Positions 1 through 48,427 are shown, counted from the first letter of the stretch. The stretch: DNA of 48,427 bases from Candidatus Aquicultor sp. (GCA_030682615.1 JAUXNY010000035.1:1-48427), one strand, 5' to 3'. A program made the numbers and translations. Notes: a model not told the origin generated them from the sequence alone.

Positions 1-456
1 TCAAAGAAGGGTGAGCGGCTCAACGGACAAATCGCAAATACCGTCATGCAGACGACGTCGGAGCCGCCTATGATTGCGGTCTGCATAAACAAGCAGAACC
101 TCACGCATGAATTTATTGAAGCCGGCGGCGTGTTTTCGGCTTCGGTGCTCTCGGAAGAAACGCCAATGCCGTTTATCGGCCATTTCGGGTTTAAATCTGG
201 AAAGGATTTCGACAAATTCGAGGGGATGAACTACCGCGCGGGACAGACTGGCGCACCAATCGTTCTCGACAATGCCACAGCTTTTATCGAGGCGGAGGTT
301 GTCGGCACCATGGATGCCGTGAGCCACACGATGTTCTTCGGAAAAGTAATCGATTGCGATTTGCTCGCCGAAGGCACCCCCATGACCTATGCTTTTTACC
401 ACGAAGTCAAACGCGGCAAGTCGCCCAAAACCGCGCCGACGTATATCAAGGAATAA
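1..456 (+). CDS. Flavin reductase-like protein, 5' end cut by window edge
   Basis: The reading frame is open from base 1 to the TAA at 454-456, so the start lies outside the window. The first visible residues (SKKGERLNGQIANTV) match the early FMN-binding part of the flavin reductase-like fold, so an internal ATG at 46 is not the real start. The visible 151 codons continue with EPPMIAVCINK and VFSASVLSEE, typical of this family. A rubredoxin gene follows 45 bp downstream on the same strand. Together they resemble the two halves of the fused high-molecular-weight rubredoxin (Hrb) of acetogens, which passes electrons from NAD(P)H to the flavodiiron protein FprA in O2/NO defence. That role is inferred from family and neighbourhood; no FprA is visible. 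Confidence 0.8.
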   Translation, partial: SKKGERLNGQIANTVMQTTSEPPMIAVCINKQNLTHEFIEAGGVFSASVLSEETPMPFIGHFGFKSGKDFDKFEGMNYRAGQTGAPIVLDNATAFIEAEVVGTMDAVSHTMFFGKVIDCDLLAEGTPMTYAFYHEVKRGKSPKTAPTYIKE

Positions 457-501
457 GCTCTCTTAGAGATAGAAGAGCGATTGAAAGGAGCCGATTTGAT
501 A

Positions 502-660
502 ATGGACAAATACGAATGCCTAGTTTGCGGATACATTTACAACCCGGAGGAAGGTGACCCTGATTCGGGCGTAAGCGCCGGTACCGCGTTCGAGGACTTG
601 CCTGAAGATTGGGTCTGTCCGGTGTGCGGCGCCGGCAAAGACCAGTTTGAAAAGGTCTAA
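502..660 (+). CDS. Rubredoxin (52 aa)
   Basis: A complete small rubredoxin, a cytoplasmic one-electron carrier with a single Fe(Cys)4 site. The two knuckles are CLVCG at residues 6-10 and CPVCG at 39-43, with the usual [10 protein letters not shown] stretch between them. Length is normal for the family. GAAAGGAG at 483-490 precedes the gene; an in-frame TTG at 496 is a possible alternative start, but ATG 502 gives the usual MDKYEC beginning. It is likely co-transcribed with the flavin reductase upstream and is its probable electron-transfer partner. Its last 4 bases overlap convergently with the stop of the exoribonuclease gene on the other strand. Confidence 0.93.
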
Positions 661-1613
661 TCCCCGTCGTCGATTTTTCTAAGGTATATGAAGCGCTCTA
701 GCACTTTGTTGTAAGGGCTCCATTCCGCCCCTGCATCCGATTTCTCATCGATGAGTAGGAAAGCGTTGATTTTGGCATCCGCGTCGTCGCAGAGATGCAG
801 GAGCAGGGCTTCGATAGTCTTCGGTTTACGCGGCGATTGGTTTTCGTAAGACCCATGGTGGCTCAGGATTAGGTGTCCGAGCTGAAGAACGATTTCAGCA
901 TCGATGTCACCCAGCCTGCCGGCCCGCTCGTTTATTATTTCGTAGCCGAGAACATGGTGGCCGATGAGTCGCCCAACGGTCGAGTAGTCTATAAGCTGCG
1001 CATAGGAGAACTCGCGCAGTTTTCCTATATCGTGCACGAGGGCACCCGCTACCAGCAGGTCCCGGTTGACTTTGCCCGGGTAGAGCCCGGCTATGCGGTC
1101 GGAAAGTCTGGCTACTCCGACCGAGTGCTCTAGCAGACCTCCCAGATAGGCGTGGTGAAAACCTTTAGCAGCCGGCGCCTTGGCAAACTCCGCCAGGATA
1201 CCGTCGTCGAAGATTTCTTGGAGTAGCTTTCTGAGTTGAGGGTTTTTTATAGAGCCGACGATTTCGAGTAGCTCGGCTCGCAATGCGTCCGTGTCGGCGC
1301 TGGTAGTTGGTATGAAATCCGAATAATCTATCTCGCCGTCGACAACCGGCTCAAGGCTGCTGATTTTTAGTTGTGGTTTTTGTTGGTAAAGCTCGACGAC
1401 GCCGGTGACTTTGACTATCGAGCCCACGTCGAAGCAGTCGTAAGTCGCGTCGGGCACGCTCCATATCTTCGCGCCAATCGTCCCGGTTTTGTTTCCAAGG
1501 ACTATGTCCGCGAATGCGCTGCCGGTCTTCGTCAGCTTCTTCTCTTTTCTATGGACGACAAAACAAGCGTCGACATGCTCACCGCCTGCTAGCGAGTTAA
1601 TATCTTGTGTCAT
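657..1613 (-). CDS. YhaM-like 3'-5' exoribonuclease (OB fold + HD domain)
   Basis: A 318-residue protein with an N-terminal OB-fold nucleic-acid-binding region (about residues 15-95, beginning [18 protein letters not shown]) and a C-terminal HD hydrolase domain (about 150-290). Metal-site residues are visible at LEHS (H163) and VHDIGK (H194, D195), with ILSHHGSYE later. This order and length match Bacillus YhaM, a 3'-to-5' exoribonuclease acting in RNA turnover. The closing [13 protein letters not shown] is also family-like. The gene is monocistronic and convergent with rubredoxin. The assignment to the OB-HD family is firm; substrate preference is inferred from YhaM. Confidence 0.85.
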
Positions 1614-1846
1614 GGAGCGCCCCTTATTCTCTTAGACCCTTCGAAATGCTTCACCCATTATATATTAAGCGGACGCAACGTTGTCAATTTAGGGTCACCT
1701 TATGTTTGGTCAAGCTAGTCCAAGAATAAGGTAGCCGGCTTGAGAGACCGGCGGCTCAATGGCGTTGTACGGAGGGCGCACAAAAGATATTATTGGTATA
1801 TTCTAAAGATGGAATTATTTTTCAAAATATTATTCTAGGGGAGATT

Positions 1847-2500
1847 ATGAAGCTTACTCAGATTGTCGCACGCGATATTCCGGACGCCTGGTTTCAGGCG
1901 ATAAACGCCACCGTGGCAGACGGCTTTGACTATGTCATCGACCGCGGCAGCTACCAGGGAGCCAGGAGAAAAGAGCTGGATTTCGTGACTATTCAGATAA
2001 CCCATCCCGGCGTCAGGCCGCTCGTCCCAGATATCCCGCCGCAGCTCGGCCTCACTCCGCCGGCGTCCGAGGAGTATGTCCAGGATTACATGCGATATCT
2101 CATGACCTCAGAGAAGCAGGCGAACGAGCAGTACACATATGGTGAGTATCTCGAGCCGCAGTTGTTCGAGGTCATACGGATGTACAAAGAAGAAGGGCTC
2201 GGCACGAACCAGGCGTGCATGGCGGTCTGTGACCGGGAATCGATTTATCTCGAAGACCCGCCGTGTTTGCGTCAGGTGGACACGAGGGTGCGCTATGGTA
2301 AGCTCCATTTCTTCGTCTATTTCCGTTCATGGGACTTGTGGGGCGGGTTTCCCGCCAATCTCGCGGGCCTTCAGTTGATGAAGGAATTCATGGCAAGCGA
2401 GATCGGTGTCGACGACGGTGAGCTTATCGCCGTGTCCAAAGGTCTCCACCTTTATGAGTATGCTTGGCCGCTGGCGAATACGCGACTGGGCAAGAAATAG
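1847..2500 (+). CDS. Thymidylate synthase, short methanogen-like form
   Basis: A 217-residue protein that makes dTMP from dUMP with methylene-tetrahydrofolate in the ThyA family, or a close variant of that chemistry. Catalytic features line up with ThyA: the nucleophile in DPPCLR (C140), the phosphate-binding YFRSWD (R160, S161, D163), GGFPANLAG (N171) and the nucleotide-binding GLHLYEY near the end. It is about 50 residues shorter than the E. coli enzyme, mainly in the N-terminal part, and resembles archaeal thymidylate synthases more than the usual bacterial ones. Start chosen at ATG 1847 because AGGGGAG (1837-1843) sits just upstream; the frame extends back to 1793 without a ribosome site. 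Confidence 0.78.
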   Translation: MKLTQIVARDIPDAWFQAINATVADGFDYVIDRGSYQGARRKELDFVTIQITHPGVRPLVPDIPPQLGLTPPASEEYVQDYMRYLMTSEKQANEQYTYGEYLEPQLFEVIRMYKEEGLGTNQACMAVCDRESIYLEDPPCLRQVDTRVRYGKLHFFVYFRSWDLWGGFPANLAGLQLMKEFMASEIGVDDGELIAVSKGLHLYEYAWPLANTRLGKK

Positions 2501-2563
2501 CTGGGAGCGCAGAGTCCGGTGGCCTAACTTAAGCGGGTTGATTTCCGTGCCGATAGGCTGACT

Positions 2564-3247
2564 ATGGGAAACACGTTGCCTCTCGAGATAGAAAAAATAG
2601 ATTGGCCGGCGATACGCGCGACTCTGAAATCGGGCACGAAGATAGACGTCCAGTTTAACCAGTTCGATGCGCCGGTGGCGTATGTTGTCGTTATGGCGCT
2701 AGACATCCCGGTATTTTTTTGTCGCCGCGTGGAGGCCAATGTCCCCCCGAAGCTTGAATTAAGCGAAAATCCCATGGTCTATATACCGACCACGCGCGAC
2801 CTTTGTTCACTCAGGGTTGTCGTCAAAGAATCCGTCTTGGGGGCGGAATACTTGGCGCTCATGCCGGCGGAAAACGCTAAATTTTTAAGGCGGCGGCGAT
2901 CCGTACGTATTCGCACCTGGGAGAATATCAGCTACCGTGTTCAGTTTGATGGGAAGAGCAATATATATAAAGGTGTCGCCGTCGAAGACCTCGGCAGGGG
3001 AGGCATCGGACTTCTCGTCTATGCCGCTGGTCCCGTCGAGCAAAGCGCGTCAGCGCAGATAAAGATAAACCTGCCGGGAGAGAGCGAGCAGTTGGCGGCT
3101 TCCGGTGAGGTGACGCACTGCATCGCTCAAGACAACATGCCGCGCATGTATAGAGTCGGTATCAAGTTTGTCACGATAAGCCCCCGCGACCAGCAGACCA
3201 TAGCGATGTACATGGAACAGGCGCGCTTGAAGGATAAGTCAAAATAG
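2564..3247 (+). CDS. PilZ-domain protein (YcgR-like), copy 1
   Basis: A 227-residue cytoplasmic protein with an N-terminal YcgR-like beta domain (about 10-100) and a C-terminal PilZ domain (about 108-215). PilZ proteins bind cyclic di-GMP and pass the signal to motility or surface machinery. The arginine-rich first motif is clear (RRRRSVR at 109-115). The second motif, normally (D/N)xSxxG, reads DLGRGG at 142-147 with Gly in the Ser position. A second PilZ gene lies 1 kb downstream with the same substitution, beyond a lipoprotein gene on the other strand. A GGDEF/HD-GYP regulator is encoded at 9.7-11.8 kb. The target is not evident. Confidence 0.82.
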   Translation: MGNTLPLEIEKIDWPAIRATLKSGTKIDVQFNQFDAPVAYVVVMALDIPVFFCRRVEANVPPKLELSENPMVYIPTTRDLCSLRVVVKESVLGAEYLALMPAENAKFLRRRRSVRIRTWENISYRVQFDGKSNIYKGVAVEDLGRGGIGLLVYAAGPVEQSASAQIKINLPGESEQLAASGEVTHCIAQDNMPRMYRVGIKFVTISPRDQQTIAMYMEQARLKDKSK

Positions 3248-3253
3248 CGCTCG

Positions 3254-4138
3254 CTAATCCATGAAGACGGTCACTTCAGCCATTGGCACCTCCGAGCCGT
3301 CCTTCGCGCTGTGGAAATAGAAGAGTATTTTGATGTATCCTGTCTCTTTCGGACTCTTGTACCCGATTTGCTCTTCGAAATTACCCCAGTCGAAATTATC
3401 GGCCATGACCGGCACGTCACTCAACACGCTTCCGTTTTTATCGAGTATCCTGACCTGGAATTGTGCTTCGAAGACTTGTGCCTTGCCCTTTACAGTCAAG
3501 GGGTTCTTAACGGTGCTGAAAGCGCGCGGGGTCTCGACGATTATCGTTCTTTCCTCGGTTTTTGCGCCTTTTGTCAGCTTCTCTGCGCGGCTGAAGGGTT
3601 GCTCGTACAGGCCGATATGTCCCCACCAATCTCTAATCTCGCGCCCATCGACGAGACCTTCCTCATCGCCTTCGACAAGGAACTTTACTCTTTCGATGTC
3701 GGGAAGCCCGGTGAGAGTATTTACGATTTGCGCGATGCCCAGCTCCTCGCCTGCGGCTCCGACGTTTGCGAAAAGCACTTCCTTGCTAAAATCGACCGTC
3801 GCCAGCTTATTCTCGACTCGGACTGAGAGAACCTTTGTTTTAGGCGGGATAAGCGAAGTGCTGTTATTCTTTTTGGTTCCTTTTATTAGCTCCTCGACTG
3901 CTGCTTCCGGCATGGACTCCGGTTCCGCGATCGACCGGACCTCGGAGACCAGGAACTGCGTGCCGGCTTTTTCTTCGACGAAGTACAATTTGACCGATAT
4001 TTTCTTTTCGGTAGTCGTTGTCGATGCGCCCGCCGGTTTTGTGGTGGTCGTCGCCCCGTCCGGTGTCCTTTGAGGGCACCCGGCGAGCAGCAATGCCGCT
4101 AGCACAAGTAACCCGATGGCAAGTACGGCACGCTTCAT
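3254..4138 (-). CDS. GerMN / Gmad2 domain lipoprotein
   Basis: A 294-residue exported lipoprotein. A hydrophobic signal peptide ends in LLLAGCPQ, whose Cys is the likely lipidated residue. A Thr-rich linker follows, then a GerMN domain (about 45-160, with VEELIKGTKKN and ATVDFSKEVL) and a C-terminal Gmad2 immunoglobulin-like domain (about 195-290). These domains occur in spore-germination and other cell-surface proteins of Gram-positive bacteria. They are not proof of sporulation, and no sporulation genes are seen here. ATG 4138 is preferred over GTG 4147 because AAGGGG lies 8 bp before it. It is flanked by two PilZ genes on the opposite strand. Confidence 0.85.
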   Translation of the reverse strand: MKRAVLAIGLLVLAALLLAGCPQRTPDGATTTTKPAGASTTTTEKKISVKLYFVEEKAGTQFLVSEVRSIAEPESMPEAAVEELIKGTKKNNSTSLIPPKTKVLSVRVENKLATVDFSKEVLFANVGAAGEELGIAQIVNTLTGLPDIERVKFLVEGDEEGLVDGREIRDWWGHIGLYEQPFSRAEKLTKGAKTEERTIIVETPRAFSTVKNPLTVKGKAQVFEAQFQVRILDKNGSVLSDVPVMADNFDWGNFEEQIGYKSPKETGYIKILFYFHSAKDGSEVPMAEVTVFMD

Positions 4139-4220
4139 ATCCAACACCCCTTATCCCGGTCGCGTCTGCTATTATCAATATTATTATGTTCCAGAAGAGC
4201 GCTGACTAAACCAACGCGCA

Positions 4221-4907
4221 ATGGAACATAATTTAGTCCAATCCATTGAAGCGGAATCTAAATCGCTATACAATCGGCATGTGACGACTTTTAAAATTTT
4301 GCCTAAGGCCGGACAAGTGATAAGGCTCTCGGATGACCTCGGTAATTCGTGGAGTTTTGGCATAAGATATCTTCTCGCGGGAAACCGTGTATTGTGCGAG
4401 TGGCTTGGTGTGGAGCCGGCTCCGCCAAATGCGTTTGCCAAAGACCTGAAATTCTCCATACCCTACGAAAACGGCATAAATCTAGTACCGACCGAGATTG
4501 AAGAGATATCCTGGGATAAGAAGGAATTCAAGTTCGCGCTGGATACGCGATACGAGTTTGTGCAGCGGCGCGCTTTTTACCGGCTCGCTAATCCGTTGAT
4601 GTCGGTGCAGTATAAGACAGGCGTTGGTTCGCTTCAACCGGCTGTAGTGGAAGATATTGGCGGCGGCGGTATCGGTATTATCGTCGACCGGATAATCAAG
4701 AGAGGCATTACGGTTGACCTGGAGATGATTCTGCCGGGTGGCGAAATAGCATACGCCATCGGCGAAGCCGTCCGGGTATCGGCTGCACGAAAAGAGAAGG
4801 GTTATCTTATCGGTATTAATTTTAGACGCATCAGTGAGGCTAATCGCGACAAGATAATAAAGTACGTCTTCCAAGAGCAGCTCTTAAAAGAGCGCTTGGA
4901 GGAGTAG
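4221..4907 (+). CDS. PilZ-domain protein (YcgR-like), copy 2
   Basis: A 228-residue protein with the same two-domain layout as the PilZ protein at 2564: a YcgR-like N-terminal domain (about 15-105) and a PilZ domain (about 114-220). The first c-di-GMP motif is RRAFYR at 116-121. The second reads DIGGGG at 145-150, again with Gly replacing Ser of (D/N)xSxxG. Sequence similarity to copy 1 is low apart from these motifs, so this is an old pair and not a recent duplication. It ends 47 bp before cbiM and could be co-transcribed with it. Likely a cytoplasmic c-di-GMP receptor; the output is unknown. Confidence 0.82.
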   Translation: MEHNLVQSIEAESKSLYNRHVTTFKILPKAGQVIRLSDDLGNSWSFGIRYLLAGNRVLCEWLGVEPAPPNAFAKDLKFSIPYENGINLVPTEIEEISWDKKEFKFALDTRYEFVQRRAFYRLANPLMSVQYKTGVGSLQPAVVEDIGGGGIGIIVDRIIKRGITVDLEMILPGGEIAYAIGEAVRVSAARKEKGYLIGINFRRISEANRDKIIKYVFQEQLLKERLEE

Positions 4908-4954
4908 CCCGGAGCGGTCATCGTTGTTGGACTCCGGTCGTTCAAGGGGGGATT

Positions 4955-5656
4955 ATGTCACACATACACTTGCCGGATGGTGTTATTCCGGTATTCTGGT
5001 GGATTATCGGATACTTGCTTACCGCCGCGATGTTGGGTTTGGCTATATCTCGTACAAAATCGACCGAAGCGAGGCGCAAGGTGCCCCTGCTTGGAATCAT
5101 AGCCGCGGTCATGCTCATCGGCCAATCGATACCGCTCGGGTTTATCCCGTTTCATCTAGGTCTCGCGGTTCTCGCGGGCATAATTCTCGGCCCGTGGCTC
5201 GGCTTTATGGCGGCTTTTATCAGCAATATGTTTTTAGCGCTGATAGGGCACGGCGGCATCACGGTCGTAGGGCTTAACACCGTAGTCGTGGGCAGTGAGG
5301 TCATTATAGGATACCTGCTCTATAACATACTTCGCCGGGTTACCGTAAGACCTGTATTGCCGGTGGTTCTGGCAACGGCGCTCACTCTTATTGTTACGAT
5401 AGCCTTTATGGTGGGAGTCGTAGCCATAGCGCAAGTAAACCCCGTACTCGTTCTGACGGGAGAAGGGGCTGGAGCTATCAGGGATAGCGTTGTAGTCGAT
5501 TCGCCGGTCGCCATATCCCTGCGAAGGTTCGTCGCGATTATAGTGCCAATAGCGGCTATCGGTATAGCTATCGAGGCATTCGTCACCGGATTAATCGTAA
5601 GGTTTATTTTGGGAGTGCGCCCCGAGATCGTTGGAGCGCCCGCTAGAGAACGATAG
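4955..5656 (+). CDS. cbiM: Cobalt/nickel ECF transporter, substrate-binding membrane subunit CbiM
   Basis: A 233-residue polytopic membrane protein, first gene of cbiM-cbiQ-cbiO, an energy-coupling-factor importer for Co2+ (or Ni2+), often feeding cobalamin synthesis. The N-terminus MSHIHLPDG is the CbiM signature, with a Ser inserted after Met. Family work shows the metal is held by the N-terminal amine and a His at position 2; removing Met1 before Ser would restore His2 in the mature protein. The helices with IPLGFIPFHLGLAVLAGI and GHGGITVVGLNTVVVGSE are also characteristic. The ribosome site is AAGGGGG just before ATG 4955. No cbiN is present, and the 47-bp gap upstream is too short for a cobalamin riboswitch. 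Confidence 0.9.
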   Translation: MSHIHLPDGVIPVFWWIIGYLLTAAMLGLAISRTKSTEARRKVPLLGIIAAVMLIGQSIPLGFIPFHLGLAVLAGIILGPWLGFMAAFISNMFLALIGHGGITVVGLNTVVVGSEVIIGYLLYNILRRVTVRPVLPVVLATALTLIVTIAFMVGVVAIAQVNPVLVLTGEGAGAIRDSVVVDSPVAISLRRFVAIIVPIAAIGIAIEAFVTGLIVRFILGVRPEIVGAPARER

Positions 5657-5681
5657 AGATGATGACTTTAGGAGAACCCTC

Positions 5682-6383
5682 GTGGACATAGCATTCATCG
5701 ATAATCTTGCATACAACCGCGACAGCGTGATGCATAGAGCGCCGGCCCTATCAAAGGTCATAATGGTTGCGCTAGTTATTGCGGCGGTTGTCATAAGCAC
5801 CGAGGCAGTCGTCTTCGTCATCGCACTGGCGTTGTTGCTGATGACGTTCTTGATATCGAATCTCCCGGTGCTGCGGATTCTGCCGTTTGCGGGATACGCG
5901 CTTGTATTCAGCCTTGTCTTCGCGGTCAGCAGTACCGGCGGCGGCATCGCTCCCATCGTGGTCATGCTTAAAGCGGTGACAGCCGCAGTATCCATGCTTT
6001 TGTTGATAACCACGACGCCATATCCCCAGATATTCGCTTTGGGTCGCAAGATTTTTCCGACCATCTTAATAGACGCGATGTTGGTGACATATCGCTCGTT
6101 CTTTATACTGATGGAGCAGGTAGGAAGGGTGATAATCGCGCTTCGCATGCGAGGCGGGTACTCGCCGTTGCGAGTCGCGGGGAACCTCAACATCATGGGA
6201 AAAGTCGTCGGCCATGGTTTCATCCATGCGTGGGAGTTGAGCGAGAATATGCAGAACGCGATGCTCATCCGGGGTTACCGGGGCGGGATGCCGGTCAGCG
6301 CTGCCCGAAAGTATTCCATAAAATACAGCCTGTTGCCGGTGCTATTGGGCGCTACCGTCCTTGTGGCGGCGGTGTTCGCATGA
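5682..6383 (+). CDS. cbiQ: Cobalt ECF transporter transmembrane subunit CbiQ
   Basis: A 233-residue integral membrane coupling subunit of the ECF transporter. Several hydrophobic helices (about 30-110) are followed by the cytoplasmic coupling region with RMRGGYSP and the final AMLIRGYRGG, the Ala-Arg-Gly type motifs by which CbiQ/EcfT contacts the ATPase. GTG 5682 is chosen because GGAG (5671-5674) lies 7 bp before it and the product begins in the family style; the frame stays open to 5631, overlapping cbiM. It ends in an ATGA overlap with cbiO, so the two are translationally coupled. Confidence 0.85.
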   Translation: MDIAFIDNLAYNRDSVMHRAPALSKVIMVALVIAAVVISTEAVVFVIALALLLMTFLISNLPVLRILPFAGYALVFSLVFAVSSTGGGIAPIVVMLKAVTAAVSMLLLITTTPYPQIFALGRKIFPTILIDAMLVTYRSFFILMEQVGRVIIALRMRGGYSPLRVAGNLNIMGKVVGHGFIHAWELSENMQNAMLIRGYRGGMPVSAARKYSIKYSLLPVLLGATVLVAAVFA

Positions 6384-7213
6384 GCGAGATAGCCAGAATA
6401 GGATGTATCAGCCACATCTACCCCGACCAGACGACAGTCAAGATATGCGGGCTTGAGTTTAGTGTCATGGAAGGGGAAAAAGTCGTGATACTCGGCCCCA
6501 ACGGGTCGGGCAAGACAACGCTGCTTCAACATTTGATGGGTCTGCTCAGACCGGTCGAAGGCGAAGTCCGGGTCTTCGGTGTCGACCCCAGCAAGCATTT
6601 CAACGACATCATCGAGAATTATGGTGTCGTCTTCCAACACGTCGAAGACCAACTCGTCGCGCCGACTGTCTGGGATGACATCACCTTCGGCCCCCGAAAC
6701 TACGGCTATCCCGAAGATAAGATAGAGTCCCTGGCCAACGAGATAATCGAGCGCATCGGGATAGCGGACCTCAAGAACAAGATACCGCACTATCTTAGCG
6801 GCGGCGAAAAGAAAAAGGTGGCGTTGGCCGGGGCGATGGTGGCCCACCCCAAATTGCTCATTCTCGATGAGCCGTTTGAAGGTCTCGACCCGAAATCAAA
6901 ACACGATATGCTCATGCTCTTAAACGAGTTCAATCGGATTTACGGGACGACGATTATCTTGACCACGCACGATATCAACATCGTCCCGGTCTTCGCCGAC
7001 CGAGCATACGTCATGGTGCGAGGTAATATCATTCTCAGCGGCGCCCCGCAGGATGTCTTCACCGAGGCCGAACTGCTGCGCTCGATAAACCTAGAGCCGC
7101 CGCTCCTTACGGTGCTCGTCTCCGGGTTGCGCGACAGGGGTGTATCCATAGATTACACCAACGACCAAGAGCAGTTGCTCGACGAAATAGTCGCGTTGAT
7201 AAAAAAGCCTTAA
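6380..7213 (+). CDS. cbiO: Cobalt ECF transporter ATPase CbiO
   Basis: A 277-residue ABC ATPase that powers the CbiMQO importer from the cytoplasmic side. Visible motifs: Walker A GPNGSGKT (39-46), Q-loop in VVFQHVEDQLVAPTVWDD, signature LSGGEKKKVALA, Walker B LLILDEPFEGLDP and the H-loop in LTTHDI. The ATG at 6380 overlaps the cbiQ stop by 4 bases; an upstream in-frame extension to 6230 lies wholly inside cbiQ and is rejected. The gene ends the operon, followed by a long hairpin shared with the convergent SLH gene. Confidence 0.92.
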   Translation: MSEIARIGCISHIYPDQTTVKICGLEFSVMEGEKVVILGPNGSGKTTLLQHLMGLLRPVEGEVRVFGVDPSKHFNDIIENYGVVFQHVEDQLVAPTVWDDITFGPRNYGYPEDKIESLANEIIERIGIADLKNKIPHYLSGGEKKKVALAGAMVAHPKLLILDEPFEGLDPKSKHDMLMLLNEFNRIYGTTIILTTHDINIVPVFADRAYVMVRGNIILSGAPQDVFTEAELLRSINLEPPLLTVLVSGLRDRGVSIDYTNDQEQLLDEIVALIKKP

Positions 7214-7253
7214 GCGCGGGATTATTCGATCGCTATAAGGTATAAGAAATTGA

Positions 7254-7306
7254 AGTGTCGCGGCGTCGTTGCGAAAATCAGCTGATCGCAACGGCGCCAC
7301 GACACT
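7254..7306. terminator. Long hairpin between cbiO and a convergent SLH gene
   Basis: Arms at 7254-7274 and 7286-7306 (21 nt each, loop 11 nt) are complementary except for one C-A and one G-T position on the + strand. It lies in the 105-bp gap between two convergent genes, where a shared bidirectional terminator is expected. No strong T-run follows on either strand, so terminator function is likely but not shown. Confidence 0.5.
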
Positions 7307-7318
7307 CGTAAGGTCGGT

Positions 7319-8605
7319 CTATTCCTGTATCATTTGGTAGAGCATTTTGCAGACCTCGGCTCTCGTCGCCGAAGCGTTCGGCTTGAAGGTCCCGTCTTTA
7401 TACCCCGAGATGATGGCTTTTACTTTGGCGGTCACTATGTAGCGCAACGCCCAGTGCTCGCCGCAATCACTGAAATCGCATGGTCCTTGCGACAGGCTGT
7501 AGTTGTTGGCAAGGCATATTATCTTACTCAATTCCGCCCTGGTGATGTTCTTGTTCAGCCCGAAACTCCCATCAGGATAACCCGATATGGCGCCGCGCGC
7601 GCGCGCGGTCTCGATGTATCTGAAAGCCCAGTGGTTTTGCGCCACGTCGCCGAAGGAGGGCGGGGTGGAGGAGCTTTCGAGGTCCCAGCCTTTCGCCAGG
7701 CAGACCATCTTGGAGAACTCGGCGCGCGTTATCTGCTGGTTCGGTCTAAACGTTCCGTCATCGTAGCCGCCGACGACATCGGTGTCGACCATCGCCCTCA
7801 CGTAACTGTAGAACCAGTCGTTTAACGTCACATCACCGAAGTCTTTCTGCTGCGCTTCTTTCTCGGCAATTTCTTTGTCTTCGGGGTCTGCTTTTAGCAG
7901 GTCTAATAGCGGTGTGGTGCCGCCACCGCCACCGCTACCGCTAGATGGAATTGTCGTTGGTGTGGTTGTGTTATCGCCGCCAGGTGTGCTCGTGTCGGTA
8001 CTAGGCGGGCTAGCCGGCGCTTTATACATGGTATAGGTGTGATAACCGCTGTTCGGAACCTTATCATATGACGTCGGCGGGGTCGTTTCCGATGCAGAGG
8101 CCTGGAATATCTCCATTTTCCAGTCAAACTTCTCTATATTTCCGAGCCAGCTAAGAGGGATAATGCCTTGGACAATATCACCGCTTGCCATTTGCGTCAC
8201 GTCATCAGATGCGGCAAAAGCGGTTTTTGGGTCACCGTGTTTTGTATCATAGGCGAGTAAATAAAGTGCGCCGTTCACATCTTTTAACTCGATTACGCAA
8301 TCGAAACCGTCATCGTCGACCATGCCGGTCGACCGGTTCTGGTCGGTGTCGAGAAAGAAGCAGATGCGCTGGTTTGCGAGGAGTGTCTTAGTAAAGGGCC
8401 TGTGTGTGCTGAATGCCAGCATCATATATTGTCCGTTATCCGACATCAGGACCTTATTGATATCGATCAGCTTATTCTCGTTGGGGTCGGACCAAAGCAT
8501 ATGATAGTTATCGGGTGCTGTGTAGTCTTGTGCAAACACCGATCCCCCCGGCATTAACGTTACCACCATAGCCATTATCAACAGAACAACCGTGTACTTT
8601 TTCAA
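7319..8605 (-). CDS. SLH-domain surface protein with N-terminal beta domain
   Basis: A 428-residue secreted protein. A signal peptide (KKYTVVLLIMAMVVT, ending near SVFAQ) is followed by a beta-rich domain (about 30-195) resembling sugar-binding/DOMON-like modules, containing FFLDTDQNRSTGMVDDDGFD. A low-complexity linker of Thr, Pro, Ser and Gly (about 200-235) leads to three SLH repeats at the C-terminus, with the usual GYDDGTFRPNQQITRAEF, GYPDGSFGLNKNITRAEL and GYKDGTFKPNASATRAEV cores. SLH repeats bind pyruvylated secondary cell-wall polymer. TTG 8605 is chosen because GAAAGGAG lies 7-8 bp upstream and gives a proper signal peptide; the frame stays open to 8701. Confidence 0.85.
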   Translation of the reverse strand: MKKYTVVLLIMAMVVTLMPGGSVFAQDYTAPDNYHMLWSDPNENKLIDINKVLMSDNGQYMMLAFSTHRPFTKTLLANQRICFFLDTDQNRSTGMVDDDGFDCVIELKDVNGALYLLAYDTKHGDPKTAFAASDDVTQMASGDIVQGIIPLSWLGNIEKFDWKMEIFQASASETTPPTSYDKVPNSGYHTYTMYKAPASPPSTDTSTPGGDNTTTPTTIPSSGSGGGGGTTPLLDLLKADPEDKEIAEKEAQQKDFGDVTLNDWFYSYVRAMVDTDVVGGYDDGTFRPNQQITRAEFSKMVCLAKGWDLESSSTPPSFGDVAQNHWAFRYIETARARGAISGYPDGSFGLNKNITRAELSKIICLANNYSLSQGPCDFSDCGEHWALRYIVTAKVKAIISGYKDGTFKPNASATRAEVCKMLYQMIQE

Positions 8606-8795
8606 TTTAAACGCTCCTTTCAGGCCTGCTTGAAACCTCAGTCCTATGTAAACCCATGCTTGGTTGTATATTAAGCCGATAGTCTGCGCATACTTTTGCA
8701 ATCTCTACCAGCAGTTATTAGCATACCGTTTGCTTATTAAGCCGGTATTTCGCTCCTTGAGCTACTAGCTTTTACCCCTGGCCGCTCTTTTTAAA

Positions 8796-8879
8796 CAAAG
8801 ACGCTGCGAAAGGATTTAGCACCGTGACCATTGCTTATGACGCAAATTAGCGGAAATCCGGGGACTGGGCGCGTCTTTG
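8796..8879 (+). other. Possible structured RNA or regulatory segment
   Basis: A 9-base perfect inverted match (8796-8804 with 8871-8879) encloses a second one (GGATTT 8811-8816 with AAATCC 8854-8859). It lies in the gene-free stretch 8606-9109, between the divergent SLH and TPR genes and about 60 bp before the best promoter. It matches no riboswitch class I could recall. It could be chance, or a leader belonging to the SLH gene read on the minus strand. Confidence 0.25.
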
Positions 8880-8935
8880 CGCTAGCAGAGAGTTTCTTCA
8901 AGCGGCAAATTACAAATAAAATAGGCCTGATAATG

Positions 8936-8964
8936 TTGGATAATGGTCGAATCTGCGCTATACT
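8936..8964 (+). promoter_or_regulatory. Sigma-70/A-type promoter for the TPR gene
   Basis: TTGGAT (8936-8941), a 17-bp spacer and TATACT (8959-8964). The expected transcript starts near 8971, leaving a leader of about 140 nt before the TTG start at 9110. That leader contains competing short hairpins near 9050-9090, including CCATCG/CGATGG around a 2-nt loop. Confidence 0.6.
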
Positions 8965-9109
8965 AAAGGCTGGATAAAGCACTACAAGATGTACATATCT
9001 CTATTTTTTTGTGCCATATTGAGAAAGTTTACACATAACGATTTTTAGCACGGGTCGGCTTGGAAATGGTAAGGGCCATCGTGCGATGGATTAGAAGAGG
9101 TGAAGTTTT

Positions 9110-9652
9110 TTGAAGGGTAAAATCATTATTGCCTTGCTTATCGTAGCGGTAATCGTTGGCGCAGGATACGGCAGCTTTAGGGCCAAGAAGCAGTACGTCG
9201 AGAGGACGGCCATAGCTGAAAACAGAGGAGATTTTGCGACCGCTATCAAGCAATTTAACAAAGTGGTATTGATCGAGCAGCTAAATCCGGTCAACATGGG
9301 AAAACCGACTGCGGCCGCGCATATCTACAGGGGCCGGCTCTACTTCAACAACGGTGAGGTCAACAAGGCGCTGGAAGACCTAAATGCAGCCATAAAGATG
9401 GACAAGAAAAACGCTGAAGCACACTTCGGCATCGCGCTCATCAGGCTCCAGGAAGGCGACCTGAAGCAAGCAGAAAAAGAGCTCACCATCGTTATCAAAG
9501 AGAACCCGAAATGGGTAGAGCCGTATCTGAGCCGCTCGGTTGCGTATAGGAAGCTCGGTGAAAAGGATAAGGCAAAAGCCGACCTGGAAAAAGCCTTGAA
9601 GCTCGACCCGAGGAACGTGGCTGCTAAAACCGCACTCGATTTTCTTGAATAG
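9110..9652 (+). CDS. Membrane-anchored TPR protein
   Basis: A 180-residue protein with an N-terminal membrane anchor (IIIALLIVAVIVGAGYGS, about residues 4-21) followed by tetratricopeptide repeats (about 35-178), seen as AHIYRGRLYFNNGEVNKAL, AEAHFGIALIRLQEGDLKQA and VEPYLSRSVAYRKLGEKDKA. TPR solenoids hold protein complexes together; here it would face outside the membrane. The TTG start is supported by AGAGGTGA about 8 bp upstream and by the immediate signal anchor. It is a single-gene unit with its own promoter at 8936-8964 and a classic terminator just after it. Binding partner unknown. Confidence 0.85.
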   Translation: MKGKIIIALLIVAVIVGAGYGSFRAKKQYVERTAIAENRGDFATAIKQFNKVVLIEQLNPVNMGKPTAAAHIYRGRLYFNNGEVNKALEDLNAAIKMDKKNAEAHFGIALIRLQEGDLKQAEKELTIVIKENPKWVEPYLSRSVAYRKLGEKDKAKADLEKALKLDPRNVAAKTALDFLE

Positions 9653-9677
9653 AAACTCGAACGAATAATAGTCCATT

Positions 9678-9708
9678 AAAAAGCCCGGCGCATGCGCGGG
9701 GCTTTTTT
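9678..9708 (+). terminator. Rho-independent terminator after the TPR gene
   Basis: A GC-rich hairpin centred on the palindrome GCGCATGCGC, with outer AAAGCCC/GGGCTTT pairing and a run of seven T. The A-run on the other side allows it to work for the minus-strand GGDEF/HD-GYP gene ending at 9744 as well. Confidence 0.88.
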
Positions 9709-9743
9709 TGTTGAGTTTTACGGAGCGTAGACAATTGCAGGTC

Positions 9744-11756
9744 TTACGCGCTAGCTGAATTCTTATTTGTGCTGCGGGTGCCTTGACGCTCGGTAAGCGC
9801 GTGCTCCTTTTCGAGCAACTCTATGAATTTATCTGCGAGTCGCGGGTCGAACTGCGTTCCCCGGCAGCGTCTCAATTCAACTATGGCCTGATTATGAGAT
9901 AAGCCTGCGCGATATGGCCTGTCCGATACCATCGCGTGATACGAATCCACGACACTGATGATCCTGGCCTTCAAGGGTATTTCTTCGCCGACCATGCCAT
10001 CGGGGTAACCTGACCCATCAAACTTTTCATGATGGTGGAGGATGGTCTTGACGACTTCGCGCAAACCGCTAAGGTGTCTTACTATATCCGCACCCAGGAC
10101 GGGGTGTCGGTCGATGTATGACCACTCATCGTTTGTCAGTGTGTCCAGCTTGTTAAGGACTGCGTCGGGCACTCCGATTTTACCGATATCATGGAGCAGG
10201 CCCGCTATACTCAAATTCGTCACTTCTTTCTCATCGAGACCTAACGCTTTGCCCAGAGCAGCTGCATATCTGGCGACGAATTCTGAGTGGCGATGGGTGT
10301 AATGGTCGCGGGTATCGACCGCTTTGGCAAGGGAGAAGACCGCGTTGATTATCACCTCATCGGGAGGCTTTCTGTCGCGAGGTTCAAATGTGGTGTCGGC
10401 GGTTGCACTGCCATGGCTTTTCGGGTACGCGATGGAATTAGGACCGAGCCGCTTAGCCTCGGCCAGAGCTTCGCAAGCCGTGTCGATAAGGCCTTTGCTG
10501 TTCTCGCCGTATTTCGGGTAATGTGTAATGCCTATGCTAACAGTAATCGGGATTGAGATATTGTGTTTTGTGTTGAATTGTTGTGTGGCGACCATCATAG
10601 CTATGCGTGCGGCTGCCATCATAGCTTCTCGCTCATCGGCCTCGGGCATCACGACAACGAATTCCTCGCCGGAGTATCGAGCCGCGATGTCGGTTTCGCG
10701 GCTGCAATCTTTGATGATGTCGGCAATCTTTTTTAAAGCACCGTCACCGTAGACGTGCCCGTTGATCGCATTGAACCGGGCGAAACTGTCGACGTCGATC
10801 ATCAATAGTGCTAATTGGCGGTCATATCGCTCGGCGCGCTTTATTTCCACGTCTAGGCGGTCCTGGAAGTATCGGTGGTTGTTAAGGTCGGTCAATCCAT
10901 CGACGATGGCCGTCCCCGCCATGGAGCCGACCCGCTCACCGATATTCTTAGCCATCTTGTTGAGCGCGCCCGCTAGGTCGCCGAATTCGTCGGTGGTTTG
11001 AACCCGTATCCTCTGGTCGTAGTCGCCCTCTGCGATTTTTTTAGCGGCATCCAGCATATCTGTAACTGAACGCGAAATACGAGACGAAGTCAAAAAGCCG
11101 ATTAAAGCTGAAAGGAGTAGTAGGATACCTATTGGAATGAGTAGGTCGCGTTGGTCTTCACGGATTATTTCTTTTACAGCATTCGCCGACATATCAATAC
11201 CTACAATTGCGACGGCTTCGCCGCTCTTATCGTATATCGGCGCATAGCCCGAAAGCCAGTTTCCCCATTTGTCGGTGGTGATTTCTGTGTCGGCCGTCGG
11301 TTTTTCAAATGCCAGCTGCATTTCCGGGTAAGACGCTACGTCATAGTCGTCTCCTATGTATGACATCAATTCAGGATTTTCTTCAGCGTCGACTATAAAT
11401 TCCCACACGTTCGCTTTTTCGGTCCTGACCATCGTATAGATGTATCTGATTTTCGGGTTTGCCGCTTTGATTGCTTTAAGTTGTGCTTTTATTTCAACGT
11501 ACAGCTCTGATTTATCGTCACCGCTTGCGGCTAGTTGCTCGTGCTGGTCGCCGTCGATCAACGCGGATGCGGTTCTAGCGGTAGCGACTAGTTCGTCGCG
11601 AAGTCCCTCGAAGCTATGCTCGTAGCTCGTTTTTATACCTATATAGGCGCTGGATACCGATACGAACAGCGAAGTAAGAAGGATAATCAGAAACAACTTT
11701 GTCTTAATGGAAACCCTATATTTTCTGAACGCCCGTATGCGCTGCTGCTTATGCAT
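9744..11756 (-). CDS. Cache-HAMP-GGDEF-HD-GYP sensor, c-di-GMP turnover
   Basis: A 670-residue membrane sensor. Order: TM helix (about 19-41), extracellular Cache-type sensor domain (45-200), second TM (205-223), HAMP (222-275), GGDEF diguanylate cyclase domain (285-450) and HD-GYP phosphodiesterase domain (470-650). The GGDEF loop reads SGEEF (362-366), a variant often compatible with activity. The HD-GYP site has LLHDIGKIGVPD (H522, D523) and HHEKFDGSGYP (575-585), which looks intact. It could therefore both make and break c-di-GMP in response to a ligand, and the two PilZ proteins in this window are possible receptors. Which activity dominates cannot be told from sequence. A weak promoter (TTGACG at 11803-11798, minus strand) lies just upstream. 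Confidence 0.9.
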   Translation of the reverse strand: MHKQQRIRAFRKYRVSIKTKLFLIILLTSLFVSVSSAYIGIKTSYEHSFEGLRDELVATARTASALIDGDQHEQLAASGDDKSELYVEIKAQLKAIKAANPKIRYIYTMVRTEKANVWEFIVDAEENPELMSYIGDDYDVASYPEMQLAFEKPTADTEITTDKWGNWLSGYAPIYDKSGEAVAIVGIDMSANAVKEIIREDQRDLLIPIGILLLLSALIGFLTSSRISRSVTDMLDAAKKIAEGDYDQRIRVQTTDEFGDLAGALNKMAKNIGERVGSMAGTAIVDGLTDLNNHRYFQDRLDVEIKRAERYDRQLALLMIDVDSFARFNAINGHVYGDGALKKIADIIKDCSRETDIAARYSGEEFVVVMPEADEREAMMAAARIAMMVATQQFNTKHNISIPITVSIGITHYPKYGENSKGLIDTACEALAEAKRLGPNSIAYPKSHGSATADTTFEPRDRKPPDEVIINAVFSLAKAVDTRDHYTHRHSEFVARYAAALGKALGLDEKEVTNLSIAGLLHDIGKIGVPDAVLNKLDTLTNDEWSYIDRHPVLGADIVRHLSGLREVVKTILHHHEKFDGSGYPDGMVGEEIPLKARIISVVDSYHAMVSDRPYRAGLSHNQAIVELRRCRGTQFDPRLADKFIELLEKEHALTERQGTRSTNKNSASA

Positions 11757-12355
11757 ATCAATACCAAGTTGTTGTTAATGTTTATGTACTAAGCTATCGT
11801 CAAGGTTTCAGCGCTTCTTAATAGAAACTCTTACTAGACGTTTTAAGACGACCGTATGGGGCTTTGCCTCGATAGTCATGGGGTGCTTGTAAGCGCTAAT
11901 GGCGTATCATGGTAGGGTTGTAGTACCGTAATGGCGGAGAGATAAAAGGCTTATTTGGCGCGCTTCTTTGGGCATTCTTGCTACCATGGGTTGATAATAC
12001 CATTATTGCAAGCCCGGGAAAATCGCCGGCGGTTGCATAATAAAGGCTTTAGGTGAGGGCGTTTTGGCGTGCGAGGGCATGAGATTGATGCGCATCAGCT
12101 ACCAGGCCATACGTTAGATTGTGCGCAAAAGCGCAGGTAGGGGAGGGTTATTAACTTTTTGGCCAACCGGCGTATCATAAAGAACAAGTATCTCAATACA
12201 AAAGCCCCCGAAAAGGACGAGCTAGCCTTAGTTGAAGATCAATCTCATGATTTGGGCGCAACAAACCGGATTTTGAGGCACAAGCGCCTTCTGGTAAAGT
12301 AATTATGTTATGTTTAGCAGTAAATTTCCAGTATATTCCAAGGGAGGTATAAGCG
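11757..12355. other. Gene-free stretch of about 600 bp
   Basis: Lies between the divergent GGDEF/HD-GYP gene and the CCA-adding enzyme gene. No open frame has a convincing start and no RNA motif was recognised. Short direct and inverted repeats around 11970-12020 (two TACCAT copies, GGGC/GCCC) are too weak to call. Promoters for both flanking genes are expected here. Confidence 0.5.
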
Positions 12356-13750
12356 ATGGGTGAGAGACTCGACCTCGACAACTTAAGAGCGTCGCTTAAA
12401 CACCCGGTCGTAGGGGAGCTTAGCCGCCTCTTTGAAGAGGCGGGGAAGACGCTATACTTGGTAGGAGGTTCTGTTCGTGACGCGTTGCTCGGCCAAGTCC
12501 ATGCTGACCTCGATTTCGCCACCGACGCCCAGCCTGAGCAAATCATAAAAATTGTCAAACCCTGGGCCGATAATCTGTGGCTCATCGGAATAAAATTCGG
12601 GACGGTCGCGTTGGGAAAAGGTCTATTGAAGATAGAGATTACGACGCTTCGCAGCGAGCGCTATGAAGACGCAAGCCGGCACCCGGTTGTCGCGTTCGAC
12701 AGCGGGATTGAGTTGGACTTGTCGCGCCGGGACTTCACCGTCAACGCGATGGCGCTGGAGCTTTCCACGGGGGATTTAATAGACCCTTTCCACGGTCAAG
12801 ATGACCTGGTAAAACGGTTGTTACGCACCCCGCTCAGCCCCGAGCAGAGTTTCTTGGATGACCCGCTTCGCATGATGCGCGCCGTCCGCTTTGTCTCGAC
12901 CATGGGGATGTATTTGTCCGATGAGACCAGGGATGCGATAAAGCAATACAAGGGTGAGCTGGCGCGGGTGTCGAGTGAGCGCGTGCGTGATGAGTTCTCC
13001 AAGATTCTCACGGGCAGCGAGCCGTCAAAAGCATTGCGCCTGCTTATCGAGACCGGCCTGAGCGATGAATTCGTCCCTGAGATATCGCGGTTGAAGGTCA
13101 CTCAAGACCCTGATTACCACCATAAAGATGTCCTGGAGCACACCTTGCTGGTAGTTGAACGTACCGAGCCTGAGCTGGCGCTTCGCTTAGCCGCGCTCTT
13201 TCATGATACCGGCAAACCCGATACGAAGGAGATAATAGAGGGCAAAGTGACCTTCTACAACCACGACCACGTCAGTGCCTATACCACTAAGAAAAGGCTG
13301 CGCGCACTCAAATATCCCAAAGCGGTCATCGAAGAGGTTTATGAGCTTGTCTACCAGCACATGCGTGTCTACACTTACCGCATGGGCTGGACCGACAAGG
13401 CGGTTCGAAAATACATCCGCGACGCCGGTGATTTGAGGGCTAAGCTCAACGCGCTTATCCGGGCCGACTGCACGACGAAGAACCCGCGTAAGATGAGCCA
13501 GTCGCTTCGCGTCCTTGATGAGCTGGAAGAACGTATCGTCGAACTCGAGGCGGCCGAGGAGACGGCGAAGATACGCCCCCCCGTCGACGGCAACGAGATC
13601 ATGGAGTATTTGGGTATCAGCCCGGGGCCGCTAGTCGGTGAGGTAATGCGCTTGCTGCTCGAAGCACGGCTTGATGGCGACATCAGCACCAAAGAGGAAG
13701 CGCTCGAGCTGGTCGACACATGGGCGAGGGACAAGGGGCTCAAGGAGTAG
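12356..13750 (+). CDS. CCA tRNA nucleotidyltransferase / poly(A) polymerase family, with HD domain
   Basis: A 464-residue enzyme that adds or repairs the CCA end of tRNAs. The nucleotidyltransferase head carries LVGGSVRDALLG (35-46) and the metal-binding pair in ADLDFA (D51, D53), followed by RRDFTVNAMA and the RNA-binding region DDPLRMMRAVRF. The C-terminal half has an HD phosphohydrolase domain (YHHKDVLEHTLLV, ALFHDTGKP), as in actinobacterial-type enzymes. The ribosome site AAGGGAGG lies about 9 bp before ATG 12356. Relevance is local: tRNA-Val at 15365 has no encoded CCA, whereas tRNA-Gln at 48147 does. Poly(A) polymerase is the alternative family function. Confidence 0.9.
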   Translation: MGERLDLDNLRASLKHPVVGELSRLFEEAGKTLYLVGGSVRDALLGQVHADLDFATDAQPEQIIKIVKPWADNLWLIGIKFGTVALGKGLLKIEITTLRSERYEDASRHPVVAFDSGIELDLSRRDFTVNAMALELSTGDLIDPFHGQDDLVKRLLRTPLSPEQSFLDDPLRMMRAVRFVSTMGMYLSDETRDAIKQYKGELARVSSERVRDEFSKILTGSEPSKALRLLIETGLSDEFVPEISRLKVTQDPDYHHKDVLEHTLLVVERTEPELALRLAALFHDTGKPDTKEIIEGKVTFYNHDHVSAYTTKKRLRALKYPKAVIEEVYELVYQHMRVYTYRMGWTDKAVRKYIRDAGDLRAKLNALIRADCTTKNPRKMSQSLRVLDELEERIVELEAAEETAKIRPPVDGNEIMEYLGISPGPLVGEVMRLLLEARLDGDISTKEEALELVDTWARDKGLKE

Positions 13751-14075
13751 GCGACCCCTCTTCTACTTCCCCAACCGCTTACCTGCGAAAAGAGGAGGAG
13801 GGAGGAGCCAAGCAGTTTGTTATAGAACAAGTGTTTGAGTTTAGCGGGAGCCGGGCGTGTTTATCCGTGGTTGTTCCATGCCGACGACGGCCGGGCGTTT
13901 TGCGAACCGGATATAGACATAGAGCTTCTGAATCCAAGTCTTTCCAGTAAGAGCCCCCAGCGGCCATAAATTGATACGTAGTCTCAGTCTCAATTGAGGG
14001 CAAAATCGGGGGAAAGAGGGAACAGGGCGCACCTGCGCCTTTGTCGTGCGGTTTACCGAATTGCGCGCTCACGGG
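13751..14075. other. Intergenic stretch, nothing recognisable
   Basis: About 325 bp between two convergent genes. It holds a purine-rich run near 13788-13810 and a 6-bp hairpin GGCGCA/TGCGCC at 14026-14039 followed by only three T. No gene or RNA was identified. Confidence 0.4.
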
Positions 14076-15260
14076 TCAAAGGCTGAGGCGTTTTAAATAA
14101 ATATCCCATACGCTTAGCGGCTCGGAGAGCACAATTATGTGGTAGGGCAGGTGTTTGTTGAGATACTTCTCGAGTTCTTGGCGGTCGAACCCGGTGGCTT
14201 CACTCTTGTACGGAAAGCAACTATTGCCGGTTGTTAACCCAAGATAAACACGGCCGACTTCTCTATCGTTTCGACCATCGGGTCGAATCTTCCCCTTTAA
14301 CTCGTTAAGAATACGTGGTTTTACCGCTTGCGTCCCCCCGTTTTCACAATCGACAGTAATCGACACAAAGCGCGAGTTTTTACCCGAACCACTGTTTTTA
14401 TTGTGCTGATTATTCTGTCGTGTGGATGTCCCGGATGCTCGATGTACTTTGCCGGTGCTTTGCGCGGCTGTTTTTCCCGCCTTTGCGCCGCCTCGTATTG
14501 CTTGCGCCGCCAGCCAGGCCATGCCGTTGCGGTTTTTTATAGGGATGCCGGCGCGCGGGAATCGCGCGATCGTACTCTCTATATTATTGTCTCGAAGCGC
14601 TTCTTCGAGAAGCTTGAGCGGCACGGCGTCCCGCGTAAACCAGTGCGCGGGGTAAGTCTCCCCCGCGTGATTGGTGACGGGGATGATTAAGATATCGGGC
14701 GCGAGCGCGAGCGACCCGACGTGATGCGCGCCGTCGAAAATAACGCAGCGTATGACGCCGGCCGCGCGAAGTCGAATTACCGAGCGCCTCCCCCACTCGC
14801 CGGCGCGTAGGGCATCCGAGGCGGTTGCCTCGACAATCGCATCGATTTTCCCCGCAGTGGCGGCATCGTCGATTGCCTCGACGAGTTCCCTCTGCGCCGC
14901 CCTGCTTTTACCGACGAGGTCGAGCGGCTCGATGGTCGCGATTACGAAGCTGTCGGCTTTTTGTGGCTGTTCCAAGCTTGCGAGGTTCGGGGATGAGACG
15001 ATGGCTATTTTGCCGTTCTCCAGCGCGGAGAGCTTGGCGGGGGGCAGCGAAGTCAGCCGAGGCAGGTCTTCCCCTTCGGGTATGGAGACAAGGTCGATGC
15101 GGGAGAGAATCGCTCCGGCGATAAAGGACTGTCCGTTTCGGATGATGGGAGAGTGGGTCCACGGGCCGTTTTGCAGCGCGAGGATGCCGATGATGTTGGG
15201 TGCGAGCACGACGATAAGGGCTGTCGCCAGTAATAGTCTTCGCTTTGTGGTGCCTCTCAT
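14076..15260 (-). CDS. Secreted or membrane-anchored protein of unknown function
   Basis: A 394-residue protein I do not recognise. It starts with a basic stretch and one hydrophobic segment (LLLATALIVVLAPNIIGILAL, about 9-29) that can act as signal anchor. An alpha/beta-looking region follows (about 75-270), with IAIVSSPNLASLE, VIATIEPLDLVG, AIVEATASDALRAGEWG and CVIFDGAHHVGSLALAPDILIIPVTN. A low-complexity Ser/Asn/Gly/Lys linker (about 275-300) and a C-terminal region (300-390) complete it. The ordered hydrophobic strands suggest a Rossmann-like fold. It stands alone, convergent with the CCA enzyme gene, with ATG 15260 preceded by GAAGGGAAG. Coding composition is GC-rich like its neighbours. 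Confidence 0.65.
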   Translation of the reverse strand: MRGTTKRRLLLATALIVVLAPNIIGILALQNGPWTHSPIIRNGQSFIAGAILSRIDLVSIPEGEDLPRLTSLPPAKLSALENGKIAIVSSPNLASLEQPQKADSFVIATIEPLDLVGKSRAAQRELVEAIDDAATAGKIDAIVEATASDALRAGEWGRRSVIRLRAAGVIRCVIFDGAHHVGSLALAPDILIIPVTNHAGETYPAHWFTRDAVPLKLLEEALRDNNIESTIARFPRAGIPIKNRNGMAWLAAQAIRGGAKAGKTAAQSTGKVHRASGTSTRQNNQHNKNSGSGKNSRFVSITVDCENGGTQAVKPRILNELKGKIRPDGRNDREVGRVYLGLTTGNSCFPYKSEATGFDRQELEKYLNKHLPYHIIVLSEPLSVWDIYLKRLSL

Positions 15261-15303
15261 CGGACTTCCCTTCTAAAACGTTAAAAGACAATCGTTCTTT
15301 TGT

Positions 15304-15331
15304 TTGAGTTTTCCCCAGAATTCGGGATAAT
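15304..15331 (+). promoter_or_regulatory. Promoter for tRNA-Val
   Basis: TTGAGT (15304-15309), a 16-bp spacer and GATAAT (15326-15331). It lies about 34 bp before the tRNA 5' end, as expected for a short precursor leader. Confidence 0.5.
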
Positions 15332-15364
15332 AACTATCAGGGCACTTATTGCCAAACATGATAC

Positions 15365-15436
15365 GGGCGTTTAGCTCAGCGGGAGAGCACTGCCTTCACA
15401 CGGCAGGGGTCACTGGTTCAATCCCAGTAACGCCCA
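15365..15436 (+). tRNA. tRNA-Val, anticodon CAC
   Basis: A full cloverleaf of 72 nt: acceptor GGGCGTT/AACGCCC, D-arm GCTC/GAGC, anticodon arm CTGCC-TTCACAC-GGCAG (anticodon CAC, reading GUG), T-arm ACTGG-TTCAATC-CCAGT, discriminator A at 15436. The following bases are CAG, so the 3' CCA is not encoded and must be added by an enzyme such as the one at 12356. Confidence 0.95.
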
Positions 15437-15737
15437 CAGGTCAGAGGCCTGGAATCGCCAAGTTAGGGGTTCTGGGCCTTTATCGTAGGCGTATTCTAAG
15501 GGCAGCATGGCGATTCTTATGTTCAGGTCGCGTTTGTCGAAACGCAGGTTGGTCGCATCCGTTGCGCGCGCAAGCGACTAATGTTTAAACTAACGCTAAC
15601 CGCTGACAGTCCCCGTTGTAAATCACCCCAGGCAGGCCTGTCGTTATTAAAAAAGGCCCAAAACGGTTATCATCTAAAGTAGATGTTCCAGCGCATCACG
15701 GTGCTTTGTAGATTTTATGCTAGCGATTGAGGTATTG

Positions 15738-16826
15738 ATGAACGGCGGAAAGCGTTTTTTGCATGCGGTTCTGCGCCTCATGGGTGCGATGATAAATTTT
15801 GTTGCGGTCTCCCTGCTGGTATTCTTTGTGGCCCTCTACTTTACTGATTCACTTATATTCACCGACATTTCGACCTCGTGCGTATCGTGTAAGAAGCCGG
15901 GCTTTGAGATGGCGAGCCCCTTTCGGGATGTTAATGACGACGGAAAAATCACGGTCGATGAATGGCGGATTGCTATCTCTCCGACTACGACCGATCCGAA
16001 GATCGAGCCTGAACTCAACCCGACCGAGCAGCAGCGCGTTGCTCTTGAGCGCGTTAACTACTATCGCGATTTCGTCGGCCTTAAGGACATCACGCTGAAC
16101 GAGGCGATTAATAAGGCGGCGCAAGCCCATGCTAAGTACAACGTCACCCACACCCAGTCCGGGCACGAGGAGTCGCCCGGCGAAGAGGGATTTACCGGCA
16201 TATGGCCGTGGGACCGGATAAAGTTCTTCGGGTATAAGGAGTTCACTTACGCTACCGAGGTCGCCAGCATGCGCTGGGCCTCACACGACTACTTGCTACA
16301 GATTGACCCCAAGTGGGCCGTCGATGGCTGGGTCGACACCGTCTACCATCGCCTTCCGATAATAAGCCCACGGGTCTTCGAGGCGGGCTTCGGCGCGGGC
16401 AAAGTGGAGAAGCGCCTCGCCTATGTGATGGACTTCGCCAACCCGGGTTTCGCCGAAGTCAAAAGGGTGGTCCACTACCCGGTTGACCGGCAGAGCGACG
16501 TGCCTTTTGAGTTCAAAGGGGATGAGACTCCCGACCCGCTTCCAGGGAAGAAATACCCGGTCGGTTACCCCGTTACAGTCACGTTCAACGGATACCAGAG
16601 CATAAAGATCATCAGTTCCGAAGTGCGCGACTCCAACGGAGTAAGCGTCCCGTGCTATAGGCTGTTGCCATACTCCGACCAGTTTATCCGGGATTCGTTT
16701 GCGCTCATCCCGAAAGAGCCGCTCGAGCGCGGGATGGTATATGACGTAAAGATTGAAGCGATTGCCGACGATGACCCCATCTATCTGGACTGGTCGTTTA
16801 CGACGAGCACGTCGGCGCGTGATTAA
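15738..16826 (+). CDS. Membrane-anchored CAP/SCP-domain protein with EF-hand-like loop
   Basis: About 362 residues. An N-terminal hydrophobic helix (INFVAVSLLVFFVALYF) anchors the protein, followed by a CxxC pair (CVSCKK) and a calcium-loop sequence DVNDDGKITVDEW. A CAP (SCP/PR-1-like) domain follows, recognisable from NYYRDFVGL, LNEAINKAAQAHAKYN and HRLPIISPRVFEAGFG. A C-terminal beta domain (about 245-355) resembles Ig-like modules. Bacterial CAP proteins are secreted and mostly of unknown activity. ATG 15738 is preferred because GAGGT (15728-15732) precedes it; an in-frame ATG at 15717 is an alternative. No partner genes are adjacent. Confidence 0.78.
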   Translation: MNGGKRFLHAVLRLMGAMINFVAVSLLVFFVALYFTDSLIFTDISTSCVSCKKPGFEMASPFRDVNDDGKITVDEWRIAISPTTTDPKIEPELNPTEQQRVALERVNYYRDFVGLKDITLNEAINKAAQAHAKYNVTHTQSGHEESPGEEGFTGIWPWDRIKFFGYKEFTYATEVASMRWASHDYLLQIDPKWAVDGWVDTVYHRLPIISPRVFEAGFGAGKVEKRLAYVMDFANPGFAEVKRVVHYPVDRQSDVPFEFKGDETPDPLPGKKYPVGYPVTVTFNGYQSIKIISSEVRDSNGVSVPCYRLLPYSDQFIRDSFALIPKEPLERGMVYDVKIEAIADDDPIYLDWSFTTSTSARD

Positions 16827-16862
16827 TTTATGGGATTATTCTAAATCATCGGGGAGGTGAGA

Positions 16863-17735
16863 ATGCTGACGGTATCCGACCTTGATATTCTTGAGTTAGA
16901 AGCTATGGCAAACACGATTCGCCAGGATATCATTCGCATGCTGGTTTCGGCCGGCAGCGGGCACGCCGGCGGCCCGCTCGGGATGGCCGAGGTCTTCACC
17001 GCGCTCTACTTCCGCGTCATGCGCCACAACCCCGATAATCCCGATTGGGAGGAGCGCGACCGGTTGGTTTTGTCGAACGGGCACATCTGCGCGGTCCGCT
17101 ACGCGGCGATGGCGCGATCGGGCTATTTTCCGGTCGACGAGCTGTTGACCTATCGCAAAATCGACTCCCGCTTGCAGGGACACCCACACAACCTCTCCCT
17201 GCCCGGTCTGGAGAACACCGGCGGCCCGCTCGGGCAAGGGTTATCACAGGCTATCGGGAGATGCTTGGCGGCGCGGATGGACGATAAGGATTACCGGGTT
17301 TATTGCGCGATGAGCGACGGGGAGCACGATGAGGGGCAGACCTGGGAGGCGCTCATGTTCGCAGGCAACCATAAATTGCGCAACCTGACGACGCTATTAG
17401 ACAGGAACAACATCCAAATCGACGGGCATACCGAAGACATCTTCCCTCTCGAGCCGCTGCGGGCGAAGTATGAGGCTGTCAAGTGGCATGTGATAGAGAT
17501 TGACGGGCACAACATACGCCAGATAATCGAGGCGTGCGGGGAGGCCAAGGCGGTCTATGAGAAGCCGACGGCCATCATCTGCCACACGATTCCGGGCAAA
17601 GGGGTCGACTACATGGAAAACGAGCCCGAGTGGCACGGCAAAGCGCCCTCGGCCGAGATGGGTGAGCGTGCGCTTGAGCAGTTGCATGCCGAGGGCGAGC
17701 GGATACGGAATGGGATAGCGAAGTTGAGAGGATAA
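16863..17735 (+). CDS. Transketolase, N-terminal subunit
   Basis: A 290-residue thiamine-diphosphate-binding half of a split transketolase, which moves two-carbon units between sugar phosphates in the non-oxidative pentose phosphate pathway. Visible: SAGSGHAGGPLGMAEV near the start, GHICAVRYA, the GPLGQGLSQAIG loop and the TPP/Mg motif SDGEHDEGQTWEA followed by LDRNNIQIDG. Fused transketolases are about 650 residues; here the two halves are separate genes, common in archaea and many anaerobes. The start ATG 16863 follows GGGGAGGTGA (16851-16860). The C-terminal subunit gene begins 76 bp downstream. Confidence 0.92.
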   Translation: MLTVSDLDILELEAMANTIRQDIIRMLVSAGSGHAGGPLGMAEVFTALYFRVMRHNPDNPDWEERDRLVLSNGHICAVRYAAMARSGYFPVDELLTYRKIDSRLQGHPHNLSLPGLENTGGPLGQGLSQAIGRCLAARMDDKDYRVYCAMSDGEHDEGQTWEALMFAGNHKLRNLTTLLDRNNIQIDGHTEDIFPLEPLRAKYEAVKWHVIEIDGHNIRQIIEACGEAKAVYEKPTAIICHTIPGKGVDYMENEPEWHGKAPSAEMGERALEQLHAEGERIRNGIAKLRG

Positions 17736-17811
17736 GAGGATTAAGATTCGAGAAGCGTAATGCAGAATCGTGGTGCACGACTGAATCTAGATCGTCACGC
17801 TTAAGGGGGCT

Positions 17812-18810
17812 ATGAAAATCGTCAACCAAGATGCTCATCTGGTAGAGTCGTTATTCGGCAATGATGTTAAGAAAGCGGCGACGCGTGACGGGTATGGCCA
17901 GGCGCTCCTGGAGCTTGCCGAAACCGACCCCGATGTAGTGGTGTTGAGTGCGGATTTAACCGAGTCGACCCGAACGCTTGAGTTTTCTAAGCGCTATCCC
18001 GAGCGGTTTATCGAGGCCGGGGTCGCCGAGCAGAATATGGCGGGCATGGCCGCGGGTCTCGCGTTCGAGGGGAAAATACCGTTTGTGAGTTCGTTTGCGG
18101 TCTTCTCGCCGGGCAGAAACTGGGACCAGATACGGGTCAGCATCTGCTACAGCAAGGCAAATGTGAAAATCGGCGGCTCGCACACCGGCTTGACGACCGG
18201 CGGCGACGGCGCCACGCACCAGGCCCTGGAAGATATCGCGATGATGCGTTGCCTGCCGAATATGGTGGTGCTCGCCCCGTGCGACGTGATCGAGACAAAA
18301 AAAGCCACTATTGCCGCCGCAAGGCATAAGGGTCCGGTGTATATTCGCTTCGCACGCGACAAGACGCCGGTCTTCACGACAGACAAAACCCCGTTTGAAA
18401 TCGGCAAAGCGGTCGTGTTCAGAGAAGGCTCCGACGCCGCCATCATCGCGTGCGGTACGATGGTCTACCCCGCTCTGCAGGCCTCTGAAGAGCTTGCGGC
18501 ACTAGGATTATCGGTAATGGTGGTGGATAGCCCATCTATAAAGCCTATCGATATCGAGACGATAGTCGCCTCCGCGAAAGATACGGGGGCAATCGTGACC
18601 TGCGAGGAGCACCAGATTTACGGCGGTCTCGGCGGCGCGGTCGCGGAGGTTCTGGCAGCGCGTTTTCCGGTGCCGCAGGAGTTTGTCGGTGTCAATGATA
18701 CCTTCGGTGAGTCTGGTGAGCCACGGGAGCTATGGGATAAATACGGTCTTACGGTCGACCATATCGTGAAAGCCGTGACGAAGGCTGTCGCGCGTAAGGG
18801 CGGTTATTGA
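17812..18810 (+). CDS. Transketolase, C-terminal subunit
   Basis: A 332-residue pyrimidine-binding and C-terminal half of the split transketolase, forming the active site with the product of the gene upstream. Features: VVVLSADLTESTRT, the catalytic-glutamate region ERFIEAGVAEQNMAGMAAG, GSHTGLTTGGDGATHQALED (phosphate-binding, typical of this subfamily) and the closing IVTCEEHQIYGGLGGAVAEV. The ATG at 17812 follows AAGGGGGC. A 1-deoxyxylulose-5-phosphate synthase-like enzyme is excluded by the split layout and length. Confidence 0.92.
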   Translation: MKIVNQDAHLVESLFGNDVKKAATRDGYGQALLELAETDPDVVVLSADLTESTRTLEFSKRYPERFIEAGVAEQNMAGMAAGLAFEGKIPFVSSFAVFSPGRNWDQIRVSICYSKANVKIGGSHTGLTTGGDGATHQALEDIAMMRCLPNMVVLAPCDVIETKKATIAAARHKGPVYIRFARDKTPVFTTDKTPFEIGKAVVFREGSDAAIIACGTMVYPALQASEELAALGLSVMVVDSPSIKPIDIETIVASAKDTGAIVTCEEHQIYGGLGGAVAEVLAARFPVPQEFVGVNDTFGESGEPRELWDKYGLTVDHIVKAVTKAVARKGGY

Positions 18811-18871
18811 AAGAAAGGGCTCTTAACCCGGGCAGCATAGTTATTACTTGGGTACAGCCCGCGACATTAAT

Positions 18872-18880
18872 TGGTATAGT
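18872..18880 (+). promoter_or_regulatory. Extended -10 promoter for a leaderless cyclase mRNA
   Basis: TGGTATAGT carries a TGn extension and the -10 hexamer TATAGT (18875-18880). Six bases lie between it and the A of ATG 18887, so transcription would start at the start codon. No Shine-Dalgarno sequence precedes that ATG, in contrast to nearly all other genes here. Confidence 0.6.
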
Positions 18881-18886
18881 ATTAAC

Positions 18887-19531
18887 ATGTCAGAACAACA
18901 CTTATACGCAAAACTATACGATATCTCGGTCGGCATCCACGAGTCGATGCCGACATGGCCGGGCGACCCGGGCTTTGAGCGCGCGCTCTTGCATTCGATA
19001 AGCGGAGGCGCGTCCTCGGATGTAAGTGCTATTAAGATGGGCAGCCACACCGGCACGCATGTCGACGCGCCCGCCCACTTCTTGCGGGGGGCGCCGACAA
19101 TCGAGCAGCTGCCGCTCGATGTGCTCGTCGGCGAGGCGGTCGTCTTTGGGCTTGACGTCGAAACGGCTATCACGCCGGCTGACCTTGGAGCGCTCGACTT
19201 TGAAGGCGTCTCTCGCGTCCTTTTCAAGACGCGAAACTCGGCGCTCTGGCAGAAGAAGGGGTTTGCCGAGGATTTCGTCTATTTTACTCCCGAGGCCGCT
19301 CATTTTCTCGTCGAAGCGGGCGTGAGACTGGTCGGAATCGACTACCTCTCGGTGGGCGAATACCATAAAGGAACCGAAGTTCATCACGCATTTCTTAAGA
19401 GTGGCATCGTCGTAATCGAGGGGCTCGATCTATCAGGGGTCGAGCCGGGTCGCTACGATATAATGTGCTTGCCGCTAAAGATCATCGGAGCCGATGGCGC
19501 CCCGGCGCGAGTGCTGCTCGGCCGGCGTTAA
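18887..19531 (+). CDS. Cyclase / kynurenine formamidase-family metal hydrolase
   Basis: A 214-residue enzyme of the cyclase family (the fold of bacterial kynurenine formamidase and isatin hydrolase). The metal-binding signature GSHTGTHVDAPAHF is complete, and MPTWPGDP near the start and GIDYLSVG further on are also family features. Substrate cannot be told: no tryptophan-degradation genes are nearby. ATG 18887 is chosen because it starts the conserved region correctly and because a -10 box lies 6 bp upstream, pointing to leaderless translation. A longer frame from 18848 has no ribosome site. The gene is convergent with pstA1. Confidence 0.82.
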   Translation: MSEQHLYAKLYDISVGIHESMPTWPGDPGFERALLHSISGGASSDVSAIKMGSHTGTHVDAPAHFLRGAPTIEQLPLDVLVGEAVVFGLDVETAITPADLGALDFEGVSRVLFKTRNSALWQKKGFAEDFVYFTPEAAHFLVEAGVRLVGIDYLSVGEYHKGTEVHHAFLKSGIVVIEGLDLSGVEPGRYDIMCLPLKIIGADGAPARVLLGRR

Positions 19532-19554
19532 TCACGCGGTGAGTCACAAGGTAG

Positions 19555-20436
19555 CTATTTGCTGTTTCGCTTCTCAAATCGGAGACGCAGCCACACCGAC
19601 ACCGCGTTCATCGAGAGCAACACGATAAGCAGGACTATGATAGCGGCGGCTGCCAGGTTGCTGAACTCGGCCTGCGGGCGCGATACCCAGCTGAAAATCT
19701 GAATCGGTAAGACCGTAAACTCATCCAGCGGGCTTCGCGGCACGAACGCGACGAACGAAAGCGCCCCGATGAGGATAAGCGGTGCTGTCTCTCCGATAGC
19801 GCGCGATACCGTAAGGATAGAGCCGGTAAAGATGCCGGAAAGTGACGCGGGCAGCACGATATGGCGAATCGTTTGCCATTGTGTCGCGCCCATAGCCAGA
19901 AATGCCAGGCGAAGCGAGCTCGGTACGCTTCGAATCGCCTCACGCGATGTGATTATCATGATAGGGAGGACCAGCAGAGTCATCGTGAGCGCTCCCGCCA
20001 AGACCGTGCGACCGAGCATCATACCGCGCACAAAAATAGCGAGACCCAGGATACCGTAGACTATCGACGGCACGCCGGCGAGGTTGGCTATATTGATATC
20101 GATAAAATTCATCAACCGGTTTTTTGGAGCATATTCCTCCAGAAAGATGGCGGTCGCGACGCCAATCGGAAATGCGAAGAGCGCCGTTATTGCAGTGACC
20201 CACAGTGTCCCAGTAAGAGACGAGTAGATGCCCGCTCGCTCCGGTATGCGCGACGGGAAGCTAACCAGGAACTGGAAGTCGAGCCAGCCAAGGCCTTTGC
20301 GAAAAACATCGAACATCAAAACCGCCAGAGCGATTAGCGCAAACGCCGTCGCCATAAGAACCAGACCGTGGAAGGCCACATCGAGCGTAGCCCTTCGCTT
20401 CGATCGTCTCTGGAGCGCTACCGATTCTTCTTCCAT
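19555..20436 (-). CDS. pstA: Phosphate ABC transporter permease PstA (system 1)
   Basis: A 293-residue six-helix permease, one of the two channel subunits of the high-affinity phosphate importer PstSCAB. After a basic N-terminus (RRSKRR) come TM helices and the typical sequences LEEYAPKNRLMNFIDINIAN, LAGVPSIVYGILGLAIFVRG and the inner coupling loop LPASLSGIFTGSILTVSRAIGETAPL. Its ATG shares one base with the pstC1 stop (TAATG). In most operons pstB and phoU follow pstA; here the strand switches to an unrelated gene 23 bp later, so this system lacks its ATPase locally. Confidence 0.92.
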   Translation of the reverse strand: MEEESVALQRRSKRRATLDVAFHGLVLMATAFALIALAVLMFDVFRKGLGWLDFQFLVSFPSRIPERAGIYSSLTGTLWVTAITALFAFPIGVATAIFLEEYAPKNRLMNFIDINIANLAGVPSIVYGILGLAIFVRGMMLGRTVLAGALTMTLLVLPIMIITSREAIRSVPSSLRLAFLAMGATQWQTIRHIVLPASLSGIFTGSILTVSRAIGETAPLILIGALSFVAFVPRSPLDEFTVLPIQIFSWVSRPQAEFSNLAAAAIIVLLIVLLSMNAVSVWLRLRFEKRNSK

Positions 20437-21374
20437 TACTCGTACACCTCCCGGTAACGACGCGTAACCATCTGCCCGATGATGTTCATCGCAAGCGTGA
20501 TAAGAAACAGCAGCATACCGACCGCGAAAATCGTCTTATATACTATTGTGCCGTGCGGCGTATCGCCCATGCTCACCTGTACGATGTAGGCGGTCATCGT
20601 CTGAATGCTCTCCAGCGGGTTGAGCGTGAGTTTCGGCGTTGAGCCGGCGGCCAGTGTCACTATCATCGTCTCTCCTATCGCGCGAGATATCGCCAGGATG
20701 AACGAGGCTATGACGCCTGAGAGCCCGGCCGGCAGGACGATTTTTGTTGCCACCTCGAACTTGGTCGCCCCGAGCGCGAACCCCGCCTCGCGCAGCGAGT
20801 GTGGAACCGCGACAAGAGCGTCCTCGCTGAGTGAGGAGACCATCGGGATTATCATGATGCCGACGACGATGCTCGCGCTGAGCGCATTGAATATGCTCAT
20901 ATCAGGGATGAACGTGCGAAGGAGCGGGGTGACGAACGTAAGGGCGAAGTAGCCATAGACGACAGTCGGGATTCCAGCGAGTACTTCCAGTAAGGGTTTG
21001 ACCACTTTACGGACGCCCGGTTTTGCGTAGGTGCTAAGGTAGAGCGCGCTTGCCAGTCCGATAGGCAACGCCACGAGGCTCGCGCCGACGAGAATGATAA
21101 GCGTTCCCGCGACGAGCGGCATTATACCGAAGTGTTTGTCGGCGAAGAGCGGTGTCCAGCGCGTGTCGGTCAGGAATTGGCCGAGCGGCACCTCCTGGAA
21201 GAACGAAAAAGTCTCCGTTATCAGGGACAGGATTATACCTACGGTGGTCAGCACCGATATCAGGACGCAGCCGAGGAGAGCCGAATAGATGAGGCGCTCT
21301 TTTATCTTTCGCATTCTGACCTTGGCGGCCGGCAATTCAAACTCTACGCTTCTGACTTCTTCAGTAACGTTCAA
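20436..21374 (-). CDS. pstC: Phosphate ABC transporter permease PstC (system 1)
   Basis: About 312 residues, the second channel subunit. A hydrophilic N-terminal tail (to about residue 25) is followed by six TM helices, with [40 protein letters not shown] and the coupling loop [29 protein letters not shown] 21374 is chosen since AAGGGGTGA lies 5 bp before it; GTG 21383 and TTG 21392 are alternatives that change only a few residues. A strong hairpin separates it from pstS1. Confidence 0.9.
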
Positions 21375-21403
21375 ATCCGTCACCCCTTGCAATAGAACGC
21401 GAT

Positions 21404-21437
21404 AGCATCACTGGCCGTATCGGTCGCCAGTGATGCT
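21404..21437 (-). terminator. Hairpin between pstS1 and pstC1
   Basis: A perfect 12-bp stem (21404-21415 with 21426-21437) around a 10-nt loop, without a T-run. It probably protects the pstS1 mRNA end or partly stops transcription, so the binding protein is made in excess over the permease. A comparable hairpin lies at the same place in pst system 2. Confidence 0.65.
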
Positions 21438-21486
21438 GTTCGCATCGTGATGTCGTTGTTTATGTCTATGCGAAATAATGAACCAC

Positions 21487-22467
21487 TTATTCGACTAACT
21501 TCAGGCTCTGCTCGTACTCCGCATCGTTGAGCGGAACATATCCGACCTCAGAAACCAGAGTCCTGCCCTCCGTAAGATAGAACTTGAGGAATGCTTTTAC
21601 CTCGGGCCTCTCAAGCGCCTTCTTGTTTACATAGATGAAGAGCCGGCGCGCGAGCGGCTTATAGGTGCCGTCCTTGATGGTGGTCTCATTGGGCTCGATT
21701 GCACCGTCGCCACCGTCCACAGATAGCGCCTTGATCTTGCTTGTGTTTTCAGCATAGTAAGCGTAGCCGAAGTAACCGAGCGCGCCTTTATCACCCGCTA
21801 CACCCTGTACTAGCACGTTGTCGTCCTCGCTTGCGCTGTAATCGGTACGGCTCGCGCCCTCTTCACCGTTGATCTCATCGGTGAAGTAGTCGAACGTTCC
21901 CGAGTCGGTACCGGGGCCGTACAATACCAGCTTCTCGTCCGGCCAGTCGGCGCGCACGTCTTTCCATGTTTTGACCTTGCTATCGGGAGCCCATATCTTG
22001 TTGAGTTCCTCGACGGTGATGGATTTTGCCCAGTCGTTATCGTGGTTTACGACGATTGATATCCCATCATAAGCTATCGGGATCTCGACGTATTCGATAC
22101 CGCTTTTTTCCGCAGCCTCTTTTTCCTCGTCTTTGATGTGGCGCGAGGCGTCGCTTATGTCGATCTCGCCAACGGTGAATTTCTTGAAGCCGCCACCGGT
22201 ACCCGATGTGCCGACCGTCACCTGAACGCTGGGATTCACGGCCATGAACTCTTCCGCCACCGCCTCGCTTATCGGCGCAACGGTGCTTGAGCCGTCGATT
22301 TTGATGTTTCCGGAAAGGTTTTTACTTTCGCCCTCAGTCTCACCAGTGCCGGTTGTGCTTTCCTTGCCACCGGATGTACAGCCAAATGCTGCAAGGGATA
22401 GTATGAGTGTAAATGCTGCAACGACTAAAATTTTATTCTTCTTCGACATGTTGGAATACAATTCCAT
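21487..22467 (-). CDS. pstS: Phosphate-binding lipoprotein PstS (system 1)
   Basis: A 326-residue lipoprotein that captures phosphate outside the membrane for PstCAB. The signal peptide ends in LAAFGCTSGG, with the Cys as lipid anchor, followed by a Gly/Thr/Glu linker. The mature part shows INIKIDGSSTVAP-like beginnings (IKIDGSSTVAPISEAVAEEF), the phosphate loop GTSGTGGGFKKFTVGEIDIS and GPGTDSGTFDYF. ATG 22467 follows AGGAGG by 6 bp; an internal ATG at 22449 is less well placed. A Pho-box array lies 100-140 bp upstream. It is the first gene of pstS1-C1-A1 and follows phoB-phoR on the same strand. Confidence 0.93.
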   Translation of the reverse strand: MELYSNMSKKNKILVVAAFTLILSLAAFGCTSGGKESTTGTGETEGESKNLSGNIKIDGSSTVAPISEAVAEEFMAVNPSVQVTVGTSGTGGGFKKFTVGEIDISDASRHIKDEEKEAAEKSGIEYVEIPIAYDGISIVVNHDNDWAKSITVEELNKIWAPDSKVKTWKDVRADWPDEKLVLYGPGTDSGTFDYFTDEINGEEGASRTDYSASEDDNVLVQGVAGDKGALGYFGYAYYAENTSKIKALSVDGGDGAIEPNETTIKDGTYKPLARRLFIYVNKKALERPEVKAFLKFYLTEGRTLVSEVGYVPLNDAEYEQSLKLVE

Positions 22468-22567
22468 TTAAATCCTCCTCGTATCTTAAGTTATTAGTGG
22501 CGATCCGAAGCGGGCCCGTTTTTCGGATTGTGCCTATACTGAGGATATAGCTCAATTGCCATCCTGT

Positions 22568-22606
22568 GGTGAAAAAGTTGTAACCATTTTGTTAAATAAT
22601 TGTTAA
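22568..22606 (-). promoter_or_regulatory. Pho box upstream of pstS1
   Basis: On the + strand: GGTGAA 22568, TGTAAC 22579, TGTTAA 22590, TGTTAA 22601, all exactly 11 bp apart. Read along the gene they are TTAACA, TTAACA, GTTACA, TTCACC. This fits the known Gram-positive Pho-box pattern of TT(A/T/C)ACA-like repeats with 11-bp phasing. A -10-like TATATC lies about 18 bp further downstream. Confidence 0.78.
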
Positions 22607-22678
22607 ATAACGTTTTTCTCTTTCTCAAGTGTTTAATGCATGATACAAGACCTGACCCCAGCGCTTTTTCAGGGCAAT

Positions 22679-24049
22679 TTAAGTAGCGGTATCGTTGCTT
22701 ACCGGAAAGCGTATCGTAAACGTGCTCCCGATGCCGAGTTTGCTCTCGACGTCTATAGTGGCATTGTGGTTTTCGGCGATATGTTTTACTATCGAAAGCC
22801 CAAGGCCGGTTCCGCCGGTCTCCCTGCTCCTGGCTTTGTCAACCCGGTAAAAGCGCTCGAAAATCCTGGGGATTTCGCGCTTCGCCATGCCGATGCCGTT
22901 ATCGGCGACTATGAGATTGACCATAGCAACGGTTTTCTCTAACTTGATATCGATTCTTCCGCCGGCAAAGGCATACTTGATAGCGTTGTCCACGAGATTT
23001 CGGACCAGGGTTAGCAGCTGATCCCTGTCCCCCAGGATGAAAGGTATATCTTCAGGAGCGTTAAATGTAAGATGCAGGCTCTTATTTGCGGCGAGCTGGG
23101 TAAAGCTCGAGACGACTTCTTGTATGAGTTTGCCCAGGTCCACGGGCGACCTCTCGGTTGTACTTTCCGGGGTCTCAATTCTTGACAGGTCTATTAATTC
23201 GCGCACCAAGTATATGAGGGCACTTAGCTCTTTATCAAGCCTTTTAATAAAGACCTTGCTTGAAGAAGGGTCGGAGTCGATGCTTCGCAGAAGGGTTTCG
23301 GATAGTAGCTTTAGCCCGGTAAGCGGTGTTTTTAACTCATGCGATACGTTGGCTATGAAATCTTTTCTTAAGCGTTCGACATGTTTTTGTCTGGTGATGT
23401 TCCTGACGACGACAAGTGTTTGTTTTTCGTCGCCACCGCTTATAATCGGCAGCGCCCTGACGCGCAGTTGCCGGAAAGGCGTTTGGAGTTCAATCTCATC
23501 AAGGACCTCTTCGCCGGATGCCATGGATTCTTGAACGACATCGTCCAGGTCATGACTTTTTATCGAGTAGAGCACCGGTCTTCCTATAGCGTCGGCTGTT
23601 TTTACATCAAAGATTCTTTCAACCGAGGGGTTTGTCAATATAACGTCGCCGTAGTCGTTAAGGAGTAGTATGCCTTCGGCCATGTTGTCGAGGATCAGTT
23701 CAACTTTGGCTTTTTCCGAGCGGAGTTCTTCGATCCTACCTCTTAATTTTACCGCAAGGTTGTTTAACGATTTTGATAACTCCCCGATCTCATCGCCTTC
23801 GCGTACCGGCAATCTCTGCTCGAGGTCGTCGTTGGCCATCCGCTCGGCCATGACCATCATCCGCTTCAAAGGCGTCGTAAACGAGTTCGAAAGCACGTAG
23901 CTCGTCCCGACGACGAGCGTCGACGCGCCTATCGCGATAATGGCTATCCAGAAATAGGCTATAGATGAGCGGAGCACGACGCTGGTGATAAGGAAGGTCA
24001 AGACCGCTAGCAGTGTGTAGCTTACGACCAGTTTCTGCCCTATTCGCAT
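22679..24049 (-). CDS. phoR: Phosphate-regulon sensor histidine kinase PhoR
   Basis: A 456-residue membrane histidine kinase. Two close TM helices (about 8-26 and 32-52) leave almost no extracellular domain, so it probably senses Pst status from inside. Then HAMP (about 53-107), PAS (112-215), HisKA with FIANVSHELKTPLTG (His near residue 240) and HATPase with LVRNLVDNAIKYA, DNGIGM and GGTGLGLSIVKHIAE. This order is the PhoR type. It overlaps phoB by 10 bp, and pstS1 follows downstream, so the phoBR-pst context supports phosphate sensing. Confidence 0.9.
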   Translation of the reverse strand: MRIGQKLVVSYTLLAVLTFLITSVVLRSSIAYFWIAIIAIGASTLVVGTSYVLSNSFTTPLKRMMVMAERMANDDLEQRLPVREGDEIGELSKSLNNLAVKLRGRIEELRSEKAKVELILDNMAEGILLLNDYGDVILTNPSVERIFDVKTADAIGRPVLYSIKSHDLDDVVQESMASGEEVLDEIELQTPFRQLRVRALPIISGGDEKQTLVVVRNITRQKHVERLRKDFIANVSHELKTPLTGLKLLSETLLRSIDSDPSSSKVFIKRLDKELSALIYLVRELIDLSRIETPESTTERSPVDLGKLIQEVVSSFTQLAANKSLHLTFNAPEDIPFILGDRDQLLTLVRNLVDNAIKYAFAGGRIDIKLEKTVAMVNLIVADNGIGMAKREIPRIFERFYRVDKARSRETGGTGLGLSIVKHIAENHNATIDVESKLGIGSTFTIRFPVSNDTAT

Positions 24050-24738
24050 AGGACCTTCTCCTCGGCCTGGAATTTATAGCCGAGGCCATGGACTGTTTGA
24101 ATGTAGGAAAATATGGAGTGTTTCTCGATTTTATTGCGGATTCGCCTTATATGTACATCTATTGTGCGGCTGGATGCGTAAAATTCAGATCCCCATACCC
24201 GCGCAGCCAGGTCTTGACGGGTAAGCAGAACGCCCGGCTCGGAAGCAAGAACGGTAAGAAGTTGAAACTCTTTCAGGCGAAGGTGAACCGCTTTTCCGTT
24301 AACTTCCACGGTATGCTTTGTAAGGTCAAGCATCAGGTCCCCGATTTCAATAATCGGCGACCCCACAGGTTTTCTAAGGGTGTGTTTAAGATTTGCTTTT
24401 ATGCGCGCGATTAGTTCTTCGATGCTGAACGGTTTAGTTATATAATCGTCGGCGCCCACCCCGAACGCTTTAAGCTTGCTGCGCTGATCTTCAAGGGCGG
24501 TGAGCATAATTATCGGCACGTTCGCCTTCACTTTGCGGATTTCTCCACATACATCGAAGCCGTCCATCTCGGGCAGAAGGAGATCGAGTAAAATAAGATC
24601 GGGGTCATGCTCTTTTATCTGCGCCAGCCCCTGTATACCGTTTTCTGCGGCAAACACCTCGAAGCCCGCACCTTTTAAGCTGTATTGCAGGGTCTCCCGA
24701 ATCAACGGGTCATCTTCGATTACAAGAATCTGAATCAT
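24040..24738 (-). CDS. phoB: Phosphate-regulon response regulator PhoB/PhoP
   Basis: A 232-residue OmpR-family regulator. The receiver domain has D9/D10, the phosphorylated D52 (in ILLDLLLPEMDG), T80 and K102 (DDYITKPF). The C-terminal winged helix (about 130-228) has RLKEFQLLTVLASEPG and SRTIDVHIRRIRNKIE. It pairs with the overlapping phoR. It is the best candidate to bind the seven 11-bp-phased Pho boxes found in this window. No Pho box was seen in front of phoB itself. Confidence 0.9.
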   Translation of the reverse strand: MIQILVIEDDPLIRETLQYSLKGAGFEVFAAENGIQGLAQIKEHDPDLILLDLLLPEMDGFDVCGEIRKVKANVPIIMLTALEDQRSKLKAFGVGADDYITKPFSIEELIARIKANLKHTLRKPVGSPIIEIGDLMLDLTKHTVEVNGKAVHLRLKEFQLLTVLASEPGVLLTRQDLAARVWGSEFYASSRTIDVHIRRIRNKIEKHSIFSYIQTVHGLGYKFQAEEKVLCE

Positions 24739-25035
24739 AGATTAATTCACTATCCCCTTTTATCTAGCTATATAGTAGAGTGTTTCCGGAAATTTTACAA
24801 TCTACTCGAGCTTTTTCGCGCTTTCGAATCCAGAATGCTTATTATAGCTGGTTCCGGAGAGCCATTATCACTGATAGTTATAGATATTGATTGGGTTACC
24901 TGCCGTTGCGCTTTGTGCTGAACTTCAGTAAGTTCCGGCAGGCGACCCTTAAATCCTTTTAAGAATTTTTTGCTAAAAGAAACTGTCGATAGCTGCGTAG
25001 ATCGTTGTATAATCACTGACGTATAGTTATCTAGT
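24739..25035. other. Intergenic, phoB leader and end of pst system 2
   Basis: About 300 bp between phoB and pstB2 (both minus strand). No clear terminator, gene or Pho box was found. It should hold the phoB promoter. Confidence 0.4.
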
Positions 25036-25956
25036 TTATCCAAAACGCCCACAAAGGTAATTTTCCGTCTCCTCGCATTGAGGCCGTATCGACATCTCAG
25101 CAGTATTTCCGTGCTCGATTAAGCGACCGCTCAGGAAAAAGGCCATACGGTGAGAGATGCGGCGTGCTTGCGCGAGGTTATGCGTTACTATGATTATTGT
25201 GTAATCCGCGCGTAACATGAGCAAAAGTTCTTCGATATGCGCTGTTGAAACCGGGTCAAGAGAAGAGCACGGCTCATCTAGCATTATTATTTCAGGTCTT
25301 ACTGCTAAAGCCCGTGCAATGCATAAACGCTGTTGTTGTCCACCCGATAGGGATAGCCCGGAGACATTTAATTTGTCTTTAACTTCGTCCCAAAGACTAG
25401 CTTGGCGTAAACTTTCTTCAACGATCTCTGCCAGCTCTGTGCGTTTAATTCGCCTGTTGATTTCTCGCACTCCAAAAGCTACATTATCAAAGATTGACAT
25501 AGGGAAGGGGTTGGGGTGTTGAAACACCATGCCCACCTTGCGTCGAAGGATGGCAAGGTCGATACCCGGATCATAGATATCGAAGTCGTCGAGCTTTATT
25601 TGCCCCTGCAAGCGGAACGATTTTATAAGGTCATTTAGACGATTAAGGCAACGAAGAAATGTGCTTTTACCGCATCCTGATGGACCAATCAAGGCCAAGA
25701 TCTCATTTTCGAAGATTGGCAAATTTATCCGCTCAAGAACCTGCCCGGAGCTATACCAGGCGTCTAGATTTTTCACTTCCATTCTAAGTGAGTTTTCCTG
25801 ATTCTTAAGTGACGCTTTCTCTCCCTTAAGCAGGTTCTTTTGGTTGCCAAGCAAGCTCTTTTGGTCTCCGTTTCGATTTTTCTCTAATGCCCCTGGTATG
25901 GTAAGCGGAACAAATGGGTCTTTGATTGAGTCTTTGGCTGGGTCTTTAAGTATCAT
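25036..25956 (-). CDS. pstB: Phosphate ABC transporter ATPase PstB (system 2), with N-terminal extension
   Basis: A 306-residue ATPase powering phosphate import. From about residue 60 it is a standard PstB: EVKNLDAWYSSGQVLERI, Walker [27 protein letters not shown], signature [15 protein letters not shown], Walker B IIMLDEPCSSLDP, H-loop IVTHN, and the closing CGRFG. Usual PstB is about 250 residues; the extra N-terminal 55-60 carry four seven-residue units of the type QK-SLLGN, QKNLLKG, EKASLKN, QENSLRM. ATG 25956 follows AAAGGAG by about 8 bp, so the extension is translated. It ends the pstS2-C2-A2-B2 cluster, 25 bp after pstA2. Confidence 0.9.
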   Translation of the reverse strand: MILKDPAKDSIKDPFVPLTIPGALEKNRNGDQKSLLGNQKNLLKGEKASLKNQENSLRMEVKNLDAWYSSGQVLERINLPIFENEILALIGPSGCGKSTFLRCLNRLNDLIKSFRLQGQIKLDDFDIYDPGIDLAILRRKVGMVFQHPNPFPMSIFDNVAFGVREINRRIKRTELAEIVEESLRQASLWDEVKDKLNVSGLSLSGGQQQRLCIARALAVRPEIIMLDEPCSSLDPVSTAHIEELLLMLRADYTIIIVTHNLAQARRISHRMAFFLSGRLIEHGNTAEMSIRPQCEETENYLCGRFG

Positions 25957-25981
25957 GTAATTGACTCCTTTCATTTCTGCC

Positions 25982-26929
25982 CTAAGCTGCGGCTTTAACC
26001 TTCTTTGATTTTGCCATGATATAATCGACCGTAAGGTTGAGAAATAAAACTATAAGTATCAAAATAAACGCTGCGCCAAAAGCTTTATTTGGGGCATTTC
26101 CTTCACCTGCGGGAGAAGAATAATAAACAAATGTTGTTAATGTGCTACCAGAGCCCTGCAGTGTTTCTAACCAGTTCCAAGGCAACCACCACTGTTCGGC
26201 CCCAGTCATCGTCATGCTACCACCAACACAGAGCGTAATAATGGCAGTATCGCCTGCTATAAGACCTATGCCTAAAATTATGCCTGTTATAACTCCAGGC
26301 AGGGCTGCCGGCAATACGGCTTTTCTAATTACTCTCCAGCGCGTAGTTCCAAGGGCATAAGCGGCCGTGCGGTAATTTTCCGGAACAGACCTTATAGACT
26401 CTTCCATGGCTTTGATAACAAAAGATACTATGTGAAGCATCATTATCAGCCCGCCAACCAGAAAAGAAGAGCCAAGAGCAAGTTCTGTTCCCTCAACCTT
26501 GCTGCTCAAGAAAGCAAGTTGTGGAAGGCTAAATAATATTAGACCAAATATGGCAAGCACAGCGCTTGGAACACCAGCCAGCACGTCGACACCGAGAGAA
26601 ATTGATTTGGTTATAACGCTGTCTCTGTTTGCATATTCTGAAAGGTAAATCGCAGTTCCAAGAGCAATAGGAACGGTAACAAAAGTGGCAATGAGGATTA
26701 TAATAATTGTTCCAGCTATTGGTGTGAGAATTCCTCCGGCTAACGCCTCATTAAAGCTTGGTATCGGATCGGTTAGGAGAAACTCAAGGTTGACCATCTT
26801 TGCCCCTATAATTAGAGGATAAAGTACCAACCCGGCGCAAACAGCCACAATTATAGCGGCACTTAACCAGCAAAGCACAGGACCAAGTGCTACCAAGCGC
26901 GATCTTTTAATTAGTTGGCCATTAATCAT
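25982..26929 (-). CDS. pstA: Phosphate ABC transporter permease PstA (system 2)
   Basis: A 315-residue permease subunit with TM helices and the PstA-type sequences LSEYANRDSVITKSISLGVD, LAGVPSAVLAIFGLILFSLP and the coupling loop LPAALPGVITGIILGIGLIAGDTAII. The start overlaps the pstC2 stop in an ATGA, and AGGTGA lies 7 bp before it. A Gly-Asp pair (AGDTA) replaces the more usual GET of the coupling region. The segment is visibly richer in A/T than pst system 1. Confidence 0.88.
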   Translation of the reverse strand: MINGQLIKRSRLVALGPVLCWLSAAIIVAVCAGLVLYPLIIGAKMVNLEFLLTDPIPSFNEALAGGILTPIAGTIIIILIATFVTVPIALGTAIYLSEYANRDSVITKSISLGVDVLAGVPSAVLAIFGLILFSLPQLAFLSSKVEGTELALGSSFLVGGLIMMLHIVSFVIKAMEESIRSVPENYRTAAYALGTTRWRVIRKAVLPAALPGVITGIILGIGLIAGDTAIITLCVGGSMTMTGAEQWWLPWNWLETLQGSGSTLTTFVYYSSPAGEGNAPNKAFGAAFILILIVLFLNLTVDYIMAKSKKVKAAA

Positions 26930-27978
26930 TTTGCCATCACCTGCTTTTGATACCATGAAAAAACAAGTCGGGCGGTTAAACTTAGCAGTATGCTGATAAA
27001 TAGCAGGATAGTACCCACACCAAACAGCGCTGATTCGATGGCTTTTACACTCATGGCCTCTTTGTTATCTATGATAGCTGAGGCCATGACTCGGACTGGT
27101 TCAAGAAAAAAGACAAGGCCGTGCGATGGATCTGGAATAAAAGCCATGCCACCTGAAACCATGGATAAAGCAATAGCTTCTCCTACAGCTCGGGCTGAAG
27201 CTAAAATCATTCCGGTTACGATCCCCGGTATTGCCACAGGGATGAGTACTTTAGTTACGCTTCGCCATTGAGTTACACCCAAAGCCAGACTTGCTTCTTT
27301 ATAGGGTTTTGGCACAGCTCTTATGGCATCGGTTGCAACGGTTACATAAAAGGGGAGAACCATAAAGGTAAGAACAATAACTCCCGCAAGCAAACTTTGG
27401 CCATCAAGAGGCGCCACAGCAATGAACTTCAGTGCTAATTCATTACTGATGAAATTATCCATGATAAATGGAACTACCACCATCAAACCTATCAATCCAA
27501 AAATAACAGAAGGAATTCCCGCAAGAAGGCGCACCATAGCTTCGACTGGCCGGCGGATAGCATCTGGGGCAAGTTCGGCTAAGAAAATTGCACAGCCGGT
27601 GCCTAAAACAAAGGTTAAAAGAAGCGCACCGCCCGTGGTTAAAAATGTTCCCAGAATAAGAGGTAGAGCACCAAAATCCCATTTTGGTGTTTCGCTAAAC
27701 CATGCCTCTTGAATATGCTGATCCCACCCACCTGCAATAAAGAAAGCTAGTCCATTGTGCTTTAATGAAGACAGGGCCTCTTTTGCAACAAAAAGGATAA
27801 TAAAGAAAATAGCGGTACTTGAAATAATTGTTGCGAGCAACAACATATTTTCTATGATTTTTTCCTGAATGCGATACCATCGCGCTTGACTTTTTGTGCT
27901 GGAAAACAAAGCTTCGCTTGAGGGTAAAACGCCTCTTATTTTTTTGATTTCCACGCTTTTACGATTAGTATTTTCCAT
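26926..27978 (-). CDS. pstC: Phosphate ABC transporter permease PstC (system 2)
   Basis: A 350-residue permease subunit with a hydrophilic N-terminal tail of about 40 residues and then six TM helices. PstC features: LAELAPDAIRRPVEAMVRLL, LAGIPSVIFGLIGLMVVVPF and IPVAIPGIVTGMILASARAVGEAIAL. A long segment after TM1 (about 75-105, with FIAGGWDQHIQEAWFSE) matches the extracellular loop of PstC proteins. It overlaps pstA2 by 4 bp; upstream a 12-bp hairpin separates it from pstS2. Confidence 0.9.
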   Translation of the reverse strand: MENTNRKSVEIKKIRGVLPSSEALFSSTKSQARWYRIQEKIIENMLLLATIISSTAIFFIILFVAKEALSSLKHNGLAFFIAGGWDQHIQEAWFSETPKWDFGALPLILGTFLTTGGALLLTFVLGTGCAIFLAELAPDAIRRPVEAMVRLLAGIPSVIFGLIGLMVVVPFIMDNFISNELALKFIAVAPLDGQSLLAGVIVLTFMVLPFYVTVATDAIRAVPKPYKEASLALGVTQWRSVTKVLIPVAIPGIVTGMILASARAVGEAIALSMVSGGMAFIPDPSHGLVFFLEPVRVMASAIIDNKEAMSVKAIESALFGVGTILLFISILLSLTARLVFSWYQKQVMAK

Positions 27979-28019
27979 TTTATTGATTTGCCCTCCGCTT
28001 ATTTGCGCTGAATATCCCG

Positions 28020-28061
28020 AAAAGTGCCGGCCTATTCGCTTTTGATTAAGCCGGCACTTTT
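28020..28061 (-). terminator. Hairpin between pstS2 and pstC2
   Basis: A perfect 12-bp stem (28020-28031 with 28050-28061) around an 18-nt loop, ending in a short T-run on either strand. It is placed like the hairpin of pst system 1 and would let pstS2 be expressed above the permease genes by partial termination or 3'-end protection. Confidence 0.7.
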
Positions 28062-28127
28062 CTTTAAATCAAGATCTCGGCGAAGGAGAAGAAGTAGCTA
28101 CTTCACGTGATAGCTTCTAAATCACCC

Positions 28128-28979
28128 TTACTTTTTCTTCGCCGGCAAATACTCTTTTTTTACGACATTTTGACCGGCAGGAGAGAGAACCCATTTCAAG
28201 AATTCCTTAGTTAGGCCTGTTGGCTCTCCTTTGGTTACGTGGAAGAGCGGGCGGATAACCGGATATTGCCCTTTTTCAATTGTCTTTTTGTTAGGCACAA
28301 CACCATTCAAAGCAACCGGCTTTACCTTTTTGTTTACATAGGCAAAAGCAAGATAGGCGATCGCGTTCGGATTTTTGACAACGGCTTCACGATTGAGCCC
28401 ATGTGTTTCAAGCATCTTTACGGTTGGAGCTTGCGGCTGCTTCTTTAAAAACAGCTCATTAAAATAATCGAAAGTACCTGATGCGGGCGGGCGTGAATAA
28501 GCCATAATAGGAGCGTCAGCTCCGCCAACGTCTTTCCAGTTGGTTATCTTACCAAGATAGATATTCATTACTTGCTCCATGGTAAGCCCTTTTACCTTAT
28601 TTTTCGGATGAACTACTATTACTAGGGCTTCACGGGCAATTACGTACGCTTTTAATCCCTGTGCTTTTTCTTCCGGCTTTAGCGGACGAGAAGCTCCAGC
28701 CAGCGGTACTTTACCCGCTAGCAGGTCTTGAATACCTACGTTTGTACCAGGACCAGTTACAGTAATCTTTACATTCTTATTTCTCTTCATAAATTCTTTA
28801 GCTAACGCATGTGATAAGGGAAATACGGTATTTGAACCGCTAATGTGTAGTTCTCCGCTTAGCTTGGCTGCATGAGCTTGATTTGTGGTTAGAAAAGCTG
28901 CTGCGCTTAGCACAAGGCCCGCAATTATTGCTAATACAACAAGCCTTTTTTTGCTTAATGATATGCCTGTAAATAGCAT
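28128..28979 (-). CDS. pstS: PstS-family phosphate-binding protein (system 2)
   Basis: A 283-residue periplasmic-binding-type protein. It has a Sec signal peptide (LVVLAIIAGLVLSAAAFL, cut likely after QAHA) but no lipobox Cys, unlike PstS1, so it may be held by the transporter or released. The mature part shows LHISGSNTVFPLSHALAKEF, VTGPGTNVGIQDLLAGK, AGASRPL and PPASGTFDYF, typical of PstS/SphX proteins. The C-terminus is Lys-rich. ATG 28979 follows AAAGGGG by 8 bp. A Pho box lies at 29197-29235. It is the first gene of pst system 2. Confidence 0.87.
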   Translation of the reverse strand: MLFTGISLSKKRLVVLAIIAGLVLSAAAFLTTNQAHAAKLSGELHISGSNTVFPLSHALAKEFMKRNKNVKITVTGPGTNVGIQDLLAGKVPLAGASRPLKPEEKAQGLKAYVIAREALVIVVHPKNKVKGLTMEQVMNIYLGKITNWKDVGGADAPIMAYSRPPASGTFDYFNELFLKKQPQAPTVKMLETHGLNREAVVKNPNAIAYLAFAYVNKKVKPVALNGVVPNKKTIEKGQYPVIRPLFHVTKGEPTGLTKEFLKWVLSPAGQNVVKKEYLPAKKK

Positions 28980-29030
28980 CTCAAAACCCCTTTCAATAAA
29001 CCTCTTTTATCAAACATTTAAATAAACTCT

Positions 29031-29050
29031 TAAACCCTTGTAAACCCTTG
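29031..29050. repeat. Two tandem copies of TAAACCCTTG in the pstS2 leader
   Basis: An exact 10-bp tandem repeat (29031-29040, 29041-29050), preceded by the partial copy TAAACTCT at 29023. It lies between the Pho box and pstS2. The 10-bp period does not match the 11-bp Pho-box phasing, so it may bind another regulator or be chance. Confidence 0.5.
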
Positions 29051-29196
29051 CTTCAATTATTGCTCTCTTTTTAGAAGACCTTATAGCTTTAGCTTTTGCA
29101 AAAACCACCTCCTAATTTTCAGCAGCATCTGTTTAACTTGCTTTAATGAAACCCCGCACTTTCGATTTAAATGCTAGCAGCAAGCATTAGGGGGTT

Positions 29197-29235
29197 GGTT
29201 AAAACGAAGTTTAAACTTTGTAAAAAAATTGTTAC
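29197..29235 (-). promoter_or_regulatory. Pho box upstream of pstS2
   Basis: + strand hexamers GGTTAA 29197, AGTTTA 29208, TGTAAA 29219, TGTTAC 29230, each 11 bp apart (the second is degenerate). Along the gene they read GTAACA, TTTACA, TAAACT, TTAACC. The site is about 220 bp before the pstS2 start, leaving a long leader. Confidence 0.75.
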
Positions 29236-29277
29236 TCTGCTCGCCCTCCCGCCCCTTTGTGGGGTTCGATTGTCAGG

Positions 29278-29318
29278 GAAATCCAGTTGGGGGGGGTTAA
29301 CCCCCCCAACTGGATTTC
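29278..29318. terminator. 18-bp perfect hairpin after the SLH gene
   Basis: Arms 29278-29295 and 29301-29318 pair perfectly (GAAATCCAGTT plus seven G with seven C plus AACTGGATTTC) around a 5-nt loop. It lies 40 bp downstream of the SLH gene (minus strand) and just before the pstS2 Pho box, so it would insulate the two units. Confidence 0.75.
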
Positions 29319-29358
29319 TTAACTATTTATTTGGGTCGTGCCGGGAACTTACTGTCGG

Positions 29359-30186
29359 CTATTCTTCAGCGCCAGGAGCAAGTTTAAACCCTAAGGAGAC
29401 ATTCTCCCTGGCTTTGTTGAGCAGGTGAACCATCTCAGCCCTGGTTACGAAGTTCTGAGCTTTGATGTAGAGGTTGTAGCCGTTTGCACCTTCTGTGCCA
29501 TCGGGATTAACCTCTCGATACTGATGCTTGGTAGCGTCATAGGCTGCAACGTCGCCCCTGTATCCCTTAATGAGTTTCTGATCAACCGCGATTGCGATTA
29601 GGTCTCTCAGGTCAGGAGATACGGTCTTGTAGTCCTTGAAGATCAGGTCGATGCTGGTTGCGTCTACGGTCTTCTTGTCAAGACCCGTGGCCAGCACGAG
29701 GGCCGCAGCTACGTCTTCTCTGGTAGCTGGTGCGCTCGGGCGGAAAGAGCCGTCCGGGTACGCCGGCAGGAAGCCGACGGCTTTCTGGATGGACTTAAGA
29801 GCCCAGTGTTTTTCGGAAACGTCGCGCAGTTCAATATCGTCCTCGGGCTTTGGCAGGTAGAGGGCCCTCTCTGTCGCCGCCGCAAACTCGGCACGGGTTA
29901 CGGCCTTGCTTGGCCTGAACATTTTATCCGGGTAACCCTTGACGGCCCCAAGGGCGAGCATGGCTACGATGTCGCTGTTAGCCCAGTTACCCGTGATATC
30001 GGTCGGCAGGCTTACTCTTGGCATGAATGCGTCTTGCGCAGGGGTTTCGGTAAAAGTACTCGGCATCTCAAGACCTGTGCTTGCGCCCGCCACCGGTACG
30101 GCGCCGACTATGGTTCCCGCGGCGAAAACGGTAGCTAAGGTTAGGCTAATATTCTTCTTTGCGGACTCTTTCGAAAAGATGTTCAT
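29359..30186 (-). CDS. SLH-domain surface protein inside the pst region
   Basis: A 275-residue secreted protein built almost only of SLH repeats. The signal peptide (ISLTLATVFAAGTIVGAVPV, ending near AGAS) is followed by three repeats: NWANSDIVAMLALGAVKGYP with VTRAEF (about 65-115), KHWALKSIQKAVGFLPAYPD with ATREDV (about 120-170) and a longer third with LIAIAVDQKLIKGYRGD and FVTRAEMVHLL (about 190-260). SLH repeats attach proteins to the cell wall. ATG 30186 follows GGAGGA by about 9 bp. Two Pho boxes lie upstream (30401-30428, 30481-30508), so it is probably made under phosphate starvation. What it does beyond wall binding is unknown. Confidence 0.87.
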   Translation of the reverse strand: MNIFSKESAKKNISLTLATVFAAGTIVGAVPVAGASTGLEMPSTFTETPAQDAFMPRVSLPTDITGNWANSDIVAMLALGAVKGYPDKMFRPSKAVTRAEFAAATERALYLPKPEDDIELRDVSEKHWALKSIQKAVGFLPAYPDGSFRPSAPATREDVAAALVLATGLDKKTVDATSIDLIFKDYKTVSPDLRDLIAIAVDQKLIKGYRGDVAAYDATKHQYREVNPDGTEGANGYNLYIKAQNFVTRAEMVHLLNKARENVSLGFKLAPGAEE

Positions 30187-30400
30187 GTTAAATGTTCCTC
30201 CTTCTAAAGTTACACAGTTTTCTAACAGTTTTCTAACATCTTGCGGCTGGTTCTACGTATCATCTACGATCGGTGCTGAGCTTGCTTTTAAATCGATATC
30301 CCTTACCGATCATTCCCACCTCCCTCAGGCTAATAAGCAGATCTTTAAGGACTGGCTTCCTCTGCTTGCTTCGAAGTTTAATGGATAGCAAGAGGTTAGT

Positions 30401-30428
30401 GGTTAAAATAATGTAAAGATATTGTTAC
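30401..30428 (-). promoter_or_regulatory. Pho box A upstream of the SLH gene
   Basis: GGTTAA 30401, TGTAAA 30412, TGTTAC 30423 on the + strand, 11 bp apart (gene-strand GTAACA, TTTACA, TTAACC). Nearly the same sequence, spacers included, is found at 32606-32633 upstream of the Big_5 gene. Confidence 0.82.
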
Positions 30429-30480
30429 AATTTCAGAAAATTTATGTGACATATACCCAGCATAATTAGGCAATTATGGT

Positions 30481-30508
30481 TGTTAAAAGGTTGTAAGCTA
30501 ATTGTTAC
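30481..30508 (-). promoter_or_regulatory. Pho box B upstream of the SLH gene
   Basis: TGTTAA 30481, TGTAAG 30492, TGTTAC 30503 on the + strand, 11 bp apart, with another TGTAAG at 30511 out of phase. It lies 53 bp upstream of box A and in the same orientation. Confidence 0.72.
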
Positions 30509-30572
30509 AATGTAAGAATAGACGATCGGATGGTGTACCTGGGGGAAACCGGTTTTCCTAGAAAAAAGCGAA

Positions 30573-30603
30573 GGCCCGGGGTTAAACTTGAGCGCCCCGG
30601 GCC
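30573..30603 (-). terminator. Terminator after the Big_5 repeat protein gene
   Basis: A perfect 9-bp GC stem GGCCCGGGG/CCCCGGGCC (30573-30581 with 30595-30603). On the minus strand it is followed within a few bases by a run of six T. It ends the gene that stops at 30650. Confidence 0.8.
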
Positions 30604-30649
30604 GTTTCTATATTTGCGGCAATGTTAGAAGAAATCCTATGATCAAGAA

Positions 30650-32515
30650 CTATTTCTTTGTAGTAAAAGTGAGCGCAAACTCCTCCGACAAGCCCTTTTC
30701 CCTCATGTCCTGTACGGCATCCGCTGGAATAAACAGCATATAAGTTGTCTCCTTTTTTAGCATACCGCTTGGCCAAACCTTAATACTGTTATTGCGAATC
30801 GCTATCTTAATCCTTACTTCGTTACCGTCCTCATCCGATAACGAAATGCCCCAGTAATCAGCGCCTTTTATGATGCGACCGTTAAAGACAACCTGAATTG
30901 CCGGGTAGCGCTTTACGTTTGCTGCGTCGTCGTAGGGGGTGGTTCTAACGACATCGAGCGCATGACCGTTTACATCATCCGATGGTCTGTTAGAGGTTAC
31001 AAAGAAGTCCGCCCACGCTTCAGGTTTCCCCCAGGCCGGGATGTCGGCGTACACGGCATACGCTCCGCGTTTTACCCGCTCGGGCACCGCCAGGGCAGCC
31101 CTAAACTTACCAAAGTTATCGGTTTTGACATTTTTTGCCGGCTCGCCGGCATCTTTTTTGCCGTCGCCGTCGATATCGAACCAGACTCTGCCCGATGTCC
31201 ACGTTTTAAAATCTTTACCGTTGATGATGATTATTGTACCCGGCGAGCCGTTGGTCAGGCTTAAGGATAGGCTTGGTTCGGCAAGGATCACTATAGTAAC
31301 TGCCGCATCGTCTGTCCCGCTGCCGGGGAGGTCGGCGCGTATATAATGGACGCCTGCCGGAACCTTGGGTATAGTCATGCCGGTTATAAAACCGCCGTAA
31401 CTGTTAGTGGTCACTTTTTTACTAACTTCGCCTGCGTCTCTTGCTGAATTGCCGTTGGCGTCAAACCAGACCCAACCGGCCGTATTTGCCGGAAAGCGCC
31501 TTCCAACGACGTTAATCGTCCCGCCCGGTATTGCCTTACTTGCGCTTAAAGCCAGACTTGGCCCCTTAATAATAAAGTTTGCTGAAACCTTAACAGGGCT
31601 ACCCTGGGGCAGCTCTACCCTGACCGGGTAAGAACCGGTAGATATAAATCCGCCCGGCACGACCAGCGTGGTTATAATCCTGCCGCTAGCATCGCTTGTT
31701 GCCTGTGATGAGGGCTCTCCTTCGGTCAAAATGCCGTCCCTGTTGGTATCGAACCAGGCCGGCCCCGATTTATTCGCTTCGAAGCCGCTGCCGGTAATAG
31801 TAATTAGCGTACCGGGCGAACCGCCGGTTGGGCTTAAGGTTAGGCGGGGGATTGCAGTAAAAATAACCTCTGAGTCGGTGTGGCTGCTTTCGGATAGAGA
31901 AGCTCTGATTGGATATGCCCCCGCCGCAACGTTAGGCACGGTAAGGGAAGCATAAAAAGCGCCGGCTGTGTCAGCCGTAACCCGCATAGCGGGTTCGCCG
32001 GAGTCTCTAGTATAGTTGTTGTTTGTATCAAACCATACCCAGATATCCCTACCCGGCGCGAAGTATCTACCGCTAATAATGATGGCCGTTCCGGCTGGGC
32101 CGCTATTTATTCCCAGGGTTAGGCTCGGTCTTCTAACCGTAAATAGCGTGTGCGCCTCTGTGGGTCCGCCACCGGGAATATCAGCTCGGATTAAATAATA
32201 CCCTGGAGGTAAACTGGGCACAGTTAATACCGTGCTGAATCTACCGGAATCATCTGAGGATACATCACTTTGAGGCTCATCGGAGTCTTTTAAACCGTCC
32301 CCGTTCGTATCAAACCATACGCTACCAGGCTGATTAGCGTCAAAACCGGCACCGGTAACAGTAAGCTTTGTGCCAGAGGGGCCGGAAACAGGGCTCAAGC
32401 TTAAAGTTGGGGCCGCAAATGCGATTCCCGGCAAAATAAATAAAAGCAGCAGCGATATCGCCACAAGCAGCCCCGCAAAACAAAAATCTCTTTGGGGTAG
32501 AGAGAACCTTAACAT
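30650..32515 (-). CDS. Secreted protein with five Ca-loop repeats and a C-terminal Big_5 domain
   Basis: A 621-residue exported protein. The signal peptide is long (LLVAISLLLLFILPGIAFA, cut near residue 34). Five repeats of about 95-100 residues follow, each starting like PSLSLSxxxGSPGT and GxGFxxN, and holding an acidic loop: VWFDTNGDGLKDSDEP, VWFDTNNNYTRDSGEP, AWFDTNRDGILTEGEP, VWFDANGNSARDAGEV, VWFDIDGDGKKDAGEP. Such Asp/Asn loops commonly bind Ca2+; here that is inferred. The last 110 residues form a Big_5 (SbsA-type Ig-like) domain ending FALTFTTKK. No sorting signal or SLH repeat is present, so attachment is unclear. ATG 32515 follows AAGGAGG by 5 bp. A Pho box lies 91 bp upstream. Confidence 0.8.
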   Translation of the reverse strand: MLRFSLPQRDFCFAGLLVAISLLLLFILPGIAFAAPTLSLSPVSGPSGTKLTVTGAGFDANQPGSVWFDTNGDGLKDSDEPQSDVSSDDSGRFSTVLTVPSLPPGYYLIRADIPGGGPTEAHTLFTVRRPSLTLGINSGPAGTAIIISGRYFAPGRDIWVWFDTNNNYTRDSGEPAMRVTADTAGAFYASLTVPNVAAGAYPIRASLSESSHTDSEVIFTAIPRLTLSPTGGSPGTLITITGSGFEANKSGPAWFDTNRDGILTEGEPSSQATSDASGRIITTLVVPGGFISTGSYPVRVELPQGSPVKVSANFIIKGPSLALSASKAIPGGTINVVGRRFPANTAGWVWFDANGNSARDAGEVSKKVTTNSYGGFITGMTIPKVPAGVHYIRADLPGSGTDDAAVTIVILAEPSLSLSLTNGSPGTIIIINGKDFKTWTSGRVWFDIDGDGKKDAGEPAKNVKTDNFGKFRAALAVPERVKRGAYAVYADIPAWGKPEAWADFFVTSNRPSDDVNGHALDVVRTTPYDDAANVKRYPAIQVVFNGRIIKGADYWGISLSDEDGNEVRIKIAIRNNSIKVWPSGMLKKETTYMLFIPADAVQDMREKGLSEEFALTFTTKK

Positions 32516-32584
32516 TTTATCCTCCTTGATCTTCTTTGCTAATGATGGGGAGACTTGCATTCGACCAAGCCTAGCAATGAGCTT

Positions 32585-32633
32585 AATATATGGCCGGCAG
32601 GCTGTGGTTAAATAAATGTAAAGACATTGTTAC
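32585..32633 (-). promoter_or_regulatory. Pho box and -10 for the Big_5 repeat protein gene
   Basis: GGTTAA 32606, TGTAAA 32617, TGTTAC 32628 on the + strand, 11 bp apart. On the gene strand, 15 bp downstream of the box, lies TATATT (32590-32585), a good -10. The site is between divergent genes, so it could also act on arsC. Confidence 0.8.
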
Positions 32634-32703
32634 AATTTCTAGTAACTTCTGGAAATTTAAAGATTGAAACTATTCTTGCCCTCTGCCTACCCCTTTACAA
32701 ATT

Positions 32704-32709
32704 TATAAT
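32704..32709 (+). promoter_or_regulatory. Candidate -10 box for arsC
   Basis: A perfect TATAAT, 40 bp before the arsC start. No -35 hexamer stands at normal distance (the best, TTGCCC at 32676, gives a 22-bp spacer), so an activator such as PhoB may assist. Confidence 0.4.
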
Positions 32710-32748
32710 TACGATCGAGTATGTAATTAAAAATAACTCGGAGGAAAT

Positions 32749-33201
32749 ATGGAACCGGTGAATACCAGGCGAAAAATTCTCTTTTTATGTACAGGCAACT
32801 CAGCTCGCAGCCAGATGGCGGAGGGCTGGGCGAGGCATCTTAAGGGCGATGTCGTTGAGCCCTATTCGGCAGGCATAGAGGCGCATGGGCTTAATCCTTA
32901 TGCCGTTAAGGTTATGAGGGAAGCGGGCGTAGATATCTCTGGACAGCGCTCGAAATTGGTAAAAGAATTTGAAGATGTTGAATTCGATTACGTTGTAACG
33001 GTCTGCGGCCACGCAAATGAGAGCTGCCCTTATTTTCCGGGTAAGACCAGGGTGGTTCATGTGGGCTTTGAGGATCCGGCTAGGGCGAGTGGCACCGAGG
33101 AAGAGATTATGGCGGTTTTTCGCCGGGTGCGCGACGAGATACGGGCGTTCGTTGAGACGCTACCCGGCGCGCTTTATTCTCTCGCGCGGTCGGGAGAATA
33201 G
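32749..33201 (+). CDS. arsC: Arsenate reductase, thioredoxin-coupled ArsC (LMW phosphatase fold)
   Basis: A 150-residue cytoplasmic enzyme reducing arsenate to arsenite. It has the P-loop LCTGNSARSQMAEG with the nucleophilic Cys and the two relay cysteines in VTVCGHANESCPYFPG (7 residues apart), which distinguish thioredoxin-linked arsenate reductase from plain tyrosine phosphatase. CGGAGGAAAT precedes ATG 32749. Its place in the phosphate island makes sense: Pst systems also import arsenate. The last residues (ALYSLARSGE) are encoded antisense to the end of a psiE remnant, and the same C-terminal end occurs at 43866-43914, so the tail seems to derive from a convergent arsC/psiE overlap. Confidence 0.9.
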   Translation: MEPVNTRRKILFLCTGNSARSQMAEGWARHLKGDVVEPYSAGIEAHGLNPYAVKVMREAGVDISGQRSKLVKEFEDVEFDYVVTVCGHANESCPYFPGKTRVVHVGFEDPARASGTEEEIMAVFRRVRDEIRAFVETLPGALYSLARSGE

Positions 33202-33302
33202 ATCACGGCAAGCGTGCGAACGGCCGCAACCGCTAGCATCGCCGCGCCCAGTGCGAGGATCTTTGCCGGCTCGAAGTCGGGCTCAGAAAACCGCACCCAC
33301 GC
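33154..33302. repeat. Left direct repeat flanking the phn cassette
   Basis: Aligns without gaps to 43866-44014 (offset 10,712 bp), about three-quarters identical overall and about 86% over the first 50 bp. It covers the last codons of arsC on one strand and the last 43 codons of a psiE-like frame on the other. Confidence 0.82.
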
Positions 33303-33308
33303 ACCCAT
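33174..33308 (-). pseudogene. psiE 3' remnant, 44-codon frame with its own start
   Basis: The minus-strand frame from ATG 33308 to TAA 33174 encodes 44 residues. It matches the C-terminal 42 residues of the intact PsiE at 43886 without frameshift: RFSEPDFEPAKILAL against RFSETDFDPIKILAM, then identical RTLAVIYSPDRARE. It would be a single membrane helix plus tail. AAGGAG stands only 2 bp before the ATG, too close for efficient use. Homology stops at the ATG. Most likely a truncated copy left by the event that placed the phn operon here, though the intact frame leaves open a small expressed protein. It overlaps the arsC 3' end by 28 bp. Confidence 0.7.
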
Positions 33309-33325
33309 ATCTCCTTAATTTTTTA

Positions 33326-33390
33326 GGCTCTGCGTTAGGCTATGGTAGAGCCCGGATTGTCGCGAAAGCTGTGACGAGAGCACAGCTTTA
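33326..33390. repeat. 65-bp dispersed repeat with hairpin, copy 1
   Basis: Matches 48070-48134 at 60 of 65 positions, preceded in both by a T-run. The 3' half forms a 9-bp stem (33365-33373 with 33381-33389, AAAGCTGTG/CACAGCTTT) with loop ACGAGAG. It lies between the psiE remnant and the phn Pho box. Possible roles: terminator, small RNA end or repeated palindromic element. Confidence 0.8.
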
Positions 33391-33459
33391 CTGTAACCTG
33401 CTTCATAAAATGGCTGCTAACGGCTATTGCCGACCACAAGATTCCCGATTTTAACCGAT

Positions 33460-33519
33460 TTAACAGTGTTTTAACAATAATGAAAACATTATTTAACCAA
33501 ACCACCTCCGCAATATGAG
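33460..33519 (+). promoter_or_regulatory. Pho box and -10 region for the phn operon
   Basis: TTAACA 33460, TTAACA 33471 and TTAACC 33493 are in 11-bp phase (33482 is degenerate). Exactly 15 bp after the last one is TATGAG (33514-33519), the same box-to-minus-10 distance as at the Big_5 gene. A second possible promoter, TTGCAC 33529 with a 17-bp spacer, ends at the PhnF operator. Confidence 0.7.
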
Positions 33520-33554
33520 ATAAAAACCTTGCACGAATAAATCGGACGTTTTAC

Positions 33555-33574
33555 TTGTCTAGACGTCTGTACAA
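33555..33574 (+). promoter_or_regulatory. Inverted repeat, likely PhnF operator
   Basis: TTGTCTAGAC (33555-33564) faces GTCTGTACAA (33565-33574), an imperfect palindrome with 8 of 10 positions matching. It lies 15 bp before the phnF start, where a HutC-type GntR repressor would block transcription. Autoregulation is inferred from position and from known PhnF operators. Confidence 0.6.
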
Positions 33575-33589
33575 TTGGAGAACACTTTT

Positions 33590-34324
33590 ATGTTTATCGA
33601 TAAAGAGAACGGCATTCCGTACTATCGCCAGTTGATCGAAATACTGCAGAAACAGATACGGGAGGGTGCCTACAAGGAAGGAGACAAGTTGCCCTCCGAG
33701 GCCGAACTGAGCCTGATCTTTAAGATCAATCGGCATACGGTTCGCCAGGCCGTCAATGAACTCGTTCTTTGTGGGATTCTCTATAAGCTAAGGGGCAAGG
33801 GAACCTTTGTCGCCAGAAAAAAAGCGGATCACATCGATTATAAGGTATCCAAAAAAACCAGCTTTACGCAGAACATTCTGGAGGTAGGTCTCAAACCGAG
33901 CGCGAGGTTAAGCAAAGCCGTGGTTGTCCCGGCGCCCGAAAGTGTGGCGCAAAATTTGGGGATAGGACAGGGGGAAAGGACGTTCTTCTTGGAGATAGCG
34001 CGTTTCGCAAACGACGAGGTTATTTCTTTAAGTACCACGTATTTACCTGAATACTTAGCACCGGATTTAAACAAAAACTTGAAAAGATTTTCGTCATTGT
34101 ACAAAGTGCTTGAAGATCACTACGATCTGGTGCCCACTCGCACTAAATCGGTCTTCAACGCTACGTTCCCGAGCATGGATGATGCGTTGCGACTTGGCAT
34201 TTCAAGGGATACGCCTATTCTCAAGGTGGAAAGCGTCATGAGGACCACAGGGGGCACCATTGTAGAGTACTCAGTAACCAGATTTCGCAGCGATCGGGCT
34301 AAAATCAGCGTTGATTTTACATAA
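33590..34324 (+). CDS. phnF: GntR/HutC-family regulator PhnF
   Basis: A 244-residue repressor: GntR winged helix (about 5-72, IPYYRQLIEILQKQI, LPSEAELSLIFKINRHTVRQ, GKGTFV) and a UTRA ligand-binding domain (about 90-240) of the HutC type. First gene of the phosphonate operon, hence PhnF. ATG 33590 is preferred: GGAG (33577-33580) lies 9 bp before it; TTG 33575 would overlap that site. An inverted repeat just upstream is its likely operator and a Pho box lies further up, so the operon appears to answer both phosphate starvation and a ligand. The ligand is unknown. Confidence 0.87.
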   Translation: MFIDKENGIPYYRQLIEILQKQIREGAYKEGDKLPSEAELSLIFKINRHTVRQAVNELVLCGILYKLRGKGTFVARKKADHIDYKVSKKTSFTQNILEVGLKPSARLSKAVVVPAPESVAQNLGIGQGERTFFLEIARFANDEVISLSTTYLPEYLAPDLNKNLKRFSSLYKVLEDHYDLVPTRTKSVFNATFPSMDDALRLGISRDTPILKVESVMRTTGGTIVEYSVTRFRSDRAKISVDFT

Positions 34325-34424
34325 GCCGGCTATTTGAAAATACTCTTTGAGGAGGTGGGGAAAGCGCAAAACCAGTATGCTGTTTGCTTAAAAAAACTCG
34401 AATGTAAGAGGAGGACTGTAAGTA

Positions 34425-35372
34425 ATGCTTTTTTCAAAACAATTTAAAATATTAGCCCTGCTCGGTTTGTTGCTCGGTCTCTTTGGCTTTATAGCGGGAT
34501 GTTCCGGCTCCAAGAGCCCTAAAGAGCAGGTCGAACAAGTCAAACAGACTAACGCTAAGGCGGAGAAAGAAGAGGTAAAGGTATTGCGCGTCGGCCTGAT
34601 CCCCGCCGAGGATTCTGAAGAAATGGTCAAAAAGTTTAAGCCCGCCACGGAGTACCTGGCGAAAAAATTGAACGTCAAAGTAGAGCCCTATGTGGCCACC
34701 GATTACTCTGGGGTTATCGAGGCCATGCGTTCCGGCAAAATCGATGTCGCTTTCTTTGGGCCTTTTTCATATGTTCTGGCCGTGGATAAAGCCGGCGCCG
34801 AAGCTTTTGCCGTGGGCGTCGGGAGCGATGGTAAATCCACCTATCAGAGCATGATTATCACGCGTAAAGACAGCGGGATAAAAACCCTTGAGGATATTAA
34901 GGGTAGGGACTTTGCTTTTGTCGACCCCGCTTCTACATCCGGCAATCTAATCCCCCGCGCCATGTTCAAAAAGGCCGGAATCGACCCGGAAAAAGACTTT
35001 AAAAGCGTTTCCTACACTGGTGGTCATGATGCTTCCGCGTTGGCGGTAAAGAACAAAAAAGTAGCCGTCGCAGCCGTCAACGATATTACCTACGAGAAAA
35101 TGGTTAAGGAGGGCCTGATCAAACCTGAAGAAAACGCAATTATCGCCAAGTCCGACCCGATACCGGGTTCGCCCATCAGCTTTAGAGGTGATCTTTCAGA
35201 CGATTTAAAAGAAAAGATCAAGAAGGCTTTTCTTGACATGCATAATGAGGCGCCGGAAGCGCTTGGCGGTTATGGCGAGATCGTTCGTTATGATGAGGCC
35301 GGGGACGGCGACTACGACGTCATCAGAGAAGTCGCCAAGATACTTAACCTGGACTTAAAAAAGATGAAATAA
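34425..35372 (+). CDS. phnD: Phosphonate-binding lipoprotein PhnD
   Basis: A 315-residue substrate-binding protein of the phosphonate importer PhnCDE. The signal peptide ends in LFGFIAGCSGS (lipid Cys), followed by a charged linker rich in Glu/Lys. The mature part shows LRVGLIPAEDSEEMVKKFKP, VEPYVATDYSGVIEAMRSGK, DVAFFGPFSYVLA, DFAFVDPASTSGNLIPRAMF and GGHDASALAVKNKKV, all typical of PhnD. ATG 34425 follows GGAGGA. It is 100 bp after phnF, and phnC follows. It catches alkylphosphonates outside the membrane. Confidence 0.93.
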   Translation: MLFSKQFKILALLGLLLGLFGFIAGCSGSKSPKEQVEQVKQTNAKAEKEEVKVLRVGLIPAEDSEEMVKKFKPATEYLAKKLNVKVEPYVATDYSGVIEAMRSGKIDVAFFGPFSYVLAVDKAGAEAFAVGVGSDGKSTYQSMIITRKDSGIKTLEDIKGRDFAFVDPASTSGNLIPRAMFKKAGIDPEKDFKSVSYTGGHDASALAVKNKKVAVAAVNDITYEKMVKEGLIKPEENAIIAKSDPIPGSPISFRGDLSDDLKEKIKKAFLDMHNEAPEALGGYGEIVRYDEAGDGDYDVIREVAKILNLDLKKMK

Positions 35373-35428
35373 GATAACCGGGGCATGGCTTGCCATGCCC
35401 CCCTTTAAATCTATGGGGGAGTAGTTCC

Positions 35429-36217
35429 ATGATTAAAATTCAGCAGGTAAGCAAAAGCTTCGGCGGCAAGGTAAAGGCCCTGCAAAATGTTGATTTACAT
35501 ATCGGGGAGGGGGAATTCGTTGCCTTGCTTGGTCCAAGCGGCGCCGGTAAATCCACCCTTCTGCGCTGCATCAACGGCCTGGTGCGCCCATGCCGGGGAA
35601 CCGTTGAAGTTGACGGGATTAGCGTCCACAGTTCGAAGATGGCTCTCAGGAAGGTTCGAAGTCAAACCGGCATGATCTTTCAGCAGTTCAATTTAGTGAA
35701 GCGATTAAAGGTTATCGATAACGTTTTATGCGGTCGCCTTGCCTACAGCAACATCTTTACCAGTAGTATTAAGATGTTTCCCAGAAGCGACGTTGAATTT
35801 GCCCTTTACTGCCTGGAGAGGGTTGGCCTGGCGGATAAGGCCTACCAGCGGGCGGATCAGCTTAGCGGCGGCCAGCAGCAGAGGGTCGGCATAGCAAGGG
35901 CCCTGGTGCAAACGCCGAAAATCATTTTGGCCGACGAGCCGGTGGCGAGCCTCGACCCGAGGTCATCCCTTAACGTGATGAACATATTGAAAAAGATCAA
36001 CCAGGAGGACGGCATAACGATCGTCGTCAGCCTGCACGACCTCGATCTGGCCCGGCAGTTCGCAGATCGGATGGTCGGGATAAAAGACGGTACCGTTGTG
36101 GTTGACAAAGGGGCGAAAGACCTCAGCCGGCAGGAAATCGAAGAGATTTATCGCGTGGGCAAAAGCGATGGATATAGCGCCGACTTTTTAGGGAAGGTGG
36201 AACTGGTTCATGCCTGA
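35429..36217 (+). CDS. phnC: Phosphonate ABC transporter ATPase PhnC
   Basis: A 262-residue ATPase of PhnCDE. Visible: IQQVSKSFGGKVKALQNVDL, Walker A GPSGAGKST, Q-loop FQQFNLVKRLKVIDNVLCG, signature [15 protein letters not shown], Walker B IILADEPVASLDP and H-loop VSLHDLDLA. ATG 35429 follows GGGGGAG; the frame is open to 35390 but begins the conserved region only here. It overlaps phnE by 8 bp. Confidence 0.92.
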   Translation: MIKIQQVSKSFGGKVKALQNVDLHIGEGEFVALLGPSGAGKSTLLRCINGLVRPCRGTVEVDGISVHSSKMALRKVRSQTGMIFQQFNLVKRLKVIDNVLCGRLAYSNIFTSSIKMFPRSDVEFALYCLERVGLADKAYQRADQLSGGQQQRVGIARALVQTPKIILADEPVASLDPRSSLNVMNILKKINQEDGITIVVSLHDLDLARQFADRMVGIKDGTVVVDKGAKDLSRQEIEEIYRVGKSDGYSADFLGKVELVHA

Positions 36218-37022
36218 TACCAGTGTTCGAGCGCTGGAAGGAGCAGACCGACCCGGGTGGAAATTAAGCGCTCTTCTAAAGAAGGGAATGCTGGGGGCGT
36301 TGGTAATCTTCATCTATATCTGGAGCGCCTACGGTACGAATTTGAGTGTTTCGGAGCTTGTCCGAGGATATCCTTTTATGGCGGATTTTCTCAATCGCAT
36401 GATGCCTCCCAGCACCGCCAATTTAAGCGGCCTGGTGGCGCCGACCATTGAGACCATCCAGATTGCCATCTGGGGGACCACCCTTGCGGTAGTTCTAAGT
36501 TTACCCCTGGGATTGTTGGCGGCGCAAAATATCACTCCCCACCCGGCCGTGTACTACGTAACGCGGTGGGTGCTCAACGCTTTGAGGGCCGTAAACGACC
36601 TGATTTTTGCCTTGATTTTTGTGGCGGCGGTAGGTTTAGGTCCCTTCCCGGGAGTTCTCGCCCTGGGCGTTCATTCGGCGGGAATGCTTGGCAAGTTTTA
36701 TGCCGAGGCCATTGAGAATGTGGATAAAGGGACCATCGAGGCTCTGGAAGCCACGGGGGCGCACAAGTTGCAGATTATCAGGTACGCCATTATACCACAG
36801 ATCGTTCCCGAATTTGTTACATATAATGTCTACCGTTTTGAGCACAACCTTCGCCAGGCAACGGTGCTTGGCATGGTGGGTGCAGGCGGTTTGGGTTTCG
36901 AGTTGATTACAAGTATGCGGTTGTTTAAGTATCAGGATGCGGCCACCATTTTGCTGGTCATCCTGCTTGTTGTCACCGGAATCGACCACATTTCCAACAA
37001 AATCAGGGCCAGATTGATTTAG
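36210..37022 (+). CDS. phnE: Phosphonate ABC transporter permease PhnE
   Basis: A 270-residue membrane permease of PhnCDE with about six TM helices. Typical sequences: TIETIQIAIWGTTLAVVLSLPL near the start, RAVNDLIFALIFVAAVGLGPFPGV, and the coupling loop with EAIENVDKGTIEALEATGAH and GMVGAGGLGFEL. There is a single PhnE, so it probably acts as a homodimer. It ends 5 bp before phnG. Confidence 0.92.
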   Translation: MPDTSVRALEGADRPGWKLSALLKKGMLGALVIFIYIWSAYGTNLSVSELVRGYPFMADFLNRMMPPSTANLSGLVAPTIETIQIAIWGTTLAVVLSLPLGLLAAQNITPHPAVYYVTRWVLNALRAVNDLIFALIFVAAVGLGPFPGVLALGVHSAGMLGKFYAEAIENVDKGTIEALEATGAHKLQIIRYAIIPQIVPEFVTYNVYRFEHNLRQATVLGMVGAGGLGFELITSMRLFKYQDAATILLVILLVVTGIDHISNKIRARLI

Positions 37023-37027
37023 GGAGG

Positions 37028-37465
37028 ATGAAGGCTTTGAATAGTGCAACTCTTAGCCGGGTACTGGCTGAAGGTGATGGCGATTTTTTGCAAGAGGTGG
37101 CGGAGAAAGTTCTGGATATAGCTGAGGTTAAAGTAATTAAACAGCCCGCAACGGGTTTGGTGATGATGCGGGCGAGGGATTCGGTAGAGGGCATTATTTT
37201 TAATGTTGGCGAGGTGTTGGTCACCGAATGTGAAGTCGAGTTGGATGGAGCGCGGGGGTGGGGCTATATGCTGGGCGACGAGCCCGCAAAAGCCCTGGCG
37301 GTGGCGGTTATCGATGCCGCTATCAACGCCGGCCACCGGTTTAAGGATGAAATGTTGCGGCTCCTGGGCGAGCAGCGAGAGGAACTTGAGCGGAAGCGCC
37401 GGGTCGAATTCGCGATGATGGATAGAACCAGGGTCAAATTTGAAACCATGGAGGCGATCAAATGA
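37028..37465 (+). CDS. phnG: C-P lyase subunit PhnG
   Basis: A 145-residue subunit of the PhnGHIJ core complex. With PhnI, PhnG and PhnH couple phosphonate to the 1' position of ATP ribose, releasing adenine. Family features: VIKQPATGLVMMRARDSVEG, FNVGEVLVTECEVEL, GWGYMLGDEPAKALAVAVID and the closing ERKRRVEFAMMDRTRVKFETM. ATG 37028 follows AGGGAGG. It overlaps phnH by 4 bp, suggesting coupled translation. Confidence 0.92.
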   Translation: MKALNSATLSRVLAEGDGDFLQEVAEKVLDIAEVKVIKQPATGLVMMRARDSVEGIIFNVGEVLVTECEVELDGARGWGYMLGDEPAKALAVAVIDAAINAGHRFKDEMLRLLGEQREELERKRRVEFAMMDRTRVKFETMEAIK

Positions 37466-38082
37466 ATTTATCGGTGCGGGGAGATTTTGACCCCGTCTTC
37501 GACGCACAAAAGATTTTCAGGCTTATCCTGGATTGCATGGCACGACCGGGCAAAATCAACTATTTGCTTGGGATACATGTATTCGCTGAAAAAGAAGACA
37601 ACTCTTTTTACCTGATCGCCCGGACATTACTTGATAACGAGATCTATTTTGTCTGTTTAGACGATGAAACAGATAGTCTGACCAGGGAGATATCTCTCAG
37701 CACCGGGGCGATTCAGGCTGTGGTGGAGCAGGCCGATTTTATCTTTTGCGATGGAAGAAAAGAGCAGGCCGATCTGTACCTCGCCAAGCCGGGCACGCCG
37801 GATTCTCCCGATCAGGGGGCCACGGTTATCATGTATGTTGACGGGTTGCTGATAGAAAAACCCGATGTTGGCGAAGGATACGCCACGATTGGATTGAGCG
37901 GGCCCGGAATCGACGGCAAGAAAGAGATTTGGATTGCGGGGATTCATCATGACAATTTGCACTGGCTGGCTTTGCAGAACCGGGACTACCCGCTTGGAAC
38001 AGACACCATTCTGGTCGATCTCGAGGGCGGAATAATGTGTATCCCAAGAAGCAGCAGTGTGACCTGGGAGGTTAACAGATAA
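37462..38082 (+). CDS. phnH: C-P lyase subunit PhnH
   Basis: A 206-residue PhnH, the non-catalytic PLP-transferase-fold subunit of the C-P lyase core complex. The beginning (DFDPVFDAQKIFRLILDCMARPGKI in part) and GATVIMYVDGLL, LSGPGIDGKKEIWIAG and CIPRSSSVTWEV near the end are family features. It overlaps phnG by 4 bp and phnI by 1 bp. Confidence 0.9.
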   Translation: MNLSVRGDFDPVFDAQKIFRLILDCMARPGKINYLLGIHVFAEKEDNSFYLIARTLLDNEIYFVCLDDETDSLTREISLSTGAIQAVVEQADFIFCDGRKEQADLYLAKPGTPDSPDQGATVIMYVDGLLIEKPDVGEGYATIGLSGPGIDGKKEIWIAGIHHDNLHWLALQNRDYPLGTDTILVDLEGGIMCIPRSSSVTWEVNR

Positions 38083-39191
38083 TGGGGTATGTTGCGGTTA
38101 AGGGTGGCGTAGAGGCCATCGAAAATGCTGAAGAATTGCTAAAGTATTTCCGCCTGAAGGGCGGATCTAAACCGATCGAAGTAAAGCAAATTCAAGACCA
38201 ACTGCGCCTTGCAGTCGATAAGGTAATGGGGGAAGGGTCTCTTTATGCTCCATATTACGCGGCTTTGGCCCTTAAGCAGGCCGAAGGAGATACCATAGAG
38301 GCGTCGTTCATTTTAAGAGCATATCGATCGACCGTACCCAGAAACCATTACTCCTTACCTGTTGATACCACGGAAATGCATATTATAAGGCGAATTTCAG
38401 CCGCTTTTAAAGATATACCCGGGGGTCAGGTTTTGGGGCCGACCCGGGATTATACGCAGAGACTGCTCGATTTCGAGCTGGCAGAGGAGGACGAAGAGCG
38501 AGCCGCTTGTTTTTTGGCCGGTTTCCTGGAGGGTCTGGAAACCGGCGCCCCTGAAGGGCCGGTTACGTTTTCAAAAGTAATAGATTTGTTAAGAGAAGAG
38601 GGTTTAGTCGAAGAATTCCAGGCAAAACAGCAGGATAAAACTGGTGGTCGCGAGGACAGCGTTATGGATATAACAAGGGAGACGACAACCTTTCCCTGTC
38701 CCCGCGAAGGGCGACTGCAGGCCATGGCAAGAGGAGAAATCGGAGGGATGCTCGCTATCGCCTACAGCAGTATGCGGGGCTACGGCGACATACATCCGAC
38801 GTTGGGCGAGCTGAGGGTGGGTTATGTCCCGCTAAAGATACCCCATCCCCGTGGGACCGGCGAACTCTATTTAGGCCGGGTGTTGGTTACAGAAGCCGAA
38901 GTCATCGCCCGTTTTGCGGATGAAGACGGAACCCCGAAATTCACGGTGGGGTACGGTCTGTGTTTTGGCCATAACGAGCTTAAGGCCGTCTCCATGGCTA
39001 TTTTGGACCGAACCATGTCTGCCGTGGAACCTCAGATGCCCGCCGAAGACCAGGAATTTGTGCTCTCCCACATAGATGGGATCGAATCATCGGGTTTTGC
39101 GGCCCACTGGAAGCTGCCCCATTATGTAACCTTCCAGTCGGATTTGGACCGCTTGAGGTCGACCCAGAAGAGAAAGGGAGAAAAAAATTGA
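38082..39191 (+). CDS. phnI: C-P lyase subunit PhnI (nucleosidase)
   Basis: A 369-residue PhnI, the subunit that displaces adenine from ATP by methylphosphonate to give ribose 1-methylphosphonate 5-triphosphate. Features: GYVAVKGGVEAIENAEELL, DQLRLAVDKVMGEGSLYAP, PGGQVLGPTRDYTQRLLDFE, SMRGYGDIHPTLGELRVGY and ESSGFAAHWKLPHYVTFQSD. Length is normal. The stop overlaps the TTG start of phnJ (TTGA). Confidence 0.93.
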   Translation: MGYVAVKGGVEAIENAEELLKYFRLKGGSKPIEVKQIQDQLRLAVDKVMGEGSLYAPYYAALALKQAEGDTIEASFILRAYRSTVPRNHYSLPVDTTEMHIIRRISAAFKDIPGGQVLGPTRDYTQRLLDFELAEEDEERAACFLAGFLEGLETGAPEGPVTFSKVIDLLREEGLVEEFQAKQQDKTGGREDSVMDITRETTTFPCPREGRLQAMARGEIGGMLAIAYSSMRGYGDIHPTLGELRVGYVPLKIPHPRGTGELYLGRVLVTEAEVIARFADEDGTPKFTVGYGLCFGHNELKAVSMAILDRTMSAVEPQMPAEDQEFVLSHIDGIESSGFAAHWKLPHYVTFQSDLDRLRSTQKRKGEKN

Positions 39192-40084
39192 TCAAACAAA
39201 TCGTTGATAGTAGGAAAGATAAGGGATATAATTTCGCCTTTATCGATGAGCAGGCCAAGCGCGAAATTCGTCGCAAAACTTTAAAGGCCGTTGCCATCCC
39301 CGGCTACCAGGTTCCGTTTGGGTCCAGGGAACTTCCTATCGCCCGAGGATGGGGAACGGGGGGCCTGCAGATAACCCTGTCTCTCCTGGGCCCGGATGAC
39401 GTGCTTAAGGTTATTGACCAGGGCTGCGACGGCAGCGTTAACGCCGTAAATTTAAGAAACCTGGTGGTTGAGACCACGAAAATAGCCACCACCCTGGACA
39501 CCGAAGAGGCAACAATTATTCAAACCAGGCACCGGATACCGGAGGAGAAAATGACCGGCGGGCAGATTCTGGTTTTGCAAGTACCCTACCCCGAGGCCCT
39601 GCGAATTGTAGAGCCCAGCGAGGCCAAAACGAGGGTAATGCATGCGGAAATGGACTACAGCAAGCTGTGGGTTTATCTATATGAAGATATAGTGCGCTGG
39701 GGTGGAATAACCATCGGCGCCCGCTATCCGGCCATGGTCAACAAACGCTATATTATGGACCCGTCGCCTATTCCTCGCTGGGATGTCCCTAAGCTGCATA
39801 TGGCCGATACCCTTTATCTTTTTGGGGCCGGGCGGGAAAAGCGCATCTACGCCATCCCTCCCCATACCGAGGTTATACCTTTAGAGTTTGAGGACCACAA
39901 GTTTCGGGTTGAAGACTTTAGCGGGTTATCCTGCGGCCGGTGCGGTAGCACCAGTTCATTCCTGGACGAAATTTTTGACGATTCTTCAGGACAGAAGACT
40001 TATCTATGCTCGGATACGAACTATTGCGATAGGCGTTTAACCGGGCTTGCGCAACGTAAGGGGAATGCGAGAAATGATCGATAA
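39188..40084 (+). CDS. phnJ: Carbon-phosphorus lyase PhnJ
   Basis: A 298-residue iron-sulfur enzyme that breaks the C-P bond with a radical started from S-adenosylmethionine, yielding an alkane (methane from methylphosphonate) and ribose 1,2-cyclic phosphate 5-phosphate. The four key cysteines are present near the C-terminus: SCGRCGSTSS (CxxC) and YLCSDTNYCDRR (C-x5-C), the last being the presumed radical Cys. Other features: FAFIDEQAKREIRRKTLKAV, GWGTGGLQITLSL, EMDYSKLWVYLYEDIVR. TTG start, preceded by AAAGGGAG. It overlaps phnI by 4 bp. Confidence 0.95.
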   Translation: MIKQIVDSRKDKGYNFAFIDEQAKREIRRKTLKAVAIPGYQVPFGSRELPIARGWGTGGLQITLSLLGPDDVLKVIDQGCDGSVNAVNLRNLVVETTKIATTLDTEEATIIQTRHRIPEEKMTGGQILVLQVPYPEALRIVEPSEAKTRVMHAEMDYSKLWVYLYEDIVRWGGITIGARYPAMVNKRYIMDPSPIPRWDVPKLHMADTLYLFGAGREKRIYAIPPHTEVIPLEFEDHKFRVEDFSGLSCGRCGSTSSFLDEIFDDSSGQKTYLCSDTNYCDRRLTGLAQRKGNARNDR

Positions 40085-40922
40085 CAGCACTGAAATAGCT
40101 CTTAGCCTACAGGGTATCTCAAAGATCTACGGGCCGTCTTGTCCGGCCTGCATCCAAAAAACCGGACCCGAGATGGGCACCAACATATGTCCCGAGTGCG
40201 GCTCTATAGTGGCCTGCGCGGATATTTCTCTGGACCTGCACGCCGGAGAGATTTTGGGCATTGTGGGCGAAAGCGGATCCGGTAAAAGCACGTTGGTCAA
40301 GTGCCTGTATTTTGATCTGGAGCCAACTTATGGCGAGGCCTACTTATCTTACTACGGCAACGGCCGGCTAAATATTTTTAGCGAAACGTCCCAAAAGAAA
40401 CGGTATATCAGAAATCATATCATGGGAATAGTCTATCAAAATCCCCATATGGGGTTGCGCATGAATTTTTCTTGCGGCGGAAATGTGGCCGAAAAGCTGT
40501 TGACGGCCGATTGCTACCATCTGGGTAAAATTCGACATAGGGCTTCAGAGTTGCTTACGAAGACGGAAGTCCCCGTTGCGAGGATGGATGACCTGCCGAG
40601 AAACTTTAGCGGCGGGATGCAGCAAAGGGTTCAAATCGCGAAGGCTATGGCCAATAATCCCCCGATTTTACTATTGGATGAGGTAACTACCGGCCTGGAT
40701 GTTTCCGTACAGGCAAAAGTTCTCGACCTCATTAAATCGCTACAGTGGGAACTTGGCATCTCTATGCTGGTTGTCTCCCACGATCTGGGGGTTGTTCGTC
40801 TGTTAACGAATCGTACTGCGGTAATGAAGAATGGGCGTATTGTTGAGATCGGATTAACGGACCAGATTCTCGAGGATCCCCAGCATGTCTATACCCAGTT
40901 GCTGATTAATTCATTGCTTTAA
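40074..40922 (+). CDS. phnK: C-P lyase ABC protein PhnK, with Cys-rich insert
   Basis: A 282-residue ABC protein that binds the PhnGHIJ core. Walker A GESGSGKST, VYQNPHMGLRMNFSCGGNVAEK, signature FSGGMQQRVQIAKAM, Walker B ILLLDEVTTGLDV and H-loop VVSHDLG are complete. Between the first strand and Walker A there is a Zn-ribbon-like insert: CPACIQKTG, then CPECGSIVAC. Such an insert occurs in some Gram-positive PhnK proteins and is absent from E. coli PhnK. ATG 40074 is preferred: AAGGGG lies about 9 bp before it. It overlaps phnJ by 11 bp. Confidence 0.9.
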   Translation: MIDNSTEIALSLQGISKIYGPSCPACIQKTGPEMGTNICPECGSIVACADISLDLHAGEILGIVGESGSGKSTLVKCLYFDLEPTYGEAYLSYYGNGRLNIFSETSQKKRYIRNHIMGIVYQNPHMGLRMNFSCGGNVAEKLLTADCYHLGKIRHRASELLTKTEVPVARMDDLPRNFSGGMQQRVQIAKAMANNPPILLLDEVTTGLDVSVQAKVLDLIKSLQWELGISMLVVSHDLGVVRLLTNRTAVMKNGRIVEIGLTDQILEDPQHVYTQLLINSLL

Positions 40923-40934
40923 AGGTGGTTTGTT

Positions 40935-41645
40935 GTGAACGATATTTTAGCCGTTGAAAATCTTAGCAAAATCTTTATGATGCATATCCTGAACGGTAAG
41001 GTAATCCGCGGGTGCGAGGATATCTCCTTTACTTTGCCCGAAGGTGAATCCATCGGTATTTTAGGTCCAAGCGGTACGGGAAAATCGTCGATTCTAAAAT
41101 GCATATACCGCACCTACATTCCTACCGAAGGCCGCATCGTCTACCATTCGCTTCAATTTGGAACCGTTGACCTGGCTTCGGCGCCCGAGAATATAATCTT
41201 GGCCCTGCGAAATACTGAAATTGGTTACGTCTCGCAATTTCTTAAAATCATGCCCCGGGTTTCGGCGCTGGACGTAGTGGCCGAGGGCCTTATAAAGAGG
41301 GGGACGGAGAAGCAAGAGGCACGTTATCGGGCGCGGGAGCATTTAACCAGGCTGCAGATTTCCCCTGATTTATGGGATGCTTACCCATCCACTTTTAGCG
41401 GCGGCGAACAACAGCGCATTAACATCGCCAGGGCCGCAATCGTTAAGCCAAGGTTAATGCTTCTGGATGAACCCACAGCATCTCTGGATGGGCGGACCAG
41501 GGAAGCGGTTATCGACTTATTGCTGGAGTTAAAGCGGGAAGGGACCAGTATTATAGGGATCTTTCACGATTTAGATACAATGTTCCAGCTGGTAGATAAG
41601 ACGTACGACATGTCTGTTTTTGATTCTTACAAGGCCGAGGTGTAG
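40935..41645 (+). CDS. phnL: C-P lyase ABC protein PhnL
   Basis: A 236-residue second ABC protein of the C-P lyase system, starting at GTG 40935 after AAAGGTGG. Walker A GPSGTGKSS, SQFLKIMPRVSALDVVAE, signature FSGGEQQRINIARAA, Walker B LMLLDEPTASLD and H-loop IIGIFHDLD are intact. Family features include IRGCEDISFTLPEGESIGIL. PhnK and PhnL bind the core complex together and are not transporters. It ends 3 bp before phnM. Confidence 0.92.
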   Translation: MNDILAVENLSKIFMMHILNGKVIRGCEDISFTLPEGESIGILGPSGTGKSSILKCIYRTYIPTEGRIVYHSLQFGTVDLASAPENIILALRNTEIGYVSQFLKIMPRVSALDVVAEGLIKRGTEKQEARYRAREHLTRLQISPDLWDAYPSTFSGGEQQRINIARAAIVKPRLMLLDEPTASLDGRTREAVIDLLLELKREGTSIIGIFHDLDTMFQLVDKTYDMSVFDSYKAEV

Positions 41646-41648
41646 CGT

Positions 41649-42839
41649 ATGGAGCAGAATGTGTTGATTAAAAATGGGCGGGCGGTCTTGCCCGACCGGG
41701 TAATGAATAATTGCGATATTATGATCGCCGATGGTAGTATTATCAGTCTGAGCGCCGGCAGTAGCATCAAGGTTGCCACCAGGACTAAAGTTATCGACGC
41801 CGGCGGAAGGTATGTTTTTCCGGGCTTCATCGACCTGCACTGCGATGCCATTGAGAAAGAGATCGAACCGCGCCCGAACGCCTTTTTCCCCATAGAGATT
41901 TCCCTTAGCGAACTGGAGAAAAAGCTGGCCGGACAAGGCGTGACCACAGTGTTTCATTCCATATCTTTTGCGGAAGGAGAGCTGGGTCTCAGGTCTAACG
42001 ACATGGCCGCCAAAATTATAGAGAAAATACAAAGTATCACGGCACGCCGTTCCTTGATTCGTAACAGAATCCATATCCGGTTTGAAATCACGGATGTTTT
42101 TGCTAGTGACTTTATTGTTTCCTTGATCCACAGGGGTATTGTGGATTTGCTTTCTTTTATGGATCACACCCCCGGTCGGGGCCAGTTTCAAAGAGCTGAG
42201 GATTACCGGGCGTACTTAGCAAAAACCTATCGGATGAGCTGCGGTGTTATTGACGAAATTGTAGTCAGGAAAGAGCAGGCGTCCGGTGGACTTGACGCCA
42301 TCGTTGGCTTGTTAGCTGAAGAAGCAGTTGCACACGGAGTGACACTTGCTTCTCACGATGATGATTCGGCGGGTAGGGTTCAGGATATGTTGGACTTGGG
42401 GGTAAAGATTAGCGAGTTTCCGGTTAATCTTGAAGCGGCAGCCAAGGCCCATGATGTCGGCATGTGGATATGTGTGGGTGCGCCTAATGTGGTGCGGGGA
42501 GAGTCTCAATCCAACAACTTGCGCGCAATCGATGCAATAAAGCGAAATATTGCGCAGATACTGTGCTCGGATTATTATCCATCTGCACTTCTACATGCCG
42601 TTTTTAAATTGACCGTCGAAGGATTCTCCCTTCCGGAAGCGGTAGCAATGGCTTCTCTTAATCCGGCGAAAGCTATCGGCATAGATGATGTTCTTGGCTC
42701 GATAGAGGTTGGGAAGAAGGCCGATCTGATCATAGTCGACCATCAGGATGAGCTTCCGGTGATCTTAACTACCCTGGTGGAGGGCTATCCTGTGTATCAA
42801 ATAGATTATCGAGGGGAGCATATAAATGCTAACGGTTAA
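41649..42839 (+). CDS. phnM: Ribose 1-methylphosphonate 5-triphosphate diphosphatase PhnM
   Basis: A 396-residue amidohydrolase-fold enzyme removing pyrophosphate from the PhnI product, before PhnJ acts. Metal-binding motifs: PGFIDLHCDAIEKEIEPRP (HxD), TVFHSISFAEGE, FMDHTPGRGQF, LASHDDDSAGRVQ and CSDYYPSALLHAV, all typical of PhnM. It overlaps the next gene by 14 bp, so that gene belongs to the operon. Confidence 0.93.
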   Translation: MEQNVLIKNGRAVLPDRVMNNCDIMIADGSIISLSAGSSIKVATRTKVIDAGGRYVFPGFIDLHCDAIEKEIEPRPNAFFPIEISLSELEKKLAGQGVTTVFHSISFAEGELGLRSNDMAAKIIEKIQSITARRSLIRNRIHIRFEITDVFASDFIVSLIHRGIVDLLSFMDHTPGRGQFQRAEDYRAYLAKTYRMSCGVIDEIVVRKEQASGGLDAIVGLLAEEAVAHGVTLASHDDDSAGRVQDMLDLGVKISEFPVNLEAAAKAHDVGMWICVGAPNVVRGESQSNNLRAIDAIKRNIAQILCSDYYPSALLHAVFKLTVEGFSLPEAVAMASLNPAKAIGIDDVLGSIEVGKKADLIIVDHQDELPVILTTLVEGYPVYQIDYRGEHINANG

Positions 42840-43767
42840 AGGATTTGGGATAAACGCCGATGCCGGCCGTTTGGATGGGAGTCTGGATTTATTGGCGCGG
42901 GATCTTCGGTATTTCCAGGATATCGGCTTCGATTACGTGGAAATACCGGTACACGGAGTGGAAGTGGTGCGAAATGGGGAATTGATCCCTGAGCGGGTTC
43001 GGGAAGTAAGCAAACTTCTTAAAGAGTTCTCCCTTCGCTATACTGTCCACGCGCCAAACCCGCTAAATCTTATGGATATGCGGGAATTGCACATGCACGT
43101 AAATCTGTTTCGTTCAAGCATTAAGTTCACCCACGAAATCGGTGCGGAAGTTTTGGTTTATCATTGTGGAAGGTTCATGTCGGAGGAAGCCTTTTTGCTG
43201 CCTGAAGAGAACAGAAGCCTTTCTCCCGGCACGATGGAAGAAATGAAACAAGCAGAGGTCGGGGCGTTGCGGGATATGGCCGATTATGCCTTAGGTTTTG
43301 GGGTTGAAATTTGCCTGGAAAATGCGCGGCCCTATTTAGACGGCAGCCCCTACTGTTACGGCGAGCGCTTAGATCAACTGGTCTCGCAGGTGCGCGCTGT
43401 CAATAAGGGCAATGTGGGGATCAATCTCGACCTCGGACACGCATATCTGGCCGCAAACTATTACGGGTTCGATTTTATTGAAGCCTTAGAACTGGTTAAG
43501 CCCCTGGTAAGACACATGCACATTCACGATAACTTCGGGAAGCCAAGCGCTTCCTATGAGAGAAAACAGCCGGAACTGGTTGCTGCGGGAAGGGGAGACT
43601 GCCATATGCCTATCGGGTGGGGCGGGATACCGGCTGCCGAAGTTTTTAATACATTAAAGGATTATAAGGGCGTATTCATGCAAGAGCTGCGCCCGAGATA
43701 TATGAAGTATTGTGCCGAGATTCTGGCTCAAGCAAAGGATATGTTCGCCCAAATTGTTAGAGTTTAG
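42826..43767 (+). CDS. TIM-barrel isomerase/epimerase-like protein closing the phn operon
   Basis: A 313-residue protein of the xylose-isomerase-like TIM-barrel (AP endonuclease 2) superfamily. Features: GFDYVEIPVHGVEVV, YTVHAPNPLNLMD, VLVYHCGRFM, VEICLENARPYLDG (metal Glu), VGINLDLGHAYLAANYYG (Asp, His), VRHMHIHDNFGKP (His) and a final FMQELRPRYMKY (Glu), the normal metal-ligand set. It overlaps phnM by 14 bp and so is translated with the operon. Known final steps need PhnP (cyclic phosphodiesterase) and PhnN, both missing here. I infer that this protein may process the ribose phosphate product, but the family also covers isomerases and epimerases of many sugars. Confidence 0.8.
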   Translation: MLTVKGFGINADAGRLDGSLDLLARDLRYFQDIGFDYVEIPVHGVEVVRNGELIPERVREVSKLLKEFSLRYTVHAPNPLNLMDMRELHMHVNLFRSSIKFTHEIGAEVLVYHCGRFMSEEAFLLPEENRSLSPGTMEEMKQAEVGALRDMADYALGFGVEICLENARPYLDGSPYCYGERLDQLVSQVRAVNKGNVGINLDLGHAYLAANYYGFDFIEALELVKPLVRHMHIHDNFGKPSASYERKQPELVAAGRGDCHMPIGWGGIPAAEVFNTLKDYKGVFMQELRPRYMKYCAEILAQAKDMFAQIVRV

Positions 43768-43865
43768 AGTCGGGCTTGCCGGAGGTGAATTTTTTACTCG
43801 TCTCCCCGGAAGAAAAGATCGTCGTTATATCCGATCTTGGCCGAAGAAGTTGTTGGGTTATTACC

Positions 43866-44014
43866 GAGACATTATCCGAGGCGCTTTATTCCCTCGCGCG
43901 GTCGGGAGAGTAGATGACCGCGAGGGTGCGGACAGCGACAACGGCGAGCATCGCACCAGCCATCGCGAGGATTTTGATGGGGTCGAAATCGGTTTCCGAG
44001 AAACGAATCCAGAT
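43866..44014. repeat. Right direct repeat flanking the phn cassette
   Basis: The counterpart of 33154-33302. On the + strand it encodes the arsC-like end TETLSEALYSLARSGE before a stop at 43914; on the minus strand it is the 3' end of intact psiE. Upstream, from 43768, the + frame runs through sequence unlike arsC, so only the last 17 or so codons of the arsC-like end remain. Confidence 0.82.
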
Positions 44015-44389
44015 TTCTTTGAAGGTAAAGACGAGCGTGGCATCGGCGATGTATGTGATCTTGACCCGCTCCTCCTTAAAGTAATCCAAGAGTACGCGAA
44101 ATAGTTCAACGAAGATAAAAATGACCATAACGTCGTTGAGCAGATTATGAAAGACGCCCGAGAAATAATCCTGGCTTAACGTGGAGGGCAAGTGCAAGAA
44201 AATCCGGACTGTTCCAGCCACTAGGGCGATAAGAACCGCGATTATCAGCGCATCGATTATGAGGTTGCTGACCGACCGGTAAGATTTAATCAAGACTTTC
44301 TTCCGGCAATCGGTTACGAATATCTTTTTAAGCACGGCGTTGTCTAAAAACATCTCTTTCCTATGCAAGCTGTGGTTATTGGTTGCCAT
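43886..44389 (-). CDS. psiE: PsiE-family phosphate-starvation-inducible membrane protein
   Basis: A 167-residue integral membrane protein. A basic N-terminal stretch (about 1-38) precedes four predicted helices: LIIDALIIAVLIALVAGTV, NDVMVIFIFVELFRVLLDYF, KITYIADATLVFTFKEIWI and ILAMAGAMLAVVAVRTLAVI. The FVELFRVLLDYFKEE and ADATLVFTFKEIW stretches resemble the PsiE family, induced by phosphate starvation in other bacteria; biochemical function is unknown. The start is secure: GAGGAGGTGAT, nearly fully complementary to the 16S tail, lies just before ATG 44389. A four-unit Pho box is at 44537-44575 in the right orientation. A truncated copy of its 3' end lies at 33174-33308. Confidence 0.8.
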   Translation of the reverse strand: MATNNHSLHRKEMFLDNAVLKKIFVTDCRKKVLIKSYRSVSNLIIDALIIAVLIALVAGTVRIFLHLPSTLSQDYFSGVFHNLLNDVMVIFIFVELFRVLLDYFKEERVKITYIADATLVFTFKEIWIRFSETDFDPIKILAMAGAMLAVVAVRTLAVIYSPDRARE

Positions 44390-44451
44390 TCCATCACCTC
44401 CTCTCTGTTCCTTTCTGTGTCGTCCGGACGTAACCTAAACGCAATTGAAAT

Positions 44452-44483
44452 GGGCAGGGGTTTATTTGTGGGGACCCCTGCCC
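44452..44483 (-). promoter_or_regulatory. 10-bp GC hairpin in the psiE leader
   Basis: GGGCAGGGGT (44452-44461) pairs perfectly with ACCCCTGCCC (44474-44483) around a 12-nt loop. It lies between the Pho box and psiE, 63 bp before the start, and has no T-run. Possible attenuator or mRNA stabiliser. Confidence 0.55.
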
Positions 44484-44536
44484 GCGTGCAGACGTTTCGA
44501 TTTCACTCATACCGTAGCAGGATGCACGCGAGGATT

Positions 44537-44575
44537 GGTTAAACCCGTGCAAACAATTTGTAAGAAATCTGTTAA
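44537..44575 (-). promoter_or_regulatory. Pho box upstream of psiE
   Basis: + strand hexamers GGTTAA 44537, TGCAAA 44548, TGTAAG 44559, TGTTAA 44570 are each exactly 11 bp apart. Along psiE they read TTAACA, CTTACA, TTTGCA, TTAACC. Orientation fits psiE on the minus strand; pstB, divergent at 44788, would see it reversed. Confidence 0.75.
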
Positions 44576-44710
44576 ATGTGACAGCGGGATTAATCTATCA
44601 ACTACAAGGCAAGCAGGTTCTTTACCGTGCAATAACTCGACAAGCGAGGTCTTGGCAGGTTCAGGGTCGAGAATGGAGGCGGATTCAGCAAGTAGCAAAA
44701 TAACGCGAAC

Positions 44711-44738
44711 TTGCATAGAATGGGTTAATAGTTAATAA
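44711..44738 (+). promoter_or_regulatory. Candidate promoter for the lone pstB
   Basis: TTGCAT (44711-44716), 16-bp spacer and TAATAA (44733-44738), giving a leader of about 45 nt before ATG 44788. Confidence 0.4.
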
Positions 44739-44787
44739 TGTTTTCGTCATCGTGTCGATGAACATCGGCTTTTAGGAGAACCCTGGT

Positions 44788-45564
44788 ATGTCGGGAAAGA
44801 TAAAAGTAGAATTTAAAGACGTCTCGTTCTACTATGGCGCCTTTAAGGCGATAGACGACGTTTCGTTTCAACTGGAAAAGAACAAAGTCACCGCGTTTAT
44901 CGGGCCTTCCGGCTGCGGAAAGTCGACCGTGTTGCGCATTATCAACCGCACAAACGAGATATCGATGAGCACGCATATTGAAGGCCAGGTTCTCATCGAC
45001 GACATCGATATCTACAACGGTGTCGACCCGGTGCTCCTTCGCAAGCGGGTCGGGATGGTTTTCCAGAAGCCCAACCCGTTCCCGAAGAGCATTTATGAGA
45101 ATTTGGCGCTCGGTCCTAAAATCCATGGCGTCAAAAAGAAAAGCGACCTCGACCGTATCGTCGAGGAGAGCCTGGTGAAAGCCGCGCTATGGGGCGAGGT
45201 CAAAAACACGTTGCATAAGTCGGCCATGCAGCTCTCGGGCGGGCAGCAGCAGCGTCTATGCATCGCGCGGGCGTTGACCATCAAGCCCGAGCTGCTCTTG
45301 ATGGACGAGCCGTGCTCCGCGCTCGACCCGATATCGACACAGAAAATCGAAGACCTTATAGACGAACTCAAGAAAGATTACACCATAGTCATGGTTACGC
45401 ATAATATGCAGCAAGCGGCACGCGTATCCGACTACACCGCTTTTTTCCTGGTCGAAGAGACCGGCGCACCCGGCAGGTTGGTCGAGTTTAACGACACCAC
45501 GACCATATTTACCAGACCGTCTAATAAAAAGACCGAGGACTACATTACTGGTCGATTCGGATAG
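44788..45564 (+). CDS. pstB: Phosphate ABC transporter ATPase PstB, separated from its permease genes
   Basis: A 258-residue PstB of normal length. [20 protein letters not shown], Walker [30 protein letters not shown], signature [15 protein letters not shown], Walker [14 protein letters not shown]-loop MVTHNMQQA and the closing [10 protein letters not shown] are all standard. AGGAG lies about 9 bp before ATG 44788. It stands alone, 25 kb from pstS1-C1-A1, which lacks an ATPase; GC-rich codon use resembles that operon more than the AT-rich system 2, so it is probably the missing ATPase of system 1. No phoU follows. Confidence 0.92.
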
Positions 45565-45643
45565 CGGCCTGCACACTAAGCACCAGCTGCAGAAGGTTTG
45601 TACTCTCGGGCAGCGCTTTTCCTAAATATTTAGCGTCCAAGCA

Positions 45644-45853
45644 CTATGACGCCGTACGGCTGAATAAGGGATTGAGCGCCCGCTGGCAGCTGCAGCAGAA
45701 GTCCTCATTATGGTCCCGGTATTGAGACAGCCTGCAGCCGCAGCGCCGGCAAAATGCTAAATCATCCATGCGTTTGGGGCCCGCAAGTATTTCATCCAGC
45801 GTCTTCCCGTTAAAGTTTCCGAACGACACGCCGCGAACAATCTGACCTTTCAT
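45644..45853 (-). CDS. Small Cys-rich (Zn-ribbon-like) protein
   Basis: A 69-residue protein I do not recognise. The C-terminal half has cysteine pairs CRRCGC and CCSCQ about 18 residues apart, suited to bind one zinc. The N-terminal part (MKGQIVRGVSFGNFNGKTLD) has no known match. ATG 45853 follows AAAGGAG by 5 bp, so it is very likely translated; an upstream in-frame start at 45874 has no ribosome site. No operon partner; the region upstream on its strand is a 465-bp gene-free gap. Confidence 0.65.
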   Translation of the reverse strand: MKGQIVRGVSFGNFNGKTLDEILAGPKRMDDLAFCRRCGCRLSQYRDHNEDFCCSCQRALNPLFSRTAS

Positions 45854-46318
45854 GATGACTCCTTTCTGCAACAAATCTCCGTTAATGTTAGGTATCGCCT
45901 TTCTGCTGAGAATTTGCCCAAAAATATCATGTTTAAACTATCAAAACAACAGTTTTCCTATTAATTTTGCGATCGGTTGATTATTTATTTACCAGTCGGT
46001 GATATAGCAAGCGGTTTTTGTACATACTAGCAGCTCACATAAAGAGTTCGTCGAGGCCGGTAATCTCAAGTTTTTGTCGTGAAGTGTTAGCCATATTTCA
46101 CCGTCAATAGAGACTTGGCATTGCCTATACATGTCTATGTTGCCAAAAGCGACTTATAAAACACCTAGGCTCACAGGCTTGCAACATATCGCTATGGCTG
46201 GGTGGCTGCGCGTGCCTGCCGGCGGGAAGAAGCTTAGCAGCCGGTTGTGCCTTGTCAATATATGGTCCTATGCTTATACTCGTGAGATGGTGTCTTTTAG
46301 CTTTAAGCAGGTGTTTTA
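45854..46318. other. Gene-free stretch of about 465 bp
   Basis: No gene with a credible start was found. The right end carries the DUF1385 promoter (46252-46280). The segment 46150-46250 is GC-rich with short inverted repeats, but I could not assign it to any RNA family. Confidence 0.4.
46252..46280 (+). promoter_or_regulatory. Sigma-70/A-type promoter for the DUF1385 gene
   Basis: TTGTCA (46252-46257), 17-bp spacer, TATACT (46275-46280). Transcription would start about 30 nt before the GTG at 46319. Confidence 0.68.
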
Positions 46319-47125
46319 GTGTCAGAAATCAAAGTCGGCGGCCAAGCGTTCGGCGACGGCGTCTTAATGCGAACCAAACGATACTGGGCCCTGGTAAAGG
46401 AAGACGGTTCGACCGAATTCGGGTCGGTCACCTCGTGGCTCGACCATCACCCCAGGTGGAACGTCTTCTTTATCCGTTCCATCATCATGTTTGCCGAGAT
46501 GATGAAGTTCGGTCTAAAGACATACAGCAAAATCCCGGCGGCGGGAAACAAAAGGCTCTTGCTCTGGATAGGAATTTATCTCGCCGTTACCTTGCCGCTC
46601 TCGATGCTTGTCAATGATATGTTTGGTGGAGGGCCGCTCGTATACGGAGCTTTTCAGTTCTTCAGTTTTATCGCGGCGCTTTGGGCGATCAGTATGGGGA
46701 TGACGGGGCGCATATGGACCTACCATGGCGCCGAGCATAAAGTGGTCAATGCGTTTGAGCAGGGAAAAGATATCGAGGACGTAGCTGCGGTGCAGGGCTG
46801 TTCACGGATTCACCAGCGGTGCGGCACCAATTTTGCGTTTTTGATACTGGTCGTTACATCTCTCTACTTCCCGAATCCCGGCGCCGGAATTAATGCCCTG
46901 CTCGCTATATTTTACACGGTGTTCGCGCTGGCCATGTCGCTTGAGATATTCCGCCAGCTGATGCGGTTTCCGAAGTCTATCGTCTCGCGGGTCATCTTGT
47001 TCGGCGGGCGGCAGTTGCAGAGGTTTATCACGACACGCGAGCCCGACGATGACCAGATTGTAGTCGCAGCTAAAGCGTTGCAGCTAGTTCTGACCCTTGA
47101 GGCGATGGATGGCGCGCGGCGCTAG
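46319..47125 (+). CDS. DUF1385 (YqhQ-like) membrane protein
   Basis: A 268-residue membrane protein of the DUF1385 family. Signatures: IKVGGQAFGDGVLMRTKRYW at the start, the GMTGRIWTYHGAEHKVVNAF motif with conserved His residues, and SRIHQRCGTNFAFLILVV. About four to five TM helices lie between residues 75 and 220. Function is unknown; the conserved His/Cys residues could bind metal. In many Gram-positive genomes it lies near ribosomal or peptidase genes, which is not the case here. GTG 46319 with a weak AGCAGG upstream is the probable start. Confidence 0.85.
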   Translation: MSEIKVGGQAFGDGVLMRTKRYWALVKEDGSTEFGSVTSWLDHHPRWNVFFIRSIIMFAEMMKFGLKTYSKIPAAGNKRLLLWIGIYLAVTLPLSMLVNDMFGGGPLVYGAFQFFSFIAALWAISMGMTGRIWTYHGAEHKVVNAFEQGKDIEDVAAVQGCSRIHQRCGTNFAFLILVVTSLYFPNPGAGINALLAIFYTVFALAMSLEIFRQLMRFPKSIVSRVILFGGRQLQRFITTREPDDDQIVVAAKALQLVLTLEAMDGARR

Positions 47126-47173
47126 GAGACAAAAGCAACCATCCTTGTTAGCAGCATGCCGGTTAAAGAGGCC

Positions 47174-47575
47174 TTATCCCGCCCTTTTAAAGTGCTTACT
47201 CATGACTACCGTCACGCCGTCTTGCTGCTCGTCGATGGTGACCTGGTCCATGAGGGCCAACATAAGCAGAATTCCTCTACCTCTGAAGTTGTCTTCTTCG
47301 GGGAGCGGGATGTTCTTGATGAACGCCCCATTGCTGCGAACACAGACCGTAAGAACGTCGTCGACGAGGTCGAACTCTACCTCCACATCGCCGCCCCGGC
47401 CGTGTTCTATCGCATTTGTCGTGGCCTCGCCGATTGCAACCAAGATATCGTAGCTGTCGGAGTCGACTATATTGTTGGCTTCTGCGATACCTTTAAAGTA
47501 ATCCCTAATTCGAACAAGGTTCTCGGGCTTACCGTCGACTACATAGGAATAATTATCTTGCTCCAAAAACCACAC
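47174..47575 (-). CDS. RsbW/SpoIIAB-like anti-sigma serine kinase
   Basis: A 133-residue GHKL-fold protein. The N-box EATTNAIEHGRGG and G-box GRGILLMLALMD define an HATPase of the RsbW/SpoIIAB type, which binds a sigma factor or phosphorylates an anti-sigma antagonist. No sigma factor or STAS antagonist gene is adjacent, so its target is unknown. The start is uncertain: GTG 47575 has AAGGG only 2 bp upstream. It is convergent with the DUF1385 gene. Confidence 0.83.
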   Translation of the reverse strand: MWFLEQDNYSYVVDGKPENLVRIRDYFKGIAEANNIVDSDSYDILVAIGEATTNAIEHGRGGDVEVEFDLVDDVLTVCVRSNGAFIKNIPLPEEDNFRGRGILLMLALMDQVTIDEQQDGVTVVMSKHFKRAG

Positions 47576-47814
47576 GACCCTTCGTTGCCGTTATTGCTTG
47601 CAGGCGATTAAGATTATAACCTTGCGCGATTGAGATATCCATAAAACACCTATTTTTTTATAGATACCCGCAATAGCCGCGAGCTTATCAACTAAAATGG
47701 CGAGATAACCCTGAGACCATCTAGCAAGGTGAGCGGTTGCTTGGTATTGCAGGTAGTGTTAGCTGTCAGCGACGAAATATGCTATCTTAAGACAAATAGA
47801 GTTAGGAGCTGTTT

Positions 47815-48009
47815 TTGAAGGCTTACAGGAAACAAATCGGTCTGCTCTGCTTCATTATTGCGGGCTTGGCATGGCCTATCGGGTTCGCTATGGGATATAA
47901 AGTACCCCAAGTGCTGCCGGTGCATCTGTTCTTTATCTTCAGCGGCATTTGGCTCAGAGGCAGCCACCTCGTAGAAGTGTTAAAACAGAAGAAAAAAGCC
48001 AGGCTTTAG
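47815..48009 (+). CDS. Small two-helix membrane protein
   Basis: A 64-residue protein with two hydrophobic helices (IGLLCFIIAGLAWPIGFAMG and VLPVHLFFIFSGIWLRG) and a basic tail (KQKKKARL). TAGGAG lies 6 bp before the TTG start at 47815, supporting translation. Family not recognised. It stands alone between the RsbW-like gene and a dispersed repeat. Confidence 0.65.
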   Translation: MKAYRKQIGLLCFIIAGLAWPIGFAMGYKVPQVLPVHLFFIFSGIWLRGSHLVEVLKQKKKARL

Positions 48010-48069
48010 ATCTTGCCGCCATGCCTTCGCGTGGTGGACATTTATTTTTCGGCGTGTTATATTTTTTAA

Positions 48070-48134
48070 GGCTCTGCGTTCGGCTATGGTCGGGTCTGGA
48101 TTGTCGCGAAAGCTGTGACGAGAGCACAGCTTTA
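48070..48134. repeat. 65-bp dispersed repeat with hairpin, copy 2
   Basis: Matches 33326-33390 at 60 of 65 positions, and the 34 bases from GGATTGTCGCG to the end, including the 9-bp hairpin, are identical. Here it lies 12 bp upstream of tRNA-Gln and is followed by TTTATTT-like sequence. Confidence 0.8.
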
Positions 48135-48146
48135 TTTAATTAATAT

Positions 48147-48221
48147 TGGGGCGTGGCCAAGTGGTAAGGCACCGGTTTTTGGTACCGGCCATCGTAGGTT
48201 CGAATCCTTCCGCCCCAGCCA
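48147..48221 (+). tRNA. tRNA-Gln, anticodon TTG
   Basis: Acceptor TGGGGCG/CGCCCCA, anticodon arm CCGGT-TTTTGGT-ACCGG (anticodon TTG, reading CAA), T-arm with GGTTCGAATCC, discriminator G at 48218. The CCA end is encoded at 48219-48221, unlike tRNA-Val in this window. Confidence 0.95.
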
Positions 48222-48290
48222 AGTAGTTCTTATTCGAACTCGGAGAAAAAATGTGTCCTTGTATGTTATGTGTTATTCGGATACTGAATT

Positions 48291-48427
48291 TCAGGATTCT
48301 AGCTGCCTTATAAACTCACGAGGCGAGAGCATCTGAATTCTCTGGTAAGTTTCTATATTAGGCAAATGATTATCACCCGAAACGATAAAGTCTGCATTAC
48401 CTTCAACTGCACATGCAAGCAACATAT
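48291..48427 (-). CDS. PIN-domain toxin-like protein, cut by window edge
   Basis: Only the last 45 or so codons are inside the window, ending at TGA 48293-48291. The visible part reads LLACAVEGNADFIVSGDNHL, then LSPREFIRQLES. This is the C-terminal end of PIN-domain nucleases of the COG1569 type, annotated as putative toxin components of toxin-antitoxin pairs; the Asp in VSGD is an active-site residue. The start and any antitoxin gene lie beyond the edge. It is convergent with tRNA-Gln. Confidence 0.78.
   Translation of the reverse strand, partial: MLLACAVEGNADFIVSGDNHLPNIETYQRIQMLSPREFIRQLES

Follow-up and report, generated by a model that had tools for sequence, protein, structure and literature searches.

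Two surface-protein genes with closely similar predicted Pho operators beside an accessory pst operon in Candidatus Aquicultor

Why would a bacterium place two unrelated secreted proteins, one made of little more than an SLH anchor and the other of a chain of Ig-like domains, behind closely similar Pho boxes? This question is raised by a 48,427-nucleotide stretch of DNA from Candidatus Aquicultor sp. (GCA_030682615.1 JAUXNY010000035.1:1-48427), which is referred to here as the window. Positions 29000-35000 were read on both strands, and the following features belong to the two surface genes.

29359-30186, minus strand: SLH-only secreted protein, 275 aa (Pfam SLH, E 7.9e-23; ortholog in the sister species)
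30375-30380, minus strand: -10 element TAAACT of the SLH gene, 24 nt from AACC
30401-30430, minus strand: Pho box upstream of the SLH gene, with three units of 11 nt and 0 mismatches
30481-30510, minus strand: second, weaker Pho box upstream of the SLH gene (counterpart at G002:C19:26863)
about 30562-30600, minus strand: GC-rich hairpin plus T run (inverted repeat), likely terminator between the Ig and SLH genes
30650-32515, minus strand: secreted Ig-chain protein, 621 aa (Pfam GEVED 4.4e-17, Big_5 1e-13, TIG 8.4e-12)
32580-32585, minus strand: -10 element TAAGCT of the Ig-chain gene, 24 nt from AACC
32606-32635, minus strand: Pho box upstream of the Ig-chain gene, with three units of 11 nt and 0 mismatches

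Both boxes lie on the minus strand where a first-pass annotation of this DNA had placed them. In transcription order they read TTGTAACAATATCTTTACATTATTTTAACCACT (SLH) and TTGTAACAATGTCTTTACATTTATTTAACCACA (Ig chain), with agreement at 29 of 33 positions. The annotation had also called them nearly identical including their spacers. This description holds for the three 11-nt units and for the -10 hexamer, but the 20 nt that separate each box from its -10 element are not notably similar. Because the likeness is limited to the repeats and the -10 element, the two regions are not simply one duplicated stretch, and a promoter duplication was ruled out. Assignment of the 32606-32635 box to the divergent arsC-like gene was likewise rejected, since its repeats and -10 element read toward the Ig gene. 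The weaker second box of the SLH gene lies at a spacing of 80 nt, which is similar to the 76 nt seen in the sister species. For the Ig gene, the most probable start is 32515 and not 32560, given that AAGGAGGA is located just upstream of 32515. Furthermore, because the hairpin and T run lie between the Ig and SLH genes, a separate promoter is needed for each of them. This hairpin is missing from a simple terminator list because its loop is longer than that scan allows.

The two genes sit among others that are typical of phosphate regulation.

22568-22607, minus strand: Pho box of pstS2, heading the core pst operon (19555-22467)
22679-24738, minus strand: phoP-phoR two-component system, with phoP at 24040-24738, PhoB/PnpS-like by profile matches
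25036-28979, minus strand: second pst operon, pstS1-pstC1-pstA1-pstB1, linked to the surface pair in this genome and in the sister species
29197-29236, minus strand: Pho box of pstS1, four units, with -10 element TAGCAT at 29171-29176
32749-33201, plus strand: arsC-like gene of the low-molecular-weight phosphatase family, divergent from the Ig gene and a core Pho cluster member in relatives
33459-33498, plus strand: Pho box preceding phnF and the C-P lyase (phn) operon, from the operator scan
44537-44576, minus strand: Pho box of a PsiE-family gene (43886-44389)

The best NCBIfam matches of phoP and phoR, to PhoB and PnpS, fall short of the curated cut-off in both cases. When the upstream regions of the SLH, Ig-chain, pstS1, pstS2, phnF, and PsiE-family genes were aligned, a common architecture emerged: TTTAACA-type units recur every 11 nt, the last unit is TTTAACC (TTTCACC before pstS2), and, counting downstream from the leading base of AACC/CACC, TAnnnT comes at exactly 24 nt, except that phnF has no clean -10 element there. 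PHO boxes are defined by 11-nt repeats with about seven conserved bases per direct repeat (PMC4415409). The 11-nt direct repeats and the operator position just upstream of the -10 element resemble those of the Pho regulons of E. coli (PhoB), B. subtilis (PhoP), and Streptomyces (PhoP), as do the presence of phoPR and the pst, phn, and psiE-family targets.

The entire window was then scanned with a model consisting of two TTTAACA units and one TTTAACC unit at an 11-nt period, with TAnnnT at +24 (maximum score of 24). The six best places, in order, precede pstS1 (21/24), the SLH gene (21), the Ig-chain gene (21), pstS2 (20), psiE (19), and phnF (18), and four places score at least 20. One hundred dinucleotide shuffles, made in 500-nt blocks, yielded on average 0.00 places at a score of at least 20 (none in any shuffle), 0.01 at 19 or more, and 0.04 at 18 or more, and a consensus of the SLH and Ig boxes that matches twice in the window had 0 matches in 100 shuffles; the figures for the scan model are optimistic because it was built after the sites, including the SLH and Ig boxes, had been seen. 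The genome of the sister species (G002) therefore served as the independent test. There, the SLH and Ig-chain operators have 0 mismatches each and the pstS1 operator has 3. Genome-wide counts were made with an IUPAC pattern allowing up to three mismatches, and the reversed pattern was used as a control. The source genome (G000) has 7 matches with at most three mismatches versus 3 for the reversed control, and only four with at most two: those of the SLH gene (0), the Ig-chain gene (0), pstS2 (1), and psiE (2). The pstS1 operator has 3 mismatches to this pattern. A pstS2-type match, ending TTTTTCACCAC or nearly so, is present in 10 of the 10 other family genomes, as expected of a Pho operator. 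Together, the operators and their conservation in the sister species support the proposal that PhoP controls both of these unrelated secreted surface proteins, and we consider it very likely from these sequence features that both genes respond to phosphate.

The SLH-only protein consists of a signal peptide, a conserved segment, three SLH units, and a conserved tail (SLGFKLAPG), with no cargo domain. In this it differs from the other SLH proteins retrieved from these genomes, the majority of which are longer. Two of the units are clear by Pfam, and the third was recognized from the alignment and the structural model. The AlphaFold model (mean pLDDT of 72, exceeding 90 across much of the first two units) fits the Sap and SpaA SLH trimers, and its ten best matches have target TM scores of 0.74-0.80. 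Polymer-binding grooves were assigned by the description in PMC6081394, in which G1 combines an Arg from unit 3, a Gly from unit 1, and a Trp from unit 2; G3 (Arg from unit 2, Gly from unit 3, Trp from unit 1) was assigned by the same cyclic logic. The residues of G1 (R249, G84, W128) and of G3 (R156, G208, W68) are present, and G2 is broken because the Gly of unit 2 and the Trp of unit 3 are both absent. Thus, two of the three grooves, G1 and G3, are predicted to be intact. Residues that are invariant in both orthologs include R98, R156, and R249 (equivalent to SLH-Arg43), G84 and G208 (equivalent to Gly29), and W68 and W128 (equivalent to Trp13). Strong conservation is also seen outside the SLH units, in TGLEMP..FT.TP..DAF.PR.S.PTD and in SLGFKLAPG, which suggests a binding partner.

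The polymer to which such an anchor might bind was considered from the gene content. CsaB-family enzymes make SLH ligands, and a gene for a CsaB-family pyruvyltransferase (PF04230, E 5e-49) is located at G000:C153:12031-12843, on a contig that carries several SLH genes. The family is represented in 8 of the 8 family genomes with SLH hits and in two SLH-less genomes (G007 and G011), and it is absent from G009 and G010, both of which also lack SLH hits. An LCP ligase gene is found on contig C9, which bears other SLH genes. From these observations, we infer that the wall polymer is pyruvylated and SLH-binding.

The Ig-chain protein carries a signal peptide and five TIG/GEVED-like repeats, each roughly 94 residues long, with a Big_5 domain at the C terminus. 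Each repeat bears an acidic calcium-type loop (e.g., DTNGDGLKDSDEP), and all five loops are kept in the ortholog of the sister species. Its model is all beta except for the signal-peptide helix and is confident per domain only (pTM of 0.39). No wall anchor of its own was recognized in this protein.

Orthologs of the two proteins have a narrow distribution. Among 60 relatives searched, a full-length Ig-chain ortholog (63% identity) and an SLH ortholog (63% in the aligned part, 58-61% overall) occur only in G002, which belongs to the same genus as the source genome, and profiles of both proteins found neither ortholog outside these two in 396 genomes of the phylum. A scan of the SLH protein against named genomes returned one unrelated SLH protein (Peregrinibacteria, 34%). 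The pair is absent from all nine other family genomes searched. In the seven of these nine that were searched for PstS1, only distant PstS paralogs were found (at most 34% identity). Two pair-less genomes of the same genus, G001 (77% complete) and G003 (99% complete), have core-type PstS only. Because the pair is known from two species only, the evidence from co-occurrence rests on few events.

The gene order differs between these two species. In the source genome, the order is Ig-SLH-pstS1CAB, all in one direction, whereas contig C19 of the sister species carries the Ig-chain gene (minus), pstS1CAB (plus), and the SLH gene (plus). The first-pass annotation had proposed looking for the same pair next to pst or phn genes in relatives. 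The pair does recur near pst, with its boxes, in the sister species, but not in other genera of the family, and neither phn nor arsC adjoins it in the sister species. The core cluster in G001 comprises pstA-pstC-pstS2-phoR-phoP, the arsC-like gene, psiE, and pstB. In the window, a block of pst1, SLH, and Ig-chain genes lies between phoP and the arsC-like gene, and the phn operon lies between the arsC-like gene and psiE. This block is placed differently in the two species, and we therefore regard the pair and pst1 as an accessory block. Between the two species, pstC2, pstA2, and pstB2 are 91-97% identical (97% for pstB2) and pstS2 is 77% identical, whereas genes of the accessory block are 54-76% identical (76% for pstB1). 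The far greater divergence of the pst1 genes than of core pst weighs against the module reading given below, since either a separate gain of the block or its rapid evolution is possible. PhoP and PhoR of the source genome are about 70% identical to those of G001 and G002, which are 83-88% identical to each other.

A starvation promoter shared with pst and kept in a sister species with a different gene order indicates that the bacterium probably remodels its surface as phosphate runs out. When phosphate is low, PhoR-PhoP signaling yields phosphorylated PhoP, which binds 11-nt repeats and recruits RNA polymerase. Under such conditions, both surface proteins would be made at the same time as an additional high-affinity phosphate transporter. 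The bare SLH anchor would clamp the pyruvylated wall polymer through its trimer, using the predicted grooves G1 and G3, and the Ig chain, stiffened by calcium loops, may form an exposed fiber or coat. We further infer that the two proteins bind each other, in which case the anchor would tie the Ig chain to the wall. The anchor's conserved N-terminal segment, its C-tail, or the insertion within SLH unit 3 could provide the contact. Anchor and chain might thereby alter adhesion or the coat in starvation with no phosphate spent. Taken as a whole, the statement that these genes constitute a phosphate-starvation-inducible surface module, with an anchor and an Ig fiber linked to an accessory Pst transporter, has in our estimate a probability of about 0.5. 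A more ambitious version is offered tentatively and is, in our judgment, unlikely: the block could be a transferable cassette that brings a high-affinity phosphate transporter together with its own coat, in which a cargo-free SLH adaptor docks an Ig-chain fiber on the pyruvylated polymer and the coat is switched by phosphate apart from the housekeeping SLH proteins.

Among the alternatives, the one that survives best holds that the two genes are functionally independent members of the Pho regulon that are merely carried along with the accessory pst operon and have no joint function. Each gene has its own promoter, a likely terminator separates them, and in the sister species they flank pstS1CAB on opposite sides, all of which would fit independence. 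However, both remain linked to the same pst operon after rearrangement, their operators are near-identical in both species, and they are missing together elsewhere. We therefore consider independence a possibility to be kept in mind, but on the unlikely side.

Distinctly less probable is a role for the SLH-only protein as a competitor or cap that would flood the wall and displace other SLH proteins; with the coat opened or thinned in this way, phosphate and phosphonates would gain access to the binding proteins of the Pst and Phn systems. The lack of cargo, the shortness relative to most other fetched SLH proteins, and the two grooves predicted to be intact are compatible with capping, but the conserved extensions (the TGLEMP segment and the C-tail) suggest a binding role beyond it, and the Ig chain would be left unexplained.

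The first-pass annotation had suggested, by way of example, a protein scaffold that replaces phosphate-rich teichoic-type polymers in starvation. In B. subtilis, teichoic acid is swapped for teichuronic acid under PhoPR. Despite this precedent (context in PMC6232261), the TagB/F family of CDP-glycerol glycerophosphotransferases (PF04464) was found in 0 of 12 genomes (the source genome and 11 relatives) in a search whose positive control, Bacillus subtilis, was matched, which leaves the idea without a visible substrate. Furthermore, we propose a pyruvylated polymer as the ligand, although some other polymer that contains phosphate may be present. We consequently no longer treat this as the leading reading and consider it very improbable. 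Just as improbable is surface phosphorus capture, in which the calcium loops of the Ig chain would hold calcium-phosphate mineral or phosphate-bearing particles near the transporters. Five conserved acidic loops and the linkage to a second Pst system could be cited in its favor, but such loops are common structural calcium sites. Finally, although AT-rich intergenic sequence can yield repeats, the notion that the boxes are chance matches or functionless copies of one duplicated stretch has a negligible probability in view of the near-zero shuffle controls, the -10 elements at a fixed 24-nt distance, the further sites before pst, psiE, and phn genes, the conservation in G002, and the confinement of the likeness to functional elements.

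The favored reading of a phosphate-responsive anchor and fiber draws on components that are each of a known kind. In the open-licence papers searched, we did not encounter a Pho-controlled cargo-free SLH anchor combined with an Ig-chain partner and an accessory Pst operon. The same papers yielded no account of SLH proteins belonging to a Pho regulon, nothing direct on SLH or S-layer proteins under Pho control, and, in keeping with the remark of the first annotator, no system with this pair. The locus differs from known Pho regulons in that an SLH anchor devoid of cargo and a surface protein with multiple Ig domains are among its predicted targets. If the reading is true, phosphate sensing would be tied to SLH-based surface display, for which we found no description in the open-licence papers searched, and a two-part coat is predicted in which separate anchor and fiber proteins are co-switched by one kind of operator. 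The Pho operator of this lineage (three 11-nt units with TAnnnT at +24) can also serve to catalogue the starvation genes of relatives.

Comparisons with individual proteins are instructive. The SLH-only protein resembles the SLH anchors Sap (Bacillus anthracis) and SpaA (Paenibacillus alvei) in its trimer fold, its TRAE-type motifs, and the presence of a CsaB-family pyruvyltransferase in the genome, but differs from them in that the whole protein is the anchor, the G2 residues are lost, and the third SLH unit has an insertion. A partial precedent is SlpE of Propionibacterium freudenreichii, an SLH protein that is up 12.9-fold in gradual nutritional shortage (PMC5146858). Both SLH proteins are tied to nutrient shortage; SlpE is induced, whereas the response here is predicted from operators, and the Pho box and pst linkage described here are not mentioned for SlpE in the excerpted text of that article. 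Bacterial Ig-like surface proteins include IgdA of Lactobacillus acidophilus (PMC7090030), and Big domains occur in S-layer proteins (PMC8056022). The Ig chain is similar to IgdA and the S-layer-associated Ig proteins in being secreted, in having Ig-like domains, and in its proposed cell-surface role, but it differs in its TIG/GEVED-like repeats, acidic loops, terminal Big_5 domain, lack of a recognized anchor of its own, and predicted phosphate control. Its resemblance to S-layer Ig repeats is weak (NF041335 is far below cut-off, and TM scores are low). A fold search returned many Ig-chain proteins, with low TM scores that indicate fold-level likeness only. A relationship to neocarzinostatin-type chromoproteins was set aside as a shared Ig-like fold only, with the NCBIfam chromo_anti match below cut-off.

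PhoP and PhoR in the window (22679-24738) are only about 70% identical to their counterparts in two genomes of the same genus, whereas the PhoP and PhoR proteins of those two genomes are 83-88% identical to each other. Several core pst genes neighbouring phoPR are, by comparison, more than 90% identical. Judged from these sequence identities, it is possible that phoPR was replaced in this genome along with the inserted block, which carries pst1, the SLH gene and the Ig-chain gene. Farther along the window, the phn operon includes a xylose-isomerase-like TIM-barrel gene (42826-43767) immediately after the phnM-like gene, and its match to CbiR is weak.

Relatives repeatedly carry the arsC-like low-molecular-weight phosphatase gene (window 32749-33201) within their core Pho cluster. 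In the same-genus sister genome G002 (L090:16026-16720), this gene is preceded by its own Pho operator, and arsenate reduction is one candidate role for it in phosphate starvation. Elsewhere on the same G002 contig, C8, a good Pho-type operator is followed by a heavy-metal-associated (HMA_2) domain gene (L090:6658-7260). In G009, a related genome, a Pho-type operator precedes the gene for a secreted beta-propeller and phosphoesterase protein of 888 aa (L093:3383-6540, contig C19), an arrangement consistent with phosphate scavenging.

A further, longer SLH protein with three C-terminal SLH units is encoded at window 7319-8701. No Pho operator precedes its gene, which makes it a useful contrast to the Pho-box SLH gene (29359-30186). 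On contig C28 of G002 (L091:6511-10301), a camelysin/TasA-like pair of the Peptidase_M73 family and a large signal-peptidase-like gene have a Pho-type operator upstream. This operator has one mismatch and a -10 element, TATTAT, at +24, but about 850 nt separate it from the first gene downstream. The locus may be another surface or matrix system under phosphate control, the second one in G002.
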